A DNA stretch of 64,000 nt from Litoreibacter ascidiaceicola (lineage in GTDB: Bacteria > Pseudomonadota > Alphaproteobacteria > Rhodobacterales > Rhodobacteraceae), in the NCBI RefSeq assembly GCF_900129235.1, contig NZ_FQUV01000006.1, positions 62,001 to 126,000 of the forward strand, in the 5' to 3' direction. Positions 1 to 64,000 of the stretch are shown piece after piece. Position 1 is the first letter of the stretch. Each line of letters opens with the position of its first letter. The notes below the pieces were generated by a model. That model saw only the letters and a program-made list of their open reading frames with translations. It did no database searches and was not told the DNA's origin. A program made the translations under genes and the position numbers.

Positions 1-70
1 CTCTATTTGTATGGCCAAAGATTGGTCATGCAGATTGTGAAGTGTTATTGTTCCAACGATGATAGGCGCT

Positions 71-988
71 TCAGTTCGACTCTTTCTTAGGTAGCGCGGT
101 CTTGGAGTGGCGGTTTTTTTTCAGCGCTTCGAACCCGATGATCACGTCCAAAAGTTCGGTCGTGATTTCGCTCTGCCGCATCGACCGTGTCTCAGACATT
201 AGCGCATCCAAACGATCGTCCACCGATTGCTCCGCTTGGCTCATCAAAGCCAAACGTGCGGCGTTTTCGGTCACAAGCGCCTCAGCTGCCGCCCGAAACA
301 TGCTGGCGAACAGGTGGTTACGAATGAGTGCCTGAAAGAGCGTAGTCGGCGGCATAGAGAAAGCTGGAAGACTGCGTGAAACCCAAGGCTTGGTCTGCAG
401 TTCTTGCACGAGATCTCGGTCGAGGGGCAAAAGGGCAATCACCTCGGGTCGTTGACCTTTGTTCCCGTCCCGCGTGAAATAAGCGAGCGAGACCGCCACA
501 TCATCTGTTCCGTGGTCACGTCGCATATCATCAAGATGTCGGGTAAGCAGATTGGCAAGCCGGCCAATCCCATCCACGGATGCGGGCGGAAAGAACGTTG
601 TCTCAGGCGCAAGGCGCTGATCCCGCAAAGCGTCCGCCATCTGCGCGCCGACGCACAAAACGATGGTCTGTTGCGAGGCGTCGACAAGCTGTTCCGCAAC
701 ATGGCTGGCCAGTACCTCGTTGTAACTTCCGCACAACCCGTGATCCGACCCAAACACGATCAGGACTTTGGTCCTTGCCGCTGAAGATGAGCTCTCAAGC
801 GGACCAATCTGGCTGAGAAGAGCGTGGAGCCCGAGCAGAATAGTCTCGTGATAGGACTCAATTGCACGGGCAGCATGTTCATATGGCGCCGAATTGATCA
901 CCGATAGTGTCTTCATCGTATGCACGATGCTCCTGATACCTTCCATGCTGGCGGTGCGCCGCGACAGGACTTCAAGCGTTTGCGCCAT
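71..988 (-). CDS. atpG: N-type ATPase gamma subunit
   Basis: Central stalk subunit of the soluble headpiece of a rotary ATPase, coupling beta-subunit ATP turnover to rotation of the c-ring. The product is 305 residues, with the typical N- and C-terminal helices of F1 gamma (start [12 protein letters not shown]-terminal [14 protein letters not shown]). An open frame reaches 1024, but the ATG at 988 has a very strong GGGAGG ribosome site just upstream, so I place the start there; it overlaps the end of atpA by 17 bases. It is the last gene of the atpDCQRBEFAG series. The sequence is divergent from housekeeping gamma subunits, as is usual for N-ATPases. No terminator was recognised in the 70 bases left in the window. 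Confidence 0.88.
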
Positions 989-2501
989 TCTCGCCTCCCG
1001 TACTCGCGCGCGCAGCGCGTCCAAGGGCTATCATCTGGGTTTTGTCGTCTTCGGTCAGGGGTGCATTGTCTGCAATGCGCGTTGCCAAGTCCTGCAATTC
1101 ACACGCAGCCGCTTGTCTAAGCGTGGCCATTACGGTCCCGGTCTCTGCCTCGCTCAAGCCGTCGAACTGACCTTCCATCGCCGCCACCAGAACTGCCAGT
1201 TGCTCCACCGCTGGCATCGGATCCCGCTCGGCCTGTCGTAGTGCTGCACGCACCGCCGCACCGCGTGTCAAGCGCGCGCGCGTTGCGTCGTCCAAACGAG
1301 TGCCAAAGCGGGCAAAATCCTCCAACTCTTCAAATTGCGACAGCGTCACGCGCAGGTTGCCCGCGACAGACCGGAACGCCTTGGTTTGTGCCTTGCCGCC
1401 CACCCGGCTGACCGAGACCCCCAGATCGACCGCCGGAAATTGGTTTTTGCGCACAAGCCTCGGCGATAGGTATATCTGCCCGTCGGTAATCGAGATCAGG
1501 TTTGTGGGGATATAAGCAGACAGGTTTTCTGCCTGCGTCTCGACCACGGGCAAAACGGTAATCGACCCGCCGCTTGTGAACTGCCCTGCCCGTTCCAGCA
1601 ATCGTGCGTGGATATAGAAAATATCTCCGGGAAACGCCTCACGCCCCGGTGGGCGGCGCAAGAGAAGCGACAATTCACGGTAAGAACGCGCGTGGTGGGT
1701 AAGGTCATCAAGGATCACTAAGACGTCCCGCGCCTGATCCGAAAAATACTCCGCCATCGTGAGCGCCGCATAAGGTGCCACATAGGCCAGCCCTGCCGCT
1801 TCCTCATCTCCTGCAGCTAAAACAATCGTGCGCTCCGACATCCCACCGTCATGTATCGCGCCAATCACCTTTGCCACCGCATCCCCGCGCTGGCCAATGG
1901 CGCAGTAGATGCAGATCACATCGGTGTTTTTCTGATTGAGGATTGTATCAACCGCTACCGATGTCTTACCGGTCTGCCTGTCACCGATAATCAACTGGCG
2001 TTGACCCAGCCCGATGGGCACAGCCGCATCGATGACCTTGATCCCTGTGCCCAAGGGGCGCGCGATCGCTTGGCGATCCAAGATTTGCGGGGCTTCCGCC
2101 TCGACCGGCCGAACAGTTTGCACGCGGATTGGCCCTTTGTCGTCGCTTGGCGCACCAAGGGCGTTCACAACACGCCCCAACAATGCGTCACCAACCACTG
2201 TGCTGACAACCTCGTGGGTCCGCATCACGCTCTCACCGATGGTAACCCGGTCGGACGACCCCAGTAACACTACGCCAAGCCGTCCCGGTTCAAGGTCCAG
2301 AACGATGCCCTGCACGCCGCTGGCAAATTGCAGCAACTCATCGGATAACGCCCGCTCTAAACCGGCAACGATGGCGATCCCGTCGCCGACCTCTGCCACC
2401 AATCCGATCTCGCTGAGTTGCGGAGTGGGTGACGGTGCGTTTATCAGAAAATCAAGAATTCTATCGGGGTCTGCTCGGGCTCGCGTGACTTCACTGCTCA
2501 T
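972..2501 (-). CDS. atpA: N-type ATPase alpha subunit
   Basis: Non-catalytic nucleotide-binding subunit of the alpha3beta3 head. The 509-residue product has a Walker A motif GDRQTGKT at residues 173-180 and a Walker B region ending [13 protein letters not shown]. Gene order after atpF and before atpG, and the presence of atpQ and atpR upstream, mark it as the N-type (alternate) enzyme and not the housekeeping F-type; the housekeeping operon would be elsewhere in the genome. The start ATG at 2501 overlaps the end of atpF by 11 bases, suggesting translational coupling. Confidence 0.95.
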
Positions 2502-3261
2502 GGGATTTCACCCTAAGATCATTGCCCGCCGTCAATTGTTCTTCAATCAGGCAGGCAAGACCGTCGATGTAGGAATCAACAGTCCACGCGAGCTGTGCCC
2601 CGCCAACCCGCAAAACGAGACCCGGTGCTTGCGCTTCATCAGTGCCGAATCGCACTGCAACCTCGGGGAACGCTCCCCGGAGTTCCGAGGTCAATTCTTC
2701 TTCCACCAGATCTGGCAAGGAACTTTGCGACGTTATGACTGCCTCTGTCGCCTGCCCCGCCGCGCGCTGTAAATCGGGCACCATCGGCTTGGCTTGTTCG
2801 ACCAAGCGGTGCGCAATCCGCACTTCTAACGTCTCATCCGCGAGATCTCTGAGCGCCTTGCGGGTCAGTGACAAAAGCGCCCCAGCCCCTGCGCGATGCA
2901 TCTTCGCTGTATACTTCTGCGCCTCGTCGTCCAGATGCGTCTTCAACGCGTCATGTTCCCGCTCCAACCGCTTTTGCGCGTCAGCCAGCAGAACGTCGCG
3001 CTGTTCTTCGGCCGATTTCCGGATCGTCTCCGTCATCTCAGATTGTGCGACGTTCAAGGCATGCACCTTGTCTTGGTAGGCCTTCTCCACCGCCCGCGCC
3101 TGTTCCTTGGCAAGAACAGCTTCTTGCATTCGATCTCTGATCTCGACTTCACGCGCATCAATGCCGTCCAGAATGGGCCGGTATAGAAAACGCTTCAATA
3201 GCCAGACAAGCACCAGGAAGTTGGCGATCTGTGCCGCGACAGTGATCCAGTCAATCGACAT
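2491..3261 (-). CDS. atpF: N-type ATPase b subunit (stator)
   Basis: Peripheral stalk subunit joining the membrane part to the head. The 256-residue product has one N-terminal membrane helix (about residues 5-27), a long charged coiled-coil of roughly residues 30-130, and a C-terminal part of about 100 residues. It is much longer than the usual 150-160-residue b subunit. There is no separate delta gene in the operon, so the extended C-terminal part may take over the delta role, as proposed for N-ATPases; that assignment is inference. The gene starts three bases after the atpE stop. Confidence 0.9.
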
Positions 3262-3264
3262 AAA

Positions 3265-3552
3265 TCAACTACCTGCCGCCTGCGCCGCTTCCACCGCAGC
3301 CGTCCAAAATGGATTTGCGAAAATCAGGATCATCGCAACGACGAAGCAGTAAATCGCTGTAGATTCGATCATCGCAAGACTGACGAAAAGGGTGCGCGAA
3401 ATAGTTGAGGCTGCATCGGGTTGTTGGGCGATAGCATTCAGCGCGTTTGAAGCGGCTCGCCCTTCGCCAAGGGCCGGACCGATTGCGCCGAACGCTACAG
3501 TCAGCCCCGCCGTAAAGATAGAGATTGCAGCGATTAAGCCTAGGTCAGTCAT
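3265..3552 (-). CDS. atpE: N-type ATPase c subunit (rotor ring)
   Basis: Membrane rotor subunit of 95 residues: two hydrophobic helices joined by a polar loop that contains AQQPDA. The second helix carries the ion-binding MIESTAIY motif, with Glu63 followed by Ser64-Thr65. The first helix has a second carboxylate, Glu30, at the position filled by Gln32 in the Ilyobacter tartaricus Na+ ring. The Glu-Ser-Thr motif resembles Na+ rings, but a related N-ATPase ring from Burkholderia pseudomallei was reported, to my recollection, to be proton-coupled, so the ion here is uncertain. The gene overlaps atpB by 4 bases. Confidence 0.94.
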   Translation of the reverse strand: MTDLGLIAAISIFTAGLTVAFGAIGPALGEGRAASNALNAIAQQPDAASTISRTLFVSLAMIESTAIYCFVVAMILIFANPFWTAAVEAAQAAGS

Positions 3553-4238
3553 GGGTTTTCCTTTTCTGTATTTGGAGGGGTGGCAGTGGCACTGGAAATG
3601 TAAACAGTCGCCAAAATCGCAAAGATGTAGGCTTGGATCAGCCCCGTCAGCAGGCCCAGAACGTCCATCACAACTGGGAAGAAGAAGGGCGCAACACCGA
3701 GCAGGATCGCCGCGATAACGGCACCGCTCATGATATTCCCGTAGAGGCGGATGGCGAGAGAGATGCCGCGTGAAAATTCTGAGATGATGTTGAACGGCAG
3801 CATGATGAAAGACGGCTCAAGATAGGTTTTCAGATACCCGCCCAGACCCCGACTGGTAATCCCAAAAAGCGGCACCGCGATCAGAACGGACAGAGCCAGC
3901 GCTGTGGTTGTCGAGAGTGACGCCGTTGGCGGTTCAAACCCGGGTACGACCAACAGGAGGTTCGACATGGCGACGAACAAGAACAGCGTTCCGACATAGT
4001 ATAAAAGATGTCGTTCGCGGCGGCCCGCCACCTCTTCGATCTGGGCTTCGATGCCTTGTACAATCACTTCCAACATGGTCCGCCAGCGGTTTGGCGGGAC
4101 ATCCGGGCGCAAATTGCGCGTGATTAAGATCGCAGAAACCGTCAGCAACGCCATAACCACCCATGTGTAGAAAATCGTTGCGTTTATAGGGACACCCCAC
4201 GCTTGAAACATGATGGTTTGATCCGGGGACAGGTTCAT
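3549..4238 (-). CDS. atpB: N-type ATPase a subunit
   Basis: Membrane stator subunit that forms the ion half-channels against the c-ring. The 229-residue hydrophobic product has about five or six helices; the essential arginine lies in the motif LAIRLYGNIMSG near residue 165, matching Arg210 of E. coli subunit a. The ATG overlaps the end of atpR by 4 bases, and the stop overlaps the atpE start by 4 bases. Confidence 0.93.
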   Translation of the reverse strand: MNLSPDQTIMFQAWGVPINATIFYTWVVMALLTVSAILITRNLRPDVPPNRWRTMLEVIVQGIEAQIEEVAGRRERHLLYYVGTLFLFVAMSNLLLVVPGFEPPTASLSTTTALALSVLIAVPLFGITSRGLGGYLKTYLEPSFIMLPFNIISEFSRGISLAIRLYGNIMSGAVIAAILLGVAPFFFPVVMDVLGLLTGLIQAYIFAILATVYISSATATPPNTEKENP

Positions 4239-4534
4239 TGCGCACCTCCAGATGGGGTGCTGACGCTTGCAACGGTCAAACTAATGAAGCGGACGATGAC
4301 GAAGGCGGCGGCGTATCCCAAAAGGGACCATGGACCACCCTGCTCCACGACAATCCAACCAACACCCAGAAGGGCTGCAATCCTGATTGCGGCGCTGAGC
4401 ACCAATACAGCGACAGGTTTCACCGACCGCAAAGCCATCCGCATGCCCAAACCGAGACCCGCAAAGAACACGGCGCTCGTCGCGGCACCGATTGCCAATC
4501 CCAAAATCAAGGAGCTCCAATCAAAAGACATCAT
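4235..4534 (-). CDS. atpR: N-ATPase accessory membrane protein AtpR
   Basis: Small 99-residue protein with three predicted membrane helices, found only in N-type ATPase operons. Arginines sit inside or at the edges of the hydrophobic segments (Arg32, Arg36, Arg51, Arg82). In the published description of N-ATPases such arginines were proposed to meet the c-subunit carboxylates during assembly of the ring. This gene, together with atpQ, is the main evidence that the operon is N-type. Two ATGs lie in tandem at 4534 and 4531; both overlap or abut the end of atpQ. Confidence 0.88.
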   Translation of the reverse strand: MMSFDWSSLILGLAIGAATSAVFFAGLGLGMRMALRSVKPVAVLVLSAAIRIAALLGVGWIVVEQGGPWSLLGYAAAFVIVRFISLTVASVSTPSGGAQ

Positions 4535-4814
4535 TTGTCACCTCCTTCCTTGTTGATCCATGCCGCTGCGATAAATCCACCGACGACCACGCCCGCGAGG
4601 ATCAGGGCAAGCGTCCATGGAAACCCTTTAGGGGTGACGCGGTCGAGCCAGAGCCCCAGAAACGCTCCTCCAACGGTTGGAACGGCAATTGACCAGCCGA
4701 TCATCCCGAACGTCCCAATCCCACGCAACGGGCTTGGACCAGGGTTGTCACGGTTCGATTTCATCCGTTTGGCCTGGCGTGCGATATCGTCCACCGGTTT
4801 CTTAGGATTCTCCG

Positions 4815-4818
<4 letters not shown>
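4531..4818 (-). CDS. atpQ: N-ATPase AtpQ (AtpI-like membrane protein)
   Basis: A 95-residue protein with two predicted membrane helices (about residues 38-58 and 68-88) after a basic N-terminal segment, resembling the AtpI / F0F1-ATPase subunit family. AtpI-type proteins help assemble the c-ring. It lies between atpC and atpR, with 4-base start/stop overlaps on both sides, in the order typical of N-ATPase operons. Confidence 0.85.
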
Positions 4819-7536
<2,718 letters not shown>

Positions 7537-7537
7537 C

Positions 7538-8539
7538 TCAGGCTCCCAAGGTGGCGACAAGAACCGCCTTGATTGTGTGCATCCGGTTTTCGGCCTGATC
7601 AAAGACGATGGACGCAGCGCTCTCGAACACCTCTTCAGTGACTTCCATCGCATCAATGCCGAACTCGGCTTTGATCTCGGCCCCCACGGTGGTTTCGGCG
7701 TTATGGAATGCGGGCAGACAATGCATGAAACAGCTGCGCGGATTGCCCGTTTTGGCCATCACATCGGCGGTCACTTGATACGGTGTCAGCAGCTTGATCC
7801 GCTCACCCCATTTCTCCTTGGCCTCGCCCATGGACACCCAAACATCCGTGTAGATGAAATCGGCCCCTTTTACGGCCTCGTCCACATCTTCGGTAATGGT
7901 AATCTGGGCACCCGTCTCGGCGGCAATCGCTTGTGCCTCGTCGCGGATCGCCTGAACGGGCCAAAGGCTTTGGGGCGCGCAAAGCCGCACATCCATCCCC
8001 ATCTTGGCCCCACCGATCAACAAGCTGTCGCCCATATTATTGCCGGCGTCGCCCAGAAACGCATAGGACACCTGATGCAGCGGCTTATCGACATGCTCCT
8101 GCATGGTCAGGAAATCAGCCAAAATCTGCGTGGGGTGAAATTCGTTGGTAAGGCCATTATAGACCGGCACACCAGAGAAGTCGGCAAGCTGTTGGACGAC
8201 GTCTTGCCCAAAGCCACGGTATTCAATCGCGTCGTAAATCCGCCCTAGGACTCGCGCGGTGTCCTTGATGGATTCCTTGTGCCCGATGTGGGATCCTGTG
8301 GGTCCAAGATATGTGACCCGCGCACCCTGATCATAAGCGGCCACCTCGAAACCCACGCGCGTGCGCGTGCTGTCTTTCTCAAAGATCAGCGCGATGTCCT
8401 TGCCTTGCAGCGTCGGAACTTCCGTTCCGGTAATCTTCGCGGTCTTCAGGTTTGCTGCAAGTTTCAACAGGAACGTGATTTCGTGAGGTGTGAAGTCCCG
8501 CAGGGTCAGAAAGTGACGGTTTCTAAGATTGTAAGCCAT
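7538..8539 (-). CDS. arcB: Ornithine carbamoyltransferase, catabolic type
   Basis: Converts citrulline and phosphate to ornithine and carbamoyl phosphate in the deiminase pathway. The 333-residue product carries the carbamoyl-phosphate site STRTR at residues 57-61, the FHPTQ motif, HCLPAFHN, and the ornithine loop [12 protein letters not shown]. Length and operon position between arcA and arcC argue for the catabolic ArcB and not the biosynthetic ArgF, although the sequence alone does not separate them. Confidence 0.93.
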
Positions 8540-8543
8540 TGTA

Positions 8544-9578
8544 TTAGTTCCATTTCCTGGTTTCGGTCATGACCTCTTCGACATTTCGGCGGTAAGAGTA
8601 GGGCATCGGCTCTCCACGCCCTATTCGTAGCAGCAAAGAAGGGCGGCCCTCTGTCTCCCCAAGCAGCGTTGCAACTTGATCACGCTGCTCGGAGACTTCA
8701 ATCGCCTGATTAATATGCGCGTTCATCAGCCCCAAAGAGGTGGCGGCAAGCGCAAATCTCTGAAATGCACGGCCAGTTTCGACCCAATTCACTGGCGTGT
8801 TCCGGTCACTGACAAATACGGCCAAAGCAGAAGCGCTCGAAATCTGATGACGAATTTTGGCGGTTTCCGAACTTACCCGGAAAACGAAGGGGAAAATCAC
8901 GCGACCCACCCATTCGGGCAAACTCGGGTTGCCAAGGCACCGCCCAAATAACCCGTCGCGCCGAATTCTGGCCCCTCGCGCGCTGAAGCGTATCCACAGC
9001 ACAAGCTCAGCAACGAACTTGGGATTAGCCATTTGTTTTGCATTGCCAACAACGACCATTTCACGCAATGCGGCGATACATTCCGGTGATTGTATCAGGT
9101 GAAATGTCACGTCCGGACCAGCGGCTGCATCGGTCAATGCCAGTTTTTCAGCCTCAGTCAGCGGTTTGCCATCAAACAGGGAACGTGTCGTTTGCCGCAA
9201 TGGAATTGCCGCAATAAGCGGTGAAGCCGGGATGGCTTCTTCGACCAAGTCAATTTGTACTGAGGCGCCGTCGCTAGCAATACATGGCGTCGCGACGATA
9301 CCGAACCCTGACGCAGCGATCACAATATTTTCTGTCGCGCAGCCGAGACTGACGTGAAGATGGTGATCGTCAGGATCGACAACCACGCAACGGCGGCTAC
9401 GATCAATATGTACCGTGATGCGGTCCTCACTGACGTCGAAAAACCACGGTTGCGTGTTGTGGCTGTTGGTAGCCAATGTGGCGTAGCGAACCAATTCCCG
9501 ATTCCGGCGCATGGGCGCACGGCTTCGTGTGTCGAGCGGGCGGCGGCAAGTATCCATGGTGGCGGTGTAATCGCTCAA
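8544..9578 (-). CDS. Acg-family nitroreductase-like FMN protein
   Basis: Probable cytoplasmic FMN-binding oxidoreductase of the nitroreductase superfamily, closest in pattern to the mycobacterial Acg type. The sequence shows [12 protein letters not shown] near the N-terminus and a C-terminal [21 protein letters not shown] segment. An open frame extends to a GTG at 9605, inside arcA; a TTG at 9578 follows a GAGGGGGG ribosome site by a normal distance, and an ATG lies at 9557, so the start is uncertain. Roughly 344 residues. Nitroreductases are not part of the arginine deiminase pathway; Acg itself belongs to a hypoxia regulon, which fits an oxygen-controlled operon. The substrate is unknown. 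Confidence 0.75.
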
Positions 9579-9591
9579 TGTTTTACCCCCC

Positions 9592-10824
9592 TCACACCGG
9601 ATCACGGATTGTCGGGCAGCTCATGCAATGCCCACCGCCGCGGCCACGGCCCAACTCGGCACCAGGTATCGCAAGAACCTCGATTCCGGCCGCCTTGAGC
9701 GCCGCGTTTGTGTCGTCGTTGCGATCGTAGCCAATCACCACGCCGGGACGCAGAGCCAGAACGTTGTTGCCGTCGTTCCATTGCTCACGTGCGCGCTCTT
9801 CCTCGGTGTTGCCACCGGTCGGCACGATTTGCAGGCTTTTATAACCCAGCACCTCGGCGACAATGTCGAAGATCGGACGCGGGTCGAGGCGAAACTCCAG
9901 TGGCGCGCGGCCCTCGCCGGGGCGAATGTCGTAGCAGATCAACTCATCCGCGACCTCTTTGAAGGTCGTCACCACGTCACCGCCACACAGCGTAAAGACC
10001 GTATCCAGATGCATCGCGGCCCGCGACTTGGGAATGCGGAACGCCAGGACACGCTCAGCCGCCCCTGTATCAAATAACGCCTCGGCCAGTTGCCCGATCC
10101 CTTGTGGCGAAGACCGCTCACCCATACCGACCAGAACAGTGCCGTTGCCTACTGGCATGATGTCGCCGCCCTCCACTGTCGCAAGCCCGTGGTCTAGTGT
10201 GGGATCGCCCCAGTGGATCGTCGTTTTGCCCGCGAACTTGGGATGAAACTTGTAGATTGCGGTATTCAACAGCGTCTCTGGCCGTCTTGCCGACCAATGC
10301 ATGGGATTGACCGACACGCCACCATATATCCACGCAGAATTGTCGCGAGTGAACAGAGCATTGGGCAAAGGCGGCAGTATGAACCCGTGTTGGCCGAGAT
10401 AACTGCCGAAAAGCCCTGTTGCCTCAAAGTCTAGATCATCCGTGGCAAGCCCGCCCAGCAAGTACTCAGCAAGTTGCACGCCAGACAGTTCATCCATCCA
10501 ACTGCGCAACTCAGACATCATGCCAACGCCAATCTGATCTGGTGTGATCCGGTGATCCAACACCCAATCCCGGCCTTTGGGGATGTCCAGCGTCTCGGCC
10601 AGCAGATCATTGACGTCCAGAACTTCGACGCCCTCAGCGCGCATTGTCGCGGAAAAGACATCGTGATCCTTTTGCGCCTGTTTGACCCAAAACACGTCAT
10701 CAAAAAGCAAGTCTTGGCAGTTTTCAGGCGTTAGGCGACGGTGCGCCAGACCCGGTCTGCAAACGATCACCTGTCGCAGTTTTCCAGTTTCGGAATACAC
10801 GCCCAGTTTTTTTTCATTTTCCAT
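9592..10824 (-). CDS. arcA: Arginine deiminase
   Basis: Hydrolyses arginine to citrulline and ammonia, the first step of the pathway; the ammonia released raises cytoplasmic pH. The 410-residue product has the guanidino-group-modifying motifs [33 protein letters not shown] and the C-terminal catalytic cysteine segment GGGHCMSCP (Cys400 by comparison with known enzymes). The ATG at 10824 follows an AAAGGAAA ribosome site; the longer frame to 10854 overlaps arcD and looks untranslated. Confidence 0.96.
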
Positions 10825-10850
10825 AGAGATTTTCCTTTGAAAAGCGCGAG

Positions 10851-12320
10851 TCACAGGGCGCTGATTGCACCTGTCAACATCAGATAGGCCGCAACAATGG
10901 CGGCCCCGACGAGGCCAATCGCAATCAGGATTTCAACGGGAGAGAACATCTTTTCGTCTTCGGACTTACGCGCCCGGACATAGACAGGGATACCGACCGC
11001 ATAGATGATCGCACACATCAGCAAATACGTTGGCCCTGCCGCATAGACCAGCCATGCCCCGTAAACCATCGCCAGCGCTCCAATAGCCATATCACGACCA
11101 CGACTCTCTTGCAGATCATAGCTTTCGCCGGTCATCGCAAGCTTGAGCGCATAGGCACCAGAGAACACGTATGGGACTAGAATGGCAGTGGACGCGATGT
11201 AGAAAAGCGCGAGATAGGTCGAGTTCGCATATAGTGTTACGATCAGGACAACTTGCACACAGATATTGGTGATCCAGAGTGAACCAGATGGGGACCCATT
11301 TTCATTTTCTTTGCCAAAGGCCTCTGGCAGCATGCCTTCTTTGGCAGCTCGAAACGCAATTTCAGCTGCCAGCAAAGTCCAGCTCAGGAACGCACCAGCG
11401 ACCGAGATCACAAGGCCGAACCTGACCAACACCGAGCCCCAAGGGCCAACGACTGACTCAAGTACATAAGCCATGGAGGCGGCGGCAGGCAGGGCCGCGA
11501 GGTCGGGTTGGGACATGACGCCAAGCGACAACAGAGAGACAAGCAGATATAGCAAGAGAACTGTGACGAAGCCAAGAATGGTGGCTTTGCCGATGTCGCT
11601 GCGCTTACGGGCACGACCGGAGCCGACACTGGCCCCCTCGATCCCAATGAAGACCCACAGTGTTACCAGCATCGTGCTTTGAACTTGGGTCGTGATGCTT
11701 CCGAGTGAAAGGGATTCAGTGCCCCAAAAATCCAGCTCGAACGTCGGCATGTTGAAACCCACGACGGCAAGGACGATGAAAAGAAAGATGGGTGCCAGCT
11801 TGGCGACCGTAGTAATCGTATTGATGATCGCCGCCTGTCGCACCCCCATCAAAACCAGCGCATGAACAAGCCATACACAGATCGAGGCACCGACAATGGC
11901 CTGCCACGTATTCCCCTCTTCACCGAAGGGTGCATAGAAATAACTGAGCGCGCCAAAAATCAGAACGACGTAGGATACGTTGCCGATCCACGCGCTGATC
12001 CAGTAACCCCAAGCACTGTTAAAGCCCACAAAATTGCCGAACCCAGCACGCGCATAGGAATACGGCCCCGCGTCAAGCGCAGGTTTGCGGGTGGACAGGT
12101 TCTTATACACGAAGGCAAGCGCCAGCATCCCGACACCAGTAATGAGCCAGCCAATGGTGATAGCCCCAGCGGATGCCCCGCGGGCCATGTTCTGCGGCAG
12201 GCTGAAGACCCCACCACCAATCATGGATCCGACGACGAGAGCCGTCAACGGCAGCAAACCTAATGTGCCGGATTTGGTCTGGGTCGATAAATCGTCTTTT
12301 GCTGTCAGATCGGTCGACAT
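10851..12320 (-). CDS. arcD: Arginine/ornithine antiporter (APC superfamily)
   Basis: Inner-membrane exchanger of about 489 residues and 12-13 membrane helices, importing arginine and exporting ornithine without net energy cost. The N-terminal motif [14 protein letters not shown] is the substrate-binding helix signature of basic amino-acid antiporters. The ATG at 12320 lies 7 bases after AAGGAG; a GTG at 12326 is too close to that site. It is the first gene of the arc-atp series and has an FNR-type box upstream at 12374-12387. Confidence 0.92.
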
Positions 12321-12347
12321 CGGCACACTCCTTTGCGTTTCAGGCTA

Positions 12348-12387
12348 AAAATACAGGACTGACCCAAGCAGGATTGACGTGCGTCAA
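12348..12387 (-). promoter_or_regulatory. FNR-type promoter of arcD operon
   Basis: The perfect palindrome TTGACGTGCGTCAA occupies 12374-12387. A -10-like TATTTT (minus strand) lies at 12353-12348, centred 30 bases from the middle of the box. That is the spacing of a class II FNR promoter, in which the box is near -41.5. The arcD start is about 60 bases from the box centre. Confidence 0.75.
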
Positions 12388-12443
12388 TAGGCAGACAGGA
12401 CGATCAATTGGAAACCGATCAAGCTGGCTTTAGTGATCTGCGA

Positions 12444-14342
12444 TCACGACAGGATCATTGAAAAGTAGCCACCAATGAGCGCGAGGACGGTTGTTAGGGC
12501 ATAGCTCACCGGATAGGGCACTGCAGCAATTGAGCTTCCTGATTCCTCAATGATTGCATTCAAGCCCGGCGTGCTGTTGCGTCCGCCAGTTGTCGCACCG
12601 TCAGCGATAATCGAGTTAAGACCGAAGACCTTGGTCCCGACCCAAAAGGCTACCAATGGCGGAATGAGCGCTCCGGCAGTCCCGATCAATGCTAACCAAA
12701 GGATCGTGTCACCCCCTAGGGCTGAAATTACCTTCGGACCTACATTTGCTGAGAGAACGGCGACGAAGGCATTCAAACCAAAATCCTGAAGGAAGCTGCG
12801 GGCACCTTCATGCACCGGACCCCCAAATTCAGGGTTCCGGCTGCGAAAGTAACTGACGCCAACACCTGCGAGTATGCACCCAGCTGACGTCCCTAAGGCA
12901 AAGGGGATGCCCGAAATATGAACGGTCGCGATACCAACCAGATATCCCACCAACATCGCAAGAGACAGGTAAAGCACCTCGGACTTCAAGGTCGGCAAAA
13001 TGACATGGCCACCCAGTTGGCTGGCGGCTGCTTTGAGCGCCCCGTCAGGCCCGGTCAACCGCAGTACATCCCCAAAACGCACGTCGCTTTTGGGACCCAG
13101 TGGAAGTTCGTTGCCCGCGCGAAACAGGGCCTGCACAGCGATACCGCCTGTGCCTTGGCTTTCAAGCTCTTCCAGTGTCTTTCCCGAAATGGCGTGTGAA
13201 CCTACGTGAACGTCAGCAACCTCCATCGGGACGTTACGGGCCAGCGGATTATCGGATTCCGGCCCAATCAACTCCCCTTCCTCCAGAATGAGATCATGTA
13301 CATTTGCGCGCACGGTCACGATATCGCCGCTAGAAATGATCGGGTTTTCTGCCGGATCCAGCACGACATCGTCGCGCACGACACGCAGGATCGGGACTTG
13401 CGGAAAGTCACTCGCCAACTTTGTCAATGTGCGGCCAACAAAGCTCTCATGTCTGACCTCGAAAGCGCGAAGATCATAGGGCGAAAACCCGATCGTCAGA
13501 GCTCCGGGTGCGCCGGGAACTGGATGGACGGCACCCCCGCTAAAATCAGCCTCGGCCTGTTTTGCATCTGCAACAGCATCATAGCCGAAGATGCGCGGAA
13601 GATAGCGGATCAACAGGATGATACCCACGCTCGAAAGCACATAGCTAATGGCATAAGCCGCCGCCATGTTCGCCCCGACTTCTTCGATTGTCATATCAGT
13701 TGGCGGGATATAGGCGCCGCTGGCCAGTGCATTCTGACCTACGCCTAAAATGGCGGTGATGGTATAGCTGCCGGAAATAAGTCCCGTCGCGTATCCCGGT
13801 GCCAGCCCGGCCCACGCGGCCCCAAAATAGCAAATCAGCCAGTTCAAGACAAAGACGATAAGCCCGATCCCGACAAAAGCCAAACCGCCCTTGCGCAGCC
13901 CTGAAAAGAACTGCGGCCCAACTTTTAGACCGAGCGCATACATGAACAACAATAGCATGAAAGACGACAGAATTCCGGGAATGGTATACGTGATGCCGTA
14001 AGCCGCTTCGGCGATCATCGAGAAGATGACGCCCACAAGCAAGGTCCCCGCGGTAGACCCCAGTGAGATGCCTTTGAGGCTATATTTACCAATGAGCGAC
14101 CCCATCGCAAGCGCCAGTAAGACGAAGGCGATTGGCTGGTTTCCCAATAGCTGAAAAAAGCCGTGGAGCCCCGCTTCCGTGACCGGTTCGATTCTGTCCA
14201 AGACCTGCCCGACAACAATTTCAGGAGTAGTGGTTCCGCCGCTTTGTGCGACAACCGGACCACCAATCAGAAGCAATGGCGCGAAAAGAAAGTGGGTGTT
14301 GCGCTGCGTAATTGCGCCAACGCAATCATGTGCTTTAGCCAT
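12444..14342 (-). CDS. AspT-family amino-acid antiporter (YidE/YbjL type)
   Basis: Inner-membrane exchanger of about 632 residues. Two hydrophobic blocks of about five helices each flank a hydrophilic middle with two TrkA-C (RCK-C) domains, the layout of the aspartate:alanine exchanger AspT. The start at 14342 is an ATG that overlaps the end of the glutamate decarboxylase gene by 8 bases; the longer frame to 14435 is unsupported. Because of this coupling I infer glutamate:GABA exchange, taking the place usually held by GadC; the classical AspT substrate pair (aspartate/alanine) remains possible. The N-terminus (to about residue 40) is longer than in most family members. Confidence 0.8.
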   Translation of the reverse strand: MAKAHDCVGAITQRNTHFLFAPLLLIGGPVVAQSGGTTTPEIVVGQVLDRIEPVTEAGLHGFFQLLGNQPIAFVLLALAMGSLIGKYSLKGISLGSTAGTLLVGVIFSMIAEAAYGITYTIPGILSSFMLLLFMYALGLKVGPQFFSGLRKGGLAFVGIGLIVFVLNWLICYFGAAWAGLAPGYATGLISGSYTITAILGVGQNALASGAYIPPTDMTIEEVGANMAAAYAISYVLSSVGIILLIRYLPRIFGYDAVADAKQAEADFSGGAVHPVPGAPGALTIGFSPYDLRAFEVRHESFVGRTLTKLASDFPQVPILRVVRDDVVLDPAENPIISSGDIVTVRANVHDLILEEGELIGPESDNPLARNVPMEVADVHVGSHAISGKTLEELESQGTGGIAVQALFRAGNELPLGPKSDVRFGDVLRLTGPDGALKAAASQLGGHVILPTLKSEVLYLSLAMLVGYLVGIATVHISGIPFALGTSAGCILAGVGVSYFRSRNPEFGGPVHEGARSFLQDFGLNAFVAVLSANVGPKVISALGGDTILWLALIGTAGALIPPLVAFWVGTKVFGLNSIIADGATTGGRNSTPGLNAIIEESGSSIAAVPYPVSYALTTVLALIGGYFSMILS

Positions 14343-15717
14343 GATGAAACCCCGGCTTGGCTGTTGAATGCGGCACGGGGTTCTTTGACAAATGCTCAAT
14401 CGCGCGATTGATGTCTTTAAGCAAAAGCGCTGCAAGATCGCGGCTCACGCCGTGCCGGATCAGAATGCGCTGGACGACAGTTTCTTCGCGGTCAGCGGGG
14501 AGCGGATAGGACGCGATCTGCCAGCCACGCATGCGCACCCGCTCGGACAAGTCATATAGCGTGAAGCCGTGATCGCCCTCTTTCAGCTTATAAGCCACCG
14601 CAGGCAAACCGCCGTGCCCGTCATAAACCATCTCGAACTGGCCAATCTTGGCCAACTCAGCGCCCAACCATTGCGCTGTATCTGAGCAGGCTTGCTGAAT
14701 GGCGGTATACCCTTCACGCCCCAAACGCAGGAAGTTGTAATATTGCGCAATAATCTCGCCACCGGGGCGCGAGAAATTCAGTGCGAAGGTCGGCATATTG
14801 CCACCAAGATAATCGACATAGAAAATCAGATCATCGGGCAGATCGTCCTTTGACGCCCAGACAACCCAGCCCACACCCAGCGGTGCCAAGCCGTATTTAT
14901 GCCCCGATGCATTGATCGAACGCACACGGTCAATTTGAAAATCCCAAACTAGGTCGCGCTGAATGAAGGGGGCAATAAACCCACCGGAGGCCGCATCAAC
15001 GTGGATCGGGATATCGAGGCCGAGATCACGCTCCATTGCGTCAAGCTCCCGCGCCAACGCCTCGACAGGTTCATAGATGCCGGTAAAGGTGACGCCCAAT
15101 GCTGCGACGACACCAATCGTGTTTTCGTCACAGTGTTCCCGCAAATCCGCCGGTTGCAGGCCAAGTGCATCGCCCTCCAAAGGCACTTCACGGATCTCAA
15201 CATCGAAATAACGAGCGAATTTCTTCCAACAGATCTGGACTGGGCCCGTCACGATATTGGGTTTGGCTGTATCCTTGCCCTCAGCCTCGCGCCTTGCCCG
15301 CCACTTCCATTTGAGTGCAAGCCCGCCCAGCATCGCGGCCTCACTCGATCCGGTTGTTGAGCACCCAATCGTGTCCCAAGATTTTTCCGCATGCCAAAGA
15401 TCCGCAAGGATATGCACGCAGCGGCTCTCAATTTCCGCAGTCATGGGGTATTCGTCCTTGTCGATCATGTTCTTATCGACAGCGTCGGTCATCAACTGCT
15501 TAACCTCGTCTTCCACCCAAGTTGTGCAGAAGGTCGCAAGGTTCTGGCGCGCATTGCCATCTAGCAAGAGCTCATCCCGGACGAGTGCATAGGCCGCATG
15601 CGCTTCAGTCAGGCCGTCTGGCATCCGATATTTTGGCAGACTTCGCTCCGACGAACTCGTCGAATAGATATCTTCGATACTTGGGTGCAAATGATCTTTG
15701 ACTGCATGGATCGGCAT
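14335..15717 (-). CDS. gadB: Glutamate decarboxylase
   Basis: PLP enzyme that turns glutamate plus a proton into GABA and CO2, consuming protons in the cytoplasm. At 460 residues it is close in length to E. coli GadB (466). The PLP lysine is Lys274 in SINASGHKYG (E. coli Lys276). The C-terminus ends GFHHG, with histidines close to the position of E. coli His465, which controls pH-dependent auto-inhibition. An AAAGGAC ribosome site precedes the ATG. It has its own FNR-type box upstream and is translationally coupled to the AspT-like gene. Confidence 0.94.
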   Translation of the reverse strand: MPIHAVKDHLHPSIEDIYSTSSSERSLPKYRMPDGLTEAHAAYALVRDELLLDGNARQNLATFCTTWVEDEVKQLMTDAVDKNMIDKDEYPMTAEIESRCVHILADLWHAEKSWDTIGCSTTGSSEAAMLGGLALKWKWRARREAEGKDTAKPNIVTGPVQICWKKFARYFDVEIREVPLEGDALGLQPADLREHCDENTIGVVAALGVTFTGIYEPVEALARELDAMERDLGLDIPIHVDAASGGFIAPFIQRDLVWDFQIDRVRSINASGHKYGLAPLGVGWVVWASKDDLPDDLIFYVDYLGGNMPTFALNFSRPGGEIIAQYYNFLRLGREGYTAIQQACSDTAQWLGAELAKIGQFEMVYDGHGGLPAVAYKLKEGDHGFTLYDLSERVRMRGWQIASYPLPADREETVVQRILIRHGVSRDLAALLLKDINRAIEHLSKNPVPHSTAKPGFHHG

Positions 15718-15804
15718 CTGTTGTGTCCTTTCGAAAAGCTATCTCACCCCGCAGGTGATGATTTGGGCATCGAGACACATTTGACCGAACGGACATGGGC
15801 AGGA

Positions 15805-15818
15805 TTGACCTGCGTCAA
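15805..15818 (-). promoter_or_regulatory. FNR-type box upstream of gadB
   Basis: Perfect palindrome TTGACCTGCGTCAA, centred about 95 bases before the gadB ATG, in the short gap between gadB and the end of the ABC permease gene. Only a poor -10 candidate was seen at the expected distance, so the promoter itself is less certain than the box. Confidence 0.65.
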
Positions 15819-15845
15819 GCCGCAAACACGTCGTTGAAACGCGTG

Positions 15846-16970
15846 TTAATTCGCAGCCATGGTTTTCCGGAACCGCATTAAGGCAAGTACAAAAAATATC
15901 GCGCTCAACCCTGCCATTACAAGCATATCGGGCCAAACAGTATTGAGCCCTGCGCCCCGATAGAGGATTGCCTGCGAGAAGGCGACGAAATGCGTAGACG
16001 GAGAGATTTGCATGATTGTTTGCAGCCAATCGGGAATGCTCTCCATGGGCGTGGTGCTGCCTGAAAGAAGGTTCATGATCACCAGAACCGGCAGCGCCAG
16101 AAGGCCAAACTGTGGCATCGATGTTGTGAACGTTGCCAGAAGTATTCCAAGGCCCGTGACGGACACCAGATAGAGCACCGTTCCAGCTACAAAAAGCGTG
16201 ATCGATCCTGCGATGGGAACTGCCAGAATGCCCTGCACCACCAGCCAGAGCGACAAGACAGCCGCCACGTTAATCGCCAAACCATTCGCCCAGATCTTCG
16301 CCAGCATGATTTCCGCTGGCGAGACGGGCATGACGAGAAGATGCTCAATCGTTCCATGTTCGCGCTCTCGGATGAGGGCCGCACCCGTGAGCAACACAGA
16401 CAGAATGGTTACGTTATTGATGACCTGCATCACGGAAGAGAACCATGTAGATTGCAGGTTTGGATTGAATTTCGCAGTCACAACCAGATTGATGGGCAGA
16501 GATGTGGATGTGTCATCGCCCGCGATGAATTTGGTGACTTCAGCCGAGATGATCTCCTGAAGAAAGACCGACCCGTTCCCGGCCTGCACCATCGCCGTCG
16601 CGTCGACGTTCAACTGAACTTCGGGAAGGCGCGCCGCGATCACGTCCGCCTCGAATCCGGGAGGGAAATACAGCACGAAGACATAGTCGCCTTTGTTCAT
16701 CACGCGGTCGATGTCGGTCGCAGAAATCTCCTCAGGCGTGTCAAACTCAGGTGGCAGAATCGCTTCTATGATCCGCCCTGTCAGGTCCGAACGGTCCAGA
16801 TCGACATAAGCCACCGAGGCATTCACAACTTCCAGCTTTGCCCCCGTCGCCACGGCGTAGACCGCAAAGCTGAAAATATAGACTATGAGCAAAAGCAGCA
16901 CTGGATCAGCACGAAGACTGCGCAGTTCCTTCAACCCGAGCCGATAGATATTTGACAACCACTGCATCAT
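15846..16970 (-). CDS. ABC-2 type exporter permease (YhhJ-like)
   Basis: Membrane permease of about 374 residues: one N-terminal helix, a large extracytoplasmic domain (about residues 45-170), then five or six helices in the C-terminal half, with motif REREHGTIEHLLVMPVS typical of ABC-2 permeases. Tandem ATGs at 16970 and 16967 directly follow the stop of the ABC fusion gene, whereas the longer frame to 17135 runs inside that gene. It should pair with the permease domain of the upstream fusion protein. Confidence 0.87.
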   Translation of the reverse strand: MMQWLSNIYRLGLKELRSLRADPVLLLLIVYIFSFAVYAVATGAKLEVVNASVAYVDLDRSDLTGRIIEAILPPEFDTPEEISATDIDRVMNKGDYVFVLYFPPGFEADVIAARLPEVQLNVDATAMVQAGNGSVFLQEIISAEVTKFIAGDDTSTSLPINLVVTAKFNPNLQSTWFSSVMQVINNVTILSVLLTGAALIREREHGTIEHLLVMPVSPAEIMLAKIWANGLAINVAAVLSLWLVVQGILAVPIAGSITLFVAGTVLYLVSVTGLGILLATFTTSMPQFGLLALPVLVIMNLLSGSTTPMESIPDWLQTIMQISPSTHFVAFSQAILYRGAGLNTVWPDMLVMAGLSAIFFVLALMRFRKTMAAN

Positions 16971-16971
16971 T

Positions 16972-19707
16972 TCATTTTTCCTGCTTGCCAAGCATCTGGA
17001 TCGACACAGCAATAAACAGAAATGCAAAGCCGACCAGAACGACATGATTTTGCCAAAGCTCCGCGAATCCAAGTTCCTTGGTGAATGTGCCAACGCTGAT
17101 TTGCTGATACCAAGCTGATGGAAAACCCAAACCAATCATGCGACCGCCGCCGGACAGCGACGAGACCGGGACCAGCAGGCCGGAAAAATTCACAGCTGGA
17201 ATAATTGCGATGATAGCAGCTGCAAAAGTGGCTGCGACCTGCGTTCTGGTAAATGTCGAAATCAACACGCCAAAGCCAGTAGTCGCCAAGACATACAAAA
17301 AGGTTCCAACAAGCAAAGCAAACCCCGATCCCCGGACAGGGACGTGGAACACGGCGTAGGCCACGACCAGAAGCGTCAGAAAGCTCAGCATCGCAATTAC
17401 GACATAGGGCAACTGCTTGCCCAAAACGAACTCGGTCCGCGTCACCGGCGTCGAGCGGAAATTGGCGATTGATCCAGTCTCTTTTTCCCGAACGACCCCC
17501 ATGGCCGCCATCATCGCTGGGATCAGGACAAGCATCAGCATGATGACCGACGGCACGATAGCAAAGACACTTTTGAACGCCTGGTTGTAGCGAAAGCGGG
17601 TCTCGATCTCTGCGCCGCTGGTGTCTATTGCCTCGCCGTAAGTGCGCTCAATCTGATCTTCCATGTAGGTTAAGGCCAGACCTTGCAGATACCCGCGCGC
17701 GGTTTCAGCGCGAAACGGCATGGCGGCATCTATGGCGATGCGGACTTCGGGTGACTCATTCCGCAAAAGCATACGCCCAAAGTCAGGGGGAATTTCAATT
17801 GCGATTGCGATTTCGCCTGCTCGCAGTCGCGCCTCCAGTTCCTCTGAACTCGTCGCTGAGGCTTGTTCCGCAAAATACCGCGACCCGGAGAAGGCCTCGA
17901 GCAAGGTACGGCTCTCAGACGTTTGATCCTGATCAAGAACAGCATAGGGAAGGTCCGTAACGTCAAAAGAAATGCCGTAGCCGAAGGTCAGCATCAAGAT
18001 GACCGGCCCCAGAAAGGCGAAGGTCAATCGCAGCGGGTCGCGCAGAATTTCCATTGTTTCGCGCAAGGCAAAGGCCCAGAGGCGTGCGAACTGGAAGCCG
18101 CTTTGGCGCTGAGGTTCCGGTGCTCTGAATTGGGTGGGCGATGACGATGCAGGTGTCGTTTGCATTTCCTCGATATCGCCTGCTGCCTCTCGCAGATAGC
18201 TGATAAAGGCGTCATTCAGAGTTGCCGCTTCCTTGGATTTTGTGATCTCTGTCGGTGCACCCACCGCCAGAACCCGCCCGGCATGCATCAGCGATATCCG
18301 GTCACAGCGCTCTGCCTCGTTCATAAAGTGAGTTGAGACAAAGATGGTGACTCCATTATCGCGCGACAAACCCACTAGATGCTGCCAGAACGCGTCTCGT
18401 GCAATGGGGTCCACCCCTGACGTTGGCTCATCAAGGATCAGAACTTCGGGCGCATGAATGACCGCAACAGCTAGCTGTAGCCGCTGACGAATACCAAGCG
18501 GTAGCGCGTCTGGTTTCTGATCAGCCTCGTCACGTAGTGCAAAAGTATCCAGCATTTCGGCCACCCGCCCTGCCCGTCTGGCAACCGGGATCTGATACAA
18601 TTCAGCGTGCAGATCGAGGTTCTGGCGCACTGTCAGTTCGCTATAAAGCGAAAAGGATTGCGACATGTAGCCAACCCGCTGGCGGGTTCGCATGTCGTTC
18701 GCATCCAGCGGCTCGCCGAACAGTAAGGCCTGCCCATCACTAGCCGGAAGCAGGCCCGTCAACATCTTCATTGTCGTCGTCTTGCCGCAGCCGTTGGAGC
18801 CGAGGAATCCGAAGATCTCGCCGCGTTCAATCTCGAAATTCACACCATCTACCGCAACGAAATCGCCGAACCGTTTGGTTAGAGATATCGCCTGAACTGC
18901 AGGGGTCCCTTCGACATGCGCGCGCGGCGGCACAACCACATCCCGGTGACCCTGGCGTGCTGCTTCGGGCAATAATGCGATGAAGGCCTTCTCCAACGTA
19001 GACTGGCCGGATTGTATCCGCACATCCTCTGGGGTTCCGGTCGCGATGACTTTGCCATCAGACATGGCTGCCAGCCAATCAAAACGCTCAGCTTCTTCCA
19101 TGTAGGCCGTTGCGACGATGACGCTCATGGTAGGGCGTTCGCTCCGGATACGGTCGATGAGGTCCCAGAACTGCTGACGCGAAAGCGGATCAACGCCCGT
19201 CGTCGGCTCGTCCAGAATCAATAGATCAGGATCATGGATCAGTGCCGAACACAGTGAGAGCTTTTGCTTCATACCACCAGACAGCTTTCCTGCGGGACGA
19301 TCTGGAAACGGGTCCAGTCCGGTGGCTTTCAACAGATCAGCGATACGCTCCTCGCGTTCCGCCTTGGATTGCCCGAAGAGCCTGCCAAAGAAGTCCAGAT
19401 TTTCTGTGACCGTCAGCGTTGGATAAAGGTTCCGCCCCAGACCCTGCGGCATGTAAGCGATGCGGGTGTTACAGTCCTTCAAATGGTGGCGATCCCGAAT
19501 GTCGCCCCTTAAAACTTGCACTTGCCCCGTCTGCACCTTGCGTACACCCGCAGCAAGCGCCAGCAATGTCGATTTACCAACACCGTCTGGGCCGATCAAT
19601 CCTGCCATACAGCCCGCAGGAATATCCAAACTAATGTCGTCCAGCGCCGCAGTCGCCCCATAGCGATGGGTTACGCTGGACAATTGGACAATGGGCGCAT
19701 CGGTCAT
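16972..19707 (-). CDS. RbbA-like ABC exporter: two ATPase domains fused to a permease
   Basis: A 911-residue fusion. The first ATPase domain has Walker A GPDGVGKS at residues 39-46 and signature LSGGMKQKL; the second has Walker A GSNGCGKT near residue 300 and a degenerate signature LPLGIRQRL; both have DEPT-[TS]-GVDP Walker B ends. The C-terminal part (from about residue 540) is an ABC-2 permease domain with an extracytoplasmic insert. The same architecture occurs in E. coli RbbA (YhiH), flanked by HlyD-like YhiI and permease YhhJ as here. Likely function is export; the substrate is unknown. A ribosome-linked ATPase role reported for RbbA is not supported or excluded by the sequence. Confidence 0.88.
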   Translation of the reverse strand: MTDAPIVQLSSVTHRYGATAALDDISLDIPAGCMAGLIGPDGVGKSTLLALAAGVRKVQTGQVQVLRGDIRDRHHLKDCNTRIAYMPQGLGRNLYPTLTVTENLDFFGRLFGQSKAEREERIADLLKATGLDPFPDRPAGKLSGGMKQKLSLCSALIHDPDLLILDEPTTGVDPLSRQQFWDLIDRIRSERPTMSVIVATAYMEEAERFDWLAAMSDGKVIATGTPEDVRIQSGQSTLEKAFIALLPEAARQGHRDVVVPPRAHVEGTPAVQAISLTKRFGDFVAVDGVNFEIERGEIFGFLGSNGCGKTTTMKMLTGLLPASDGQALLFGEPLDANDMRTRQRVGYMSQSFSLYSELTVRQNLDLHAELYQIPVARRAGRVAEMLDTFALRDEADQKPDALPLGIRQRLQLAVAVIHAPEVLILDEPTSGVDPIARDAFWQHLVGLSRDNGVTIFVSTHFMNEAERCDRISLMHAGRVLAVGAPTEITKSKEAATLNDAFISYLREAAGDIEEMQTTPASSSPTQFRAPEPQRQSGFQFARLWAFALRETMEILRDPLRLTFAFLGPVILMLTFGYGISFDVTDLPYAVLDQDQTSESRTLLEAFSGSRYFAEQASATSSEELEARLRAGEIAIAIEIPPDFGRMLLRNESPEVRIAIDAAMPFRAETARGYLQGLALTYMEDQIERTYGEAIDTSGAEIETRFRYNQAFKSVFAIVPSVIMLMLVLIPAMMAAMGVVREKETGSIANFRSTPVTRTEFVLGKQLPYVVIAMLSFLTLLVVAYAVFHVPVRGSGFALLVGTFLYVLATTGFGVLISTFTRTQVAATFAAAIIAIIPAVNFSGLLVPVSSLSGGGRMIGLGFPSAWYQQISVGTFTKELGFAELWQNHVVLVGFAFLFIAVSIQMLGKQEK

Positions 19708-20684
19708 TGGGGAAGACGGACAGCAAGATCAGCAGGCCAGACGGCACCTTCTTTGACCAATACGTATCCAACACCCGGAACCCCGGCACGCGCTCGATCC
19801 TGATAATCTGCAAGCAGTTCTGGCGCGATGGTCAATTTGACCCGGAACATCAACTGATCCCGCTCTTGTTGAGTCTCAACCGATCTGGGCGTGAACTGAG
19901 CCGTGCTTGCAACAAAGGTGACTCTGGCGGGAATGACGTAATCTGGAATCGCGTCAAGAACGATGCGAGCCTCGGCTCCGATAGCCAATCGTCCTGCATC
20001 ACCAGACGGAAGAAAAATCGACATGTACATATCAGAAAGATCAGTGAGTGTTACGACCCGCCCTCCCGCACCAAGGATTTCGCCGGAATGCGCTAGGACG
20101 TACTGAACACGACCTGCCCGTGGTGCGGTCAGTTTTGCATCAGAAATTAGGCTTTGAAGGCGTTCGACAGAAGCCTCAGCCGCTGCGATGTTAGCCTCTG
20201 CCAGAGGTATCCCTGCCTCTGCTGCCGCAAGGGCAGCCTGTGCTGTATCGAGAACAGTGCGCTGCGTGTCCGACTGTGCTTCACTGTAGAACCCATCCGC
20301 AGTCAGCTTCTCGACGCGCGCAAACTCTGTCTCAGTCGTTAACGCCTCTGATTTGCGCTGACGCAACAGGGCCTCCGCCTGCAACTTTTGCTGCTCGGCT
20401 TGACGAACTGTCGCCTGCGCCGCGTGTAGCTGCGCATCAAGCTCGAATGTTTCCATTTCTGCGATAAGCTGTCCGGCCTCGACCCAGTCTCCCTCTGCCA
20501 CAGCCACCTCGGCTATCCGACCCGCAAGCTTTGTGGCTATCTCGATCCTCTCGGCCTCAATGCGTCCATTGGAAGAGCCAATGCCATCTGGTAGCGACGC
20601 ATCGACCGAGTTTTGCCACCAAAGCGCACCAGCACCAACAGCGGCAAGAAGGGCTACGACTAAGATCACCCATTTCTTGTTCAT
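19704..20684 (-). CDS. HlyD-family periplasmic adaptor (YhiI-like)
   Basis: Membrane-fusion protein of about 326 residues: N-terminal membrane anchor (residues 5-23), a lipoyl-like half near residue 60, a coiled-coil hairpin (about 75-170), and a closing beta-barrel. It would bridge the ABC permeases to an outer-membrane channel. ATG at 20684; a TTG at 20693 is an alternative. It overlaps the ABC fusion gene by 4 bases. The FNR-type box at 20783-20796 lies upstream and is shared with phaC. Confidence 0.88.
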   Translation of the reverse strand: MNKKWVILVVALLAAVGAGALWWQNSVDASLPDGIGSSNGRIEAERIEIATKLAGRIAEVAVAEGDWVEAGQLIAEMETFELDAQLHAAQATVRQAEQQKLQAEALLRQRKSEALTTETEFARVEKLTADGFYSEAQSDTQRTVLDTAQAALAAAEAGIPLAEANIAAAEASVERLQSLISDAKLTAPRAGRVQYVLAHSGEILGAGGRVVTLTDLSDMYMSIFLPSGDAGRLAIGAEARIVLDAIPDYVIPARVTFVASTAQFTPRSVETQQERDQLMFRVKLTIAPELLADYQDRARAGVPGVGYVLVKEGAVWPADLAVRLPQ

Positions 20685-20782
20685 GATCTGCAATCCATCA
20701 AAAATACTCCCGAAACGTGAGGGGAACGACGTGTCTTAGGTCGCTCAATGACCGCCAATTGCCATCCCAGCTTGTCTGGTGA

Positions 20783-20796
20783 TTGACGAACATCAA
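20783..20796. promoter_or_regulatory. Shared FNR-type box, hlyD-like / phaC divergent promoters
   Basis: Palindrome TTGACGAACATCAA in the divergent gap, centred about 106 bases from the HlyD-like ATG and 71 bases from the phaC ATG. One dimer could serve either direction. No strong -10 hexamer was recognised on either side. Confidence 0.62.
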
Positions 20797-20860
20797 TCGG
20801 CAGTCACCAGCTTGACGATAGCTCACCTTCAAATTCCATAGTTTGAGAAAGGTCCAAGCA

Positions 20861-22708
20861 ATGGCAAAGATCACACCCCTTCGGGACGGAAAAACTCCAC
20901 AGAAAAAGGTTGGCGCGCCGCCACCCCGCAATGTCTCCCAAGCGATAAGCGTAGCCAAAGATTCAAACCCGCTTTCGCACACCCACACCACGATGGAGCA
21001 AGCATTAGACAAAGGGCTAAAAGCGGCCTTGGCCAAGTTTACGGCGGGCCTTTCTCCGATTGCGCTGGCCTCTGCCTATTCTGATTGGGCCATGCATCTG
21101 GCATCTGCTCCGGGAAAGCGCCTGGAGTTATTGGAGAAGGCCGGGAAGAAAACTTGGCGGCTGGCAAATCATGCGACCCATTGTGTCGGCAATCCCGACA
21201 CGTCTGACACCTGTATCACGCCATTGCCTCAGGATCGGCGCTTCAAAGATGAAAGCTGGCAGAAATGGCCCTTTAACCTAATGTACCAGAGCTTCCTGCT
21301 AAACCAACAATGGTGGCACAACGCGACCACAGGTGTCGAAGGGGTGACGCAGCAGCACGAGAACGTCGTCGAGTTCGCCTCGCGCCAACTGCTCGACGTA
21401 TTCTCCCCATCAAATTTCGCAATGACAAACCCCGAAGTGCTGAAACAGACCGCACAAGAGGGCGGAATGAACCTGTATCACGGGTGGCAAAACTTCATCG
21501 AGGATTTATCGCGCGCCAGCGCTGGAAAACGCCCTGTTGGTTCGGAGGATTTTGAAGTTGGGCGCAACATGGCGACCACGCTGGGAAAGGTCGTCTACCG
21601 CAACGACCTGATGGAACTGATCCAATACGAGCCCACAACCGAAAAGGTCCATCCAGAACCCATTCTAATCGTTCCCGCATGGATCATGAAATACTACATT
21701 CTTGATCTGAGCGAGCAAAACTCGCTGGTGCGTTATCTGACGGCGCAGGGCTTCACCGTCTTCATAGTTTCATGGAAGAACCCGAATGCAGATGACCGGG
21801 ATCTGGGGATGGATGATTACGTTTCCTTGGGCGTCATGGATGCGCTTGAAGCAGTCGATGCGATTGGCGGCGGGCACAAGGTTCATGCGGTAGGCTATTG
21901 TCTGGGCGGCACATTGATGTCGATTGCTGCCGCCGCGATGGCGCGTGACGGCGACGCGCGCCTCAAAAGCCTGACACTGCTCGCAACCCAGATCGACTTC
22001 ACAGAAGCGGGCGAGTTGATGTTGTTTATCGATGAAAGCCAGTTGACGTTTCTCGAAGATTTGATGTGGGACCAAGGCTACTTGGATACCACGCAGATGG
22101 CGGGTGCGTTCGAGCTTCTACGCTCGAACGACCTGATCTGGTCGCGGGTCGTGCATGACTATCTAATGGGTGAACGCACCCCGATGAATGATCTGATGGC
22201 ATGGAACGCCGACGCTACCCGCATGCCATACCGAATGCACTCGGAATACCTACGGCAGCTGTTTTTGAACAACGATTTGGCCGAAGGTCGGTATCTTGTC
22301 GATGGCAAGCCAATCGCGATTTCTGACATCCGCGTGCCGGTGTTTCTTGTGGGCACTGAGCGCGACCACGTGGCACCTTGGGAATCTGTCTACAAGTTCA
22401 ACCTGCTTTCGGACACGGACGTGACTTTTGTTTTGACAAGTGGTGGGCACAACGCCGGCATCGTGTCTGAACCAGGGCATCCGCACCGCCACTACCGCGT
22501 GCGGGAAAAAGCTAAGGACGATTCCTATATCGACCCCGGTCGCTGGATACACGAAACATCCTCTGTGGACGGATCTTGGTGGCCGGTTTTGTCAGGTTGG
22601 GTCGCAGAACGGTCCGGTGAAAAGGTCACCCCTCCAGCGCTTGGAGCAAAGGCGAAGGGCTATGCGCCACTCTGTGATGCGCCCGGTACTTTCGTGTTCC
22701 AGGAGTAG
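20861..22708 (+). CDS. phaC: Poly(3-hydroxyalkanoate) synthase, class I
   Basis: Polymerises hydroxyacyl-CoA into storage polyester. The 615-residue product has the PHA synthase N-terminal domain and an alpha/beta-hydrolase core with the lipase-box-like GYCLGGT, catalytic Cys at about residue 347. The ATG at 20861 follows GAGAAAGG; the TTG at 20843 is less likely. The basic N-terminus up to about residue 40 is low-complexity. It heads a plus-strand gene group with fabI, pta and ackA, and lies next to an FNR-type box, suggesting PHA as an electron and carbon sink when oxygen is low. Confidence 0.93.
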   Translation: MAKITPLRDGKTPQKKVGAPPPRNVSQAISVAKDSNPLSHTHTTMEQALDKGLKAALAKFTAGLSPIALASAYSDWAMHLASAPGKRLELLEKAGKKTWRLANHATHCVGNPDTSDTCITPLPQDRRFKDESWQKWPFNLMYQSFLLNQQWWHNATTGVEGVTQQHENVVEFASRQLLDVFSPSNFAMTNPEVLKQTAQEGGMNLYHGWQNFIEDLSRASAGKRPVGSEDFEVGRNMATTLGKVVYRNDLMELIQYEPTTEKVHPEPILIVPAWIMKYYILDLSEQNSLVRYLTAQGFTVFIVSWKNPNADDRDLGMDDYVSLGVMDALEAVDAIGGGHKVHAVGYCLGGTLMSIAAAAMARDGDARLKSLTLLATQIDFTEAGELMLFIDESQLTFLEDLMWDQGYLDTTQMAGAFELLRSNDLIWSRVVHDYLMGERTPMNDLMAWNADATRMPYRMHSEYLRQLFLNNDLAEGRYLVDGKPIAISDIRVPVFLVGTERDHVAPWESVYKFNLLSDTDVTFVLTSGGHNAGIVSEPGHPHRHYRVREKAKDDSYIDPGRWIHETSSVDGSWWPVLSGWVAERSGEKVTPPALGAKAKGYAPLCDAPGTFVFQE

Positions 22709-22714
22709 TCGGAG

Positions 22715-23485
22715 ATGCTTGATACTCTACTAAAAGGCAAACGCGGTCTTGTCGTTGGAATTGCAAATGAGCATTCCATTGCTGCAGGTTGCGGCATGGC
22801 ATTTCATGCGGCAGGGGCCGACCTCGCGGTGACCTATGCTCAAGAACAATCCAAGCCTTTTGTTGCTCCCGTCGTGGCCAAATTGGACGCACCGATTTTC
22901 CTACCTTTGGACGTTCAGATCGATGGACAACTCGAGGCTGTTTTTGAGGCGATTAATCGCGAGTGGGGTCAGCTCGACTTCATTCTACACTCAATCGCCT
23001 ACTGCCCTAAGGATGATTTGCATGGCCCGGTGAGCGAATGCTCAAAGGAGGGTTTCGCTCAGGCAATGGACATCTCGGTTCACTCCCTGATCCGAATGGC
23101 GCGCCTTGCGGCCCCACTGATGACTAACGGCGGAAGCATCCTAACAATGAGCTATTATGGTGCCGACAAAGTCGTCGATCACTATAACATCATGGGGCCC
23201 GTCAAGTCAGCGCTGGAGGGAACAGTGCGTTATTTGGCCGCCGAGCTTGGCCCGAAACAAATCCGGGTAAATGCGATCTCGCCTGGCCCTCTGCAAACCC
23301 GCGCAGGTTCCGGAATTGACCACTTCGACGAATTGATCGAAGCCGCGCGTCATCGTGCACCCCAACAGAGCCTCGTGGGTATCGAAGATGTTGGTCAGAT
23401 GGCGGTCGGACTGGTCAGCGACCTGTCACGCAAAGTGACCGGCAACATCGCTTTTGTCGATGGCGGTTATCACGTCCGCGCATGA
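22715..23485 (+). CDS. fabI: Enoyl-ACP reductase FabI-like (second copy likely)
   Basis: NADH-dependent short-chain dehydrogenase family protein of 256 residues. The catalytic pattern Tyr157-x6-Lys164 (YNIMGPVK) and Tyr147 match E. coli FabI almost position for position; the nucleotide site lies in residues 12-20. Placed between PHA synthase and the acetate genes, it may be a specialised paralogue and not the housekeeping fatty-acid enzyme; the genome would need to be checked for another copy. It starts 6 bases after phaC. Confidence 0.88.
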   Translation: MLDTLLKGKRGLVVGIANEHSIAAGCGMAFHAAGADLAVTYAQEQSKPFVAPVVAKLDAPIFLPLDVQIDGQLEAVFEAINREWGQLDFILHSIAYCPKDDLHGPVSECSKEGFAQAMDISVHSLIRMARLAAPLMTNGGSILTMSYYGADKVVDHYNIMGPVKSALEGTVRYLAAELGPKQIRVNAISPGPLQTRAGSGIDHFDELIEAARHRAPQQSLVGIEDVGQMAVGLVSDLSRKVTGNIAFVDGGYHVRA

Positions 23486-23622
23486 AGCCCACACCAGCAC
23501 TTAAGGAAAACGAAACGGCACGAACAACGCTTGTTATGGACGGACCACACAGCCTCGGGCGCGCAATCTTGGTTCTCGCAGGTGCTGATGCCGATTGCAT
23601 CGCCGCTCAACACTCAGTGTGA
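23482..23622 (+). CDS. Possible small ORF (46 aa) coupled to fabI
   Basis: An ATG overlaps the fabI stop as ATGA and opens a 46-residue frame that begins MKPTPALKENE and ends at TGA 23620-23622. The overlap is the same as in the true genes of this region, but there is no recognised family and no strong ribosome site beyond coupling. It may be a real small protein or chance. Confidence 0.3.
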   Translation: MKPTPALKENETARTTLVMDGPHSLGRAILVLAGADADCIAAQHSV

Positions 23623-23653
23623 GCCGGCCCGACACAAAACAACGGAGCTACAA

Positions 23654-23926
23654 ATGACCAAGAAGACACTCAAATGGCAACCCGACCTCAGCTACCCCGC
23701 TGGCAAAGGAGCGACCGAGCAGCGCTTCACCTCAACGGCAAATGGCGATGATCTGGAAATCGACACCCACCCTTGGGGCGAGGCTGATCTGAAAATCAAC
23801 CACAAGCAAACGGCACACGTCGATGGCAAACCCTCGGCCGGGGACGCGTTCCGCGAAGCCGAGGATATTGCAGAGAAGATTGAAGGCCAGAAAACCAAAG
23901 ACGAACAGGCATCCCTCAATTCCTGA
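23654..23926 (+). CDS. Small acidic/polar hypothetical protein (90 aa)
   Basis: Not recognised with confidence. A 90-residue hydrophilic protein beginning MTKKTLKWQPDLSYP, rich in Lys, Asp and Glu, with no membrane helix or signal peptide. An ACGGAGC ribosome site precedes the ATG at 23654. It lies between fabI and the phosphotransacetylase gene on the same strand, so it is probably co-transcribed with them. A structural or chaperone-like role is conceivable but unsupported. Confidence 0.6.
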   Translation: MTKKTLKWQPDLSYPAGKGATEQRFTSTANGDDLEIDTHPWGEADLKINHKQTAHVDGKPSAGDAFREAEDIAEKIEGQKTKDEQASLNS

Positions 23927-23955
23927 GGCGCGGCAAAGAAGAAAGGCCGGTATCA

Positions 23956-25353
23956 ATGCAATTCATCGAAAACAGAACTTTTGACGAGATCAAAGTTGGT
24001 GACAGCGCCGAACTGACACGAAATCTAAAAGCGGAAGACATTGAATTGTTTGCCGTTATGTCAGGCGATGTAAACCCTGCCCATGTCGATGCAGATTTTG
24101 CCAAGTCCGATGTCTTTCACAAAATCATTGCGCACGGAATGTGGGGTGGTGCCTTGATATCGGCAGTCCTTGGTACGGAATTGCCAGGACCCGGAACGAT
24201 CTATCTCAATCAAAACCTGAGCTTTCGCCGCCCTGTTGGCTTGGGCGACACAGTCACTGTTCGCGTAACTGTCACGGAAAAAGCAGCCGAACACCATCGC
24301 GTCACCCTCGATTGTCTGTGCCTAAACCAAAGCGGAGAAATCGTGATCGAAGGCGAGGCTCTGGTTATGGCTCCAACCGAGAAGGTACGCCGCCCACGCG
24401 TCAACCTGCCGGAAGTGCACCTTCATGAATGCGGCGCTCGGTTCAATGAGCTCATCGCTGCAACGAAACTCCTCGCCCCGGTGCCGACCGCCGTCGTACA
24501 TCCCTGCGATGACCTGTCGTTGGAAGGAGCGCTGGCGGCTGCCGAGCAAGGAATGATCGTGCCGGTGCTAGTAGGGCCCGAAGCCAAGATCAGAGCCGTC
24601 GCAGAAGCTGGCAATCGAGATCTGACCGGGATAGAAATCGTCGATGTCCCGCATAGCCACGCAGCCGCCGAAAAGGCCGTGGCGTTGGCGCGCGCTGGCA
24701 AAGTGGGCATGCTCATGAAAGGCAAGATTCACACCGACGAATTGCTCGAACCGGTCGTGAACCGCGAGACAGGTCTCCGCACCGAACGGCGCATGAGTCA
24801 TGTCTTCGCGCTCGATGTCCCAAACTACCCAAAGCCACTCCTCATCAGCGACGCCGCGATCAACATCTTTCCCGATCTGCAAGCGAAAGGCGACATCGTT
24901 CAGAATGCAATCGACCTTGGTCACGCGCTTGGCATTTCATGCCCAAAGGTTGCACTGCTGTCAGCCGTCGAAACGGTCACACCGAGCATCCCGTCGACCG
25001 TCGACGCCTCCGCATTGTGCAAAATGGCAGATCGCGGACAGATCACCGGCGGGCAACTCGATGGGCCACTGGCCTTTGACAATGCGGTGTCTCGCTCCGC
25101 GGCAGATGCCAAGGGCATTGTCTCGGACGTCGCAGGAAACGCCGACATCCTGATTGTGCCCGATCTTGAAGCCGGAAACATGTTGGCCAAGCAGTTGATT
25201 TATCTCGCGGGCGCGGATTCAGCGGGCGTTGTTCTAGGGGCACGAATCCCGATTGTGTTGACAAGCCGAGCGGACGGCTTGACGTCGCGCATCGCGTCAG
25301 CCGCCATAGCTCAGTTGTTCGTTCATCATTTTGCCAAAGGCATCTTGTCATGA
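23956..25353 (+). CDS. pta: MaoC-phosphate acetyltransferase fusion
   Basis: A 465-residue two-domain protein. Residues 1 to about 140 form a MaoC-type hotdog domain (motif FAVMSGDVNPAHVD, with the hydratase Asp-His pair); residues of about 155-465 form a phosphate acetyltransferase/butyryltransferase domain (motif GMLMKGKIHTDELLE). The second domain makes acetyl (or butyryl) phosphate from the CoA thioester; the first may hydrate enoyl-CoA, linking to PHA monomers. It overlaps ackA by 4 bases, giving an ATP-yielding pair. Confidence 0.9.
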   Translation: MQFIENRTFDEIKVGDSAELTRNLKAEDIELFAVMSGDVNPAHVDADFAKSDVFHKIIAHGMWGGALISAVLGTELPGPGTIYLNQNLSFRRPVGLGDTVTVRVTVTEKAAEHHRVTLDCLCLNQSGEIVIEGEALVMAPTEKVRRPRVNLPEVHLHECGARFNELIAATKLLAPVPTAVVHPCDDLSLEGALAAAEQGMIVPVLVGPEAKIRAVAEAGNRDLTGIEIVDVPHSHAAAEKAVALARAGKVGMLMKGKIHTDELLEPVVNRETGLRTERRMSHVFALDVPNYPKPLLISDAAINIFPDLQAKGDIVQNAIDLGHALGISCPKVALLSAVETVTPSIPSTVDASALCKMADRGQITGGQLDGPLAFDNAVSRSAADAKGIVSDVAGNADILIVPDLEAGNMLAKQLIYLAGADSAGVVLGARIPIVLTSRADGLTSRIASAAIAQLFVHHFAKGILS

Positions 25354-26549
25354 GCGAAGTCATTCTGACCCTTAACGCGGGGTCCTCCAGCCTGAAGTTC
25401 GCCGTTTTTGAATTTGATACGACGCAAACCACGGCCAGCATCAGCGGAAAAATCACGGGGATCGGGCGAGCTCCCGAATTTTCGGCACGAGTTGGCGATG
25501 GTGCGGATCTTGAGAAAGGCATTCTGAATCACATCAATACCGCATCGAGCCACGAAGACATTATCGCGCTTCTGCTGGCTTGGCTGAAACAACATCTTGA
25601 GGACCGACCGCTCATCGCAATTGGACACCGTGTTGTTCATGGTGGCAGCTTCTTCGCAGCGCCAACCCGCATCACCGATGATGTGCTAAACAAACTCGAA
25701 ACACTCAACCCTCTCGCCCCGCTACATCAACCGCACAATCTTGCTGCAATTCGAGCGGTGTCGAAATGGCATCCCGAAGTCCCTCAATTTGCGTGCTTTG
25801 ATACCGGGTTTCACCAAACTCAAGATCGGGTGGCGTCGCTTTTTGCTCTGCCTCGGAGTTTGAGCGACGAGGGCATCGTTCGATACGGATTTCATGGGTT
25901 GTCTTATGAATACATAGCTAGTGTCCTCCCCCACCATCTCGGACAGCAAGCGGACGCGCGCGTGATCGTCGCGCATCTCGGAAATGGTGCGAGCATGTGT
26001 GCCATGAAGAATAGGCAGAGCGTTGCGACCAGTATGGGATTCACGGCACTCGATGGTCTGATGATGGGTCGCCGGTGCGGAACTCTCGACCCGGGCGTCG
26101 TGCTCTATCTCATGCAATCAAAGGGCATGACTGTCAGTCAGGTCGAGGCCCTGCTGTATCGCCAATCGGGCTTACTTGGGGTGTCCGGGATCAGTAACCA
26201 TATGCAGGTTTTGCAAGATAGCGACGATCCGCATGCGCGCGAAGCCATCGAACTTTACGCCTTCCGTGCCGCCAGTGTTCTAGCCGGTCTCGCCACCGCC
26301 ATTGGCGGTCTCGATGCCTTGGTGTTCACAGCAGGCATCGGCGAAAACTCAGCACTTATGCGACACCTGATCTGCGACCGCCTCGCTTGGATGGGTCTCT
26401 GCTTGGACAGCGAAGCGAACGATGAGAACGCAACGACAATCAGCTCATCCCACTCAACCGTGACAGTTCTGAAGCTGCCGACGAATGAAGAAGCCGTTGT
26501 TGCCAAGGCATGCCGAAGCATCGTCGCCAACCGCCCAATACAAAAATGA
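25350..26549 (+). CDS. ackA: Acetate kinase
   Basis: Makes ATP from acetyl phosphate and ADP, releasing acetate. The 399-residue protein has the family signatures NAGSSSLKF at residues 8-16, GHRVVHGG, and HLGNGASM of the ASKHA fold. With the preceding pta domain it gives substrate-level ATP during fermentation. The start ATG overlaps the pta stop. Confidence 0.95.
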   Translation: MSEVILTLNAGSSSLKFAVFEFDTTQTTASISGKITGIGRAPEFSARVGDGADLEKGILNHINTASSHEDIIALLLAWLKQHLEDRPLIAIGHRVVHGGSFFAAPTRITDDVLNKLETLNPLAPLHQPHNLAAIRAVSKWHPEVPQFACFDTGFHQTQDRVASLFALPRSLSDEGIVRYGFHGLSYEYIASVLPHHLGQQADARVIVAHLGNGASMCAMKNRQSVATSMGFTALDGLMMGRRCGTLDPGVVLYLMQSKGMTVSQVEALLYRQSGLLGVSGISNHMQVLQDSDDPHAREAIELYAFRAASVLAGLATAIGGLDALVFTAGIGENSALMRHLICDRLAWMGLCLDSEANDENATTISSSHSTVTVLKLPTNEEAVVAKACRSIVANRPIQK

Positions 26550-26585
26550 AATCGAAATCTAAGAAATTGATGGATGTAAAATCTC

Positions 26586-28022
26586 ATGCTGCCCGAAATC
26601 GAAACCGCAAGACCTCGAATTTGCCAACATTTTCTTGGAGTACGCAAGAATTGCCGTCACGCGATACTTAGCGTCTCTTTGTCGTTTCTTGCGGCCTGTA
26701 GTGGCGTTGGTCCAGATTATGCGCCGCCAACCATTGCGCTTGCTGACAGTTTCGTTGAGGGCGGCTCAGCGCAAAAGGGCGAAACCACCCAGATCCAATG
26801 GTGGACAGATCTGAATGATCGCAAGCTGAACGATATCGTGACCCAAGGTCTCGGACAGAACTTGAGAGTCCACGCAGCGCTTCAGGCGGCCAATGCGGCT
26901 CAGGCCAATGCCCGCGCCGCAGGTGTCACCAACCAGATCGGCGGTGATCTCAGCGCGTCGACATACCGAGTGGATGTCGACGCGGACACGGTTGGGTTGC
27001 TGCCCGACACCTTCCGCTCCGCCACCCTAAGCGCGGGATCGGCCTTGGCAGGCATCGGCAGGAGGCAGGAACAAGCGCTGGCCTCCCTCGACGCAGCCGA
27101 CTTTGATGTTGGAACCGCCCGCCTTGCCTACCTGTCGAGCGTAGTCGGTGCCTACATTGATGCGAGATATTATCAGGAGAGGTTGGAACTAACGCGCCAA
27201 TCCATAGCAAACAATCGTCGCATCCTGGAAATCGTGCAACGCGAACGCGATATCGGGCAGGCTGCTGAACTGAATGTAGCGCAGGCAAAGGCACAACTCT
27301 CAAATGTATCAGCGCAATTGCCGACGCTTGAAGCTGCATTTTTGGCAAGTGTTTACGGGATTGCGACACTCGTGTCGGAACCTGCGGGGCCTCTATTGAA
27401 GAATATGCAGGCCGGTGCCCTGCAACCGACCCCCAAGACTTCACCTCGCATCGGGACACCTGCAAACTTGCTGCGCAACCGGCCGGACATACGCGCAACA
27501 GAACGGCGCTATGCAGCGGCTGTGGCGTCAATTGGGGTCGCCGAAGCTAAGCTCTATCCTACACTAGCCTTGAGTGGGACGATCTCGCTTGATGGCGATA
27601 GTGACGGATCGCTCTTCGGCCCCTCCCTTACGCTACCAGTCTTCAGCCGCGGCGCATTGAAAGCCAGACGGGACGCGGCCACCGCAACGGCGCGGCAAGC
27701 AGAGATTCTGTGGCGCGCGTCTGTCGAACAAGCTGTTCAAGACGTACAAAGCGCACAGAGCGCGTACCGGCTATCGCGGCAAAAGGTGACACGCCTGCGC
27801 GAGGCGGTCTCGGCGAACAGAACGGCCTTTGATCTGACTGAAAAAGCCTATCAGGACGGCGCGATCGAGCTGTTGGATCTTCTCAAGGCAGAACTCACGC
27901 TCACCCAGACCCGAGGGTTGCTGGCTCAGGCGGTGCAGCAAAACGCCGCCAATTGGCTCAGATTGCAGATTGCCACGGGAAGCGGATGGGCCGCACCGCG
28001 GGAGGATCGGGATGAGGGTTAA
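26586..28022 (+). CDS. Outer-membrane efflux lipoprotein (TolC/OprM/NodT family)
   Basis: Outer-membrane channel of 478 residues with a lipoprotein signal ending at FLAACS (Cys at about 38). Two repeats of the outer-membrane efflux domain follow, with the LLRNRPDIRATERR segment between them. The n-region before the hydrophobic stretch is unusually long (about 26 residues); no better start codon was found. It probably completes a tripartite pump with the HlyD/RbbA-like exporter 6 kb away, which lacks its own channel; the pairing is inferred from proximity. A TTGATGGATGTAAA sequence just before the ATG is not a good FNR box. Confidence 0.88.
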   Translation: MLPEIETARPRICQHFLGVRKNCRHAILSVSLSFLAACSGVGPDYAPPTIALADSFVEGGSAQKGETTQIQWWTDLNDRKLNDIVTQGLGQNLRVHAALQAANAAQANARAAGVTNQIGGDLSASTYRVDVDADTVGLLPDTFRSATLSAGSALAGIGRRQEQALASLDAADFDVGTARLAYLSSVVGAYIDARYYQERLELTRQSIANNRRILEIVQRERDIGQAAELNVAQAKAQLSNVSAQLPTLEAAFLASVYGIATLVSEPAGPLLKNMQAGALQPTPKTSPRIGTPANLLRNRPDIRATERRYAAAVASIGVAEAKLYPTLALSGTISLDGDSDGSLFGPSLTLPVFSRGALKARRDAATATARQAEILWRASVEQAVQDVQSAQSAYRLSRQKVTRLREAVSANRTAFDLTEKAYQDGAIELLDLLKAELTLTQTRGLLAQAVQQNAANWLRLQIATGSGWAAPREDRDEG

Positions 28023-29136
28023 AAAGTCAGAGCCGAGGCCTGCACAGGTTTTTACAGCTGCCGCCCATTCGCCTGATACAGGTGGCATGACCCGACGCAC
28101 TCTTTTGATGTCATTGAGCGGGGCCACCCTGTCGGCTTGTGCACCGCGCGGGGTGCTCTCGATGGCGGGGGTTTCGGAGAAGTCAAAGACGCAACTGATC
28201 TGGGTAGCAGCGGCACCCGGCACAAGCATGGTCGCCGCCAATCCAGCCTTTCGCGATAAGATCGCATCGATTTCTCCTTTCGCCCACATAGAGGTCTCAA
28301 TTCCTGAGCACCATGCGCTTGGCCAAGTCGAATGGCCGGACACAGACCCCGATCCTCTACGGGATTTTCTTGTCTCTGATCTGGAAAACTTGACGACAGA
28401 GGAGGTCTTTCTAGGGGCAATCGCCAAAGATCTATCGCCGGATCAGGAAATTGGCGTCTTCATCCACGGCTTCAACACAACCTACCCCGAAGCAATCTAC
28501 AGGCATGCACAAATTGCGCATGATTTCGATCTGGTTGGGCCTCAAATCACCTTTGTCTGGCCTTCGGAAGGCAAACCCCTAGGCTATCTTGGTGACAGGG
28601 ATAACGTGCTTGTCGCCCGCGATGCACTGCTGCGTTTTCTGGAGCGTTTGACCGCGCGCTTTCCTAACAGGGTTGCAGTCGCGGCCCATTCCATGGGGGC
28701 GTTATTGTTAATGGAAACGCTAAAACAAGCATCAGTTGCTCGAAGGCCCTTGGCTGATCGCCTCGCGGGGCTCGTGTTGATTTCACCCGACATCGGTATG
28801 GAAGTTTTCATATCTCAGGTGGAAAATATCCCTTCCCTGCCGGACCAGACTCTGGTGATCGTATCACAAAAAGACCGTCTACTGCGCCTATCGCAGCGCC
28901 TAGCGGGTGGCAAGGTGAGGCTGGGAGAGGGCAATGATATCGACGCATTGCAGCGCCTCGCCATTGTTGTGGTTGATCTTTCCAATGCTACAGGAGGGGA
29001 TCCTAGAAACCATCTTACTGCAGTGACTTCACCAACCGCCATTTCATACCTGAGGGCGCTCATCAAAGACGAAACCGTTCTAACGGAAGCGATGGGATCG
29101 ACGCCGCTGCTCCTGCAATTTCCGTCGCTACTTTAA
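28012..29136 (+). CDS. Alpha/beta-hydrolase of the DUF900 type, probable lipoprotein
   Basis: Predicted extracytoplasmic serine hydrolase of 374 residues. The nucleophile elbow is AHSMGALL, preceded by the oxyanion region FIHGFNTTYPEA and followed by a late His. The ATG at 28012 has a GGAGG ribosome site and overlaps the efflux gene by 11 bases; a second ATG at 28087 starts TRRTLLMSLSGATLSAC, a twin-arginine-like lipoprotein signal, and may be the actual start. Substrate unknown; DUF900 proteins are often annotated as esterases. Confidence 0.8.
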   Translation: MRVKKSEPRPAQVFTAAAHSPDTGGMTRRTLLMSLSGATLSACAPRGVLSMAGVSEKSKTQLIWVAAAPGTSMVAANPAFRDKIASISPFAHIEVSIPEHHALGQVEWPDTDPDPLRDFLVSDLENLTTEEVFLGAIAKDLSPDQEIGVFIHGFNTTYPEAIYRHAQIAHDFDLVGPQITFVWPSEGKPLGYLGDRDNVLVARDALLRFLERLTARFPNRVAVAAHSMGALLLMETLKQASVARRPLADRLAGLVLISPDIGMEVFISQVENIPSLPDQTLVIVSQKDRLLRLSQRLAGGKVRLGEGNDIDALQRLAIVVVDLSNATGGDPRNHLTAVTSPTAISYLRALIKDETVLTEAMGSTPLLLQFPSLL

Positions 29137-29216
29137 TATTCGGTAAGGCGCATTCGGCAAACTGCAAACGGACATTCATCAAATAAGGAGCGGGCAGCTG
29201 GTGAAAAAGCTGCCGA

Positions 29217-29257
29217 TTGATGTTCGTCAATCTTCACGTTCAGCCGGAAGGTATCTG
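29217..29257 (+). promoter_or_regulatory. FNR-type promoter of phasin-like gene
   Basis: Palindrome TTGATGTTCGTCAA at 29217-29230, with a -10-like TATCTG at 29252-29257, centred 31 bases downstream of the box centre. This matches class II FNR spacing. The likely ATG at 29287 is about 64 bases from the box centre. Confidence 0.72.
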
Positions 29258-29286
29258 TGAACAACCCCAAAGTGAGAGGATTGAAA

Positions 29287-29619
29287 ATGAACAAGGATCA
29301 AAAGGCCAAAGATACTGGCTCTCCGATGACCAATCTGATGGAAGTAATGCAAGAAGCCAGCACGACAATGATGCCCGGTTTCGGACTGGAATGGTTTGAA
29401 ACCATGAATAAAGTTGGCACGGAAATGCTGGCTTTCATGTCGGAGCGCGTCAAGCAGGATATCCAGACACAACAAGACCTTTTGCAAGCGAAAGACATTG
29501 GTGAGATTCAGAAAATTCAGGCAGACTTCGTCAAAAAAGCGATGGACGACTACGCCGCTGAAATGACCAAGCTGATGGATATGGGAAAAACCCACGAAAA
29601 GCACGCCATTCCAGTCTGA
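29287..29619 (+). CDS. Phasin-like protein
   Basis: A 110-residue amphipathic, helix-forming protein with motifs LEWFETMNKVGTEMLAFMSERVKQD and a tail rich in Lys and Glu, typical of phasins that coat PHA granules. The ATG at 29287 follows GAGAGGA; a GTG at 29257 would add ten residues. Presence of a PHA synthase 6.6 kb away and the same type of promoter box support the role. Small size and simple composition make the family call moderate. Confidence 0.75.
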   Translation: MNKDQKAKDTGSPMTNLMEVMQEASTTMMPGFGLEWFETMNKVGTEMLAFMSERVKQDIQTQQDLLQAKDIGEIQKIQADFVKKAMDDYAAEMTKLMDMGKTHEKHAIPV

Positions 29620-29731
29620 CGAAACCAGTCGTTGTCGATGCGATCGGGGTGGATCACATCTTAGACCTACGGATCGAACAGACCTCCCTCTATCCTTTGA
29701 TCACAAAGAGCGAAAGTATTCTCATGCGCGC

Positions 29732-29760
29732 CCTGATCTAGCAAACGGATCAGGCAGTTT
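29732..29760 (+). terminator. Possible terminator after phasin-like gene
   Basis: Inverted repeat CCTGATC (29732-29738) and GATCAGG (29748-29754), loop of nine bases, followed by CAGTTTT. The T-run is short, so it may be a weak terminator. Confidence 0.4.
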
Positions 29761-29790
29761 TCCTGACACATTAACGTGAGATACCACCAG

Positions 29791-30402
29791 TCACTTGGTG
29801 GCATCATGCAACGCTTTTTTGGTGCGCTGAAACCCCTCAGCATCACCGAACTCTACAAACTCATGGTAGTGCGCATGACGCCCTTCCATGCGTTTTGCAT
29901 GTTTGATTGGGCACCAATGTTTTTCAGTACGGCCCGCGATCTCGACGGCATAGGCCAGCAATCCATTGCCGTAGGAACAATACATGCAGTTCAGCTTTTC
30001 CAATCCGTTCAGATAAGAAAGATGCTTTCGATCGAACGTGATAAAGTTGCGACGCTTCACCTTCTCTATGCGGTAGATTGGAAAACAAACGGCCTGATAA
30101 ATTGTTATGAAAACATCCAGCAAAACGAACGGAATTATCATCGCGTAGATCACTGGTGCAGTCAGAACGACCAAGGGTCGCGCATCAGAAAGATAGGACG
30201 ACAAACTCTGTTTCATCGCCTCATGATGCCGCCGAACATCTTGCTCGAACACCGCGCGACCCCGCTCCAAACGGTAATTGAATTGGTTTCGCCGTCGGTT
30301 AAACTCTTCCTCAAGCTCATCTTCCATCGCGCGGACACGCTGGACGAGGATCGCAACTTTATCGGACAATTCTCTACCTCCAAATTTCGGATAATTTCCC
30401 AC
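29791..30402 (-). CDS. Unknown coiled-coil membrane protein with Cys/His motif
   Basis: Function not recognised. The 203-residue product shows three parts: a charged N-terminal coiled-coil (about residues 12-70), one or two membrane helices (about 76-107) that contain Cys106, and a C-terminal domain with Cys139-x2-Cys142-x21-Cys164-x3-His168, which looks like a metal or cofactor site. Start is a GTG at 30402 after a CGAGG ribosome site. It is alone on its strand between the phasin-like gene and the YHYH pair. Redox or metal sensing is possible but unproven. Confidence 0.7.
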   Translation of the reverse strand: MGNYPKFGGRELSDKVAILVQRVRAMEDELEEEFNRRRNQFNYRLERGRAVFEQDVRRHHEAMKQSLSSYLSDARPLVVLTAPVIYAMIIPFVLLDVFITIYQAVCFPIYRIEKVKRRNFITFDRKHLSYLNGLEKLNCMYCSYGNGLLAYAVEIAGRTEKHWCPIKHAKRMEGRHAHYHEFVEFGDAEGFQRTKKALHDATK

Positions 30403-30503
30403 TTCGATGCCTCGGGAAAAATAATCAACTACCCCAAGGTCTCTATCTGCGTATCAATTGGTTATATCAGCCGACGGAACTGATGGACGCAAATCAGACT
30501 GTT

Positions 30504-31466
30504 CTATCGACAATATTCGCCGGCTTGGACTTCGCCCCCATTGGTGATCGTCCGCGTAGTAAAGTCGTAGCAACCGGGCTTTTCCGAGGGCGCGTAGCGG
30601 ATGTACTGATCCTCACCTTCATAACTGTAATCCATGCTACGGCTTCCATCGGGGTTCTCGGTAAAGACGAGGTTCTCAACCCCACCTTGCGGCGGCCTTC
30701 CTGGCGCAGCACCGCGTCCGCCTGCAGCGGTTAGTGGCCGCACGCGGGGGAGCCGATCAAAATCGGTCACGACACCCTTTAAGCATTGCACGATATAAGG
30801 CGCGCCCGACGAGGTGTGGTAGCGATAACCGAAAACCTCGTCCCGCTGCCCGTTGCAGATGCCAAGGTCACCTTTGGCAATCTGCGATCCATCCGGATTG
30901 TTGTCGCCATAGATAGGAAAGCCATCGAACGCCCACCCGATGATCGCGGCGCTACCCACATTCGCCATCTGGACAATCATGCAGGTCGGCTTGGCATGGT
31001 AGTGGTAGTCATCACCGCGTCCGGCATGGCCTCCGCAGACATCGAGCTGCCCCGTCTGAATCGTGTCGTGCCGCGCCTGATGATGCGCCAAATCGGTCTC
31101 GGTCATCTCGCCGCCGCCTGTGTAGTCGTAGATCGGCACGCCGTTGACGGCGACACCCAACGCAGCGTCACGTGTCAGCGGCATCGTGCCGAGAGTCGAA
31201 ACCAACAGGATCGGCGCTGCGTAGTCCGCTGGTACTGGGACTTGTTCGTTCGTTCCGACAATGCCCGTCATTTTTTCATGGTCCGGATAGGTGTCAGATC
31301 GAATGATCGCGTGGCTGTCGGTGCAGGTGACCGAGACGCTCCCGTCAAATCCCGCGTCAGCCACGGAGTCCCTGACCGCGGTGCAGTGGTCTTCATGGGC
31401 TGACGCGGCAGTCGCGGTGGCGATCAGGGCCAATGTGGCGATTGCAACAGCAGGGAATCGGATCAT
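30504..31466 (-). CDS. Secreted YHYH-domain protein
   Basis: Exported protein of about 320 residues with a cleavable signal peptide (cleavage near ASA-HED, residue 23). The central region has the namesake motif DDYHYHAK, several conserved Cys and a second GYRYHTSSGAPYIVQCLKG segment, diagnostic of the YHYH domain family. Function is not known; the His-rich motif suggests metal binding. A longer frame to 31535 overlaps the upstream gene, so the ATG at 31466 is preferred. It follows the next gene by 25 bases and is likely co-transcribed. Confidence 0.82.
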   Translation of the reverse strand: MIRFPAVAIATLALIATATAASAHEDHCTAVRDSVADAGFDGSVSVTCTDSHAIIRSDTYPDHEKMTGIVGTNEQVPVPADYAAPILLVSTLGTMPLTRDAALGVAVNGVPIYDYTGGGEMTETDLAHHQARHDTIQTGQLDVCGGHAGRGDDYHYHAKPTCMIVQMANVGSAAIIGWAFDGFPIYGDNNPDGSQIAKGDLGICNGQRDEVFGYRYHTSSGAPYIVQCLKGVVTDFDRLPRVRPLTAAGGRGAAPGRPPQGGVENLVFTENPDGSRSMDYSYEGEDQYIRYAPSEKPGCYDFTTRTITNGGEVQAGEYCR

Positions 31467-31491
31467 GGTTCTGGCTCCAGTATATTGTGAC

Positions 31492-32133
31492 CTACTCGAC
31501 GGTTTGGCGGCACAGGATAGTGTTGCTTTGCTCAAGATCAGGCCCCCAAATCAGGCGGGCATCCTCTACCCAGTCGATCCGGTCGTAGCCGTCCTTGGGG
31601 CTGACTTCGCGTTCGGAAAACTCCTTTGCCTGCGGCCAGTTCGAGGCATCGAAGCCCGTCCGATCCCACCCGTTCGGCTCGTCCATTGCCTCGAAGGCAC
31701 AGACTCCTTTACCCGCGACGGGTTTCGCCTCGCCTTCGCAGGACTTATCCAGTGGTGCTGTATGAGTAACCAGACACTGCCAGTCGGCAGTGCTGATGGA
31801 AACAGTTGCACCCGCCGCATCCTTGATTTGGACAATAACGCCGCCGTCGCCCATCTGCTGTCGACGCGTCCCAATATACTCTAGGCCAGAGTCATTCTCC
31901 TTGAAGTCCTTGGCAACGAGACCAATCACAAATGGCCGTTCTGCCTCGAATTCAAAGCTCTCGGCGTTGAATGATCGCTCGGTCGTGATCGGTACGCTGT
32001 CTTCGGCTACTTGCGTGCCGTTGATACGCATTTCAAACCAGTTATCGGCCCAAACATCGGCAGAAAAGGTCTCGGCAGGAAGTGTGTTCGTGGAAAGAAA
32101 AAGCAATGCTAAGGTCGCGAAAACGCGTTTCAT
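31492..32133 (-). CDS. Secreted hypothetical protein, partner of YHYH gene
   Basis: A 213-residue protein with a signal peptide (cleavage after about residue 20, TLPAETF). The remainder has a beta-rich, carbohydrate-binding-like look (segments ADNWFEMRINGTQV, FDASNWPQAKEF) with four Cys. No specific family is claimed. It forms an apparent two-gene unit with the YHYH protein and both are exported, so they may act together. No FNR box was seen in the 164-base gap upstream. Confidence 0.72.
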   Translation of the reverse strand: MKRVFATLALLFLSTNTLPAETFSADVWADNWFEMRINGTQVAEDSVPITTERSFNAESFEFEAERPFVIGLVAKDFKENDSGLEYIGTRRQQMGDGGVIVQIKDAAGATVSISTADWQCLVTHTAPLDKSCEGEAKPVAGKGVCAFEAMDEPNGWDRTGFDASNWPQAKEFSEREVSPKDGYDRIDWVEDARLIWGPDLEQSNTILCRQTVE

Positions 32134-32297
32134 GCGTAGTATCCTTCTGACTTGTACGGGCGATTGACGGGTTTTCGTAGCTGATTTGTAAAAGGTTCCC
32201 TTAAGTCAGACGTTCAGTCCATGGCATCCATGCTCGCATAGGCTGACCAACTGCATTTTGCGGGTACAGCCTATCAGTTCGGTGTGACCAAACATGC

Positions 32298-32645
32298 CTA
32301 CTCCGTCGCGTGCGCAAAGGCATCATAGGCGCGGAGCGCTTCGGCACCGTACACAGTCGATGGCCCGCCACCCATTAAGATCGCAACACCAATCATCTCA
32401 CCCACTTCCTGCCGGCTCGCACCTGCCTTCAGAACGGCCTGGGAATGATGGGCCATGCAGCCATCGCAGCGCACCGCAATTGCGATTGCAAACGCGATTA
32501 ATTCCTTTGTCTTTACAGACAGTGTCCCATTCTCAGTCGCATTCATCACCAATCGACCAAATGCTGATGTCGTATCGGGGATCAATTCTGCCAGATCAGC
32601 ATAGCCTGATTGATACTCAGCGGCGATCTCAGGAAAGTTTTTCAT
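32298..32645 (-). CDS. AhpD-like carboxymuconolactone decarboxylase family protein
   Basis: A 115-residue helical protein with the CxxC motif of the AhpD branch in the segment VRCDGCMAHH (Cys near residues 60 and 63, followed by His). AhpD-type proteins are thiol peroxidase partners; a decarboxylase role is unlikely with this motif. An FNR-type box at 32705-32718 lies 66 bases upstream of the ATG. It is probably a monocistronic redox stress gene. Confidence 0.85.
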   Translation of the reverse strand: MKNFPEIAAEYQSGYADLAELIPDTTSAFGRLVMNATENGTLSVKTKELIAFAIAIAVRCDGCMAHHSQAVLKAGASRQEVGEMIGVAILMGGGPSTVYGAEALRAYDAFAHATE

Positions 32646-32704
32646 TGGAAGCGTCCTTTCTTGGATTTATTCCTTTATGGCTACGGGAGATTGCGCAGGT
32701 CTGC

Positions 32705-32718
32705 TTGACCTTCATCAA
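32705..32718 (-). promoter_or_regulatory. FNR-type box upstream of AhpD-like gene
   Basis: Palindrome TTGACCTTCATCAA, centred about 66 bases before the ATG at 32645. A CATAAA hexamer lies at 32679-32674, 35 bases from the box centre, slightly further than ideal. Confidence 0.65.
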
Positions 32719-32753
32719 TAGCCAAGCTGCACGTCGGCCAAGCGCATTAAGGT

Positions 32754-33326
32754 TTACACAGTCAAGTTCTGACGCGCGGACCGCGCAATTAGCACCAGCG
32801 CCGTGCCTGTACTGATGAAGTCGATTCCTACGAGCAAACCGAGGATTATCGCCGACGCTTCTGGTAAGACAGTCAAGATGTAAACTCCCAAAACGATACT
32901 AATGACTGCCGACGCAAGGCCCCATGCCCATCCCAAAGCAGGCCGCGCCCAAAATGCGAAGGCCATCTGTGCCGCGCCTGTCAACATCAGAACTATTGCG
33001 ACCAAAACCGTCAGCGCGATTAGTCCCTGAAGTGGAAAGACCAACATCAAAAGACCAGTTGCAAGTGTGATAAGCCCAGAGATCATCTCCCACACAAACA
33101 ACCTCGTGCTACGCAGCGAAAACGCGCCCACCACAGCGACGCCGCCGCTGATAGTCAAAAGCCAGCCGATCAATATCTCTACAACCAACGAACTGAACAA
33201 TGGCATGAGGACGGCCGCCACACCGAGGAAGATCATCACTATACCTCCCCACAAGAGACCTGTGCGCAACTTGGTCAAGATGGTCGTGGAATCTATTGCC
33301 ACAAACGGGTCGGTATTAGTTGTCAT
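32754..33326 (-). CDS. HdeD-family membrane protein (DUF308)
   Basis: Inner-membrane protein of 190 residues with six predicted helices in three repeated pairs, the pattern of E. coli HdeD, an acid-resistance protein of the acid fitness island. The ATG at 33326 follows a GGAAATC-type ribosome site; the frame to 33389 would run into the bacterioferritin gene. Its placement among Gad, Arc and other stress genes fits an acid role, but HdeD-family members are widespread and the function is inferred. Confidence 0.83.
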   Translation of the reverse strand: MTTNTDPFVAIDSTTILTKLRTGLLWGGIVMIFLGVAAVLMPLFSSLVVEILIGWLLTISGGVAVVGAFSLRSTRLFVWEMISGLITLATGLLMLVFPLQGLIALTVLVAIVLMLTGAAQMAFAFWARPALGWAWGLASAVISIVLGVYILTVLPEASAIILGLLVGIDFISTGTALVLIARSARQNLTV

Positions 33327-33381
33327 TGGAGATTTCCTTCTGTGTTGGTGCGCAAGCGAACTCGACACGAAAACGCGGCGG

Positions 33382-33864
33382 CTATTCAACCACCGTCGCG
33401 TTTATCTGCATCGCGATAAATGCCGGTTCTCCCATCCGCTGCAGCAGCGATAGTTGCAGCTCGAGCCACGACATATGGCCCTCTTCGTCCATTGCTGTGC
33501 GTTCAAAAAGGTCTCGTGTGCCGATGTCATGGGCGTCGTCGGCCTCGCGCGCAGCCCTAGAGTAGAATGAGATCGCGTCTTTTTCATCGACGAGATCAGC
33601 TTCAAACATCTCTTGCAGGGATTGCGACAATGTCGGAGTTTTTGCCGCCGTCATAACTGGGACGCCCCCCAGAAAGATCATCCGCCGCGCATATTCTTCG
33701 GCGTGCCCCAGCTCTTCCAGCATCTCTGCGCGCATCTTAACCGCCAGCTTGTCCAAGCCCCAGCTTTCGGTCGTCAGAATATGCAGCAAGTATTGATTTA
33801 CCGCAGCGAGTTCCATTGAAACGGCGGTCTGTAAATTTTTCAAAGTTTTGCTGTTTTCAGTCAT
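33382..33864 (-). CDS. Bacterioferritin-like protein lacking haem ligand
   Basis: A 160-residue four-helix ferritin-like protein aligned in length and numbering with E. coli bacterioferritin. Ferroxidase residues Glu18, Glu51, His54, the Glu of the DEKDAISFY segment, and the Glu and His of DEEGHMSW are present. The haem ligand Met52 is replaced by Leu52 (segment LEELGHAEE), so it likely does not bind haem. ATG at 33864; the longer frame to 33945 overlaps the next gene. It may be iron storage or DNA/peroxide protection in the stress set. Confidence 0.84.
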   Translation of the reverse strand: MTENSKTLKNLQTAVSMELAAVNQYLLHILTTESWGLDKLAVKMRAEMLEELGHAEEYARRMIFLGGVPVMTAAKTPTLSQSLQEMFEADLVDEKDAISFYSRAAREADDAHDIGTRDLFERTAMDEEGHMSWLELQLSLLQRMGEPAFIAMQINATVVE

Positions 33865-33919
33865 GGTGTTTCCTGTCGAATAAATGGGGGTGCGAGATGA
33901 ACATGTCGACATGCGCGCG

Positions 33920-34498
33920 TCAGGCTTCACTCCAAGGATGGACATGAACGTCTTTACCAGAGTGGCCCTTCAATATTTTCACGGCCAAATCTTCTTTCGC
34001 GGAATCAACGGTGCGAACCCACAAGAGGATGCCGCCGTTGCGGATCTGGTTGGCGTAGTATTCTTTGTGGTGTTGACCTACACGGCGCGCCAGCAATGTA
34101 CCTACGACAACCGCAGGGACACCGCCAATCGCGATTGCTGCGATAGAAGCTGCCAAGGCGCTGGCAGGCGTAAGCATCGCTGCCATTGCAACAAAGGAGC
34201 CTAGAAAGAAGAAGCCTCCACCGATGGCACCCTCCAACTCTCCAATCGCCTCCTCGGACACAAAGGCCGCGCGTGGTGCATCGGGATTGTCCTCCAGATC
34301 AGCGGCATGCCAGTAAGCTGACCCAAGCTTTTCCGTCATCGCCTCTTTGCCACCAAGCAGGCTGATATCGGTGCGGCTGAAACCAGACATTCGCAAATCA
34401 TAGATCGCTGCTTGAAGGGATTCAAAACTGTCAAAGACACCAACAGCTTCGGCAACATCTATGTAGGTTGTGTGTTTTGGGGTCGGGTCAGTGGTCAT
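33920..34498 (-). CDS. Membrane stress protein with YflT-like N-domain
   Basis: A 192-residue protein. The N-terminal 60 residues (VGVFDSFESLQAAIYDLRMSGFSRTDISLLGG) resemble the general stress protein 17M / YflT-like domain; residues of about 90-140 form two Gly/Ala-rich membrane helices; the C-terminal part is a short soluble domain ending HVHPWSEA. Specific function unknown. A good FNR-type promoter lies upstream. It is followed by the bacterioferritin-like gene after 55 bases and may be co-transcribed with it and HdeD. Confidence 0.7.
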   Translation of the reverse strand: MTTDPTPKHTTYIDVAEAVGVFDSFESLQAAIYDLRMSGFSRTDISLLGGKEAMTEKLGSAYWHAADLEDNPDAPRAAFVSEEAIGELEGAIGGGFFFLGSFVAMAAMLTPASALAASIAAIAIGGVPAVVVGTLLARRVGQHHKEYYANQIRNGGILLWVRTVDSAKEDLAVKILKGHSGKDVHVHPWSEA

Positions 34499-34524
34499 CG
34501 TAAGCCTCCGGTCATTTCCAAACC

Positions 34525-34565
34525 GAATTACCGCGTCGCGCCCGATCGCGATTGATGCGTGTCAA
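34525..34565 (-). promoter_or_regulatory. FNR-type promoter of membrane stress gene
   Basis: Palindrome TTGATGCGTGTCAA at 34552-34565 with a -10-like TAATTC at 34530-34525, centred 31 bases from the box centre. The ATG at 34498 is about 60 bases from the box centre, the same as at arcD. Confidence 0.73.
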
Positions 34566-34757
34566 TTTCCTGACATCTCAGTTGACACTTTGGCCTAGTT
34601 CCAGCGTAGAGTGTTCAACGCTGCGCTAGTGGCTGAAGGCGACGGGGCCAGCCCGCCCGATTTTCATCGCCAGCTGAAGCCTTCCGATATGAGCTAATGA
34701 AATTGGATCGGCAACAAAGTACCCTTCCCACGTAAACCGATGCAATCGGAATGGAAC

Positions 34758-35321
34758 TCATAGATAGAAGGAGGGGAGCTCTTGCCACGACAATGCGAGT
34801 ACATTTTTGGGTCTGTGCCTCGTCTTGCTCAATAAGGCTTTCGCTTTCTCTAGGGCTTGAAGATCGACGGTTAAGCCCAGCGCTGCAGCATGTATTAAAC
34901 AAACACTAAGTCGGTTCATTCCTTTACGGGCGATATCTGCTATTGTGTGCCAGATTGGGGCGAGGGTATCTCGAATGTCACGCCGGTCAATATCAGCAAC
35001 GGGAATCTCGCCGAGTTTGGGAAGAACATGGATTTGGAGAGGAGACATCTATCGCCCCGCCTTGCCGTCACCCTTAAAATCAGCCTTACCGCTTTCATAT
35101 GCGTCTTCCGTAATATCACGCAGCAAGTGGATATACCTAGCTGCATTTCGCTTCCTGCGCTCACGCTCCTTTTTCGGGTCTAAGCCGCATTGTGCGATTG
35201 ATCTGGTCGCGGCTGCTTTCGCACGAGTTTCTTTGAGAATAACTTGAGATAAGGGTCCGAGCCCCCTTTTCTCGCCGCCTGCCGTGAACAGTAATGCGCA
35301 GAAACCATTGCGCACCACCAT
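34758..35321 (-). pseudogene. Decayed tyrosine-recombinase integrase (P4-like)
   Basis: Two adjacent frames in the same phase read as one integrase: 35321-35049 gives the arm-type DNA-binding part (RGLGPLSQVILKETRAKAA, GLDPKKERERRKRNAA) and 35048-34758 gives the core-binding part (SPLQIHVLPKLGEIPVADIDRRDIRDTL). They are separated by a single TAG at 35049-35051, where relatives have Trp. The reading ends at 34758 before the catalytic R-H-R-Y domain, so the gene is also truncated. Sequence above 35321 shows at most a poor N-terminal match. It is probably a relic of the element that delivered part of the neighbouring island. Confidence 0.8.
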
Positions 35322-35651
35322 CCCTACGTTTGTGTAGCCAGAGACCTCCGCCGTCTGAATATTTCCCCGGTTCGCTCTACTTGATGCCTAAACCTGTAAG
35401 CTTGTGAATGGCCGCCAAATCTGTCCACCTTCTTATCCACCCTCAAATATTGAGCAGGAGGGAAAACATTGGACTGCCTTGGAACAACTAAGTAATTGTA
35501 AAGATGCAAATTAGGTCAGAATGAAACAGGATGAATGGCCAAAGCGATGCCTCTCCTGGGCACCATTTCTAAATCACAAGTGATGTAGGCGGCGGGTTGG
35601 GCCTAAACTCCATCTGTAGACGAGATGTATGGCCTGCTTGATGCAGCCCCC
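35322..35651. other. Gene-poor stretch beside integrase relic
   Basis: About 330 bases without a convincing gene. The first 180 bases may hold degraded 5' sequence of the integrase; the remainder shows no conserved product, promoter palindrome, tRNA or repeat that I can support. Confidence 0.5.
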
Positions 35652-36326
35652 TCACGACAGGAATTCTGCTTGGATCGTACTCCCACGCACCGCCTCAACG
35701 CAGGTGAGGATATCCGTGACCGGCAGACCTGTTGCGCGTTGCAACTCGGCTTTGTAGGGCGGCAGGTTGGTGCATTCCAGCAGCAGGTGCTTGTGGTGTG
35801 ATCGTTGGTGGCCCGAAACGAAACTGGTCAGTTCTGTAGCCACGCGCTCGGTATCCAGTTCGCGCAAATTTTCCGTGATGACGCGCCGCAAATGCATGTC
35901 CGGTGGCAGCCCGATAACTCCATTCCTGAAGCTTAAATTCACCCCGAAATGCAGATCGGTCAGGCTGGCTGCATCAAAGGTTAGGATCAGGACCTCATGC
36001 GGATCATAGCGCTGGCTGAGGCTTTCGAGCGCAATCAGCGAGGAGCTGATAAATGGTTTCTTACTGCGCAAGGCAAGATGGGTCTGCCAGTAGGACAGAA
36101 ACCCGCAAGAGGTGGTGACAACATCGCCTTTTGCCGCCTCCAACGGAGACTCGAAGGGCGTAATATCAATCAAGTCAGGGCGGGCGCTGACCACCTGAGC
36201 GACCGTCGCCTTCGGGACGCGGAGAATCTCGACCGCCCCGCGATAGGTCGCCGGACAGCCAACATCACCGGGCACCCGTGGAAAGTCGGTATCCAGTTGC
36301 AACACTGTAACCGCAGGAGACTCCAT
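35652..36326 (-). CDS. Asp/Glu racemase superfamily protein
   Basis: A 224-residue protein with the two-cysteine layout of the aspartate/glutamate racemase fold: first Cys in VVTTSCGFLSYWQ, second in LLLECTNLPPY. The family also includes maleate isomerase, hydantoin racemase and arylmalonate decarboxylase, so the reaction is not fixed. It starts two bases after the dctM stop and sits with a TRAP transporter and an FAD amino-acid dehydrogenase, suggesting racemisation of an imported amino-acid-like substrate. Confidence 0.78.
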   Translation of the reverse strand: MESPAVTVLQLDTDFPRVPGDVGCPATYRGAVEILRVPKATVAQVVSARPDLIDITPFESPLEAAKGDVVTTSCGFLSYWQTHLALRSKKPFISSSLIALESLSQRYDPHEVLILTFDAASLTDLHFGVNLSFRNGVIGLPPDMHLRRVITENLRELDTERVATELTSFVSGHQRSHHKHLLLECTNLPPYKAELQRATGLPVTDILTCVEAVRGSTIQAEFLS

Positions 36327-36328
36327 AT

Positions 36329-37630
36329 CTATTGCCGGATGTTTTCAGGCAGCCATGTCGCAAGCCCGGGGAACGCCACAAGGATCACCACCATCAGCAG
36401 CATCAATCCGACCATGGGGATCGCGGTCTTCGAGATATAGCCGATCTCGTGTCGCGTCATGCCTTGCAGCACAAATAGGTTGAACCCGATGGGTGGCGTA
36501 ACCTGCGCCATTTCAACAACCACGACAATGAAGATGCCGAACCAGATCACGTCGATGCCGGCTTGGCGGATCATCGGCTCGACAATGGCCATGGTCAGCA
36601 CCACCGACGAAATCCCGTCAAGAAACATGCCCAGAATGATATAGAACACCGTCAGCGCCGCGATCAGAACGACGGGCGACAGTTGCATCTCGTCGATCCA
36701 TGCGGCCAAAGCCCGTGGCAGTCCTGTGAACCCCATGGACAGCGATAGGAACGCGGCACCCATCAGGATCAACGCGATCATCGCGGAAGTTCGGGTGGCC
36801 CCCATAAGGCTTTCAAAGAACGCGTCTAGCGTCAGGGAGCGTTGGAACAGCGCAAGCGTCAGAGACCCCAACACACCCACCGCAGCGGCTTCCGTTGCGG
36901 TCGCCCAACCGAAATACATCGAGCCGATAACCGCAAACACCAAAAGCAGGACCGGTATCAGGAACCGGCTTTCGGCCAACATTTCACCAAAGCTCATGGA
37001 GGGTTCAGGCTCGGGACGTTCATGCGGGCGTAGAAAGTGCCACCCGACGATGTAGGACATGAACAGCGCCGCCAGTACCAGACCGGGAATGATGCCCGCC
37101 ATGAACAGTTTGATGATGCTCTCGTTGATCGACACACCGTACACAATCAGGGTCAGCGAGGGTGGGATCATCAAGCCAAGTGTCGCCGCGCCTGCCAGCG
37201 TCCCGACGATCATGTATTCGGGGTAGCCGCGCTTGCGAAGCTCTGGAATAGACATCTTGCCCACGGTTGTCAGTGTCGCAGCGGACGAGCCGGAGACCGC
37301 GGCGAAAATCGTGCAGCCGGCAATATTGGTGTGCAAAAGCCCCCCCGGCAGCCAACGCATCCACGGAGCCAGCCCGCGAAACATGTCTTGTGATAATCGG
37401 GTGCGATACAGAATTTCGCCCATCCAGATGAACAAGGGCAACGCGGTCAGGGTCCAACTGCTCGCCCCTGTCCAGATGGTGGTTATCATCGCGTCGCCTG
37501 CGGGGCGGCTAGTGAACATCTCCATGCCAACCCACGCGACACCCATCAGAGCAAGGCCAATCCAGATAGATGACCCCAGCAGGGTAAACAGAACGAACAG
37601 GAAAACGATGGTGGCGTAAGCTTCGGTCAT
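36329..37630 (-). CDS. dctM: TRAP transporter large permease
   Basis: Inner-membrane permease of 433 residues with about 12 helices, DctM family (motifs AAVSGSSAATLTTVGKMSIPELRKRGY and LAGAATLGLMIPPS). The ATG at 37630 overlaps the dctQ stop by 4 bases; the frame to 37843 is an artefact inside dctQ. It works with DctQ and the binding protein encoded upstream and uses a sodium gradient. Confidence 0.93.
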   Translation of the reverse strand: MTEAYATIVFLFVLFTLLGSSIWIGLALMGVAWVGMEMFTSRPAGDAMITTIWTGASSWTLTALPLFIWMGEILYRTRLSQDMFRGLAPWMRWLPGGLLHTNIAGCTIFAAVSGSSAATLTTVGKMSIPELRKRGYPEYMIVGTLAGAATLGLMIPPSLTLIVYGVSINESIIKLFMAGIIPGLVLAALFMSYIVGWHFLRPHERPEPEPSMSFGEMLAESRFLIPVLLLVFAVIGSMYFGWATATEAAAVGVLGSLTLALFQRSLTLDAFFESLMGATRTSAMIALILMGAAFLSLSMGFTGLPRALAAWIDEMQLSPVVLIAALTVFYIILGMFLDGISSVVLTMAIVEPMIRQAGIDVIWFGIFIVVVVEMAQVTPPIGFNLFVLQGMTRHEIGYISKTAIPMVGLMLLMVVILVAFPGLATWLPENIRQ

Positions 37631-38340
37631 TCGACCACCTCCGACACAATGGGATTCACACCGGTAACAAGCATCCGGTAAAGTGTGTCCCAAAGGGCAA
37701 TTGCCAGCAAAACGGTGCCAATGGACATGGCCAATTGTGGGATCCAGACGGGAGTATAGACCAGCTCGGACGAGCTGCCTGACATGGCCTGCCCCCACTC
37801 CCCGACTGCACGGCCCGGCAGAGAGAACAGCGTCACAACCCATTCGGGGATCTGGTCTTGGCCTTGGGTCCGGTCGTTGAGCATCTCGGAAAAGATGTTC
37901 GCCTTGATCGCGTAGCGGGCAAAATACGTCGCAATGACAGCGGCCCCAAAGACCGCGAAGACATCAAGCCACCGCTTCAGGAACCGCGTGGAGTTCAGAA
38001 TAATCGACACCCTGATATGCGCACCCCTCGTTAAGGCATGACACAGCGCGAAAAAGGACGTGGCGGCCATGGCATAGCCCGCAAATTCCGTGGTGCCGGG
38101 CAAAGCGACACCGGTCCAGCGGGCAATCATTTGCGCCACAATCAGCAGCAGGATCGTCACCATGAAGCCCGCGGACACGACGCCGCTTGCAAGATAAACT
38201 CCGTCAAGCACGCGCCATAGGGGGCGCAGTAATCGCTCCATACGAGGACCGGCAATCAGACAAATCACGCCTATGGCCGTTGGCAGAGCAAACAGCCAGA
38301 CCCAAAGGGGCAGACCCATGACGGGCGACCAGTCGCGCAT
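37627..38340 (-). CDS. dctQ: TRAP transporter small permease
   Basis: A 237-residue membrane protein with four core helices of the DctQ family plus an N-terminal extra helix, and a soluble insert between the third and fourth helices (about residues 150-190), longer than the usual 160-180-residue DctQ. Translationally coupled to dctM. Confidence 0.87.
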   Translation of the reverse strand: MRDWSPVMGLPLWVWLFALPTAIGVICLIAGPRMERLLRPLWRVLDGVYLASGVVSAGFMVTILLLIVAQMIARWTGVALPGTTEFAGYAMAATSFFALCHALTRGAHIRVSIILNSTRFLKRWLDVFAVFGAAVIATYFARYAIKANIFSEMLNDRTQGQDQIPEWVVTLFSLPGRAVGEWGQAMSGSSSELVYTPVWIPQLAMSIGTVLLAIALWDTLYRMLVTGVNPIVSEVVE

Positions 38341-38372
38341 GGTATGGCCTCAATTCTTTAGGGAAAAGTGCA

Positions 38373-38397
38373 CCAGCCCCACATATTGCAGGGCTGG
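38373..38397 (-). terminator. Stem-loop between dctP and dctQ
   Basis: Inverted repeat CCAGCCC (38373-38379) and GGGCTGG (38391-38397), eleven-base loop, followed on the minus strand by TGCACTTTTCCC. It lies just after dctP and before dctQ, where a partial terminator or mRNA-protecting hairpin would give more binding protein than permease. Confidence 0.5.
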
Positions 38398-38408
38398 CTA
38401 TGCGTTAC

Positions 38409-39395
38409 TTAATTGGCGTTATAGGCATCAATGATTGCCTGACCGTCGGCACCAGCCGTTGCCAGCCATTCTTCGGTCATTTTTGCGCCAATCGCTTCCA
38501 GTTCGGCAAGGAACTCGGGTCCCGCATCGGTTACCGTCATGCCGTTTTTGGCCAGCTCTTCAAAGTAGAAGTCGGACAATTCCGCCGATTTCGCAGCACA
38601 TGATGCGGCGGTCTCGTCGGCAGCTTTTTGCACGCCAGCTTTGACATCATCGTCAAGGCCTTCCCATGCTTGGGTGTTCACCATCACATAGTTGCGTGGC
38701 AGCCATGCGTTCACTTTGTAGTAATGGCTTAGATGCTCCCAAACCTTGCGGTCATATCCGGTAGAGCCAGACGAGATGAACGCCGAGGCGACACCCGTGG
38801 CCAAGGCCTGACTCAGTTCAGCCGCCTCGATCTGCACAGGGATCATTCCAAGCTCTTCGGCAAAGGTCGCGGTTGCGGAGTTGTAGGACCGGAACTTGAT
38901 CCCTTGGGTGTCAGCCGACGATTTCACTTCCTTGTTGAAGTAGAACCCCTGTCCCGGCCATGGGCAGGTATACAATGCCACCAAATTCAGATCGGCAAGC
39001 TGAGCGTTCACGGTGTCTTTGGCCGCATCCCAAAGGCGGGCATTGTCTTCGTAGCTTGTGGCAATGAAGGGCAGGTTATCCCAACCCAGCAGCGGGGCTT
39101 CGTTGGCATGGGCCGACATGAAACGCTCGCCAATCGGAACCTGACCCGTCTGGATCGCACGCTTGATGTCACCACCGCCGAACAGCGAGCCGCCCGCGTG
39201 CACAGTTATGTCGATTGCGCCATTGGTATACTCACGCACCTTGTCCGCGAAGATAACACCATGCTCGGAATGAAAGTTCGTGGACGCATAAGCCATCGGC
39301 ATATCCCAAGATTGGGCATGGCCGTCAGCCATAGCCGTACTTGCCGCCAATACGCCGAAAACACTGGCGCAGGTTGTCTTCATAATCGTTTTCAT
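38409..39395 (-). CDS. dctP: TRAP transporter substrate-binding protein
   Basis: Periplasmic binding protein of 328 residues with a signal peptide cleaved near residue 23 (STAMADGHA). DctP-family features include the conserved Arg segment GIKFRSYNSATATFAEELGMIPV, which holds the carboxylate of the substrate. It is first in the TRAP operon after dadA. The substrate is unknown; neighbours suggest an amino acid or hydroxy acid. Confidence 0.9.
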   Translation of the reverse strand: MKTIMKTTCASVFGVLAASTAMADGHAQSWDMPMAYASTNFHSEHGVIFADKVREYTNGAIDITVHAGGSLFGGGDIKRAIQTGQVPIGERFMSAHANEAPLLGWDNLPFIATSYEDNARLWDAAKDTVNAQLADLNLVALYTCPWPGQGFYFNKEVKSSADTQGIKFRSYNSATATFAEELGMIPVQIEAAELSQALATGVASAFISSGSTGYDRKVWEHLSHYYKVNAWLPRNYVMVNTQAWEGLDDDVKAGVQKAADETAASCAAKSAELSDFYFEELAKNGMTVTDAGPEFLAELEAIGAKMTEEWLATAGADGQAIIDAYNAN

Positions 39396-39421
39396 AGCTG
39401 TCCTCCCAGACGATCTTGCAC

Positions 39422-40663
39422 TTAACGTGCTGAATGTTTCATCGGATCAAACGGTGCCAAATCTATGTTGGGCTTCTTTCCGTCAATCAGATCAGCGATG
39501 ATCCGACCCGTTTTGGGGCCACCTGTCAAGCCGACGTGCTGATGGCCGAAAGCGCTGAAGCTTCGTGCTGACGGGTCATTCGCCCCGATTAGCGGCAGGC
39601 TGTCGGCAGGGGCAGGGCGGTGCCCCATCCACTCTATGACCTCGTCATACCGCAGGTTGGGCAGCAACTCTGCCACCTGTCGCCGAAGCAAATTGAACGG
39701 CGCACGGCTTGGCCCTTTCTCCAGCCCGCCGAACTCGACCACACCCGCAGCCCGCAACCGGCCATCCATGGGTGTGATGACGAACTTACCGCTGGCAACC
39801 ATCATCGGAGATTTCGGCATCTGAGACGGATTGGTCAGTTCGATATGATACCCGCGCTCGCTTTCAAACGGGACCTTGACGCCAAGCTTATGCGCAATCG
39901 CCTTCGACCATGGCCCCATGGCAAAAACGATATGGTCCGCCGACATGTCGCCATCGGCGGTGTTGAGAGCCGAAATCTCGCCATCAACCACCTCGACATC
40001 CTTCACCTCACAAATGTGTAGCGAGCCACCTTGCGACACAAAGTGATCCGCGAGTGCTTTCACATATTTGCCGGGATCAGAAATGCGTCCGTGATTTTTG
40101 CACCGTACTACCGTCTCGAACGCAGTGCCGAAGATCGGATCATAATTTACGTAAGTCGCGCCATCCACGACCTCGTAGTCGTACCCAGCAGCTTTCCGCT
40201 TTTCCCAACCATAGCTATCGGCGTCATAGGCGGCCTTGGTCGCGTAACCAAAACAGTAGTCTTCCGCACCGATAAAGGCCTCGGCCCCGGTGCCTGCTGC
40301 CAGGCTTCGGTGCTGCTCGACGCTATCATGCAGCAGAGTTGCCATCGCGTTGGCATAGTAATCCACATGCACATCGGTGGCATAGCCCAGATAGCGCGCA
40401 AGGAAGGGCAGCAACTTCGGCAGATAGGACCACTTCAAAAACAGCGGCGCGTTCGGGCTCAACAGCATTCCCGGTGCCCGTTTCAAGAGACCCGGAGTCG
40501 TCACCGGAACCACGGCTCCGGCGGCAAGTACTCCTGCATTCCCATGGCTCGTCCCGCTTGCCGGACCTGCTTTGTCGACGATGGTGACGTCATGCCCGCT
40601 GCGTTGCAGCCATATTGCACATGACACACCAACAATCCCCGCCCCGACTACAATGACCCGCAT
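39422..40663 (-). CDS. FAD-dependent D-amino-acid dehydrogenase-like (DadA family)
   Basis: Flavoenzyme of 413 residues with the N-terminal dinucleotide motif VVGAGIVGVSCAIWL (residues 4-18) and the DadA C-terminal segment GHQHVGLTGGPKTGRIIADLI. It probably oxidises a D-amino acid or D-hydroxyproline to the imino/keto acid, passing electrons to the respiratory chain. ATG at 40663 follows GGTGAAG; the longer frame to 40768 is not needed. Gene symbol withheld because several DadA-like paralogues exist in such genomes. Confidence 0.85.
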   Translation of the reverse strand: MRVIVVGAGIVGVSCAIWLQRSGHDVTIVDKAGPASGTSHGNAGVLAAGAVVPVTTPGLLKRAPGMLLSPNAPLFLKWSYLPKLLPFLARYLGYATDVHVDYYANAMATLLHDSVEQHRSLAAGTGAEAFIGAEDYCFGYATKAAYDADSYGWEKRKAAGYDYEVVDGATYVNYDPIFGTAFETVVRCKNHGRISDPGKYVKALADHFVSQGGSLHICEVKDVEVVDGEISALNTADGDMSADHIVFAMGPWSKAIAHKLGVKVPFESERGYHIELTNPSQMPKSPMMVASGKFVITPMDGRLRAAGVVEFGGLEKGPSRAPFNLLRRQVAELLPNLRYDEVIEWMGHRPAPADSLPLIGANDPSARSFSAFGHQHVGLTGGPKTGRIIADLIDGKKPNIDLAPFDPMKHSAR

Positions 40664-40787
40664 TTCTTCACCATTCTGTTTGCTGCTTTTTGTGTCCCAC
40701 AGCGAACTCTTGAAAGGAAGACTGTCTTTTGCCCCCATGGCATAACACGCAAGTTTGGGTATCATCACCGATTAGAAGCATCCTGCT

Positions 40788-41726
40788 ATGGAAGGAACAG
40801 CATTGCTGACTGTCTTACGCGCTTTGGCGCATCATGGTCGGTATGCTTTGGTAGCAGGGCTTTTGGCCGGATTCTTGCTGCCGGATCTGGCCGCAAGGTT
40901 GAAGCCGTGGTTGCCGCAACTGGTGGTTCTTTTGCTATTTCTGACAGCGATTAGGATCGGGCCCGCCGGCGCATTGAAGGGCCTGTCGAACATCCGGCCA
41001 ACGCTGTTTGTGGTGCTAACCTTCCAGCTGGCGCTTCCGCTCGCAGCGCTTGCCGTTTCGCATCTGCTTGGGGTGTCGCACTCCCCATACGTGTTGGCAT
41101 TGGTTCTGGTTCTAGCGGCCCCGGCCCTAAGCGGCAGTCCAAACCTGTCGATCATGCTGGGGGCTGATCCAGAACCCGCCTTCCGCTTGCTGGTTCTGGG
41201 CACAGCCCTGCTACCGATCACGATGCTGCCCGTCTTCTGGCTGCTGCCCCAATTGGGTGACCTCCAATCAGCCATCATTGGCGCCGCCCGTATGCTTGGC
41301 GCAATCGGCGTGGCAATCTCTTTGGGGTTTGCTCTTCGCTTGTTTGCGCTTCCAAATCCAAGCAAGGAGCAAACCGAAGCCTTTGACGGCGCCATGACTG
41401 TGGCCTTGTTTGTCATCGTGATTGGCTTGATGGCCGCCCTGCGCCCCGCATTTGAGAAATCACCGTCAGAGGTGTTGGGTTGGATGCTGCTCGCTTTCGC
41501 AGTCAATATTGGCATGCAGTTTCTAACATTCCTGGTGCTCGGCCGTTTGGGTTGGGACACCGAAATCGTGCCGTTCTCGATCGTATCCGGCAACAGAAAC
41601 GTCGCCATTTTCCTTGTGGCAATGTCGCCGGAAGCAGCCGAGCCCCTGCTGATCTTCTTGGGCTGCTATCAAGTGCCGATGTACTTGACCCCGATCCTGA
41701 CACGCGCGTTCTACCGCAAGGTTTGA
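40788..41726 (+). CDS. BASS-family (bile acid:Na+ symporter-like) transporter
   Basis: Inner-membrane protein of 312 residues with nine or ten helices and the crossover-type motif IVSGNRNVAIFLVA late in the chain, typical of the BASS superfamily. Substrate unknown. Divergent from dadA, 124 bases apart, so the gap must hold both promoters; none was clearly identified. Ribosome site weak. Confidence 0.75.
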   Translation: MEGTALLTVLRALAHHGRYALVAGLLAGFLLPDLAARLKPWLPQLVVLLLFLTAIRIGPAGALKGLSNIRPTLFVVLTFQLALPLAALAVSHLLGVSHSPYVLALVLVLAAPALSGSPNLSIMLGADPEPAFRLLVLGTALLPITMLPVFWLLPQLGDLQSAIIGAARMLGAIGVAISLGFALRLFALPNPSKEQTEAFDGAMTVALFVIVIGLMAALRPAFEKSPSEVLGWMLLAFAVNIGMQFLTFLVLGRLGWDTEIVPFSIVSGNRNVAIFLVAMSPEAAEPLLIFLGCYQVPMYLTPILTRAFYRKV

Positions 41727-41813
41727 GGTTGCCAACCCGATAGACGTCGCCGTTATTGAATATCGAACCCAAAGCGCTTATTCCGCTGGGGGAACTTCAA
41801 GGGAGCCTCACGC

Positions 41814-42425
41814 GTGGCCAATTTTCTGCACCAAGGCGACCTGCCTGACGATCTAGACCTCGGCTCAATTGTAGCCATTGATTGCGAAACGATGGGCTTG
41901 AACCCGCACCGTGACAGGCTGTGTGTTGTGCAACTGTCTGGTGGTGACGGAAATGCGCATCTGGTCCAAATTGCCATCGGCCAGTCGGAAGCCCCAAATC
42001 TGTGTCGCATGCTTGAAGACACCAACGTGTTGAAACTGTTTCACTTTGGCCGTTTTGACATCGCCGCGATGTATAAAGCGTTCGGCGCACTCACTGCACC
42101 CGTCTATTGCACCAAAATCGCCTCCAAACTGGTGCGCACTTACACCGACCGTCATGGCTTGAAGAACCTGCTGCAAGAGCTTTTGAACGTCGACGTTTCC
42201 AAACAGCAACAATCCAGCGACTGGGGCGCGCCTGAGCTTACGAAAGCGCAGCACGACTACGCCGCATCAGACGTTTTGCACCTGCACCAGCTAAGAACAG
42301 AGCTGAACCGGATGCTGGAGCGTGAAGGTCGCATGGAATTGGCGCAGAACTGCTTCGACTTCCTACCGACCCGCGCTCGGCTGGATTTGGCCGGCTGGCC
42401 TGAAATTGACATCTTCGCGCACTAG
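41814..42425 (+). CDS. nrnC: NrnC-like 3'-5' exoribonuclease (RNase D fold)
   Basis: A 203-residue DEDDy exonuclease consisting only of the RNase D catalytic domain: Asp and Glu in IVAIDCETMGL, Asp in HFGRFDIAAM, and Tyr/Asp in YAASDVLHL. The absence of an HRDC domain and the short length match the alphaproteobacterial nano-RNase NrnC, which degrades dinucleotides such as pGpG, the final product of c-di-GMP turnover. GTG start at 41814 after GGGAG. It precedes kdsD by 9 bases. Confidence 0.87.
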   Translation: MANFLHQGDLPDDLDLGSIVAIDCETMGLNPHRDRLCVVQLSGGDGNAHLVQIAIGQSEAPNLCRMLEDTNVLKLFHFGRFDIAAMYKAFGALTAPVYCTKIASKLVRTYTDRHGLKNLLQELLNVDVSKQQQSSDWGAPELTKAQHDYAASDVLHLHQLRTELNRMLEREGRMELAQNCFDFLPTRARLDLAGWPEIDIFAH

Positions 42426-42434
42426 ATAAAGTAG

Positions 42435-43412
42435 ATGGAAAACAAAACCTCACCCGAGACGTTTCTGAAAATTGGCCGCCGTGTCATTGCCCGCGAAGCA
42501 GCGGCGCTGGAGCTTCTGGCAGATAGCTTGAACGACAGCTTCGCCGACGCCGTAGAGCTGATGCTCGGGGCCACCGGACGCGTGATCATCTGCGGTATGG
42601 GGAAATCCGGTCACGTTGCCCGCAAAATTGCGGCGACCTTGGCTTCGACCGGAACACCTGCACATTTTGTCCACCCTGCGGAGGCCAGCCATGGTGATCT
42701 GGGCATGATGGCTCAAGGTGACGTGGCCCTGATCCTGTCCAACTCCGGTGAGACGCCGGAGCTTGCGGATGTGATCGCCTATACCCGCCGTTTCAGCATT
42801 CCAATGATCGGCGTCGCGAGCCGCGCCGAAAGCACCTTGATAAAGCAAAGCGACGTTGCACTGATTTTGCCCAAAGCCGAAGAAGCCTGCGACACCGGCG
42901 TTGTACCGACAACATCGACCACCATGACTTTGGCCTTGGGTGACGCGCTGGCCATCGCGTTGATGGAGCATCGTCGGTTCACCCCTGAAAACTTCCGTGA
43001 TTTTCACCCCGGTGGAAAGCTTGGCGCGCGTCTGTCCAAGGTGTCAGATTTGATGCATTCCGGCGAAGAGCTTCCGCTTATCGCCATGGACTCCCCAATG
43101 TCGGACGTGCTGATCGCCATTAGCCAAAAAGGGTTTGGTGTGGTGGGCGTGGTCACAGCTGAGGGCGACCTAGCGGGCATCATCACCGATGGTGACTTGC
43201 GGCGTCATATGAAGGGGCTGCTCGACATGACAGCAGCCGAAGTTATGACCGCCAACCCGAAAACCATCGCGCCAGACGCATTGGCTGAAAAAGCCGTCGC
43301 AAATATGAATGAGCGCAAGATCACCTGCCTGTTTGTAACTGCGGCGGGCAATGGCGGCGCACCACTGGGCATCTTGCACATTCACGATTGCTTGCGCGCT
43401 GGCGTCGCCTGA
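42435..43412 (+). CDS. kdsD: Arabinose-5-phosphate isomerase
   Basis: Converts ribulose 5-phosphate to arabinose 5-phosphate, the first step to Kdo of lipopolysaccharide. The 325-residue protein has an N-terminal SIS domain (motifs CGMGKSGHVARKIAATLASTGTP, with catalytic His in the following HPAEASHGD) and two C-terminal CBS domains (about residues 210-320), as in KdsD/KpsF. Gene order before lptC supports the LPS role. Confidence 0.93.
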   Translation: MENKTSPETFLKIGRRVIAREAAALELLADSLNDSFADAVELMLGATGRVIICGMGKSGHVARKIAATLASTGTPAHFVHPAEASHGDLGMMAQGDVALILSNSGETPELADVIAYTRRFSIPMIGVASRAESTLIKQSDVALILPKAEEACDTGVVPTTSTTMTLALGDALAIALMEHRRFTPENFRDFHPGGKLGARLSKVSDLMHSGEELPLIAMDSPMSDVLIAISQKGFGVVGVVTAEGDLAGIITDGDLRRHMKGLLDMTAAEVMTANPKTIAPDALAEKAVANMNERKITCLFVTAAGNGGAPLGILHIHDCLRAGVA

Positions 43413-43415
43413 CGC

Positions 43416-44015
43416 ATGGCCCGTGTTGACAACAGGTACTCTCGCTTCGTGCAGTGGGCGAAGATCATCTTCCCCTTGGTGGCACTTGGCCTGTTGTCGA
43501 CAATGTTCCTCTTTTCGCGCAATCTAGACCCGTCGGACGCCATCCCCTTTGCAGAGATTGACGTTGAGAAAATCGCACGCGAACAGCAACTGACCGCCCC
43601 GCGTTTTTCAGGCACGACCAGCGATGGGTCTGCCATTGTTGTCGATGCTGAGCGCGCTGTTCCCGATTTGACTGATCTGCGTCGCTTGACCATCAGCAAA
43701 GTCGTCGCGCGGATCGAATCTATCAGCGGCCCATCTTACGGCATCATCGCAAATTCCGCAGTGTATGACGGTACCGTCAACACGCTCGATCTAGAAGGCG
43801 ATGTGCGCCTATCCACCTCCACCGGATACAAGCTTGAAACGAATAAGTTGGTCGCAAATCTGGTCGCAACTGAAATCACCGCGCCCAACACTGTGACTGG
43901 ACGCGCGCCAGCCGGTGTTCTGCAAGCCGGCTCAATGGCGCTTACTACCGACGGCACTACACAGGTTCTTGTTTTCAAGAATGGCGTGAAGCTGGTATAC
44001 GATCCGAAAGAGTAG
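43416..44015 (+). CDS. lptC: LPS export protein LptC
   Basis: Bitopic inner-membrane protein of 199 residues: one N-terminal helix (about 15-35) and a periplasmic beta-jellyroll that passes lipopolysaccharide from LptB2FG to LptA. Sequence conservation of LptC is low; the call rests on topology and position between kdsD and lptA. Starts three bases after the kdsD stop. Confidence 0.85.
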   Translation: MARVDNRYSRFVQWAKIIFPLVALGLLSTMFLFSRNLDPSDAIPFAEIDVEKIAREQQLTAPRFSGTTSDGSAIVVDAERAVPDLTDLRRLTISKVVARIESISGPSYGIIANSAVYDGTVNTLDLEGDVRLSTSTGYKLETNKLVANLVATEITAPNTVTGRAPAGVLQAGSMALTTDGTTQVLVFKNGVKLVYDPKE

Positions 44016-44024
44016 AGGGTGACC

Positions 44025-44537
44025 ATGACTGTTATTTCCAGAATTGCTGCTGCAACGACGCTTGCCCTCTTCTTGATTGCCGGATCGGCTCACGCCCAAG
44101 GGGCTTCGGTAGCCTTTGGCGGGCTAAAACATGACGCCTCTCAACCTGTCGAAATCACTGCGGATGAATTGACCGTTGATCAGGCAACGGGAAGCGCGGT
44201 TTTCACCGGAAATGTCGTCGCTGGCCAAGGCGAAATGCGCCTGAGCGCTGGTCGCGTGCAGGTGCAATATGCAACCGAAAACGGGCAAGCCACGGGACGG
44301 ATCGACCAATTGGTCGCGACTGGCAACGTTACGCTGGTGAACGGCGCAGAGGCAGCAGAAGCAGAGAAAGCCGTCTATTCCGTTGGCGGTTCACAAATCG
44401 TGATGACGGGGAATGTGATCCTGACCCAAGGCATCAATGCCTTGTCAGGTGAAAAGCTCACCGTTGATCTAACATCCGGTTCCGGCCGCATGGAAGGCCG
44501 CGTGCGGACGATCTTTCAAACCGGCGGCAACAAATGA
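44025..44537 (+). CDS. lptA: LPS transport periplasmic protein LptA
   Basis: Exported protein of 170 residues with a signal peptide cleaved after AHA (about residue 25) and an OstA/LptA beta-jellyroll (motif EITADELTVDQATGSAVFTGNV). It forms the periplasmic bridge of the Lpt system. The ATG at 44025 follows AGAGGG; a GTG at 44019 is less likely. The stop overlaps lptB by 4 bases. Confidence 0.9.
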   Translation: MTVISRIAAATTLALFLIAGSAHAQGASVAFGGLKHDASQPVEITADELTVDQATGSAVFTGNVVAGQGEMRLSAGRVQVQYATENGQATGRIDQLVATGNVTLVNGAEAAEAEKAVYSVGGSQIVMTGNVILTQGINALSGEKLTVDLTSGSGRMEGRVRTIFQTGGNK

Positions 44538-45295
44538 GCGACGGGTCGAGCCTTAGCGTTCAAGACGGCTCATCTGGGCTGAAGGTTCTGGGGTTACGCA
44601 AAAACTACAAGCGTCGCCCTGTTATTCGCGACGTCTCGATGGAGTTGGCCCGCGGCGAGGTCGTCGCACTCCTAGGACCGAACGGTTCTGGCAAAACGAC
44701 CTGTTTCTACTCGATCGCAGGGCTGGTAACGCCAGAGGCAGGCACGGTGACTATCGACGGGAGAGACGTCACATTGCTGCCGATGTACCGGCGCGCAAAA
44801 CTTGGTATCGGGTATCTTCCGCAAGAAATGTCTATCTTTCGCGGCCTGAGTGTCGAGGATAACATTTTGGCGATTTTGGAAATCGCCATAAAAGACCGGA
44901 CTAAACGTCGGGAACGACTGGAGGAATTGCTGAACGAATTCTCCATTGGGCACCTTCGTCGCGCACCTGCTTTGTCCCTGTCCGGTGGCGAACGACGGCG
45001 CGCGGAAATCGCGCGGTGCCTTGCCGCTGATCCGAAATACCTGCTTTTGGACGAGCCTTTTGCAGGCGTTGACCCGATTGCCGTTGGTGAAATTCGTGGA
45101 CTTGTCGCTGATCTCAAGAAACGCGGTATTGGCGTGCTGATCACAGACCACAACGTGCGCGAAACGCTCGAGATCGTGGATCGTGCTTATATTTTGCACG
45201 ACGGCCATGTGCTGATGAGCGGGACCACCGATGAGGTCGTCAAAGACGAGAACGTGCGTCGGGTTTATCTTGGGCAGAATTTCCGGATTAGTTAA
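44534..45295 (+). CDS. lptB: LPS export ABC ATPase LptB
   Basis: ATPase of the Lpt exporter, 253 residues, with Walker A GPNGSGKTT (about residues 49-57), signature LSGGERRRAEIARCL, and Walker B LLLDEPFAGVDP. The first 17 residues are an extra, polar extension compared with E. coli LptB. In many proteobacteria rpoN follows here; it is absent in this window. Confidence 0.95.
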   Translation: MSDGSSLSVQDGSSGLKVLGLRKNYKRRPVIRDVSMELARGEVVALLGPNGSGKTTCFYSIAGLVTPEAGTVTIDGRDVTLLPMYRRAKLGIGYLPQEMSIFRGLSVEDNILAILEIAIKDRTKRRERLEELLNEFSIGHLRRAPALSLSGGERRRAEIARCLAADPKYLLLDEPFAGVDPIAVGEIRGLVADLKKRGIGVLITDHNVRETLEIVDRAYILHDGHVLMSGTTDEVVKDENVRRVYLGQNFRIS

Positions 45296-45532
45296 ACCTT
45301 TCAGGACCCAAAAACCCAACTTCCCAATCAATCTGGTTGACACAGGGCCCCCGCTCGTCGCCAAATGGGGTCAATGAGTGATCGACGGCCCCAGGCTTTG
45401 GTCTTGCCTTGCGCAAACCTCGAAACGGACACGTCCCGCACCCTCGGGCGATACCAGACACTCAATCCAAATCCGGCCACGAATTCCAATTTTTGGTCGG
45501 TAATTTCCCCTATAGATCAATAAGGAGACGCC

Positions 45533-46105
45533 ATGCGGTACCAGATCACGGGCAAACAAATTGACATTGGCGAAGCGCTTCAGACTCACGTCAGAACCGA
45601 ACTGGGTAGCATACTCGAAAAATATGCAGGGCGACCCACTGATGCGACTGTCATCTTCTCCAAGAACGCCCACGAATATGTCTGTGAAGCTATTGTTCAC
45701 CTCAGCACTGGGCTCACCACCCAAGCACGTGGCCATAGCACCGAAATCTACGCTGCCTTTGATTCCTGCGGCGAGAAAATGGACAAGCAACTGCGTCGCT
45801 ACAAGCGCCGTCTGAAGGACCATCACAAGGATCGATCACAACCAGTTGAACTCTCGGGCGCATCCTCCTATATCCTTGCCGCAAGCGGGGGGTCGGACGA
45901 CTCAGAACCCGAAAACCTGCAACCAATCATCGTTGCGGAAATGGAAACCAACATCCCTTCGCTATCGGTCGGGGAGGCCGTGATGCAGATGGAAATTGCG
46001 GGCGCACCTGTGCTAGTATTCCGCAATGAAGGAAATAAGAACGTCAACGTCGTGTATCAGCGCGAGGATGGCAATATCGGCTGGATTGACCCCGCAAGCA
46101 GCTAA
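45533..46105 (+). CDS. hpf: Ribosome hibernation promoting factor, long form
   Basis: A 190-residue long-type HPF: N-terminal sigma54-modulation/S30AE domain (residues 1-100, start MRYQITGKQIDIGEALQTHV) and a C-terminal dimerisation domain (about 130-190, motif EAVMQMEIAGAPVLVFRN). It binds 70S ribosomes and joins them as 100S dimers during starvation. ATAAGGAG ribosome site precedes the ATG. The 237-base gap upstream has no clear gene. Confidence 0.93.
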   Translation: MRYQITGKQIDIGEALQTHVRTELGSILEKYAGRPTDATVIFSKNAHEYVCEAIVHLSTGLTTQARGHSTEIYAAFDSCGEKMDKQLRRYKRRLKDHHKDRSQPVELSGASSYILAASGGSDDSEPENLQPIIVAEMETNIPSLSVGEAVMQMEIAGAPVLVFRNEGNKNVNVVYQREDGNIGWIDPASS

Positions 46106-46138
46106 AAGGCCTTAACGGCCACGTTCAGAGAGCAGGCC

Positions 46139-46603
46139 ATGCAGATCTCGGAAATCCTGACCCAGTCGGCTGTAAAAGCCGTTTCGTCGGTCACCAGCAA
46201 GAAACGTCTCTTTCAGGAGATTTCCGAGATTGCGCACTCCGCGCATGGCATACCAACAGGCGTTTCACTGGAAGCGCTCTTAGAACGCGAATCCCTTGGC
46301 CCGACGGGTGTGGGCCATGGGGTCGCCCTACCGCACGCTCGCGTCAAAGACCTTGATCACGTCGTGGCTGTATTTTTGCGCGTTGAGCGGCCACTGGACT
46401 TCGATGCGGCTGACCGGCATCCGGTTGATTTGTTCTTTGCGCTTTTTGCACCGGAATCCGCGGGCGTTGATCACCTCAAGGCGCTGGCACTGGTGTCCCG
46501 GACGATGCGCAACAACGATGTGTGCACCAAACTGCGGGCAAACACCGATCCGACCTCACTTCATGCGATTTTGACCGAGGCACAGGAATCGAAAGCGGCT
46601 TAG
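46139..46603 (+). CDS. ptsN: PTS-Ntr EIIA protein
   Basis: A 154-residue EIIA of the nitrogen-related phosphotransferase system, with phospho-acceptor His66 in GVALPHARV. It acts in regulation and not in sugar uptake, typically of potassium and nitrogen metabolism. Follows hpf by 33 bases, the usual order. Its stop overlaps the convergent sulfotransferase gene by three bases, with no terminator between. Confidence 0.93.
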   Translation: MQISEILTQSAVKAVSSVTSKKRLFQEISEIAHSAHGIPTGVSLEALLERESLGPTGVGHGVALPHARVKDLDHVVAVFLRVERPLDFDAADRHPVDLFFALFAPESAGVDHLKALALVSRTMRNNDVCTKLRANTDPTSLHAILTEAQESKAA

Positions 46604-48030
46604 TTTCCGTCCCAACGCCCGAAGCCGAAGCTGATGTAGTCCTTGCGGTAGGCGGCCATAGCCAGTTTTTCCAATTCATCGTCGTAGATGTCAGCAAGAC
46701 TGAACGGGCCAATCTCTGGCTCGTTATGTATTAAAACCGTTTCCTCCCCAAGCGACGCGGCAAGCGCGTTCAGCCCGTCGGATAACTCGTCTTCGCGCAG
46801 AATGGCATCTGGAAGCACCACGCCCGCAGCACCTTGCAGCAACGCCGATTGCGTGGCCCACACTGCATCAATGCGGATGCTGGTTTGGCCCGCAAGGTTA
46901 CCTTTCAAGAACTTCAGGAATTTCGCAAACGCGGCCCGATGCTCGATTTTCGTGTACCCATCCATGTCACCTTGGTTGGGAACCGCGACGCCATATTTGT
47001 TTCGCATGACCTTTCGAGGATCTGAAAAATTGTCGTCCCGTTTAGGAAGGATGTATTCGCAAAATACACGATGCGCGCGCTCCAAAGGATGCCGAAGCAC
47101 GGTAAAGCTGCGATGCCCCGGATGGCCACGCTTCCATTGACGCAAGATCTTTTGCGACAGGTTCGTTTGAAGATCTTCCACGTCAACATCGTCAAGAGCC
47201 GCAAGCCAATCAAGAACCGAGGCTTTTGGCGATGCGGCTACGGGAATGAACAGCAGTGGAGCCTCGGCCGCTAGGTAGAATCCGGGAACACCCGGGCCGC
47301 GACGCGGTTCAAAGTTCGGGGTGTTCGACAACGCAAAATGGTCGATGCTCGCAAGGTCTTTCACCATCTGGTCATAGTTGGTGACCTTGTCCTCCAGCTC
47401 GCTTGGATTTTGCTTTTTGACCGAATTAGGTGTAGCAGCAATACGTTCGCTTGAGCCGATAAACCGCGCCATTCCGTTCAACACATCGACATCGCCGATG
47501 TCTTCGTAAGCGACATAGAAACCGGTTTGGCCCGATACCTGCATACCCTTGAGAATATCCAGCTGAAACGCTTGCTTGGCTTCCAGATGGGTCAGAAACT
47601 CGTCCCGATCGAATGTAATCGTTGCGGAGCGGAGCTGCTTCATATCAGAGAGCTTCCATTGCCCCGTTTGCGCGGCAATCTTAAGCGACACATAGCTGTC
47701 TAACGGATTTCGCGTCAGAATGATTTTGGCGCATTTCGGGTCTTCAAGCACATGCGCCATGACCCGCGGATCGTGGTCATTGAAGAAGCGGAAACCGGGA
47801 AACCCGTCCGTATTTTCCTTCATCCGTTCTATCAACGACAGCGGTGAAATCTCTCGCTGTGCCATGTCAACACCGAACAATGCATCCTTATTATGGTGTC
47901 CGACAAAATGCGGATTGTAAGCCTCCCCATAGCAGTGAAGGTCGCTGAACTCGTTCAGGCTGGCTTCAAGGAAGTTAGAGCCGGTACGCATCTCTGCGAA
48001 GACAACAAAATATTCGAATTGCTTGCTCAT
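46600..48030 (-). CDS. NodH-like sulfotransferase, two-part
   Basis: A 476-residue protein. The N-terminal half has the PAPS-binding loop motif FAEMRTGSNFLEASL (residues 11-25) and LTRNPLDSYVSLKIA; the C-terminal half has a second RHPLERAHRVFCEYI block but no obvious P-loop. It probably moves sulfate to a surface glycan. It directly follows a branching glycosyltransferase gene (3 bases apart), which supports that. The acceptor is unknown. Confidence 0.78.
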   Translation of the reverse strand: MSKQFEYFVVFAEMRTGSNFLEASLNEFSDLHCYGEAYNPHFVGHHNKDALFGVDMAQREISPLSLIERMKENTDGFPGFRFFNDHDPRVMAHVLEDPKCAKIILTRNPLDSYVSLKIAAQTGQWKLSDMKQLRSATITFDRDEFLTHLEAKQAFQLDILKGMQVSGQTGFYVAYEDIGDVDVLNGMARFIGSSERIAATPNSVKKQNPSELEDKVTNYDQMVKDLASIDHFALSNTPNFEPRRGPGVPGFYLAAEAPLLFIPVAASPKASVLDWLAALDDVDVEDLQTNLSQKILRQWKRGHPGHRSFTVLRHPLERAHRVFCEYILPKRDDNFSDPRKVMRNKYGVAVPNQGDMDGYTKIEHRAAFAKFLKFLKGNLAGQTSIRIDAVWATQSALLQGAAGVVLPDAILREDELSDGLNALAASLGEETVLIHNEPEIGPFSLADIYDDELEKLAMAAYRKDYISFGFGRWDGN

Positions 48031-48033
48031 AAT

Positions 48034-49728
48034 CTACTTCACCAAATAGGGGCGGCCGCCCTGTGGTTTTTCAGCGCTGTCCTGAATCAACGGGAAATCA
48101 CCCATCAGATGCGGGCTCATGCCCTGATTTTTCAGGTTCTGCAGGAACTGCCCAAATCCGCTTAGGTCCGCCATAACCGGAACCTCGGAAAGGCGTCGCT
48201 GTCCGATACCACCAACCTCATCAAGGATAGTCTGCAAATTTTCCATCGGGTTTTCGATGAATTCCGCAAGGCTCCAGATACGGACACGCGCTTTGGTCTT
48301 GCCCATGCGAAGCAGGTCCAAGTGAGCGGTTTCAACACGTTGAAGATGTGCGGCTTCTTTCCTCAATTCCGAGAAGTTCTGGTTCGAATGGAAAAGCGGA
48401 ATAGCCCATGCGCCTGAAATGACCGAGATTTGGGCATTCCCGTCTGTGGCTAAGAACTCCGAAATTTTCTGGTCGTCCGCTGGGCCAAATTGAAAGCACT
48501 GATGCTCCCCTCGCGTGTTCCACACCAAGTTCGTCAAGAATGCTCGTGGGTTATACTCCCGTAGCGGCGCGCTATCTGGCAATGCGCCGTTATAGACTGC
48601 ATCACCGCCAGCAAAATGGACGCGATCCTTGGCAAACAAATTCCCATGCACCCGGTTACCAGTCCGTCGGGCAATCCAGGCCTCGAAGTCCTCGAACAGA
48701 TCGGCGAAACCTTCGAATACGGTGTAGCGACCGCTGGTCTTCCCATTCTCCCATCCCTCGTTCGGGAATCGACCTTGCATATAAAGACCCGCGCGCCCAC
48801 GCGTTCGACGCTCGGTCGCACGACTGAAAAGCCGGTCAATCTTCAAAGGGTTTGGCTCTGCCATCACCAAAGCACTGGACGCAGGGACCAAAAACTCGCG
48901 GTAGAGACGCTCCGCCTGAGGCCAGATTTTCCTTGCTACAAAACAATCCGAACGACGTAGCAATTGCAGGTGGTCATCGTAGAAAACATGCGGCTTTCCC
49001 TGAAAATCGAACTTGGACAAGGTCAGCGACCTGCTTTCGATTTGCGTCGAATACAACCGTGCTAGACTCTGAAAATAGCTCTCATCGGGAATCCATACGC
49101 GCTTGAAATAGCGGTCAAACTCTTCGCGCCGTGGATCCTGCAAAATTGCCGAGAGAGTCTGTCTCGTCAAACACCACCATTGCGAACCAAGATGTGGTGT
49201 CAGGCCATCCGGAATGCGGCGGGTCATCTTCAAGCGTCTTTGTAGATCGACATAGCGGTCAAACAACCGCCTCTGCCGCTTCCACGAAAACGGGAATCTC
49301 AGCGTGAACCGTTCTTGATCCAGACCGCCGACCGTCCAGTCAACCTCATCAGTCGTAACCGACTCGATGAAATCTGTACGCGGGCGTTCATCCAGATAGG
49401 TTTGAATCTCTTCCACCGGCCTCAAGGGTATGCACGATCCACTGGAAAGATATACGTGACGCACCTCGGTGAAGGTATCCAGCATCAGCTCGCAAGCAGA
49501 TTGCGTGGCCGCGACAATCGACCAGTTTCCCCACTCGCAGGCGTGACGGTCGGAAAACCTGACATTCTCCAGATCGGCGAGCTTTCCCTTAAAATATTCA
49601 AAGGTCGGGCCATCCACACGCTTGTCGACATGGATAACAATGGGTTTCCCGTGCTCGGACCAATGTCTTGCAACCTGGGCTGCGCGATCCAGTGCGTCGT
49701 GCACCAACATGACAAATCCAACGGTCAT
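48034..49728 (-). CDS. GT14-type core-2/I-branching glycosyltransferase
   Basis: A 564-residue protein. Residues 1 to about 270 match the core-2/I-branching enzyme family (start FVMLVHDALDRAAQVARHW, motifs VYLSSGSCIPLRPVEEIQ and GSQWWCLTR); the C-terminal 290 residues form an additional domain seen in roseobacter relatives (DUF5927-like). It likely adds a branching N-acetylglucosamine or xylose to a surface glycan. It overlaps the following glycosyltransferase gene by 4 bases. Confidence 0.8.
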   Translation of the reverse strand: MTVGFVMLVHDALDRAAQVARHWSEHGKPIVIHVDKRVDGPTFEYFKGKLADLENVRFSDRHACEWGNWSIVAATQSACELMLDTFTEVRHVYLSSGSCIPLRPVEEIQTYLDERPRTDFIESVTTDEVDWTVGGLDQERFTLRFPFSWKRQRRLFDRYVDLQRRLKMTRRIPDGLTPHLGSQWWCLTRQTLSAILQDPRREEFDRYFKRVWIPDESYFQSLARLYSTQIESRSLTLSKFDFQGKPHVFYDDHLQLLRRSDCFVARKIWPQAERLYREFLVPASSALVMAEPNPLKIDRLFSRATERRTRGRAGLYMQGRFPNEGWENGKTSGRYTVFEGFADLFEDFEAWIARRTGNRVHGNLFAKDRVHFAGGDAVYNGALPDSAPLREYNPRAFLTNLVWNTRGEHQCFQFGPADDQKISEFLATDGNAQISVISGAWAIPLFHSNQNFSELRKEAAHLQRVETAHLDLLRMGKTKARVRIWSLAEFIENPMENLQTILDEVGGIGQRRLSEVPVMADLSGFGQFLQNLKNQGMSPHLMGDFPLIQDSAEKPQGGRPYLVK

Positions 49729-50735
49729 GCCCAGTTTCCTTTAGACATCAGGCCCAAGATCTCGAGCTGCCGCCAGTTGATATATTTCTCCGACCACTTG
49801 CACCACAAATCAGGATCGTCGGACAGGCCGCTATGATACGCTTTGTATTCGTGACTGTTGGCAAAGTGCTCTTTGCGCTGCAATTCCTCAGCAGATTTAC
49901 TTGTGAAGGTGTCGAGAAACTTCGCGTGCAACAAGCAGCCGGACGTCTTCTCGCCCCCCCATTCGTCGTAGACGAGGTTCAACCCGCGAGGGAGCAACAT
50001 ATGCGACGAGCTTACATAAGCGTAGCTGCGGTCCCATCGAACAAGCGGAACCTTGTTTAGAGCAGGGGCCCTTTCTGGCTTGTCAGCAAAAAATGCACGG
50101 GCGCGCGGGCCACCTTGGATCCAGAGGTTTCCGTATCTTTCGTTCTTCTGGATGGAATAATTTCCACTATCGAACCAGTGGACGTGCTCAAATGGATCAC
50201 GACCAGCCTCATACCTAACAGAGTCGATTGGTCCTTTCGGGTACATATCCAGCAGCATGGTCCCGAACGACTTGACCGAGGACGCATCCAGCCAGTCAGT
50301 CAACGCTCTAATCGGACGCGTGTCACAGAAGGGGTAGACAAGAAACTCGTCGACATCGAGCACAAGCGACCAATGCCCGTGTCCGTATTTCCGCAACAGC
50401 CAGTTTATCCAATCAACCCCGAATCTGGAGCGCTTGTAGCTATGGTTCGTGCCAAAAACCGATACATCGGGCTGGGCGGTAAGGTAGTCCGTGGTCCCAT
50501 CATCCGAGCCGTTATCAACGAATACGAAATGATCAACGCCAAGCTCCCGATAGTATTTCAGAAAGAACGGCAATCGAACGACTTCATTGCGCAAAGTGCA
50601 AAACACGATGATGTCAGACTTCGCAATCTGGCTTGTTCTGTTCTTCACAGACGTAAGCTGACGCCGCTTGCGAATTGCCCGCAAACGCCACCGCTTCCGT
50701 TCCATACGGAGTCTATATGATTTCAGGAGACCCAT
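49725..50735 (-). CDS. Family 2/92-like glycosyltransferase
   Basis: A 336-residue protein with a basic N-terminus and a GT-A domain: FCTLRNEVVRLPFFLKYYRELG, FVDNGSDDGT, and the metal motif LDVDEFL near residue 130. It resembles the GT2-like/GT92 glycosyltransferases of polysaccharide clusters. No membrane anchor. Sugar donor unknown. Confidence 0.8.
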   Translation of the reverse strand: MGLLKSYRLRMERKRWRLRAIRKRRQLTSVKNRTSQIAKSDIIVFCTLRNEVVRLPFFLKYYRELGVDHFVFVDNGSDDGTTDYLTAQPDVSVFGTNHSYKRSRFGVDWINWLLRKYGHGHWSLVLDVDEFLVYPFCDTRPIRALTDWLDASSVKSFGTMLLDMYPKGPIDSVRYEAGRDPFEHVHWFDSGNYSIQKNERYGNLWIQGGPRARAFFADKPERAPALNKVPLVRWDRSYAYVSSSHMLLPRGLNLVYDEWGGEKTSGCLLHAKFLDTFTSKSAEELQRKEHFANSHEYKAYHSGLSDDPDLWCKWSEKYINWRQLEILGLMSKGNWA

Positions 50736-50760
50736 TATCCGTCACCCCTGACCACGCGTC

Positions 50761-52014
50761 TTAGAGTAGCTTCGTAACCGCCGCGTTAACGGCATCAAAA
50801 TGATCCGACCAAGTCGGAATTTTCGGTTTCTTTGCCTTGTGTGCGTGAACGAGGTCTTTCTGCCTCTGCTTTGCCTGCTCAAGTATTGTTTTTTTCCAAA
50901 GGTATATGTCTTGCAGGTCTGCGTAAACGGGGTAGTCGCCCAACACCTCACGATGAATGGCAAGATCGCCACAGAGCACAGGAATACCTATCTGCGCAGC
51001 TTCGAGTGAGGGCAAACCAAATCCTTCTGCGATCGTAGGGAAAAGCAACCCGTGAGACCCCACCAGCAATTGCCGCAAAGCCGGGTCGTCCATGTCATTG
51101 TGTTCGTGCAGCCAGCACTTGCCGCGCCAAAGGTCCAAGCGCTTGAACGTCTCTTCGTTCTTCCAACCGCGTTGCCCGACGATGTGTAGCGCCGGTATCT
51201 GGTCATCTGGAAGCTCGCTTTCGAACTGGCCCCAAACGTCTAGCAAAAGGCCGTGGTTTTTGCGGGGCTCAATTGTGCCGATTGTGACGAAATTGGATCT
51301 ATTATTGACAGAAGGGCGAAAATTTTCGTCGCACGGTGCTAGGCCAAGATGTGACGTCACATAGTCAGGATGCGCATCCCACTGGTCGAAATAGTACCTT
51401 GCGCGGCTTTCCGTATCAGCCGAATTCGCGACAATCAGATCGCTATAACGCGCGACCACACGCATCTTTTCCTCAAACCGTTGAACCGTTCCCTCACGCT
51501 GGAACTGGGGCCAGTCCAGCGGAATGAGATCATGAACCAGCGTCGCAACGGTTAACCCAGCTTCACGAGCGCCTGACAGGCTGACCTTGTTCAAATTTGA
51601 ATGGCCAATGTTAAAGTAGACGCCGTCCGCAACAGGAAGTTGTGGCAAGATATTCGGCCCGGATCGAACAACGGCGAGCCGCCGCAAATCAGATTCAGCC
51701 TCCCCTCGCGCTTTTGGTGTTTTCACACCCAATCGTGCTCGGATGTCGCGGGCACCCCAAGGAAGCTCCCCCAAAAGCTTTGATCTGAAGACTAGCAACC
51801 CCGCGCGATCCAAAACGACATGGCCGCCAGATATCCGTGCAAGCCCGTACAACGGCTCCGAAGCGCTTAAACACCAGTCCAGGTAGGCAAGCTCGACACG
51901 GTCAACACCCGTAAACGGACCACGGCCCACACGAGACGTAAGCCGTGTTATGTCTAAAACCGCATTGTAGGGTCTATTTTTCGTAGTGTCCGGTTTGGTG
52001 CCAGCGCCATGCAT
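50761..52014 (-). CDS. Family 4 glycosyltransferase
   Basis: A 417-residue GT-B enzyme: acceptor half at the N-terminus and donor half with VTIGTIEPRKNHGLLLD and the EGFGLPSLEAAQIGIPVLC segment that holds the nucleotide-sugar Glu. The start at 52014 overlaps galE by 41 bases, which is unusual here, but no later in-frame start was found before conserved sequence. Confidence 0.82.
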   Translation of the reverse strand: MHGAGTKPDTTKNRPYNAVLDITRLTSRVGRGPFTGVDRVELAYLDWCLSASEPLYGLARISGGHVVLDRAGLLVFRSKLLGELPWGARDIRARLGVKTPKARGEAESDLRRLAVVRSGPNILPQLPVADGVYFNIGHSNLNKVSLSGAREAGLTVATLVHDLIPLDWPQFQREGTVQRFEEKMRVVARYSDLIVANSADTESRARYYFDQWDAHPDYVTSHLGLAPCDENFRPSVNNRSNFVTIGTIEPRKNHGLLLDVWGQFESELPDDQIPALHIVGQRGWKNEETFKRLDLWRGKCWLHEHNDMDDPALRQLLVGSHGLLFPTIAEGFGLPSLEAAQIGIPVLCGDLAIHREVLGDYPVYADLQDIYLWKKTILEQAKQRQKDLVHAHKAKKPKIPTWSDHFDAVNAAVTKLL

Positions 52015-52957
52015 CGGTGATCATTGCCTCCAGGGTTGAGCGTTCTGGCGACCAGCCGAGTTCCGACATCGCACGATCGCTACCAGACACCAGTTTTGTG
52101 CAGTCACCTGCACGACGCGGGCCCTCAATGATTGGTACCTCTTTGTTAGTCACTGCACGGCTATGGTCAATAACCTCACGAACAGAGAAGCCGCTGCCCG
52201 TTCCAAGATTGAAAACCCGCGGTTCGCGCCCCTCCAGCAACCACTCGATACCCTTAACATGCGCCGCAGCTAAATCCATCACGTGGACATAATCACGAAT
52301 GCAAGTTCCGTCGGGTGTGTCGTAGTCCGTGCCATACACCGTGAGAGCGTCACGCTTGCCGTCGATCGCATCAAGCATCAAAGGGATTAAATGGGTCTCG
52401 GGTTGATGGAACTCGCCGACTTCTCCTTCTGGATCCGCACCAGCAACATTGAAATACCGGAAAATCACGGCCTTCATTCCATGACTGTCCTGAAAGTTGC
52501 GCAAGATATCTTCGACCGCCCGCTTCGACGCACCATAGGCATTGATGGGATGTTGTTCCGTGTCCTCGGTCAGCGTTACGCCATCCTGATCCCCATACGT
52601 GGCGCAAGTCGAAGAGAAAACGAAGTTGACGCATCCGGCAGCCGCGGCCGCTTCAATAAGGTTAAGCGAACCGCCGACATTGTTGCGCCAGTAAAGCCCC
52701 GGATCTGTGGTCGATTCCCCAACCTGGCTGAGTGCTGCGAAATGCATCACAGCAACAGGCGCATATTCCGCAAAGACTTCGTCCAGCTGGTTACGATCTA
52801 GAAGATCGCCCTGTACGAACGGTCCGAACTTCACAGCATCCTGCCACCCCGTGGACAGGTTGTCGAAGGTGACAGGCCTGAATCCCGCAGCCGCCAGAAC
52901 CTTACAAGCGTGCGAGCCAATGTAGCCCGCACCACCTGTAACCAGCACATTTGCCAT
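51974..52957 (-). CDS. galE: UDP-glucose 4-epimerase
   Basis: Interconverts UDP-glucose and UDP-galactose. The 327-residue extended short-chain dehydrogenase has GGAGYIGSHACKVL (residues 8-21) and catalytic Ser/Tyr-x3-Lys in FSSTCATYGD and NAYGASKRAVED. With galU next to it, it supplies sugar donors to the glycosyltransferases around it. Confidence 0.94.
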   Translation of the reverse strand: MANVLVTGGAGYIGSHACKVLAAAGFRPVTFDNLSTGWQDAVKFGPFVQGDLLDRNQLDEVFAEYAPVAVMHFAALSQVGESTTDPGLYWRNNVGGSLNLIEAAAAAGCVNFVFSSTCATYGDQDGVTLTEDTEQHPINAYGASKRAVEDILRNFQDSHGMKAVIFRYFNVAGADPEGEVGEFHQPETHLIPLMLDAIDGKRDALTVYGTDYDTPDGTCIRDYVHVMDLAAAHVKGIEWLLEGREPRVFNLGTGSGFSVREVIDHSRAVTNKEVPIIEGPRRAGDCTKLVSGSDRAMSELGWSPERSTLEAMITDAWRWHQTGHYEK

Positions 52958-52972
52958 AAGGTGGTCCTTTAA

Positions 52973-53866
52973 TCATTGGGCCGCTTTGCGGGAAGCCTTC
53001 ATCTCGTCAAGATAGCTTGCAAGTTCATCGCGAAGTTCGTCGCGAGCTAGCCCGAATGCGACTGTCGCTTGCAGATAGCCAGCCTTGGAGCCGCAATCAA
53101 AGCGCTGGCCCCGAAAGCGGTAGCCATAAACGTCACGATCAGCCTCGATCTCTTGCGCAATAGCGTCAGTCAGCTGAATCTCACCACCGGCACCCTGTTT
53201 GATCTGGTTGAGGTTCTTTAGAACTTGCGGCGTCAGTATATAGCGGCCGATTACAGCAAGGTTCGAAGGAGCTGATTCAACGCTCGGTTTCTCGACCATA
53301 CCTCGAACAGAGACCATCGAGCCCATATCTTCTTTGACATCCAAAACACCGTAGGAAGATGCCTTTTCTGGGGGAACTTCCATCGCAGCGACCATGCAGC
53401 CACCGGTCTCGTTGTAAGCTTCGACCATTTGCTGAAGACACGGTTTTTCAGCGGCGATTACATCATCAGGCAGGATAACTGCAAAGGGCTCATTCCCAAT
53501 CAAACGGCGGGCGCACCATACCGCATGCCCAAGACCCAGCGCTTTGTGCTGACGAATATAAGCAATCGCCCCACTATCCATGTTTGTACTTTTGAGGGTC
53601 GCAAGAAGCTCTGTCTTACCTTTCTTGCGCAGAGAGTTTTCCAACTCTGGGGCGTGATCAAAGTAGTCCTCCAGCGCTCCCTTGCCGCGAGACGTCACAA
53701 AGATGAATTCTTTGATTCCGGCAGCACGGGCCTCATCGATTGCATATTGGATCAACGGTCTATCGACCAAGGTCATGATTTCCTTAGGAATTGACTTTGT
53801 CGCAGGAAGGAACCGAGTCCCTAGCCCAGCGACGGGGAAAACCGCCTTCGTGACTTTACGCTTCAT
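52973..53866 (-). CDS. galU: UTP-glucose-1-phosphate uridylyltransferase
   Basis: Makes UDP-glucose. The 297-residue protein has the nucleotidyltransferase signature FPVAGLGTRFLPATKSIPKE (residues 8-27) and the VEKPSVESAPSNLAVIGRYIL segment. ATG at 53866; the longer frame to 53902 adds an unlikely extension. It precedes galE by 15 bases. Confidence 0.94.
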   Translation of the reverse strand: MKRKVTKAVFPVAGLGTRFLPATKSIPKEIMTLVDRPLIQYAIDEARAAGIKEFIFVTSRGKGALEDYFDHAPELENSLRKKGKTELLATLKSTNMDSGAIAYIRQHKALGLGHAVWCARRLIGNEPFAVILPDDVIAAEKPCLQQMVEAYNETGGCMVAAMEVPPEKASSYGVLDVKEDMGSMVSVRGMVEKPSVESAPSNLAVIGRYILTPQVLKNLNQIKQGAGGEIQLTDAIAQEIEADRDVYGYRFRGQRFDCGSKAGYLQATVAFGLARDELRDELASYLDEMKASRKAAQ

Positions 53867-53999
53867 TGGCCGTGCCTCATTCTTTTGGACCGTTGTACCC
53901 ATTACTCAAACGTTTCGCTACAATTTCAAACTTCACATCACCGAATCTAAGTGCCTGTGGTGTCCAAGCACCGCCAATCACTTACCTTAGCCACTTCGG

Positions 54000-55208
54000 T
54001 TACCGCGTTCTTTGAAGCAACTCTCGCTCTCGGCGAAAGCGCTTCTCCCGAACTAACCAAGACCAGATGCGATCAGTACGGGAAGACTTGCCGAATATTC
54101 CCCCTGATTGAACCCAAAACCCGTCGTCATGGAACCAGCGTCGGTGAAAAATCGCCGTTGGGCTCAGGATTATCGCAGTGCTGGGAATGCCCCGTTCTGC
54201 GCACGATTTGCCAGCGGCGTAAGCTCGCCGACGGGAAATCCAGCGACTGGAAATGAAGCAGTGATCAACTGCTTTTCGGTCACTTATGAAAGGTTTGAAT
54301 AGCGATAGGGTCGGCCAATCAGGTTTCGATGCCGGAGTGCGCTTACAGCCCTCCGCAATTCCAGCCTCAAGGTCATCTCTGAGGTGGCGAACATCACGAG
54401 GCTCGAGCAAGCCCTTTACCAGCGCAACCTCAAGCCGCGCCCACTGAGTTTCTCGAAAGGCCATCAAATCGCTCGCAGGCCGCCCGAACTTTTTCAAAAA
54501 ATATGCTTGGCTTGCGCCAATCTCGAATAGCGACTTCGGGCGTCGGTCATTTCCACGCAACGACGAAGCAGCATAACCGTGTTGAACCTCTGCATTAGGC
54601 ACAATGGCCGTATAATGCCCCGCTTGACTGATACGCATGTTCAGATCGGTTTCATCTAGGTAGAATTTGTAGTTCTCATCAAATCCGTGCAGTTCGACTA
54701 AGGCATCACGACGGAATGCACAGTTGGTGCCTTGCGTTTTAACGCCTTTGCCGGACTTCGCTTTCAGTATTGCGGTGCCATCTATCGAGATCGGATGCGA
54801 CACGCCATCCGCGCCGATTTCCTCTGCGCACCATTGAAAGCTGATACCGTTGCGTCCTCTCACAAAACCACCGGATGCCGCAACTTTAGGGTCGGAAAAG
54901 GGCTCGACGAGGCGTTCCAACCATGTGGGTTCCGCGATGGCATCATCGTCAATGAACGCAATCAAATCACCCGCCGCCAAGCCAATTCCAATGTTGCGGG
55001 CTTTTGAAATATTGGCGTCATTGCAAATTGCACTTTTGACCCGGTCGTGCGGAACGTTGTCAGGCAACAACGCCGCTGTATCGCTATCCGTTACTAAAAC
55101 AACTTCGAAACTAGGTTGAGTCTGAAACTCCAGCGCCCGAACGCAGCGGCGGAGATGATCCGGTCGGTGGCGACTGACGACAACCACACTGACCGATAGA
55201 TCATTCAT
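54000..55208 (-). CDS. Family 2 glycosyltransferase
   Basis: A 402-residue protein: N-terminal GT-A domain with VVVVSRHRPDHLRRCVRAL and the metal motif IDDDAIAEPTW (residues about 85-95), and a C-terminal part after residue 300 that is not recognised. It overlaps kdsB by 4 bases. Confidence 0.83.
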   Translation of the reverse strand: MNDLSVSVVVVSRHRPDHLRRCVRALEFQTQPSFEVVLVTDSDTAALLPDNVPHDRVKSAICNDANISKARNIGIGLAAGDLIAFIDDDAIAEPTWLERLVEPFSDPKVAASGGFVRGRNGISFQWCAEEIGADGVSHPISIDGTAILKAKSGKGVKTQGTNCAFRRDALVELHGFDENYKFYLDETDLNMRISQAGHYTAIVPNAEVQHGYAASSLRGNDRRPKSLFEIGASQAYFLKKFGRPASDLMAFRETQWARLEVALVKGLLEPRDVRHLRDDLEAGIAEGCKRTPASKPDWPTLSLFKPFISDRKAVDHCFISSRWISRRRAYAAGKSCAERGIPSTAIILSPTAIFHRRWFHDDGFWVQSGGIFGKSSRTDRIWSWLVREKRFRRERELLQRTR

Positions 55209-56005
55209 GGATGGCCCATCTCCGACAACATCGCTTCCAAACGTGGTACGTCTTCCGGGTTATTAAGCTCCCAGAACTGGCGGCCACGCGCCTCAACTTC
55301 AACACACAAAATCTTGCGACCGTTTTCAAGGAAGCGAAGCTGCTCCAACCCTTCGAGTTTCTCCAGCGGGCCAACAGGCCACGCCGCATATGCGCGCAAA
55401 GCATCAGGACGATACGCATAAACACCGACATGGTGGAAAACGGGGGTTTCGGCATTGTTAGAGTATGTGTTGGATGTGAAAGGAATGACTTCTTTAGAGA
55501 AATAGAGGGCCGTCATGTCCTGCGCGAATACGGCTGTCGTTCCACCAACGCGCCCGTTACGGCGATCCTCCAAAAACCCGTTCAGCGCCCATCCGTCGCA
55601 ACGCAACACAGGTGTCGCACAGGCAGCATCTGGCGCTGCGCGCAGGCCTTTGATCAGATCCTCCACAAACCAAGCTGGGGTTAGTGGCGCGTCGCCTTGC
55701 AAGTTTACGACGATTTCCGGCTCTGTACCCAGCGCAGGCAACGCATCTGCACACCGTTCGGTTCCGTTAAAGCAATCGGATGACGTCATCACAGTTTCTG
55801 CCCCGAACGCCTCCGAGGCATGCTTGATCCGCTCATCATCGGTGGCAACAACTACCCTATCAACCCCGGAAACAGATTTCGCCGCGTTCCAGGACCGTTC
55901 AATCAAGCTTCGGGCTTCACCGGTTGCGCCAGTAAGCGTCACCAACGGCTTCCCCGGATATCGGGTCGACGCATAGCGGGCGGGGATGACGATTGTAACG
56001 GACAT
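55205..56005 (-). CDS. kdsB: Kdo cytidylyltransferase
   Basis: Activates 3-deoxy-manno-octulosonate as CMP-Kdo, for lipopolysaccharide or a Kdo-linked capsule. The 266-residue protein has VIPARYASTRYPGKPL (residues 5-20), VNLQGDAPL, and HHVGVYAYR. A core copy may exist elsewhere; this one sits in a polysaccharide cluster between cysQ (sharing one base) and a glycosyltransferase. Confidence 0.92.
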   Translation of the reverse strand: MSVTIVIPARYASTRYPGKPLVTLTGATGEARSLIERSWNAAKSVSGVDRVVVATDDERIKHASEAFGAETVMTSSDCFNGTERCADALPALGTEPEIVVNLQGDAPLTPAWFVEDLIKGLRAAPDAACATPVLRCDGWALNGFLEDRRNGRVGGTTAVFAQDMTALYFSKEVIPFTSNTYSNNAETPVFHHVGVYAYRPDALRAYAAWPVGPLEKLEGLEQLRFLENGRKILCVEVEARGRQFWELNNPEDVPRLEAMLSEMGHP

Positions 56006-56802
56006 CAGGCGGGCTTCAGATCGACGCCGGGTGTGTAGGCGATAAAGAACGGGTTTTCATAGATTGGCTTGCCGTAAGTGAGCGGCTCGTGATTATCAAA
56101 TCGGACCACCGCGCCACCTGCGCCATTCAAAACGGCATGCCCAGCCGCCGTATCCCACTCCATCGTGCGGCCAAGCCGAGGGTAAAGGTCAGCTTCGCCC
56201 GCAGCCACAAGGCAGAATTTCAACGATGAGCCGGCCCCGGTCATATCCGTGGTCTGGTACTTGGAGATGTAGTCATCGGTAGCCTGATCCCGGTGAGACT
56301 TGGAGGCGACCACGATAAGCGCTTTGTTGTCAGGAGTTTTTACGTGAATAGGGTTTGTTAGACCCTGTTTTTTACGATCAAAGGGGCCAACCTCTTCAAC
56401 CGTAACACCATCAGAATCCGTGTAGAACATGCGCCCTTTGGCAGGGGCATAAACCACACCGCGCACGGGAATACCGTTTTCAACGTAAGCAATATTCACC
56501 GTGAAATCGCCTCGCCGCTTAATGAACTCCTTGGTGCCATCCAGCGGGTCAACGATGATAAAATTTGCCGCGCTTTCCGTGTGGGTCGCAGCTTGTTCTT
56601 CAGTCACCAATAGAACATCGGGGAACTCCGCGCGTAGGCCAGTCGAGATTAACGCATCCGCGGCTTCATCCGCGGCTGTGACCGGGCTATCGTCAGACTT
56701 AGCACGCACGTCAAAATCATCGGCGTCATAGATTTCCATGATCTTGTCACCAGCTTCTAACGCCAGCTCTCGAAAGACCGTTGCCATCTTGTTATAGTCC
56801 AA
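56005..56802 (-). CDS. cysQ: 3'(2'),5'-bisphosphate nucleotidase
   Basis: Removes phosphate from PAP, the by-product of PAPS-dependent sulfotransferases, or from PAPS. The 265-residue inositol-phosphatase-family protein has the metal motifs DSPVTAADEAAD, EE near residue 70, DPLDGTKEF and WDTAAGHAVL. The likely start is a TTG at 56802 after AGGAGAG; an ATG at 56787 is the alternative. Its presence next to a cluster with a sulfotransferase makes a PAP-recycling role sensible. Confidence 0.9.
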   Translation of the reverse strand: MDYNKMATVFRELALEAGDKIMEIYDADDFDVRAKSDDSPVTAADEAADALISTGLRAEFPDVLLVTEEQAATHTESAANFIIVDPLDGTKEFIKRRGDFTVNIAYVENGIPVRGVVYAPAKGRMFYTDSDGVTVEEVGPFDRKKQGLTNPIHVKTPDNKALIVVASKSHRDQATDDYISKYQTTDMTGAGSSLKFCLVAAGEADLYPRLGRTMEWDTAAGHAVLNGAGGAVVRFDNHEPLTYGKPIYENPFFIAYTPGVDLKPA

Positions 56803-56929
56803 AGCTGCTCTCCTGCCGGATAATTGATTTAACGTTTCCGCCTACTTATGCTTCCTTGATAACGGATCGGCAAGTTTTCTGGCGTTTAAGAATCAGAGCT
56901 CCGGCCGTAGGCAATGCAGGATTGCACCA

Positions 56930-57751
56930 ATGTTCAGAATTGAAGAGCGCAATACGCATTTTCGGTCAGCCATCGCGCTGGCTGAATTGATTTACGTCAG
57001 CACCGTCCGGCATATCCGAAAATCGCACCGCAACGCCATTATCGGGCTGGCCATGAACATGATGGCAACAGTCATCATGGTTGCCGCTTTCTACCTCATG
57101 TTCTCGGTTTTGGGGCTACGCGGCAGCGCCATTCGCGGTGATTTCATTTTGTACCTTCTGTCGGGTATATTCCTTTTCCTGACGCACACCAAGGCGGTTA
57201 GCGCGATCATGGGGTCGGAAGGACCGACATCTGCGATGATGAAACACGCGCCAATGAATACGGCGATTTCAATTGCGTCGGCAGCGTTGTCTGCTCTCTA
57301 CATTCAAACCCTTTCCGGGGTTCTAATTCTGTTTCTGGTCAATGTCACATGGCATCCGGTTATCATCGACAATACCACCGGAGCCATCGGGATGTACCTG
57401 CTTGCGTGGTTCTCTGGTGTCGCTGTTGGAATGGTCTTCTTAGCAATCAAGCCATGGTTTCCCGGCTTCGCGTCCATCGCATCAACCGTTTACAGCCGTG
57501 CCAACATGGTCGCCTCTGGTAAGATGTTTGTCGCCAACAACATGCCCTCGGCTATTTTGGCATTTTTCGACTGGAACCCGTTATTTCATTGCATCGACCA
57601 AGCTCGCGGCTTCACTTTTATCAACTACAATCCGCATTTCAGCTCGATCAGCTATCCGTTGATCGTTTCGATAACCTTGATCATGGTTGGCCTTATGGGC
57701 GAGTTCAAAGCACGTCGCCATGCCTCGATCAGTTGGAGTGCCGGACGCTAA
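56930..57751 (+). CDS. Polysaccharide ABC-2 exporter permease (KpsM-like)
   Basis: A 273-residue membrane protein with six helices typical of capsule/O-antigen ABC-2 permeases. Its partner ATPase is not in the window, so the gene is either separated from it or uses a distant one. It lies divergent from cysQ (127 bases) and convergent with alkB, overlapping it by 4 bases. Confidence 0.82.
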   Translation: MFRIEERNTHFRSAIALAELIYVSTVRHIRKSHRNAIIGLAMNMMATVIMVAAFYLMFSVLGLRGSAIRGDFILYLLSGIFLFLTHTKAVSAIMGSEGPTSAMMKHAPMNTAISIASAALSALYIQTLSGVLILFLVNVTWHPVIIDNTTGAIGMYLLAWFSGVAVGMVFLAIKPWFPGFASIASTVYSRANMVASGKMFVANNMPSAILAFFDWNPLFHCIDQARGFTFINYNPHFSSISYPLIVSITLIMVGLMGEFKARRHASISWSAGR

Positions 57752-58374
57752 GTTACCACCCGCAACGTCAAGTTGATGCGTCCACCTTTTGGCAGCAATA
57801 GGGAGGTGCCCGCCTTGATCCTGTCCACACCGTGATATGTCAGCCGCGCGTCTCCTCCCATGACCACAACATCACCGGATCGCAACCAAACGCTTTCGGT
57901 CTTGCCGCCTCGCGTTTGGTTCCCAATTCTGAACAATGCATCGTCGCCCAGCGATATCGAAACCACCGGCCACGAGAAATCTGCCTCATCACGGTCTTGG
58001 TGAAGACCCATCCGCGCGTTGGCATTATAGAAGTTGATCAAACAACAGTCAGGTTCGCGGTTTTCGGACCCGACTGCCCGCCAGATATTCAGGATGCTGT
58101 TTGGAATGGCCGGCCACGCGACACCTTGTGGGTGAAGCGCATCATACCGATAGCCATTTCGATCAGATACCCATCCCAGTTTGCCTGCTGAAGTCATGCG
58201 GACGGACATCTCTTTGCCACGGCTTGTCGTGGGGGCAAATAGCGGTGCCGCCTTTACCACTTTGCGAAGGTCATTCAGCAGCGCGCGCTGAAAGGGCTCA
58301 TCGAGAAATCTCTCAAAAACCTCAAACCCTCGGATTACCAAATCTGGTGGTTTTCTCCCAAAATTGTCGCTCAT
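57748..58374 (-). CDS. alkB: Alkylated DNA repair dioxygenase AlkB
   Basis: Fe(II)/2-oxoglutarate dioxygenase that removes methyl groups from 1-methyladenine and 3-methylcytosine. The 208-residue protein has iron ligands HxD in GLHQDRDE and the distal His in LTYHGVDR, and Arg in the C-terminal INLTLRVV. ATG at 58374; the frame to 58449 extends needlessly into the dnaK promoter area. Confidence 0.92.
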   Translation of the reverse strand: MSDNFGRKPPDLVIRGFEVFERFLDEPFQRALLNDLRKVVKAAPLFAPTTSRGKEMSVRMTSAGKLGWVSDRNGYRYDALHPQGVAWPAIPNSILNIWRAVGSENREPDCCLINFYNANARMGLHQDRDEADFSWPVVSISLGDDALFRIGNQTRGGKTESVWLRSGDVVVMGGDARLTYHGVDRIKAGTSLLLPKGGRINLTLRVVT

Positions 58375-58439
58375 TTTCGTCCCTGACCCCCTTTCAGCCG
58401 TCTTTCTCACGAATTTGAGAGATTCCGACGACCCTGCGC

Positions 58440-58469
58440 CTTGCAGCACCTATGAGCCAGCCTTATATA
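58440..58469 (+). promoter_or_regulatory. Candidate dnaK promoter
   Basis: TTGCAG (58441-58446) and TATATA (58464-58469) are separated by 17 bases, a sigma70-like pair. The same stretch also reads CTTGCAG-N14-CCTTATAT, compatible with a sigma32 heat-shock promoter. A short hairpin GGGGC-TAA-GCCCC (58486-58498) lies in the leader. No CIRCE element was seen. Confidence 0.45.
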
Positions 58470-58579
58470 CGCTTCGAATTCCGATGGGGCTAAGCCCCCG
58501 GGTCAATTAGGGATCGGAGAGCAGGAGCCAGATTGGGCCTGCCTTCCTCAACATCGCCGCGAAGAAAGGACCTACGCTC

Positions 58580-60499
58580 ATGGCAAAAGTCATCGGTATC
58601 GACCTTGGTACAACAAACTCCTGTGTGGCCATCATGGATGGCTCTCAACCCCGCGTTATCGAAAACGCCGAGGGTGCACGTACAACGCCCTCTATCGTCG
58701 CCTTTACGGACGACGAGCGTCTAGTCGGTCAGGCCGCCAAACGGCAAGCCGTAACCAACCCGGACAACACGATCTTTGGCGTGAAACGCCTGATCGGTCG
58801 TCGCTTTGACGACAAGCACCTTGCAAAAGACAAGAAGAACCTGCCCTTCGACGTGGTCGATGGTGGCAATGGCGATGCTTGGGTTTCCACCAGAGGTGAA
58901 AAATACAGCCCGTCGCAAATCTCGGCCTTCATCCTGCAAAAGATGAAAGAAACCGCTGAAAGCTATCTGGGCGAAGACGTGACGCAGGCGGTTATCACCG
59001 TTCCTGCCTACTTCAACGACGCCCAGCGCCAAGCAACCAAAGACGCTGGCAAGATCGCTGGCCTCGAGGTGCTACGCATCATCAACGAGCCGACAGCGGC
59101 TGCGTTGGCTTATGGCCTCGATAAAAAAGAAACCCAAACCATCGCTGTCTATGACCTTGGTGGCGGTACGTTCGATGTTACCATTTTGGAAATCGACGAC
59201 GGTCTGTTCGAAGTAAAATCCACCAACGGCGACACGTTCCTTGGTGGTGAAGACTTCGACATGCGCATCGTGTCTTACCTCGCCGACGAGTTCAAAAAAG
59301 AGAACGGCGTCGACCTGACCAAAGACAAAATGGCGCTGCAACGTCTGAAAGAAGCTGCCGAGAAAGCAAAGATCGAGCTTTCGTCTGCCCAGCAGACCGA
59401 AATCAACCAGCCGTTCATCTCCATGGACCCTAAAGGTGGCCAGCCGCTGCACATGGTCATGAAGCTGACACGCTCCAAACTGGAAAGCCTTGTGGCCGAC
59501 CTGATCAAGGCGTCGATCAAGCCATGCCAGGCTGCGTTGAAAGATGCGGGATTTACCACTTCTGACATCGACGAAGTCGTGTTGGTCGGTGGTATGACCC
59601 GTATGCCGAAAGTCATCGAAGAGGTTTCCAAATTCTTCGGTCGCGAAGCCAACAAAGGTGTGAACCCTGATGAGGTCGTCGCCATGGGTGCCGCCATTCA
59701 GGCTGGCGTTTTGCAAGGTGACGTGAAGGACGTTGTTCTTCTCGACGTGACCCCGCTGTCTTTGGGCATCGAAACCCTTGGTGGTGTGTTCACCCGCCTG
59801 ATCGACCGCAACACAACGATCCCGACCAAGAAGTCGCAAATCTTCTCGACTGCTGAAGACAACCAGAACGCTGTGACGTTGCGGGTGTTCCAAGGCGAGC
59901 GTGAAATGGCTGCAGACAACAAGATCCTTGGTCAGTTCAACCTTGAAAACATCCCGCCCGCACCACGCGGCCTGCCTCAGATCGAGGTAACTTTCGACAT
60001 CGACGCCAACGGCATCGTTGAAGTTGGCGCCAAAGACAAAGGCACAGGCAAAGAGCAGAAGATCACGATCCAAGCGTCCGGTGGCCTGTCCGATGATGAC
60101 ATCGAAAAAATGGTCAAAGATGCGGAGGCTAACGCCGATGCGGATGCTGAACGTCGTGAGTTGGTGGAATCGACCAACCAGGCTGAAAGCCTGATCCACA
60201 GCACTAAGAAGTCGCTGGAAGAGCATGGCGATAAAGTTGACGGCTCTACCGTGGAAGTCATCGAGTTGGCCCTTAAGGCCCTCGAAGAGACCATGGAATC
60301 TGAAGACGCTGGCAAGATCAAAAGCGGCATTCAGAACCTGACCGACGCGGCCATGAAGCTGGGTGAAGCGATCTACAAGTCGCAACAAGACGAAGCTGCG
60401 GCGGCAGAGCCTTCCGAAGAGCCCGATGAAATGCGCGGTGTTGACGAAGACATCGTGGATGCCGACTTCGAAGATCTGGACAACGACAAACGCGGCTAA
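58580..60499 (+). CDS. dnaK: Chaperone DnaK (Hsp70)
   Basis: A 639-residue Hsp70: N-terminal ATPase domain ([16 protein letters not shown] at residues 5-20, [17 protein letters not shown], phosphate loop [11 protein letters not shown]), linker [13 protein letters not shown], peptide-binding domain and acidic C-terminal tail. It works with DnaJ encoded 88 bases downstream. GAAAGGA ribosome site precedes the ATG. Confidence 0.98.
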
Positions 60500-60522
60500 T
60501 GTCGCCAAGTCCTGAAATCAAA

Positions 60523-60548
60523 GGCCGGCCCGAAAAAACGGGCCGGTC
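60523..60548 (+). terminator. GC-rich hairpin between dnaK and dnaJ
   Basis: Ten-pair stem GGCCGGCCCG / CGGGCCGGTC around a loop of six A (60533-60538). No T-run follows, so it is more likely an attenuating or mRNA-stabilising hairpin that lowers dnaJ relative to dnaK than a full terminator. Confidence 0.6.
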
Positions 60549-60586
60549 TGCATGTTTCAGGGATCGAGTTTTGGGAAGGTTGATCC

Positions 60587-61726
60587 ATGGCAAAACGTGA
60601 CTATTACGAAGTTCTAGGTGTCGCCCGCGGAGCGTCAGCTGACGAGCTGAAAAAAGCTTACCGCACAAAGGCGAAAGAGCTGCACCCCGATCGCAACTCT
60701 GACAACCCCAACGCAGAGTCGCAGTTCAAAGAAGCGAACGAGGCCTATGAGGTCCTGAAAGACGCGGACAAAAAAGCAGCCTATGACCGATATGGCCACG
60801 CCGCGTTTGAAAATGGCATGGGCGGTGGCGGACAGCGACACGGTAACGGCGATTTTTCCTCCGCATTCTCTGACGTATTTGAAGACCTGTTTGGCGACTT
60901 CATGGGCGGTGGTGCACAACGTGGCGGGCGCCAACGCGCCACGCGCGGCTCGGACTTGCGTTACAATCTGCGCATCTCGCTCGAAGATGCTTATGCGGGT
61001 TTGCAAAAGACGATCACCGTTCCAACTTCCGTCTCATGCGAGGGCTGTGATGGCTCTGGGGCTGAAGGCGGGGCGGAGCCGCAAACCTGCCCGACATGCT
61101 CAGGCATGGGTAAGGTTCGCGCGCAGCAAGGGTTCTTCACTGTAGAGCGCACCTGTCCGACATGTTCCGGCATCGGTCAAATCATCAAGAACCCTTGTCG
61201 TTCCTGCGGTGGCTCTGGTCGCGAAGAAAAAGAACGCTCTTTGAGTGTTAACATTCCCGCAGGCGTTGAAACCGGTACGCGCATCCGTCTTGCTGGAGAA
61301 GGCGAAGCAGGTCTTCGCGGTGGACCGTCGGGTGACCTGTATATCTTCATCGAAGTAACGGAGCATGCACTGTTCCAACGTGAAGGCATTGATCTGTTTT
61401 GCAGGGTCCCCGTTGCCATGGCGACAGCTGCCATTGGTGGCGACGTTGAGGTTCCAACGATAGACGGCGGACGCTCGCGTGTGAAAGTTCCAGCGGGCAG
61501 CCAATCCGGCCGTCAGATGCGTCTGCGCTCCAAAGGCATGCCAGCGCTTCGTGGTGCCGGAACCGGTGATATGTTTATCGAACTAGCGGTGGAAACCCCG
61601 GTCAACCTGACCAGCAAGCAAAAAGAACTGCTAAAAGAGTTCGAAAAGCTGAGCGAGGAGAACAATCCTCACCTTTCAAGCTTCTTCTCCAAGGTAAAGT
61701 CCTTCTGGGAAGACATGAAGAGCTAA
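60587..61726 (+). CDS. dnaJ: Co-chaperone DnaJ (Hsp40)
   Basis: A 379-residue type I DnaJ: J domain with HPD at residues 37-39, Gly/Phe region (about 75-115), four CxxCxGxG zinc repeats (about 145-210), and C-terminal substrate-binding domain. It stimulates DnaK ATPase and delivers clients. Confidence 0.97.
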
Positions 61727-61728
61727 AG

Positions 61729-61757
61729 GAAGCGCCCAATTCGGGCGCTTCTTTTTT
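61729..61757 (+). terminator. Rho-independent terminator after dnaJ
   Basis: Nine-pair stem GAAGCGCCC / GGGCGCTTC with loop AATTC, followed by six T (61752-61757). It starts two bases after the dnaJ stop. The same hairpin is the first sequence after the convergent malic enzyme gene and may stop both. Confidence 0.9.
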
Positions 61758-64000
61758 ACCCGACGTTACACGCCGCCATGACTGCCATGTTGAGAATGTC
61801 ATTGGATGTCGATGTAGTGGAACATATCTGCACAGGGTGATCTACACCGCTCAGGATCGGGCCGATAACGGTCGCACCGCCCATTTCCTGCATCAGTTTC
61901 ACCGATATCGACGATGAATGACGCGCAGGTACGACCAAAACATTGGCTGGACCACTCAATCGACAGAATGAATAATTTGCCAAGACGTCCGGATTCATCG
62001 CAACGTCTACCGTCATCTCTCCATCATACTCAAAATCCACCCCGCGCTGATCCAGCACCTTGGGCGCGATGTGCATCTTCTCGGCACGTTCGCTAACCGG
62101 ATAGCCAAAGGTCGAGAAGCTCACAAACGCAACGCGCGGTTCAAGCCCAAGCGACCGCGCGGTGGCAGCGCCGCGTTCGGCAATATCAGCCAGTGTGTGT
62201 TCATCAGGCCATTCATGCACCAACGTATCTGCAATCAAGACTATGCGCCCATTGCGAAGCAATGCGGTCACACCAACCGCGCCGTCTTCTGGGGATACAT
62301 CAAGAACGTGGTTCAACAATTCCAAAACATGCGCCGATTTGCGAGTTGCGCCTGTGATCAAACCGTCCCCGTGCCCGTGCGCAAGCATCAGAGCCGAGAA
62401 CACGTGACGGTCCCGCGACGCCAAGCGATGCACATCCTGCGCGTCATATCCTTTGCGTTGAAGGCGGCTGTAAAGAAACGAGCGATAGGTATCGAGATGC
62501 TCGGTGTTGCGCGCGTTTACGATACTCAACTCACGATAGGAATCCTCCATCCCCGCCGCTGTCAGCTTCGCTTTAACGTCGTCCTCGCGCCCGACGACCA
62601 AGGCCTGCCCAAGCCCAGAACGCTGATACGCAACCGCTGCGCGTAACACGCGAATGTCGTCGCCCTCTGCAAAAATCATGCGGGCGTTTTTGGTTTTGGC
62701 GCGGTTATGAAGCCCTTCCAACATAGATGCCGTCGGATCCATCCGGGACCGCAAACTGACGGTATAGGCGTCAAAGTCGACAATCGGTTTACGCGCAACC
62801 GCAGTGTCGATCCCGGCCTGCGCAACAGCGGGCGGAATGGTGTAAATCAGTCGCGGGTCAAACGGCGTCGGGATGATATAGTCGCGGCCAAAGGTTAGCT
62901 TCTGACCATAGGCTACGGCGACTTCATCCGGCACATCTTCCCGAGCAAGCTTCGCCAAGGCCTCCGCACACGCAATCTTCATCGCATCGTTGATCGTGCG
63001 TGCGCGAATATCCAAAGCGCCGCGGAACAGGTATGGAAAACACAGGACGTTATTCACTTGGTTCGGGTAGTCCGAACGACCCGTCGCTACGATGGCATCA
63101 GGACGAACCTCATGAGCATCTTCTGGCGTAATTTCCGGATCAGGGTTCGCCATCGCGAAGATGACCGGGTTGTCGGCCATGGACTTCACCATGCCTTGTG
63201 TCACTGCCCCTTTCGCTGAAACGCCAAGAAAAACATCCGCGCCCGTCATCGCCTCTTCTAACGTGCGGTCAGTGGTCTTCGCGGCGTGGGCGGACTTCCA
63301 TTGATTCATGCCCTCGGTGCGACCTTGGTAAATGACGCCCTTGGTATCGCACGCGATGCAATTGTCGTGCTTGGCTCCCATCGCCTTGATCAGTTCGATA
63401 CAAGCAATGCCGGCAGCGCCAGCACCGTTCAGCACAATTTTGCATTCTTCAATTTTCTTACCTGTCAGGTGCAATGCATTTAGCAGCCCTGCCGCGCAGA
63501 TCACTGCGGTGCCATGCTGATCGTCATGGAAGACCGGAATATCCATAATCTCGCGAAGACGTTGTTCAATTATAAAGCATTCGGGTGCCTTGATGTCCTC
63601 AAGGTTAATGCCGCCGAAGCTGGGGCCCATTAAACGGACGGCATTGATGAACTCATCCGGATCTTCGGTGTCCAGTTCAAGGTCAATGGAATTCACGTCG
63701 GCGAACCGCTTGAACAGAACCGACTTACCCTCCATCACCGGCTTTGACGCAAGCGCACCCAAGTTGCCCAGTCCCAAGATCGCAGTGCCGTTGGAAATCA
63801 CGGCAACCATGTTGCCCTTGGTCGTATAGTCGTAGGCTGTTTCAGGGTTGGCGGCGATCGCCTCCACAGGAACTGCGACTCCCGGAGAATAGGCCAAGCT
63901 TAAATCGCGCTGTGTCGCCATTGGCGTTGAAGCAATGATCTCCAGTTTCCCCGGAGTAGGTTCCAAATGATAGGACAGTGCCTCTTCATCGGTGACGCGG
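61756..64000 (-). CDS. maeB: NADP-dependent malic enzyme with PTA-like tail (5' partial)
   Basis: Oxidises malate to pyruvate and CO2. Residues in the window comprise the malic domain (YDYTTKGNMVAVISNGTAILGLG, FHDDQHGTAVICAAGLLNAL, NGAGAAGIACIELI) and a C-terminal phosphotransacetylase-like domain of about 330 residues, the MaeB hybrid type; the tail is regulatory in E. coli MaeB and has no known transferase activity there. Reading continues to the window end in the same frame (RVTDEEALSYHLEPTPGK), so the start codon lies outside. The apparent start at 63966 is a TTG coding for Leu. Confidence 0.95.
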   Translation of the reverse strand, partial: RVTDEEALSYHLEPTPGKLEIIASTPMATQRDLSLAYSPGVAVPVEAIAANPETAYDYTTKGNMVAVISNGTAILGLGNLGALASKPVMEGKSVLFKRFADVNSIDLELDTEDPDEFINAVRLMGPSFGGINLEDIKAPECFIIEQRLREIMDIPVFHDDQHGTAVICAAGLLNALHLTGKKIEECKIVLNGAGAAGIACIELIKAMGAKHDNCIACDTKGVIYQGRTEGMNQWKSAHAAKTTDRTLEEAMTGADVFLGVSAKGAVTQGMVKSMADNPVIFAMANPDPEITPEDAHEVRPDAIVATGRSDYPNQVNNVLCFPYLFRGALDIRARTINDAMKIACAEALAKLAREDVPDEVAVAYGQKLTFGRDYIIPTPFDPRLIYTIPPAVAQAGIDTAVARKPIVDFDAYTVSLRSRMDPTASMLEGLHNRAKTKNARMIFAEGDDIRVLRAAVAYQRSGLGQALVVGREDDVKAKLTAAGMEDSYRELSIVNARNTEHLDTYRSFLYSRLQRKGYDAQDVHRLASRDRHVFSALMLAHGHGDGLITGATRKSAHVLELLNHVLDVSPEDGAVGVTALLRNGRIVLIADTLVHEWPDEHTLADIAERGAATARSLGLEPRVAFVSFSTFGYPVSERAEKMHIAPKVLDQRGVDFEYDGEMTVDVAMNPDVLANYSFCRLSGPANVLVVPARHSSSISVKLMQEMGGATVIGPILSGVDHPVQICSTTSTSNDILNMAVMAACNVG

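Follow-up and report, generated by a model that had tools for sequence, protein, structure and literature searches.

An arginine deiminase and N-ATPase gene series

The DNA analyzed here, referred to as the window, is a 64,000-nt stretch of Litoreibacter ascidiaceicola (contig NZ_FQUV01000006.1, positions 62,001-126,000). Its minus strand carries, between positions 71 and 12326, 14 open reading frames (ORFs) without internal stops, in the order arcD, arcA, Acg-family FMN oxidoreductase gene, arcB, arcC and atpDCQRBEFAG. The genes and the models that identify them are as follows.

10851-12326, minus strand: arcD, APC-type arginine-ornithine antiporter; series start at GTG 12326 or ATG 12320 (TIGR03810, 612 bits, cut-off 591)
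9592-10854, minus strand: arcA, arginine deiminase (NF002381, 545 bits, cut-off 414)
8544-9605, minus strand: Acg-family (Rv3131-like) FMN-binding oxidoreductase (NF047509, 279 bits, cut-off 199)
7538-8539, minus strand: arcB, ornithine carbamoyltransferase (NF003286, 532 bits, cut-off 515)
6613-7536, minus strand: arcC, carbamate kinase, 307 aa from ATG (TIGR00746, 365 bits, cut-off 358; NF009008, above cut-off)
5222-6616, minus strand: atpD, N-ATPase beta, P-loop present (TIGR03305, 740 bits, best model, 12 bits below cut-off)
4815-5225, minus strand: atpC, N-ATPase epsilon (TIGR03166, 110 bits, above cut-off)
4531-4818, minus strand: atpQ (PF09527 and TIGR02230, both above cut-off)
4235-4534, minus strand: atpR, hallmark N-ATPase subunit (PF12966, 34 bits, cut-off 26)
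3549-4238, minus strand: atpB, N-type a subunit with SLAIRLYGN (TIGR03306, 305 bits, above cut-off)
3265-3552, minus strand: atpE, c subunit with GEGR in helix 1 and ESTAIY in helix 2 (TIGR03322, 145 bits, above cut-off)
2491-3261, minus strand: atpF, N-type b subunit, 256 aa (TIGR03321, 167 bits, best model, below cut-off)
972-2501, minus strand: atpA, N-type alpha (TIGR03324, 629 bits, best model, below cut-off)
71-1024, minus strand: atpG, N-type gamma, starting at TTG 1024 or ATG 988 (TIGR03323, 226 bits, best model, below cut-off)

Spacing is the distance between a stop codon and the start codon that follows it; where two values appear, they refer to the longest ORF and the first ATG, respectively. 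The gaps are -4/26 nt for arcD-arcA, -14/34 nt for arcA-oxidoreductase, 4 nt for oxidoreductase-arcB and 1 nt for arcB-arcC; within the atp genes they are -4 nt at each of the D-C, C-Q, Q-R, R-B and B-E junctions, 3 nt for atpE-atpF, -11 nt for atpF-atpA and -53/-17 nt for atpA-atpG. The original prediction, made from the letters of the window, had described a 14-gene series in which the arcC stop overlaps the atpD start by four bases and no gap exceeds about 30 bases. Every ORF is indeed intact on the minus strand with a family match, the arcC/atpD overlap measures 4 nt, and the largest gap is 34 nt, within 4 nt of the figure given.

With arcA, arcB, arcC and an arginine/ornithine antiporter gene present together, the gene set of an arginine deiminase (ADI) pathway operon is complete. 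ArcA carries FTRD and GGHCxxC and also matches TIGR01078 (470 bits, below its cut-off of 489); the motifs FTRD, GGHCMSC, STRTR and HCLP, which we take to be the catalytic motifs of the pathway enzymes, are all found in the ADI proteins. The Acg-family oxidoreductase is the gene previously called a nitroreductase.

The remaining nine genes match the N-ATPase order atpDCQRBEFAG, that of the operons reportedly described by Dibrova et al. in 2010. For AtpB, AtpC and AtpE the alternate-F1F0 / N-ATPase models score above cut-off, and for AtpD, AtpF, AtpA and AtpG such models rank first without reaching it; AtpR scores 37 bits against TIGR03165, below that model's cut-off of 55.5. AtpB retains in SLAIRLYGN what is presumably the essential arginine of the a subunit. 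The c subunit has two carboxylates, the Glu of GEGR and that of ESTAIY, and on the basis of these motifs the enzyme is predicted to be of the Na+ type. The N-type c17 ring of Burkholderia pseudomallei, which also has two carboxylates, is H+ specific and in this differs from what is predicted for the window's c subunit with its full ESTAIY motif (PMC5376962). Because the c subunit looks Na+ type, direct expulsion of protons appears no more likely than a role in Na+ export and maintenance of the membrane potential. Rotary ATPases can run in either direction (PMC5376962), so the enzyme might instead serve mainly as an ATP synthase driven by a sodium gradient, with the ADI genes beside it as merely another source of ATP. 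We consider this highly improbable: the host also encodes an F-type beta subunit elsewhere in its genome (820 bits, contig C13, in a search limited to beta), N-ATPases have been proposed in the literature to be pumps, and pairing with substrate-level ATP formation would make more sense for an enzyme that hydrolyzes ATP.

A candidate FNR-type control site and the surrounding genes

Upstream of the series lie a putative regulatory site and further genes, the nearest of which falls outside the operon.

12374-12387, minus strand: FNR/FixK-type site TTGACGCACGTCAA, 47 nt upstream of the arcD GTG
12444-14435, minus strand: AspT-like antiporter, Asp-Al_Ex (TIGR03802, 350 bits, below cut-off)
14335-15717, minus strand: glutamate decarboxylase (TIGR01788, 618 bits, above cut-off)
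15805-15818: FNR-type site of the glutamate decarboxylase gene, from the TTGAYNNNNRTCAA scan
15846-20693, minus strand: ABC permease, RbbA and HlyD

The exact form TTGAYNNNNRTCAA occurs seven times in the window against 0.25 expected, and none of 100 shuffles reached seven, a p-value that is somewhat optimistic because this form was picked after the list of two-mismatch sites had been seen. That broader scan was dropped as an FNR signal, as it gave 43 sites against 27.75 expected and two of 100 shuffles scored as high. Published FnrL ChIP-chip sites of R. sphaeroides, examined after the form was chosen, as was site placement at other loci, share the same form (PMC2908626). The window scan places one such site ahead of the series and none within it, and the candidate site ahead of arcD may place the series under anaerobic control of the FNR/ANR type. 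A Crp/Fnr-family regulator gene lies convergently about 1.2 kb beyond atpG; its best model is FixK (117 bits, short of the cut-off of 300). Between positions 4491 and 11857 of the minus strand no sigma70-like or terminator-like consensus was found, all matches in this region being at or below shuffle level, which is a weak indication.

The neighborhood also includes the glutamate decarboxylase-AspT and RbbA-HlyD genes, phaC, fabI and pta-ackA, and the series is embedded in a larger neighborhood of probable low-oxygen genes. In several relatives, homologues of the ABC permease, RbbA and HlyD genes are found either close to the arc genes or 0.2-0.7 kb upstream of atpD, and the transporter type, an HdeD-like gene and the oxidoreductase differ among relatives. 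Given this setting and these variable members, the description of the series as a self-contained machine was overstated.

Recurrence and co-divergence in other genomes

After de-duplication, arcC was found upstream of N-ATPase genes in at least 27 loci, 18 from Alphaproteobacteria and nine from Gammaproteobacteria; two more (L224 and L225), found later, lie outside the 27. The original prediction named confinement of the adjacency to this genome as part of what would refute it; the adjacency is conserved, largely co-inherited and recurrent, and we rejected the idea of a one-genome curiosity. The opposite notion, that arc genes always accompany N-ATPases, was likewise rejected, as no arc gene lies in the stretch fetched for 89 of the 124 labelled rows of the tree. 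Since the ORF caller takes some antisense ORFs, only homology-checked clusters were used. At ten of the 27 loci atpD can begin exactly 4 nt inside arcC, as in the window; at one the spacing is -1, and at nine it is 9-27 nt. Six loci have at least 232 nt between arcC and atpD, with an HdeD-like gene in between in four, and three lack arcB, or arcA and arcB, from the locus. Elsewhere the arc genes are divergent from or downstream of the N-ATPase genes, the latter arrangement being seen in L221-L223 with gaps of 280-4229 nt to the transporter gene. One of the 27 linked loci is on a conjugative plasmid.

Among 80 named loci (the best 80 of 573 relatives), 22 have an intact arcC upstream; these loci are the best matches to 12 chosen close-relative sequences, so 22/80 is not a frequency, and it leaves out L126 (cut at a contig end), the arc remnants described below and L176 (arc genes 5.5 kb off). 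The survey of the family is a less biased sample. It counts 43 N-ATPase genomes among 248 by TIGR03306, PF12966 alone giving an under-count of 38/248; a PF12966 match in G505 (E 8e-4) was treated as false, as its locus, L104, matches none of the window's genes. ArcA and the N-ATPase occur together in 16 of the 248 genomes against 5.4 expected (Fisher 2.2e-6), and in one gammaproteobacterial order an ADI and an N-ATPase occur together in nine of 244 against 2.9 expected (Fisher 5.7e-4), where ArcA was counted at >400 bits (31/248) or E <= 1e-60 (32/244), excluding weaker matches and the broken ArcA of G225. The halves are no more than 10 kb apart in eight of the 16 family genomes and no more than 11 kb apart in five of the nine gammaproteobacterial ones, and p-values for adjacency presuppose random gene placement; in six of the 16 the halves are on different contigs, some of these assemblies being very fragmented. 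The full arcA-to-atpD arrangement is present in four of the 43 N-ATPase genomes of the family (G000, G035, G134 and G189), and in G055 arcC alone accompanies the N-ATPase.

In a quick AtpD tree built with a simple model, a single N-ATPase clade holds all 27 arcC-upstream loci, and the arcC-upstream label requires at least 17 changes; long branches join outside the clade of interest. Five duplicate rows were removed from this tree, five rows were too short upstream to label, 'fossil' labels (arc remnants) were assigned by hand, and L063 and L176 are labelled 'none' though their arc genes sit farther away. Trees of ArcC and of ArcAB recover most of the AtpD-tree subgroups; L154 and L164 miss most of ArcA in the latter, as extraction started before the true start, and their genes have no later stop. 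The linked ArcC rows do not form one clade (at least four changes in the ArcC tree, at least three in the ArcAB tree, 0% of bootstrap trees), and the unlinked L119, L121 and L176 nest among the linked rows in the ArcC/ArcAB trees. Because of this and the 17 or more label changes, one original fusion with later losses can be proposed but not taken as proven. Across the linked loci, ArcC distances are correlated with those of AtpD (Mantel r 0.73, p 1e-4), and in seven genomes with the halves at least 16 kb apart or on different contigs the value is r -0.14 (p 0.70).

Three arc-less relatives retain remnants of arc genes ahead of atpD. L205 retains, within a small ORF overlapping atpD, what resembles the start of arcD and the end of arcC, and in L127 and L129 pieces of arc genes remain; one fossil-bearing unit is also plasmid-borne. 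As the AtpD tree groups L127 with L205 as its sister, the fossils represent at least two losses, the third being uncertain. The arc genes were thus lost while the pump persisted, so the N-ATPase is not dependent on them, and the retention of arc-block ends ahead of atpD fits one shared promoter.

The placement of FNR-type sites bears on whether the two halves are instead abutting operons, expressed separately from an atpD promoter inside arcC, with an accidental 4-nt overlap. Of the 18 alphaproteobacterial loci in which an intact arcC lies upstream, 13 have a site ahead of the first gene in the series, whereas the exact site is absent at the other five (L058, L162, L164, L169 and L206) and at all nine gammaproteobacterial loci. 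Upstream regions, when aligned, conserve little apart from the FNR-type site and the start region. The 232-1400 nt that separate the halves in some relatives, the downstream arrangement of L221-L223 and a site in L105 that lies inside the arc block, 290 nt upstream of atpD, would suit separate expression. Yet 30 of 31 rows (including one duplicate pair, two fossils and L148) have no FNR-type site from the first arc gene to atpD, whereas in a set of 99 loci lacking upstream arc genes 19 carry a site no more than 700 nt from atpD, against about 2.2 expected by arithmetic from 0.032 sites per kb (these 99 were not de-duplicated, L078 being the same as L167, and include the fossil L129). Together with the arc-block ends kept by the fossils and, weakly, the want of a promoter-like consensus on the minus strand of arcC, this makes two separate operons quite improbable.

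Proposed role and relation to known systems

These observations support the view that the arc and N-ATPase genes form one operon-like unit, as judged from sequence, and the recurrent pairing in relatives and in another class suggests that the two halves work together. The original prediction is thus supported in part. The analysis demonstrates the gene content, close spacing, conservation, co-divergence and recurrent linkage of the unit, the lone FNR-type sequence ahead of it and the fossils; co-transcription, translational coupling, the identity of the regulator, the pumping direction, the ion, the feeding of the pump with ADI-derived ATP and any role in pH are what we infer. Our preferred reading, which is probably correct, is that of an old, largely co-inherited low-oxygen operon in which ATP from carbamate kinase is spent by the N-ATPase on ion export. 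When respiration fails, an FNR/FixK-family regulator would turn on a single promoter ahead of the arginine transporter gene; arginine would enter in exchange for ornithine and be degraded by ArcA, ArcB and ArcC, each molecule yielding one ATP and two ammonia. The N-ATPase, made from the same message by translation coupled at the arcC/atpD overlap, would hydrolyze this ATP to export ions, predicted to be Na+, and thereby keep up the membrane potential and the balance of ions; the ammonia would meanwhile consume protons.

A mobile island could produce the same adjacency if low-oxygen cassettes had been gathered by a common regulator and by plasmids or islands, sharing a promoter for convenience with no special energetic coupling. 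A linked unit and a fossil-bearing one are found on plasmids, the probable low-oxygen neighbors of the series fit such gathering, and phaC, ackA and pta lie near N-ATPases with or without arc genes. The composite transposon Tn6097 of Paracoccus ferrooxidans similarly combines an arcABCD module with an HlyD/DrrA/DrrB-like ABC block, similar genes lying a few kb apart in the window, and the available text on its modules describes no N-ATPase (PMC3281130). We nevertheless regard this explanation as rather unlikely, given that the linkage occurs in several arrangements and lineages, that the close arcC/atpD junction is often retained and that the halves co-diverge. More tentatively, and with somewhat less than even confidence, we propose that the preferred low-oxygen operon is a dedicated substrate-level energy module, in which a single message would yield, at a fixed ratio, carbamate kinase and a rotary ATPase that pumps sodium, and arginine would thereby directly maintain the sodium-motive force and membrane potential in cells that are not respiring. 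Such a unit may have arisen or been reassembled in several lineages of N-ATPases, crossed classes, traveled on plasmids and been reduced to arcC plus pump, as in G055, or to a pump with stumps of arc genes.

The recurrent tie to a respiration-free ATP-making pathway points to a concrete role for N-ATPases, ATP-driven ion export under anoxia. The unit can be tested in marine bacteria that grow in culture, its carriers including Roseovarius lutimaris, R. litorisediminis and Marinobacter guineae, and natural comparisons are provided by arcC-only relatives and by arc-less ones such as the fossil-bearing Sulfitobacter sp. SK012. Streptococcal ADI and F-ATPase genes are not known to be linked. In streptococci ADI-derived ATP may go to proton expulsion and ammonia consumes protons, contributing to acid tolerance, but the pump is the housekeeping, H+-translocating F-type enzyme rather than an N-ATPase (PMC5594096). 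The N-ATPase operons of B. pseudomallei (PMC5376962) and Futiania (PMC9927469) resemble the window in gene order, AtpR, AtpQ, the two c-subunit carboxylates and coexistence with a housekeeping F-type enzyme, and ADI genes go unmentioned beside the N-ATPase in the available portions of both papers. No earlier description of an arc plus N-ATPase operon was found in the literature searched. The Pseudomonas-type arcDABC operon is under ANR/FNR control, as Gamper et al. are said to have reported in 1991, and shares with the window the antiporter-ArcA-ArcB-ArcC order and an FNR-type site ahead of arcD. Unlike it, the window's series runs unbroken into nine ATPase genes and has an Acg-family oxidoreductase gene between arcA and arcB, a position that this gene likewise occupies in Salinihabitans (L186).

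A continuous row of arc and N-ATPase genes

In the window, the arginine deiminase (ADI) pathway genes and those of an N-type ATPase form one continuous series, as the original prediction had described; it lies on the minus strand. The row and its neighbours are as follows:

71-12326, minus strand: 14 ORFs without internal stops, comprising arcD, arcA, an oxidoreductase gene, arcB, arcC and atpDCQRBEFAG
8544-9605, within the row: Acg-family FMN oxidoreductase gene, between arcA and arcB
12444-15717, minus strand, ahead of the row: AspT-like antiporter (model match below cut-off) and glutamate decarboxylase genes
15805-15818: FNR-type site, preceding the glutamate decarboxylase gene by about 88 nt
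15846-20693, minus strand, ahead of the row: ABC permease, RbbA and HlyD block
17923-17936: perfect FNR palindrome TTGATCCTGATCAA, within the rbbA coding sequence

The 4-base overlap claimed for arcC and atpD was found at that length, five atp junctions also overlap by 4 nt, and the widest gap, put at no more than about 30 bases, is 34 nt, reached only when a later ATG is chosen for the oxidoreductase. Model matches exceeded curated cut-offs for ArcD, ArcA (NF002381), the oxidoreductase, ArcB, ArcC, AtpB, AtpC, AtpE, AtpQ and the hallmark subunit AtpR (PF12966); for AtpD, AtpF, AtpA and AtpG the alternate-F1F0 model was the top match, each below its cut-off. P-loops are found in alpha and beta, subunit a keeps its essential arginine, and the ArcA and ArcB motifs are likewise kept. 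A separate F-type beta gene lies on contig C13 of the same genome.

The row combines two modules, each already known. Full-text literature searches, which left most subscription journals uncovered, returned no description of the pairing among the matches listed, so its novelty as a combination is provisional. The word ‘ATPase’ is absent from the main text of a survey of 124 arc clusters, as are ‘arginine’ and ‘carbamate’ from a study of ATP synthase loci. The nearest published element, Tn6097, contains arc genes and an HlyD/Drr block but, in the accessible part of its description, no ATPase genes among its modules.

The HlyD-RbbA-ABC permease block of the window resembles the third module of Tn6097, and its relatives stop 0.16-0.7 kb ahead of atpD in several loci without arc genes (L070, L129, L133 and L144). 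Next to the arc genes, the glutamate decarboxylase and AspT-like pair would make a further system for acid handling or energy based on an amino acid; phaC, fabI, a MaoC-PTA fusion and ackA lie further out on the opposite strand. The oxidoreductase also sits between arcA and arcB in Salinihabitans flavidus (L186), a locus with divergent arc genes. The Acg family belongs to the mycobacterial dormancy regulon.

Distribution and layout of the pairing

The original prediction allowed that the adjacency might occur in this genome only; surveying the neighbourhoods of N-ATPase relatives revealed it elsewhere. Among the best 80 of 573 loci from a genome-contig scan, 22 have an intact arcC upstream of atpD. 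Named carriers are the Alphaproteobacteria Yoonia, Sulfitobacter, Roseovarius, Palleronia, Litorivita, Silicibacter lacuscaerulensis, Lutimaribacter, Jannaschia and Oceaniovalibus, and the Gammaproteobacteria Marinobacter (n=8) and Halomonas (n=1). Plasmid pRA02 of Roseicitreum antarcticum, typed as conjugative, reads transporter-arcA-argF-arcC-HdeD-atpD and onward.

Pooling all fetched loci and removing duplicates gave 27 with arcC upstream. Measured from arcC, possible atpD starts fall at -4 (10 loci), -1 (one), 9-27 nt (nine), 52 nt or more (one) and 232 nt or more (six). In four of the last six (L159, L164, L171 and L206:10866-11426), a gene for an HdeD-like (DUF308) membrane protein separates arcC from atpD. 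The arcA, arcB and arcC set is complete in 24/27, with L151, an uncultured Sulfitobacter assembly reading arcA-arcC, missing arcB, and L084 and L171 missing both arcA and arcB. In L084 (genome G055) the intact arcC directly adjoins atpD though the genome yields no ArcA match. Halomonas urmiana (L148) has only arcA ahead of atpD. Across the 31 linked or fossil loci (the latter retaining arc remnants ahead of atpD), the transporter is an APC-type ArcD in four and a YfcC/DcuC-type antiporter in 20; that arc clusters use one or other of two non-homologous exchangers is already known (PMC5300872).

The two systems also co-occur more often than expected. In a survey of 248 genomes (247 genera) from the family, probably Rhodobacteraceae as GTDB defines it, the N-type a subunit was found in 43, ArcA (>400 bits) in 31 and both in 16, against 5.4 expected (Fisher 2.2e-6). 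They lie within 10 kb in eight of the 16, with arc genes ahead of atpD (G000, G035, G134, G189), divergent (G235) or downstream (G013, G080, G179); they are 16-25 kb apart in G244 and G071, and in six they occupy separate contigs, where they could still be linked. The same counts over 244 genomes of the order that includes G316 (its AtpD groups with those of Marinobacter) were 22, 32 and nine, respectively (2.9 expected; Fisher 5.7e-4); five of the nine have both within 11 kb, two upstream and three downstream, the latter all from one genus. In G225, arginine deiminase matches only as fragments, one with an internal stop (C5:291880-292506), and the N-ATPase is on another contig.

History of the linkage

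An AtpD tree of 129 rows, built without the later-found gammaproteobacterial downstream loci L221-L223, contains a clade of 68 (SH-aLRT 100) that includes the full set of 27 arcC-upstream loci together with one arcA-upstream locus, three fossils and 34 rows without upstream arc genes; divergent and downstream arrangements fall in two other clades. The ArcC and ArcA+ArcB trees recover most AtpD subgroups (the window's, a Jannaschia group and two Marinobacter groups), and AtpD and ArcC distances correlate in the 27-locus set (r 0.73, p 1e-4). No such correlation was seen in a small control of seven genomes with the halves 16-25 kb apart or on different contigs (r -0.14, p 0.70). From the subgroups and the correlation at linked loci, we conclude that the halves mostly travel together, including between classes. 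Some reshuffling has occurred: linked rows are not a single clade in the ArcC or ArcA+ArcB tree (at least four and three changes, respectively), unlinked L119, L121 and L176 nest among them, and Silicibacter L161 falls in the window's group by ArcAB and separately by AtpD.

On the AtpD tree, the arcC-upstream label cannot be explained with fewer than 17 changes, a number compatible with a single fusion that was lost many times or with several separate gains. The fossils show losses directly. Tateyamaria L127 retains the arcC end with its 4-nt overlap intact, and Roseovarius A-2 (L129) retains transporter pieces. On a plasmid of Sulfitobacter sp. SK012, a small ORF annotated ‘hypothetical protein’ (L205:11396-11632) overlaps atpD and looks like a relic whose start resembles that of arcD (56% over 32 aa, a weak 32 bits) and whose end resembles that of arcC (53% over 47 aa, 52 bits); an FNR-type site lies 187 nt ahead. 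Because L127 and SK012 are sisters, the three fossils represent at least two losses.

FNR-type sites and proposed mechanism

Seven strict FNR-type palindromes of the form TTGAYNNNNRTCAA, shared by Rhodobacter sphaeroides FnrL ChIP-chip sites (PMC2908626), occur in the 64-kb window against 0.25 expected, and arcD has one 47 nt before it. An exact site precedes the first gene in 13/18 alphaproteobacterial arcC-upstream loci: in 10 it comes before the transporter, about 1.5-1.7 kb from arcA, and in three it lies 137-278 nt before the first arc gene still present; none was found in the other five or in the nine gammaproteobacterial loci. Such placement ahead of whichever gene is first, in many Alphaproteobacteria, is expected with one promoter for the row. 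Of 99 loci with no arc genes upstream, 19 carry a site within 700 nt of atpD, where the overall rate of 0.032 sites per kb predicts about 2. L105 has two sites before its transporter and a further one within the arc block, 290 nt before atpD, which could mark an internal promoter in that one relative.

A convergent Crp/Fnr-family gene (top model FixK, below cut-off) lies 1.2 kb past atpG, beyond an ORF of about 100 codons. A downstream Crp/Fnr gene also occurs elsewhere: the protein cluster that includes the annotated pRA02 Crp/Fnr gene draws its members from nine loci, of which L106 and L137 belong to one genome.

The proposal of a self-contained arginine-fuelled pH and ion homeostasis machine is supported in part: the joined row stands, and we infer its co-transcription, pumping direction and ion. 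Most likely, low oxygen would turn on the row, arginine breakdown would yield ATP and ammonia, and the N-ATPase would spend that ATP on ion export. The predicted ion is Na+, as c subunits in the window's AtpD clade carry helix-2 ESTAIY (66/68) or ESSGIY (2/68) and a helix-1 Glu (68/68). A related two-carboxylate c ring that turned out to be H+ specific (PMC5376962) counsels caution; in Futiania, absence of an ESTxxY motif was taken to mean H+ (PMC9927469). Unlike the window's clade, rows from one other N-ATPase clade have ETTAIY or ETMAIY in their c subunits.
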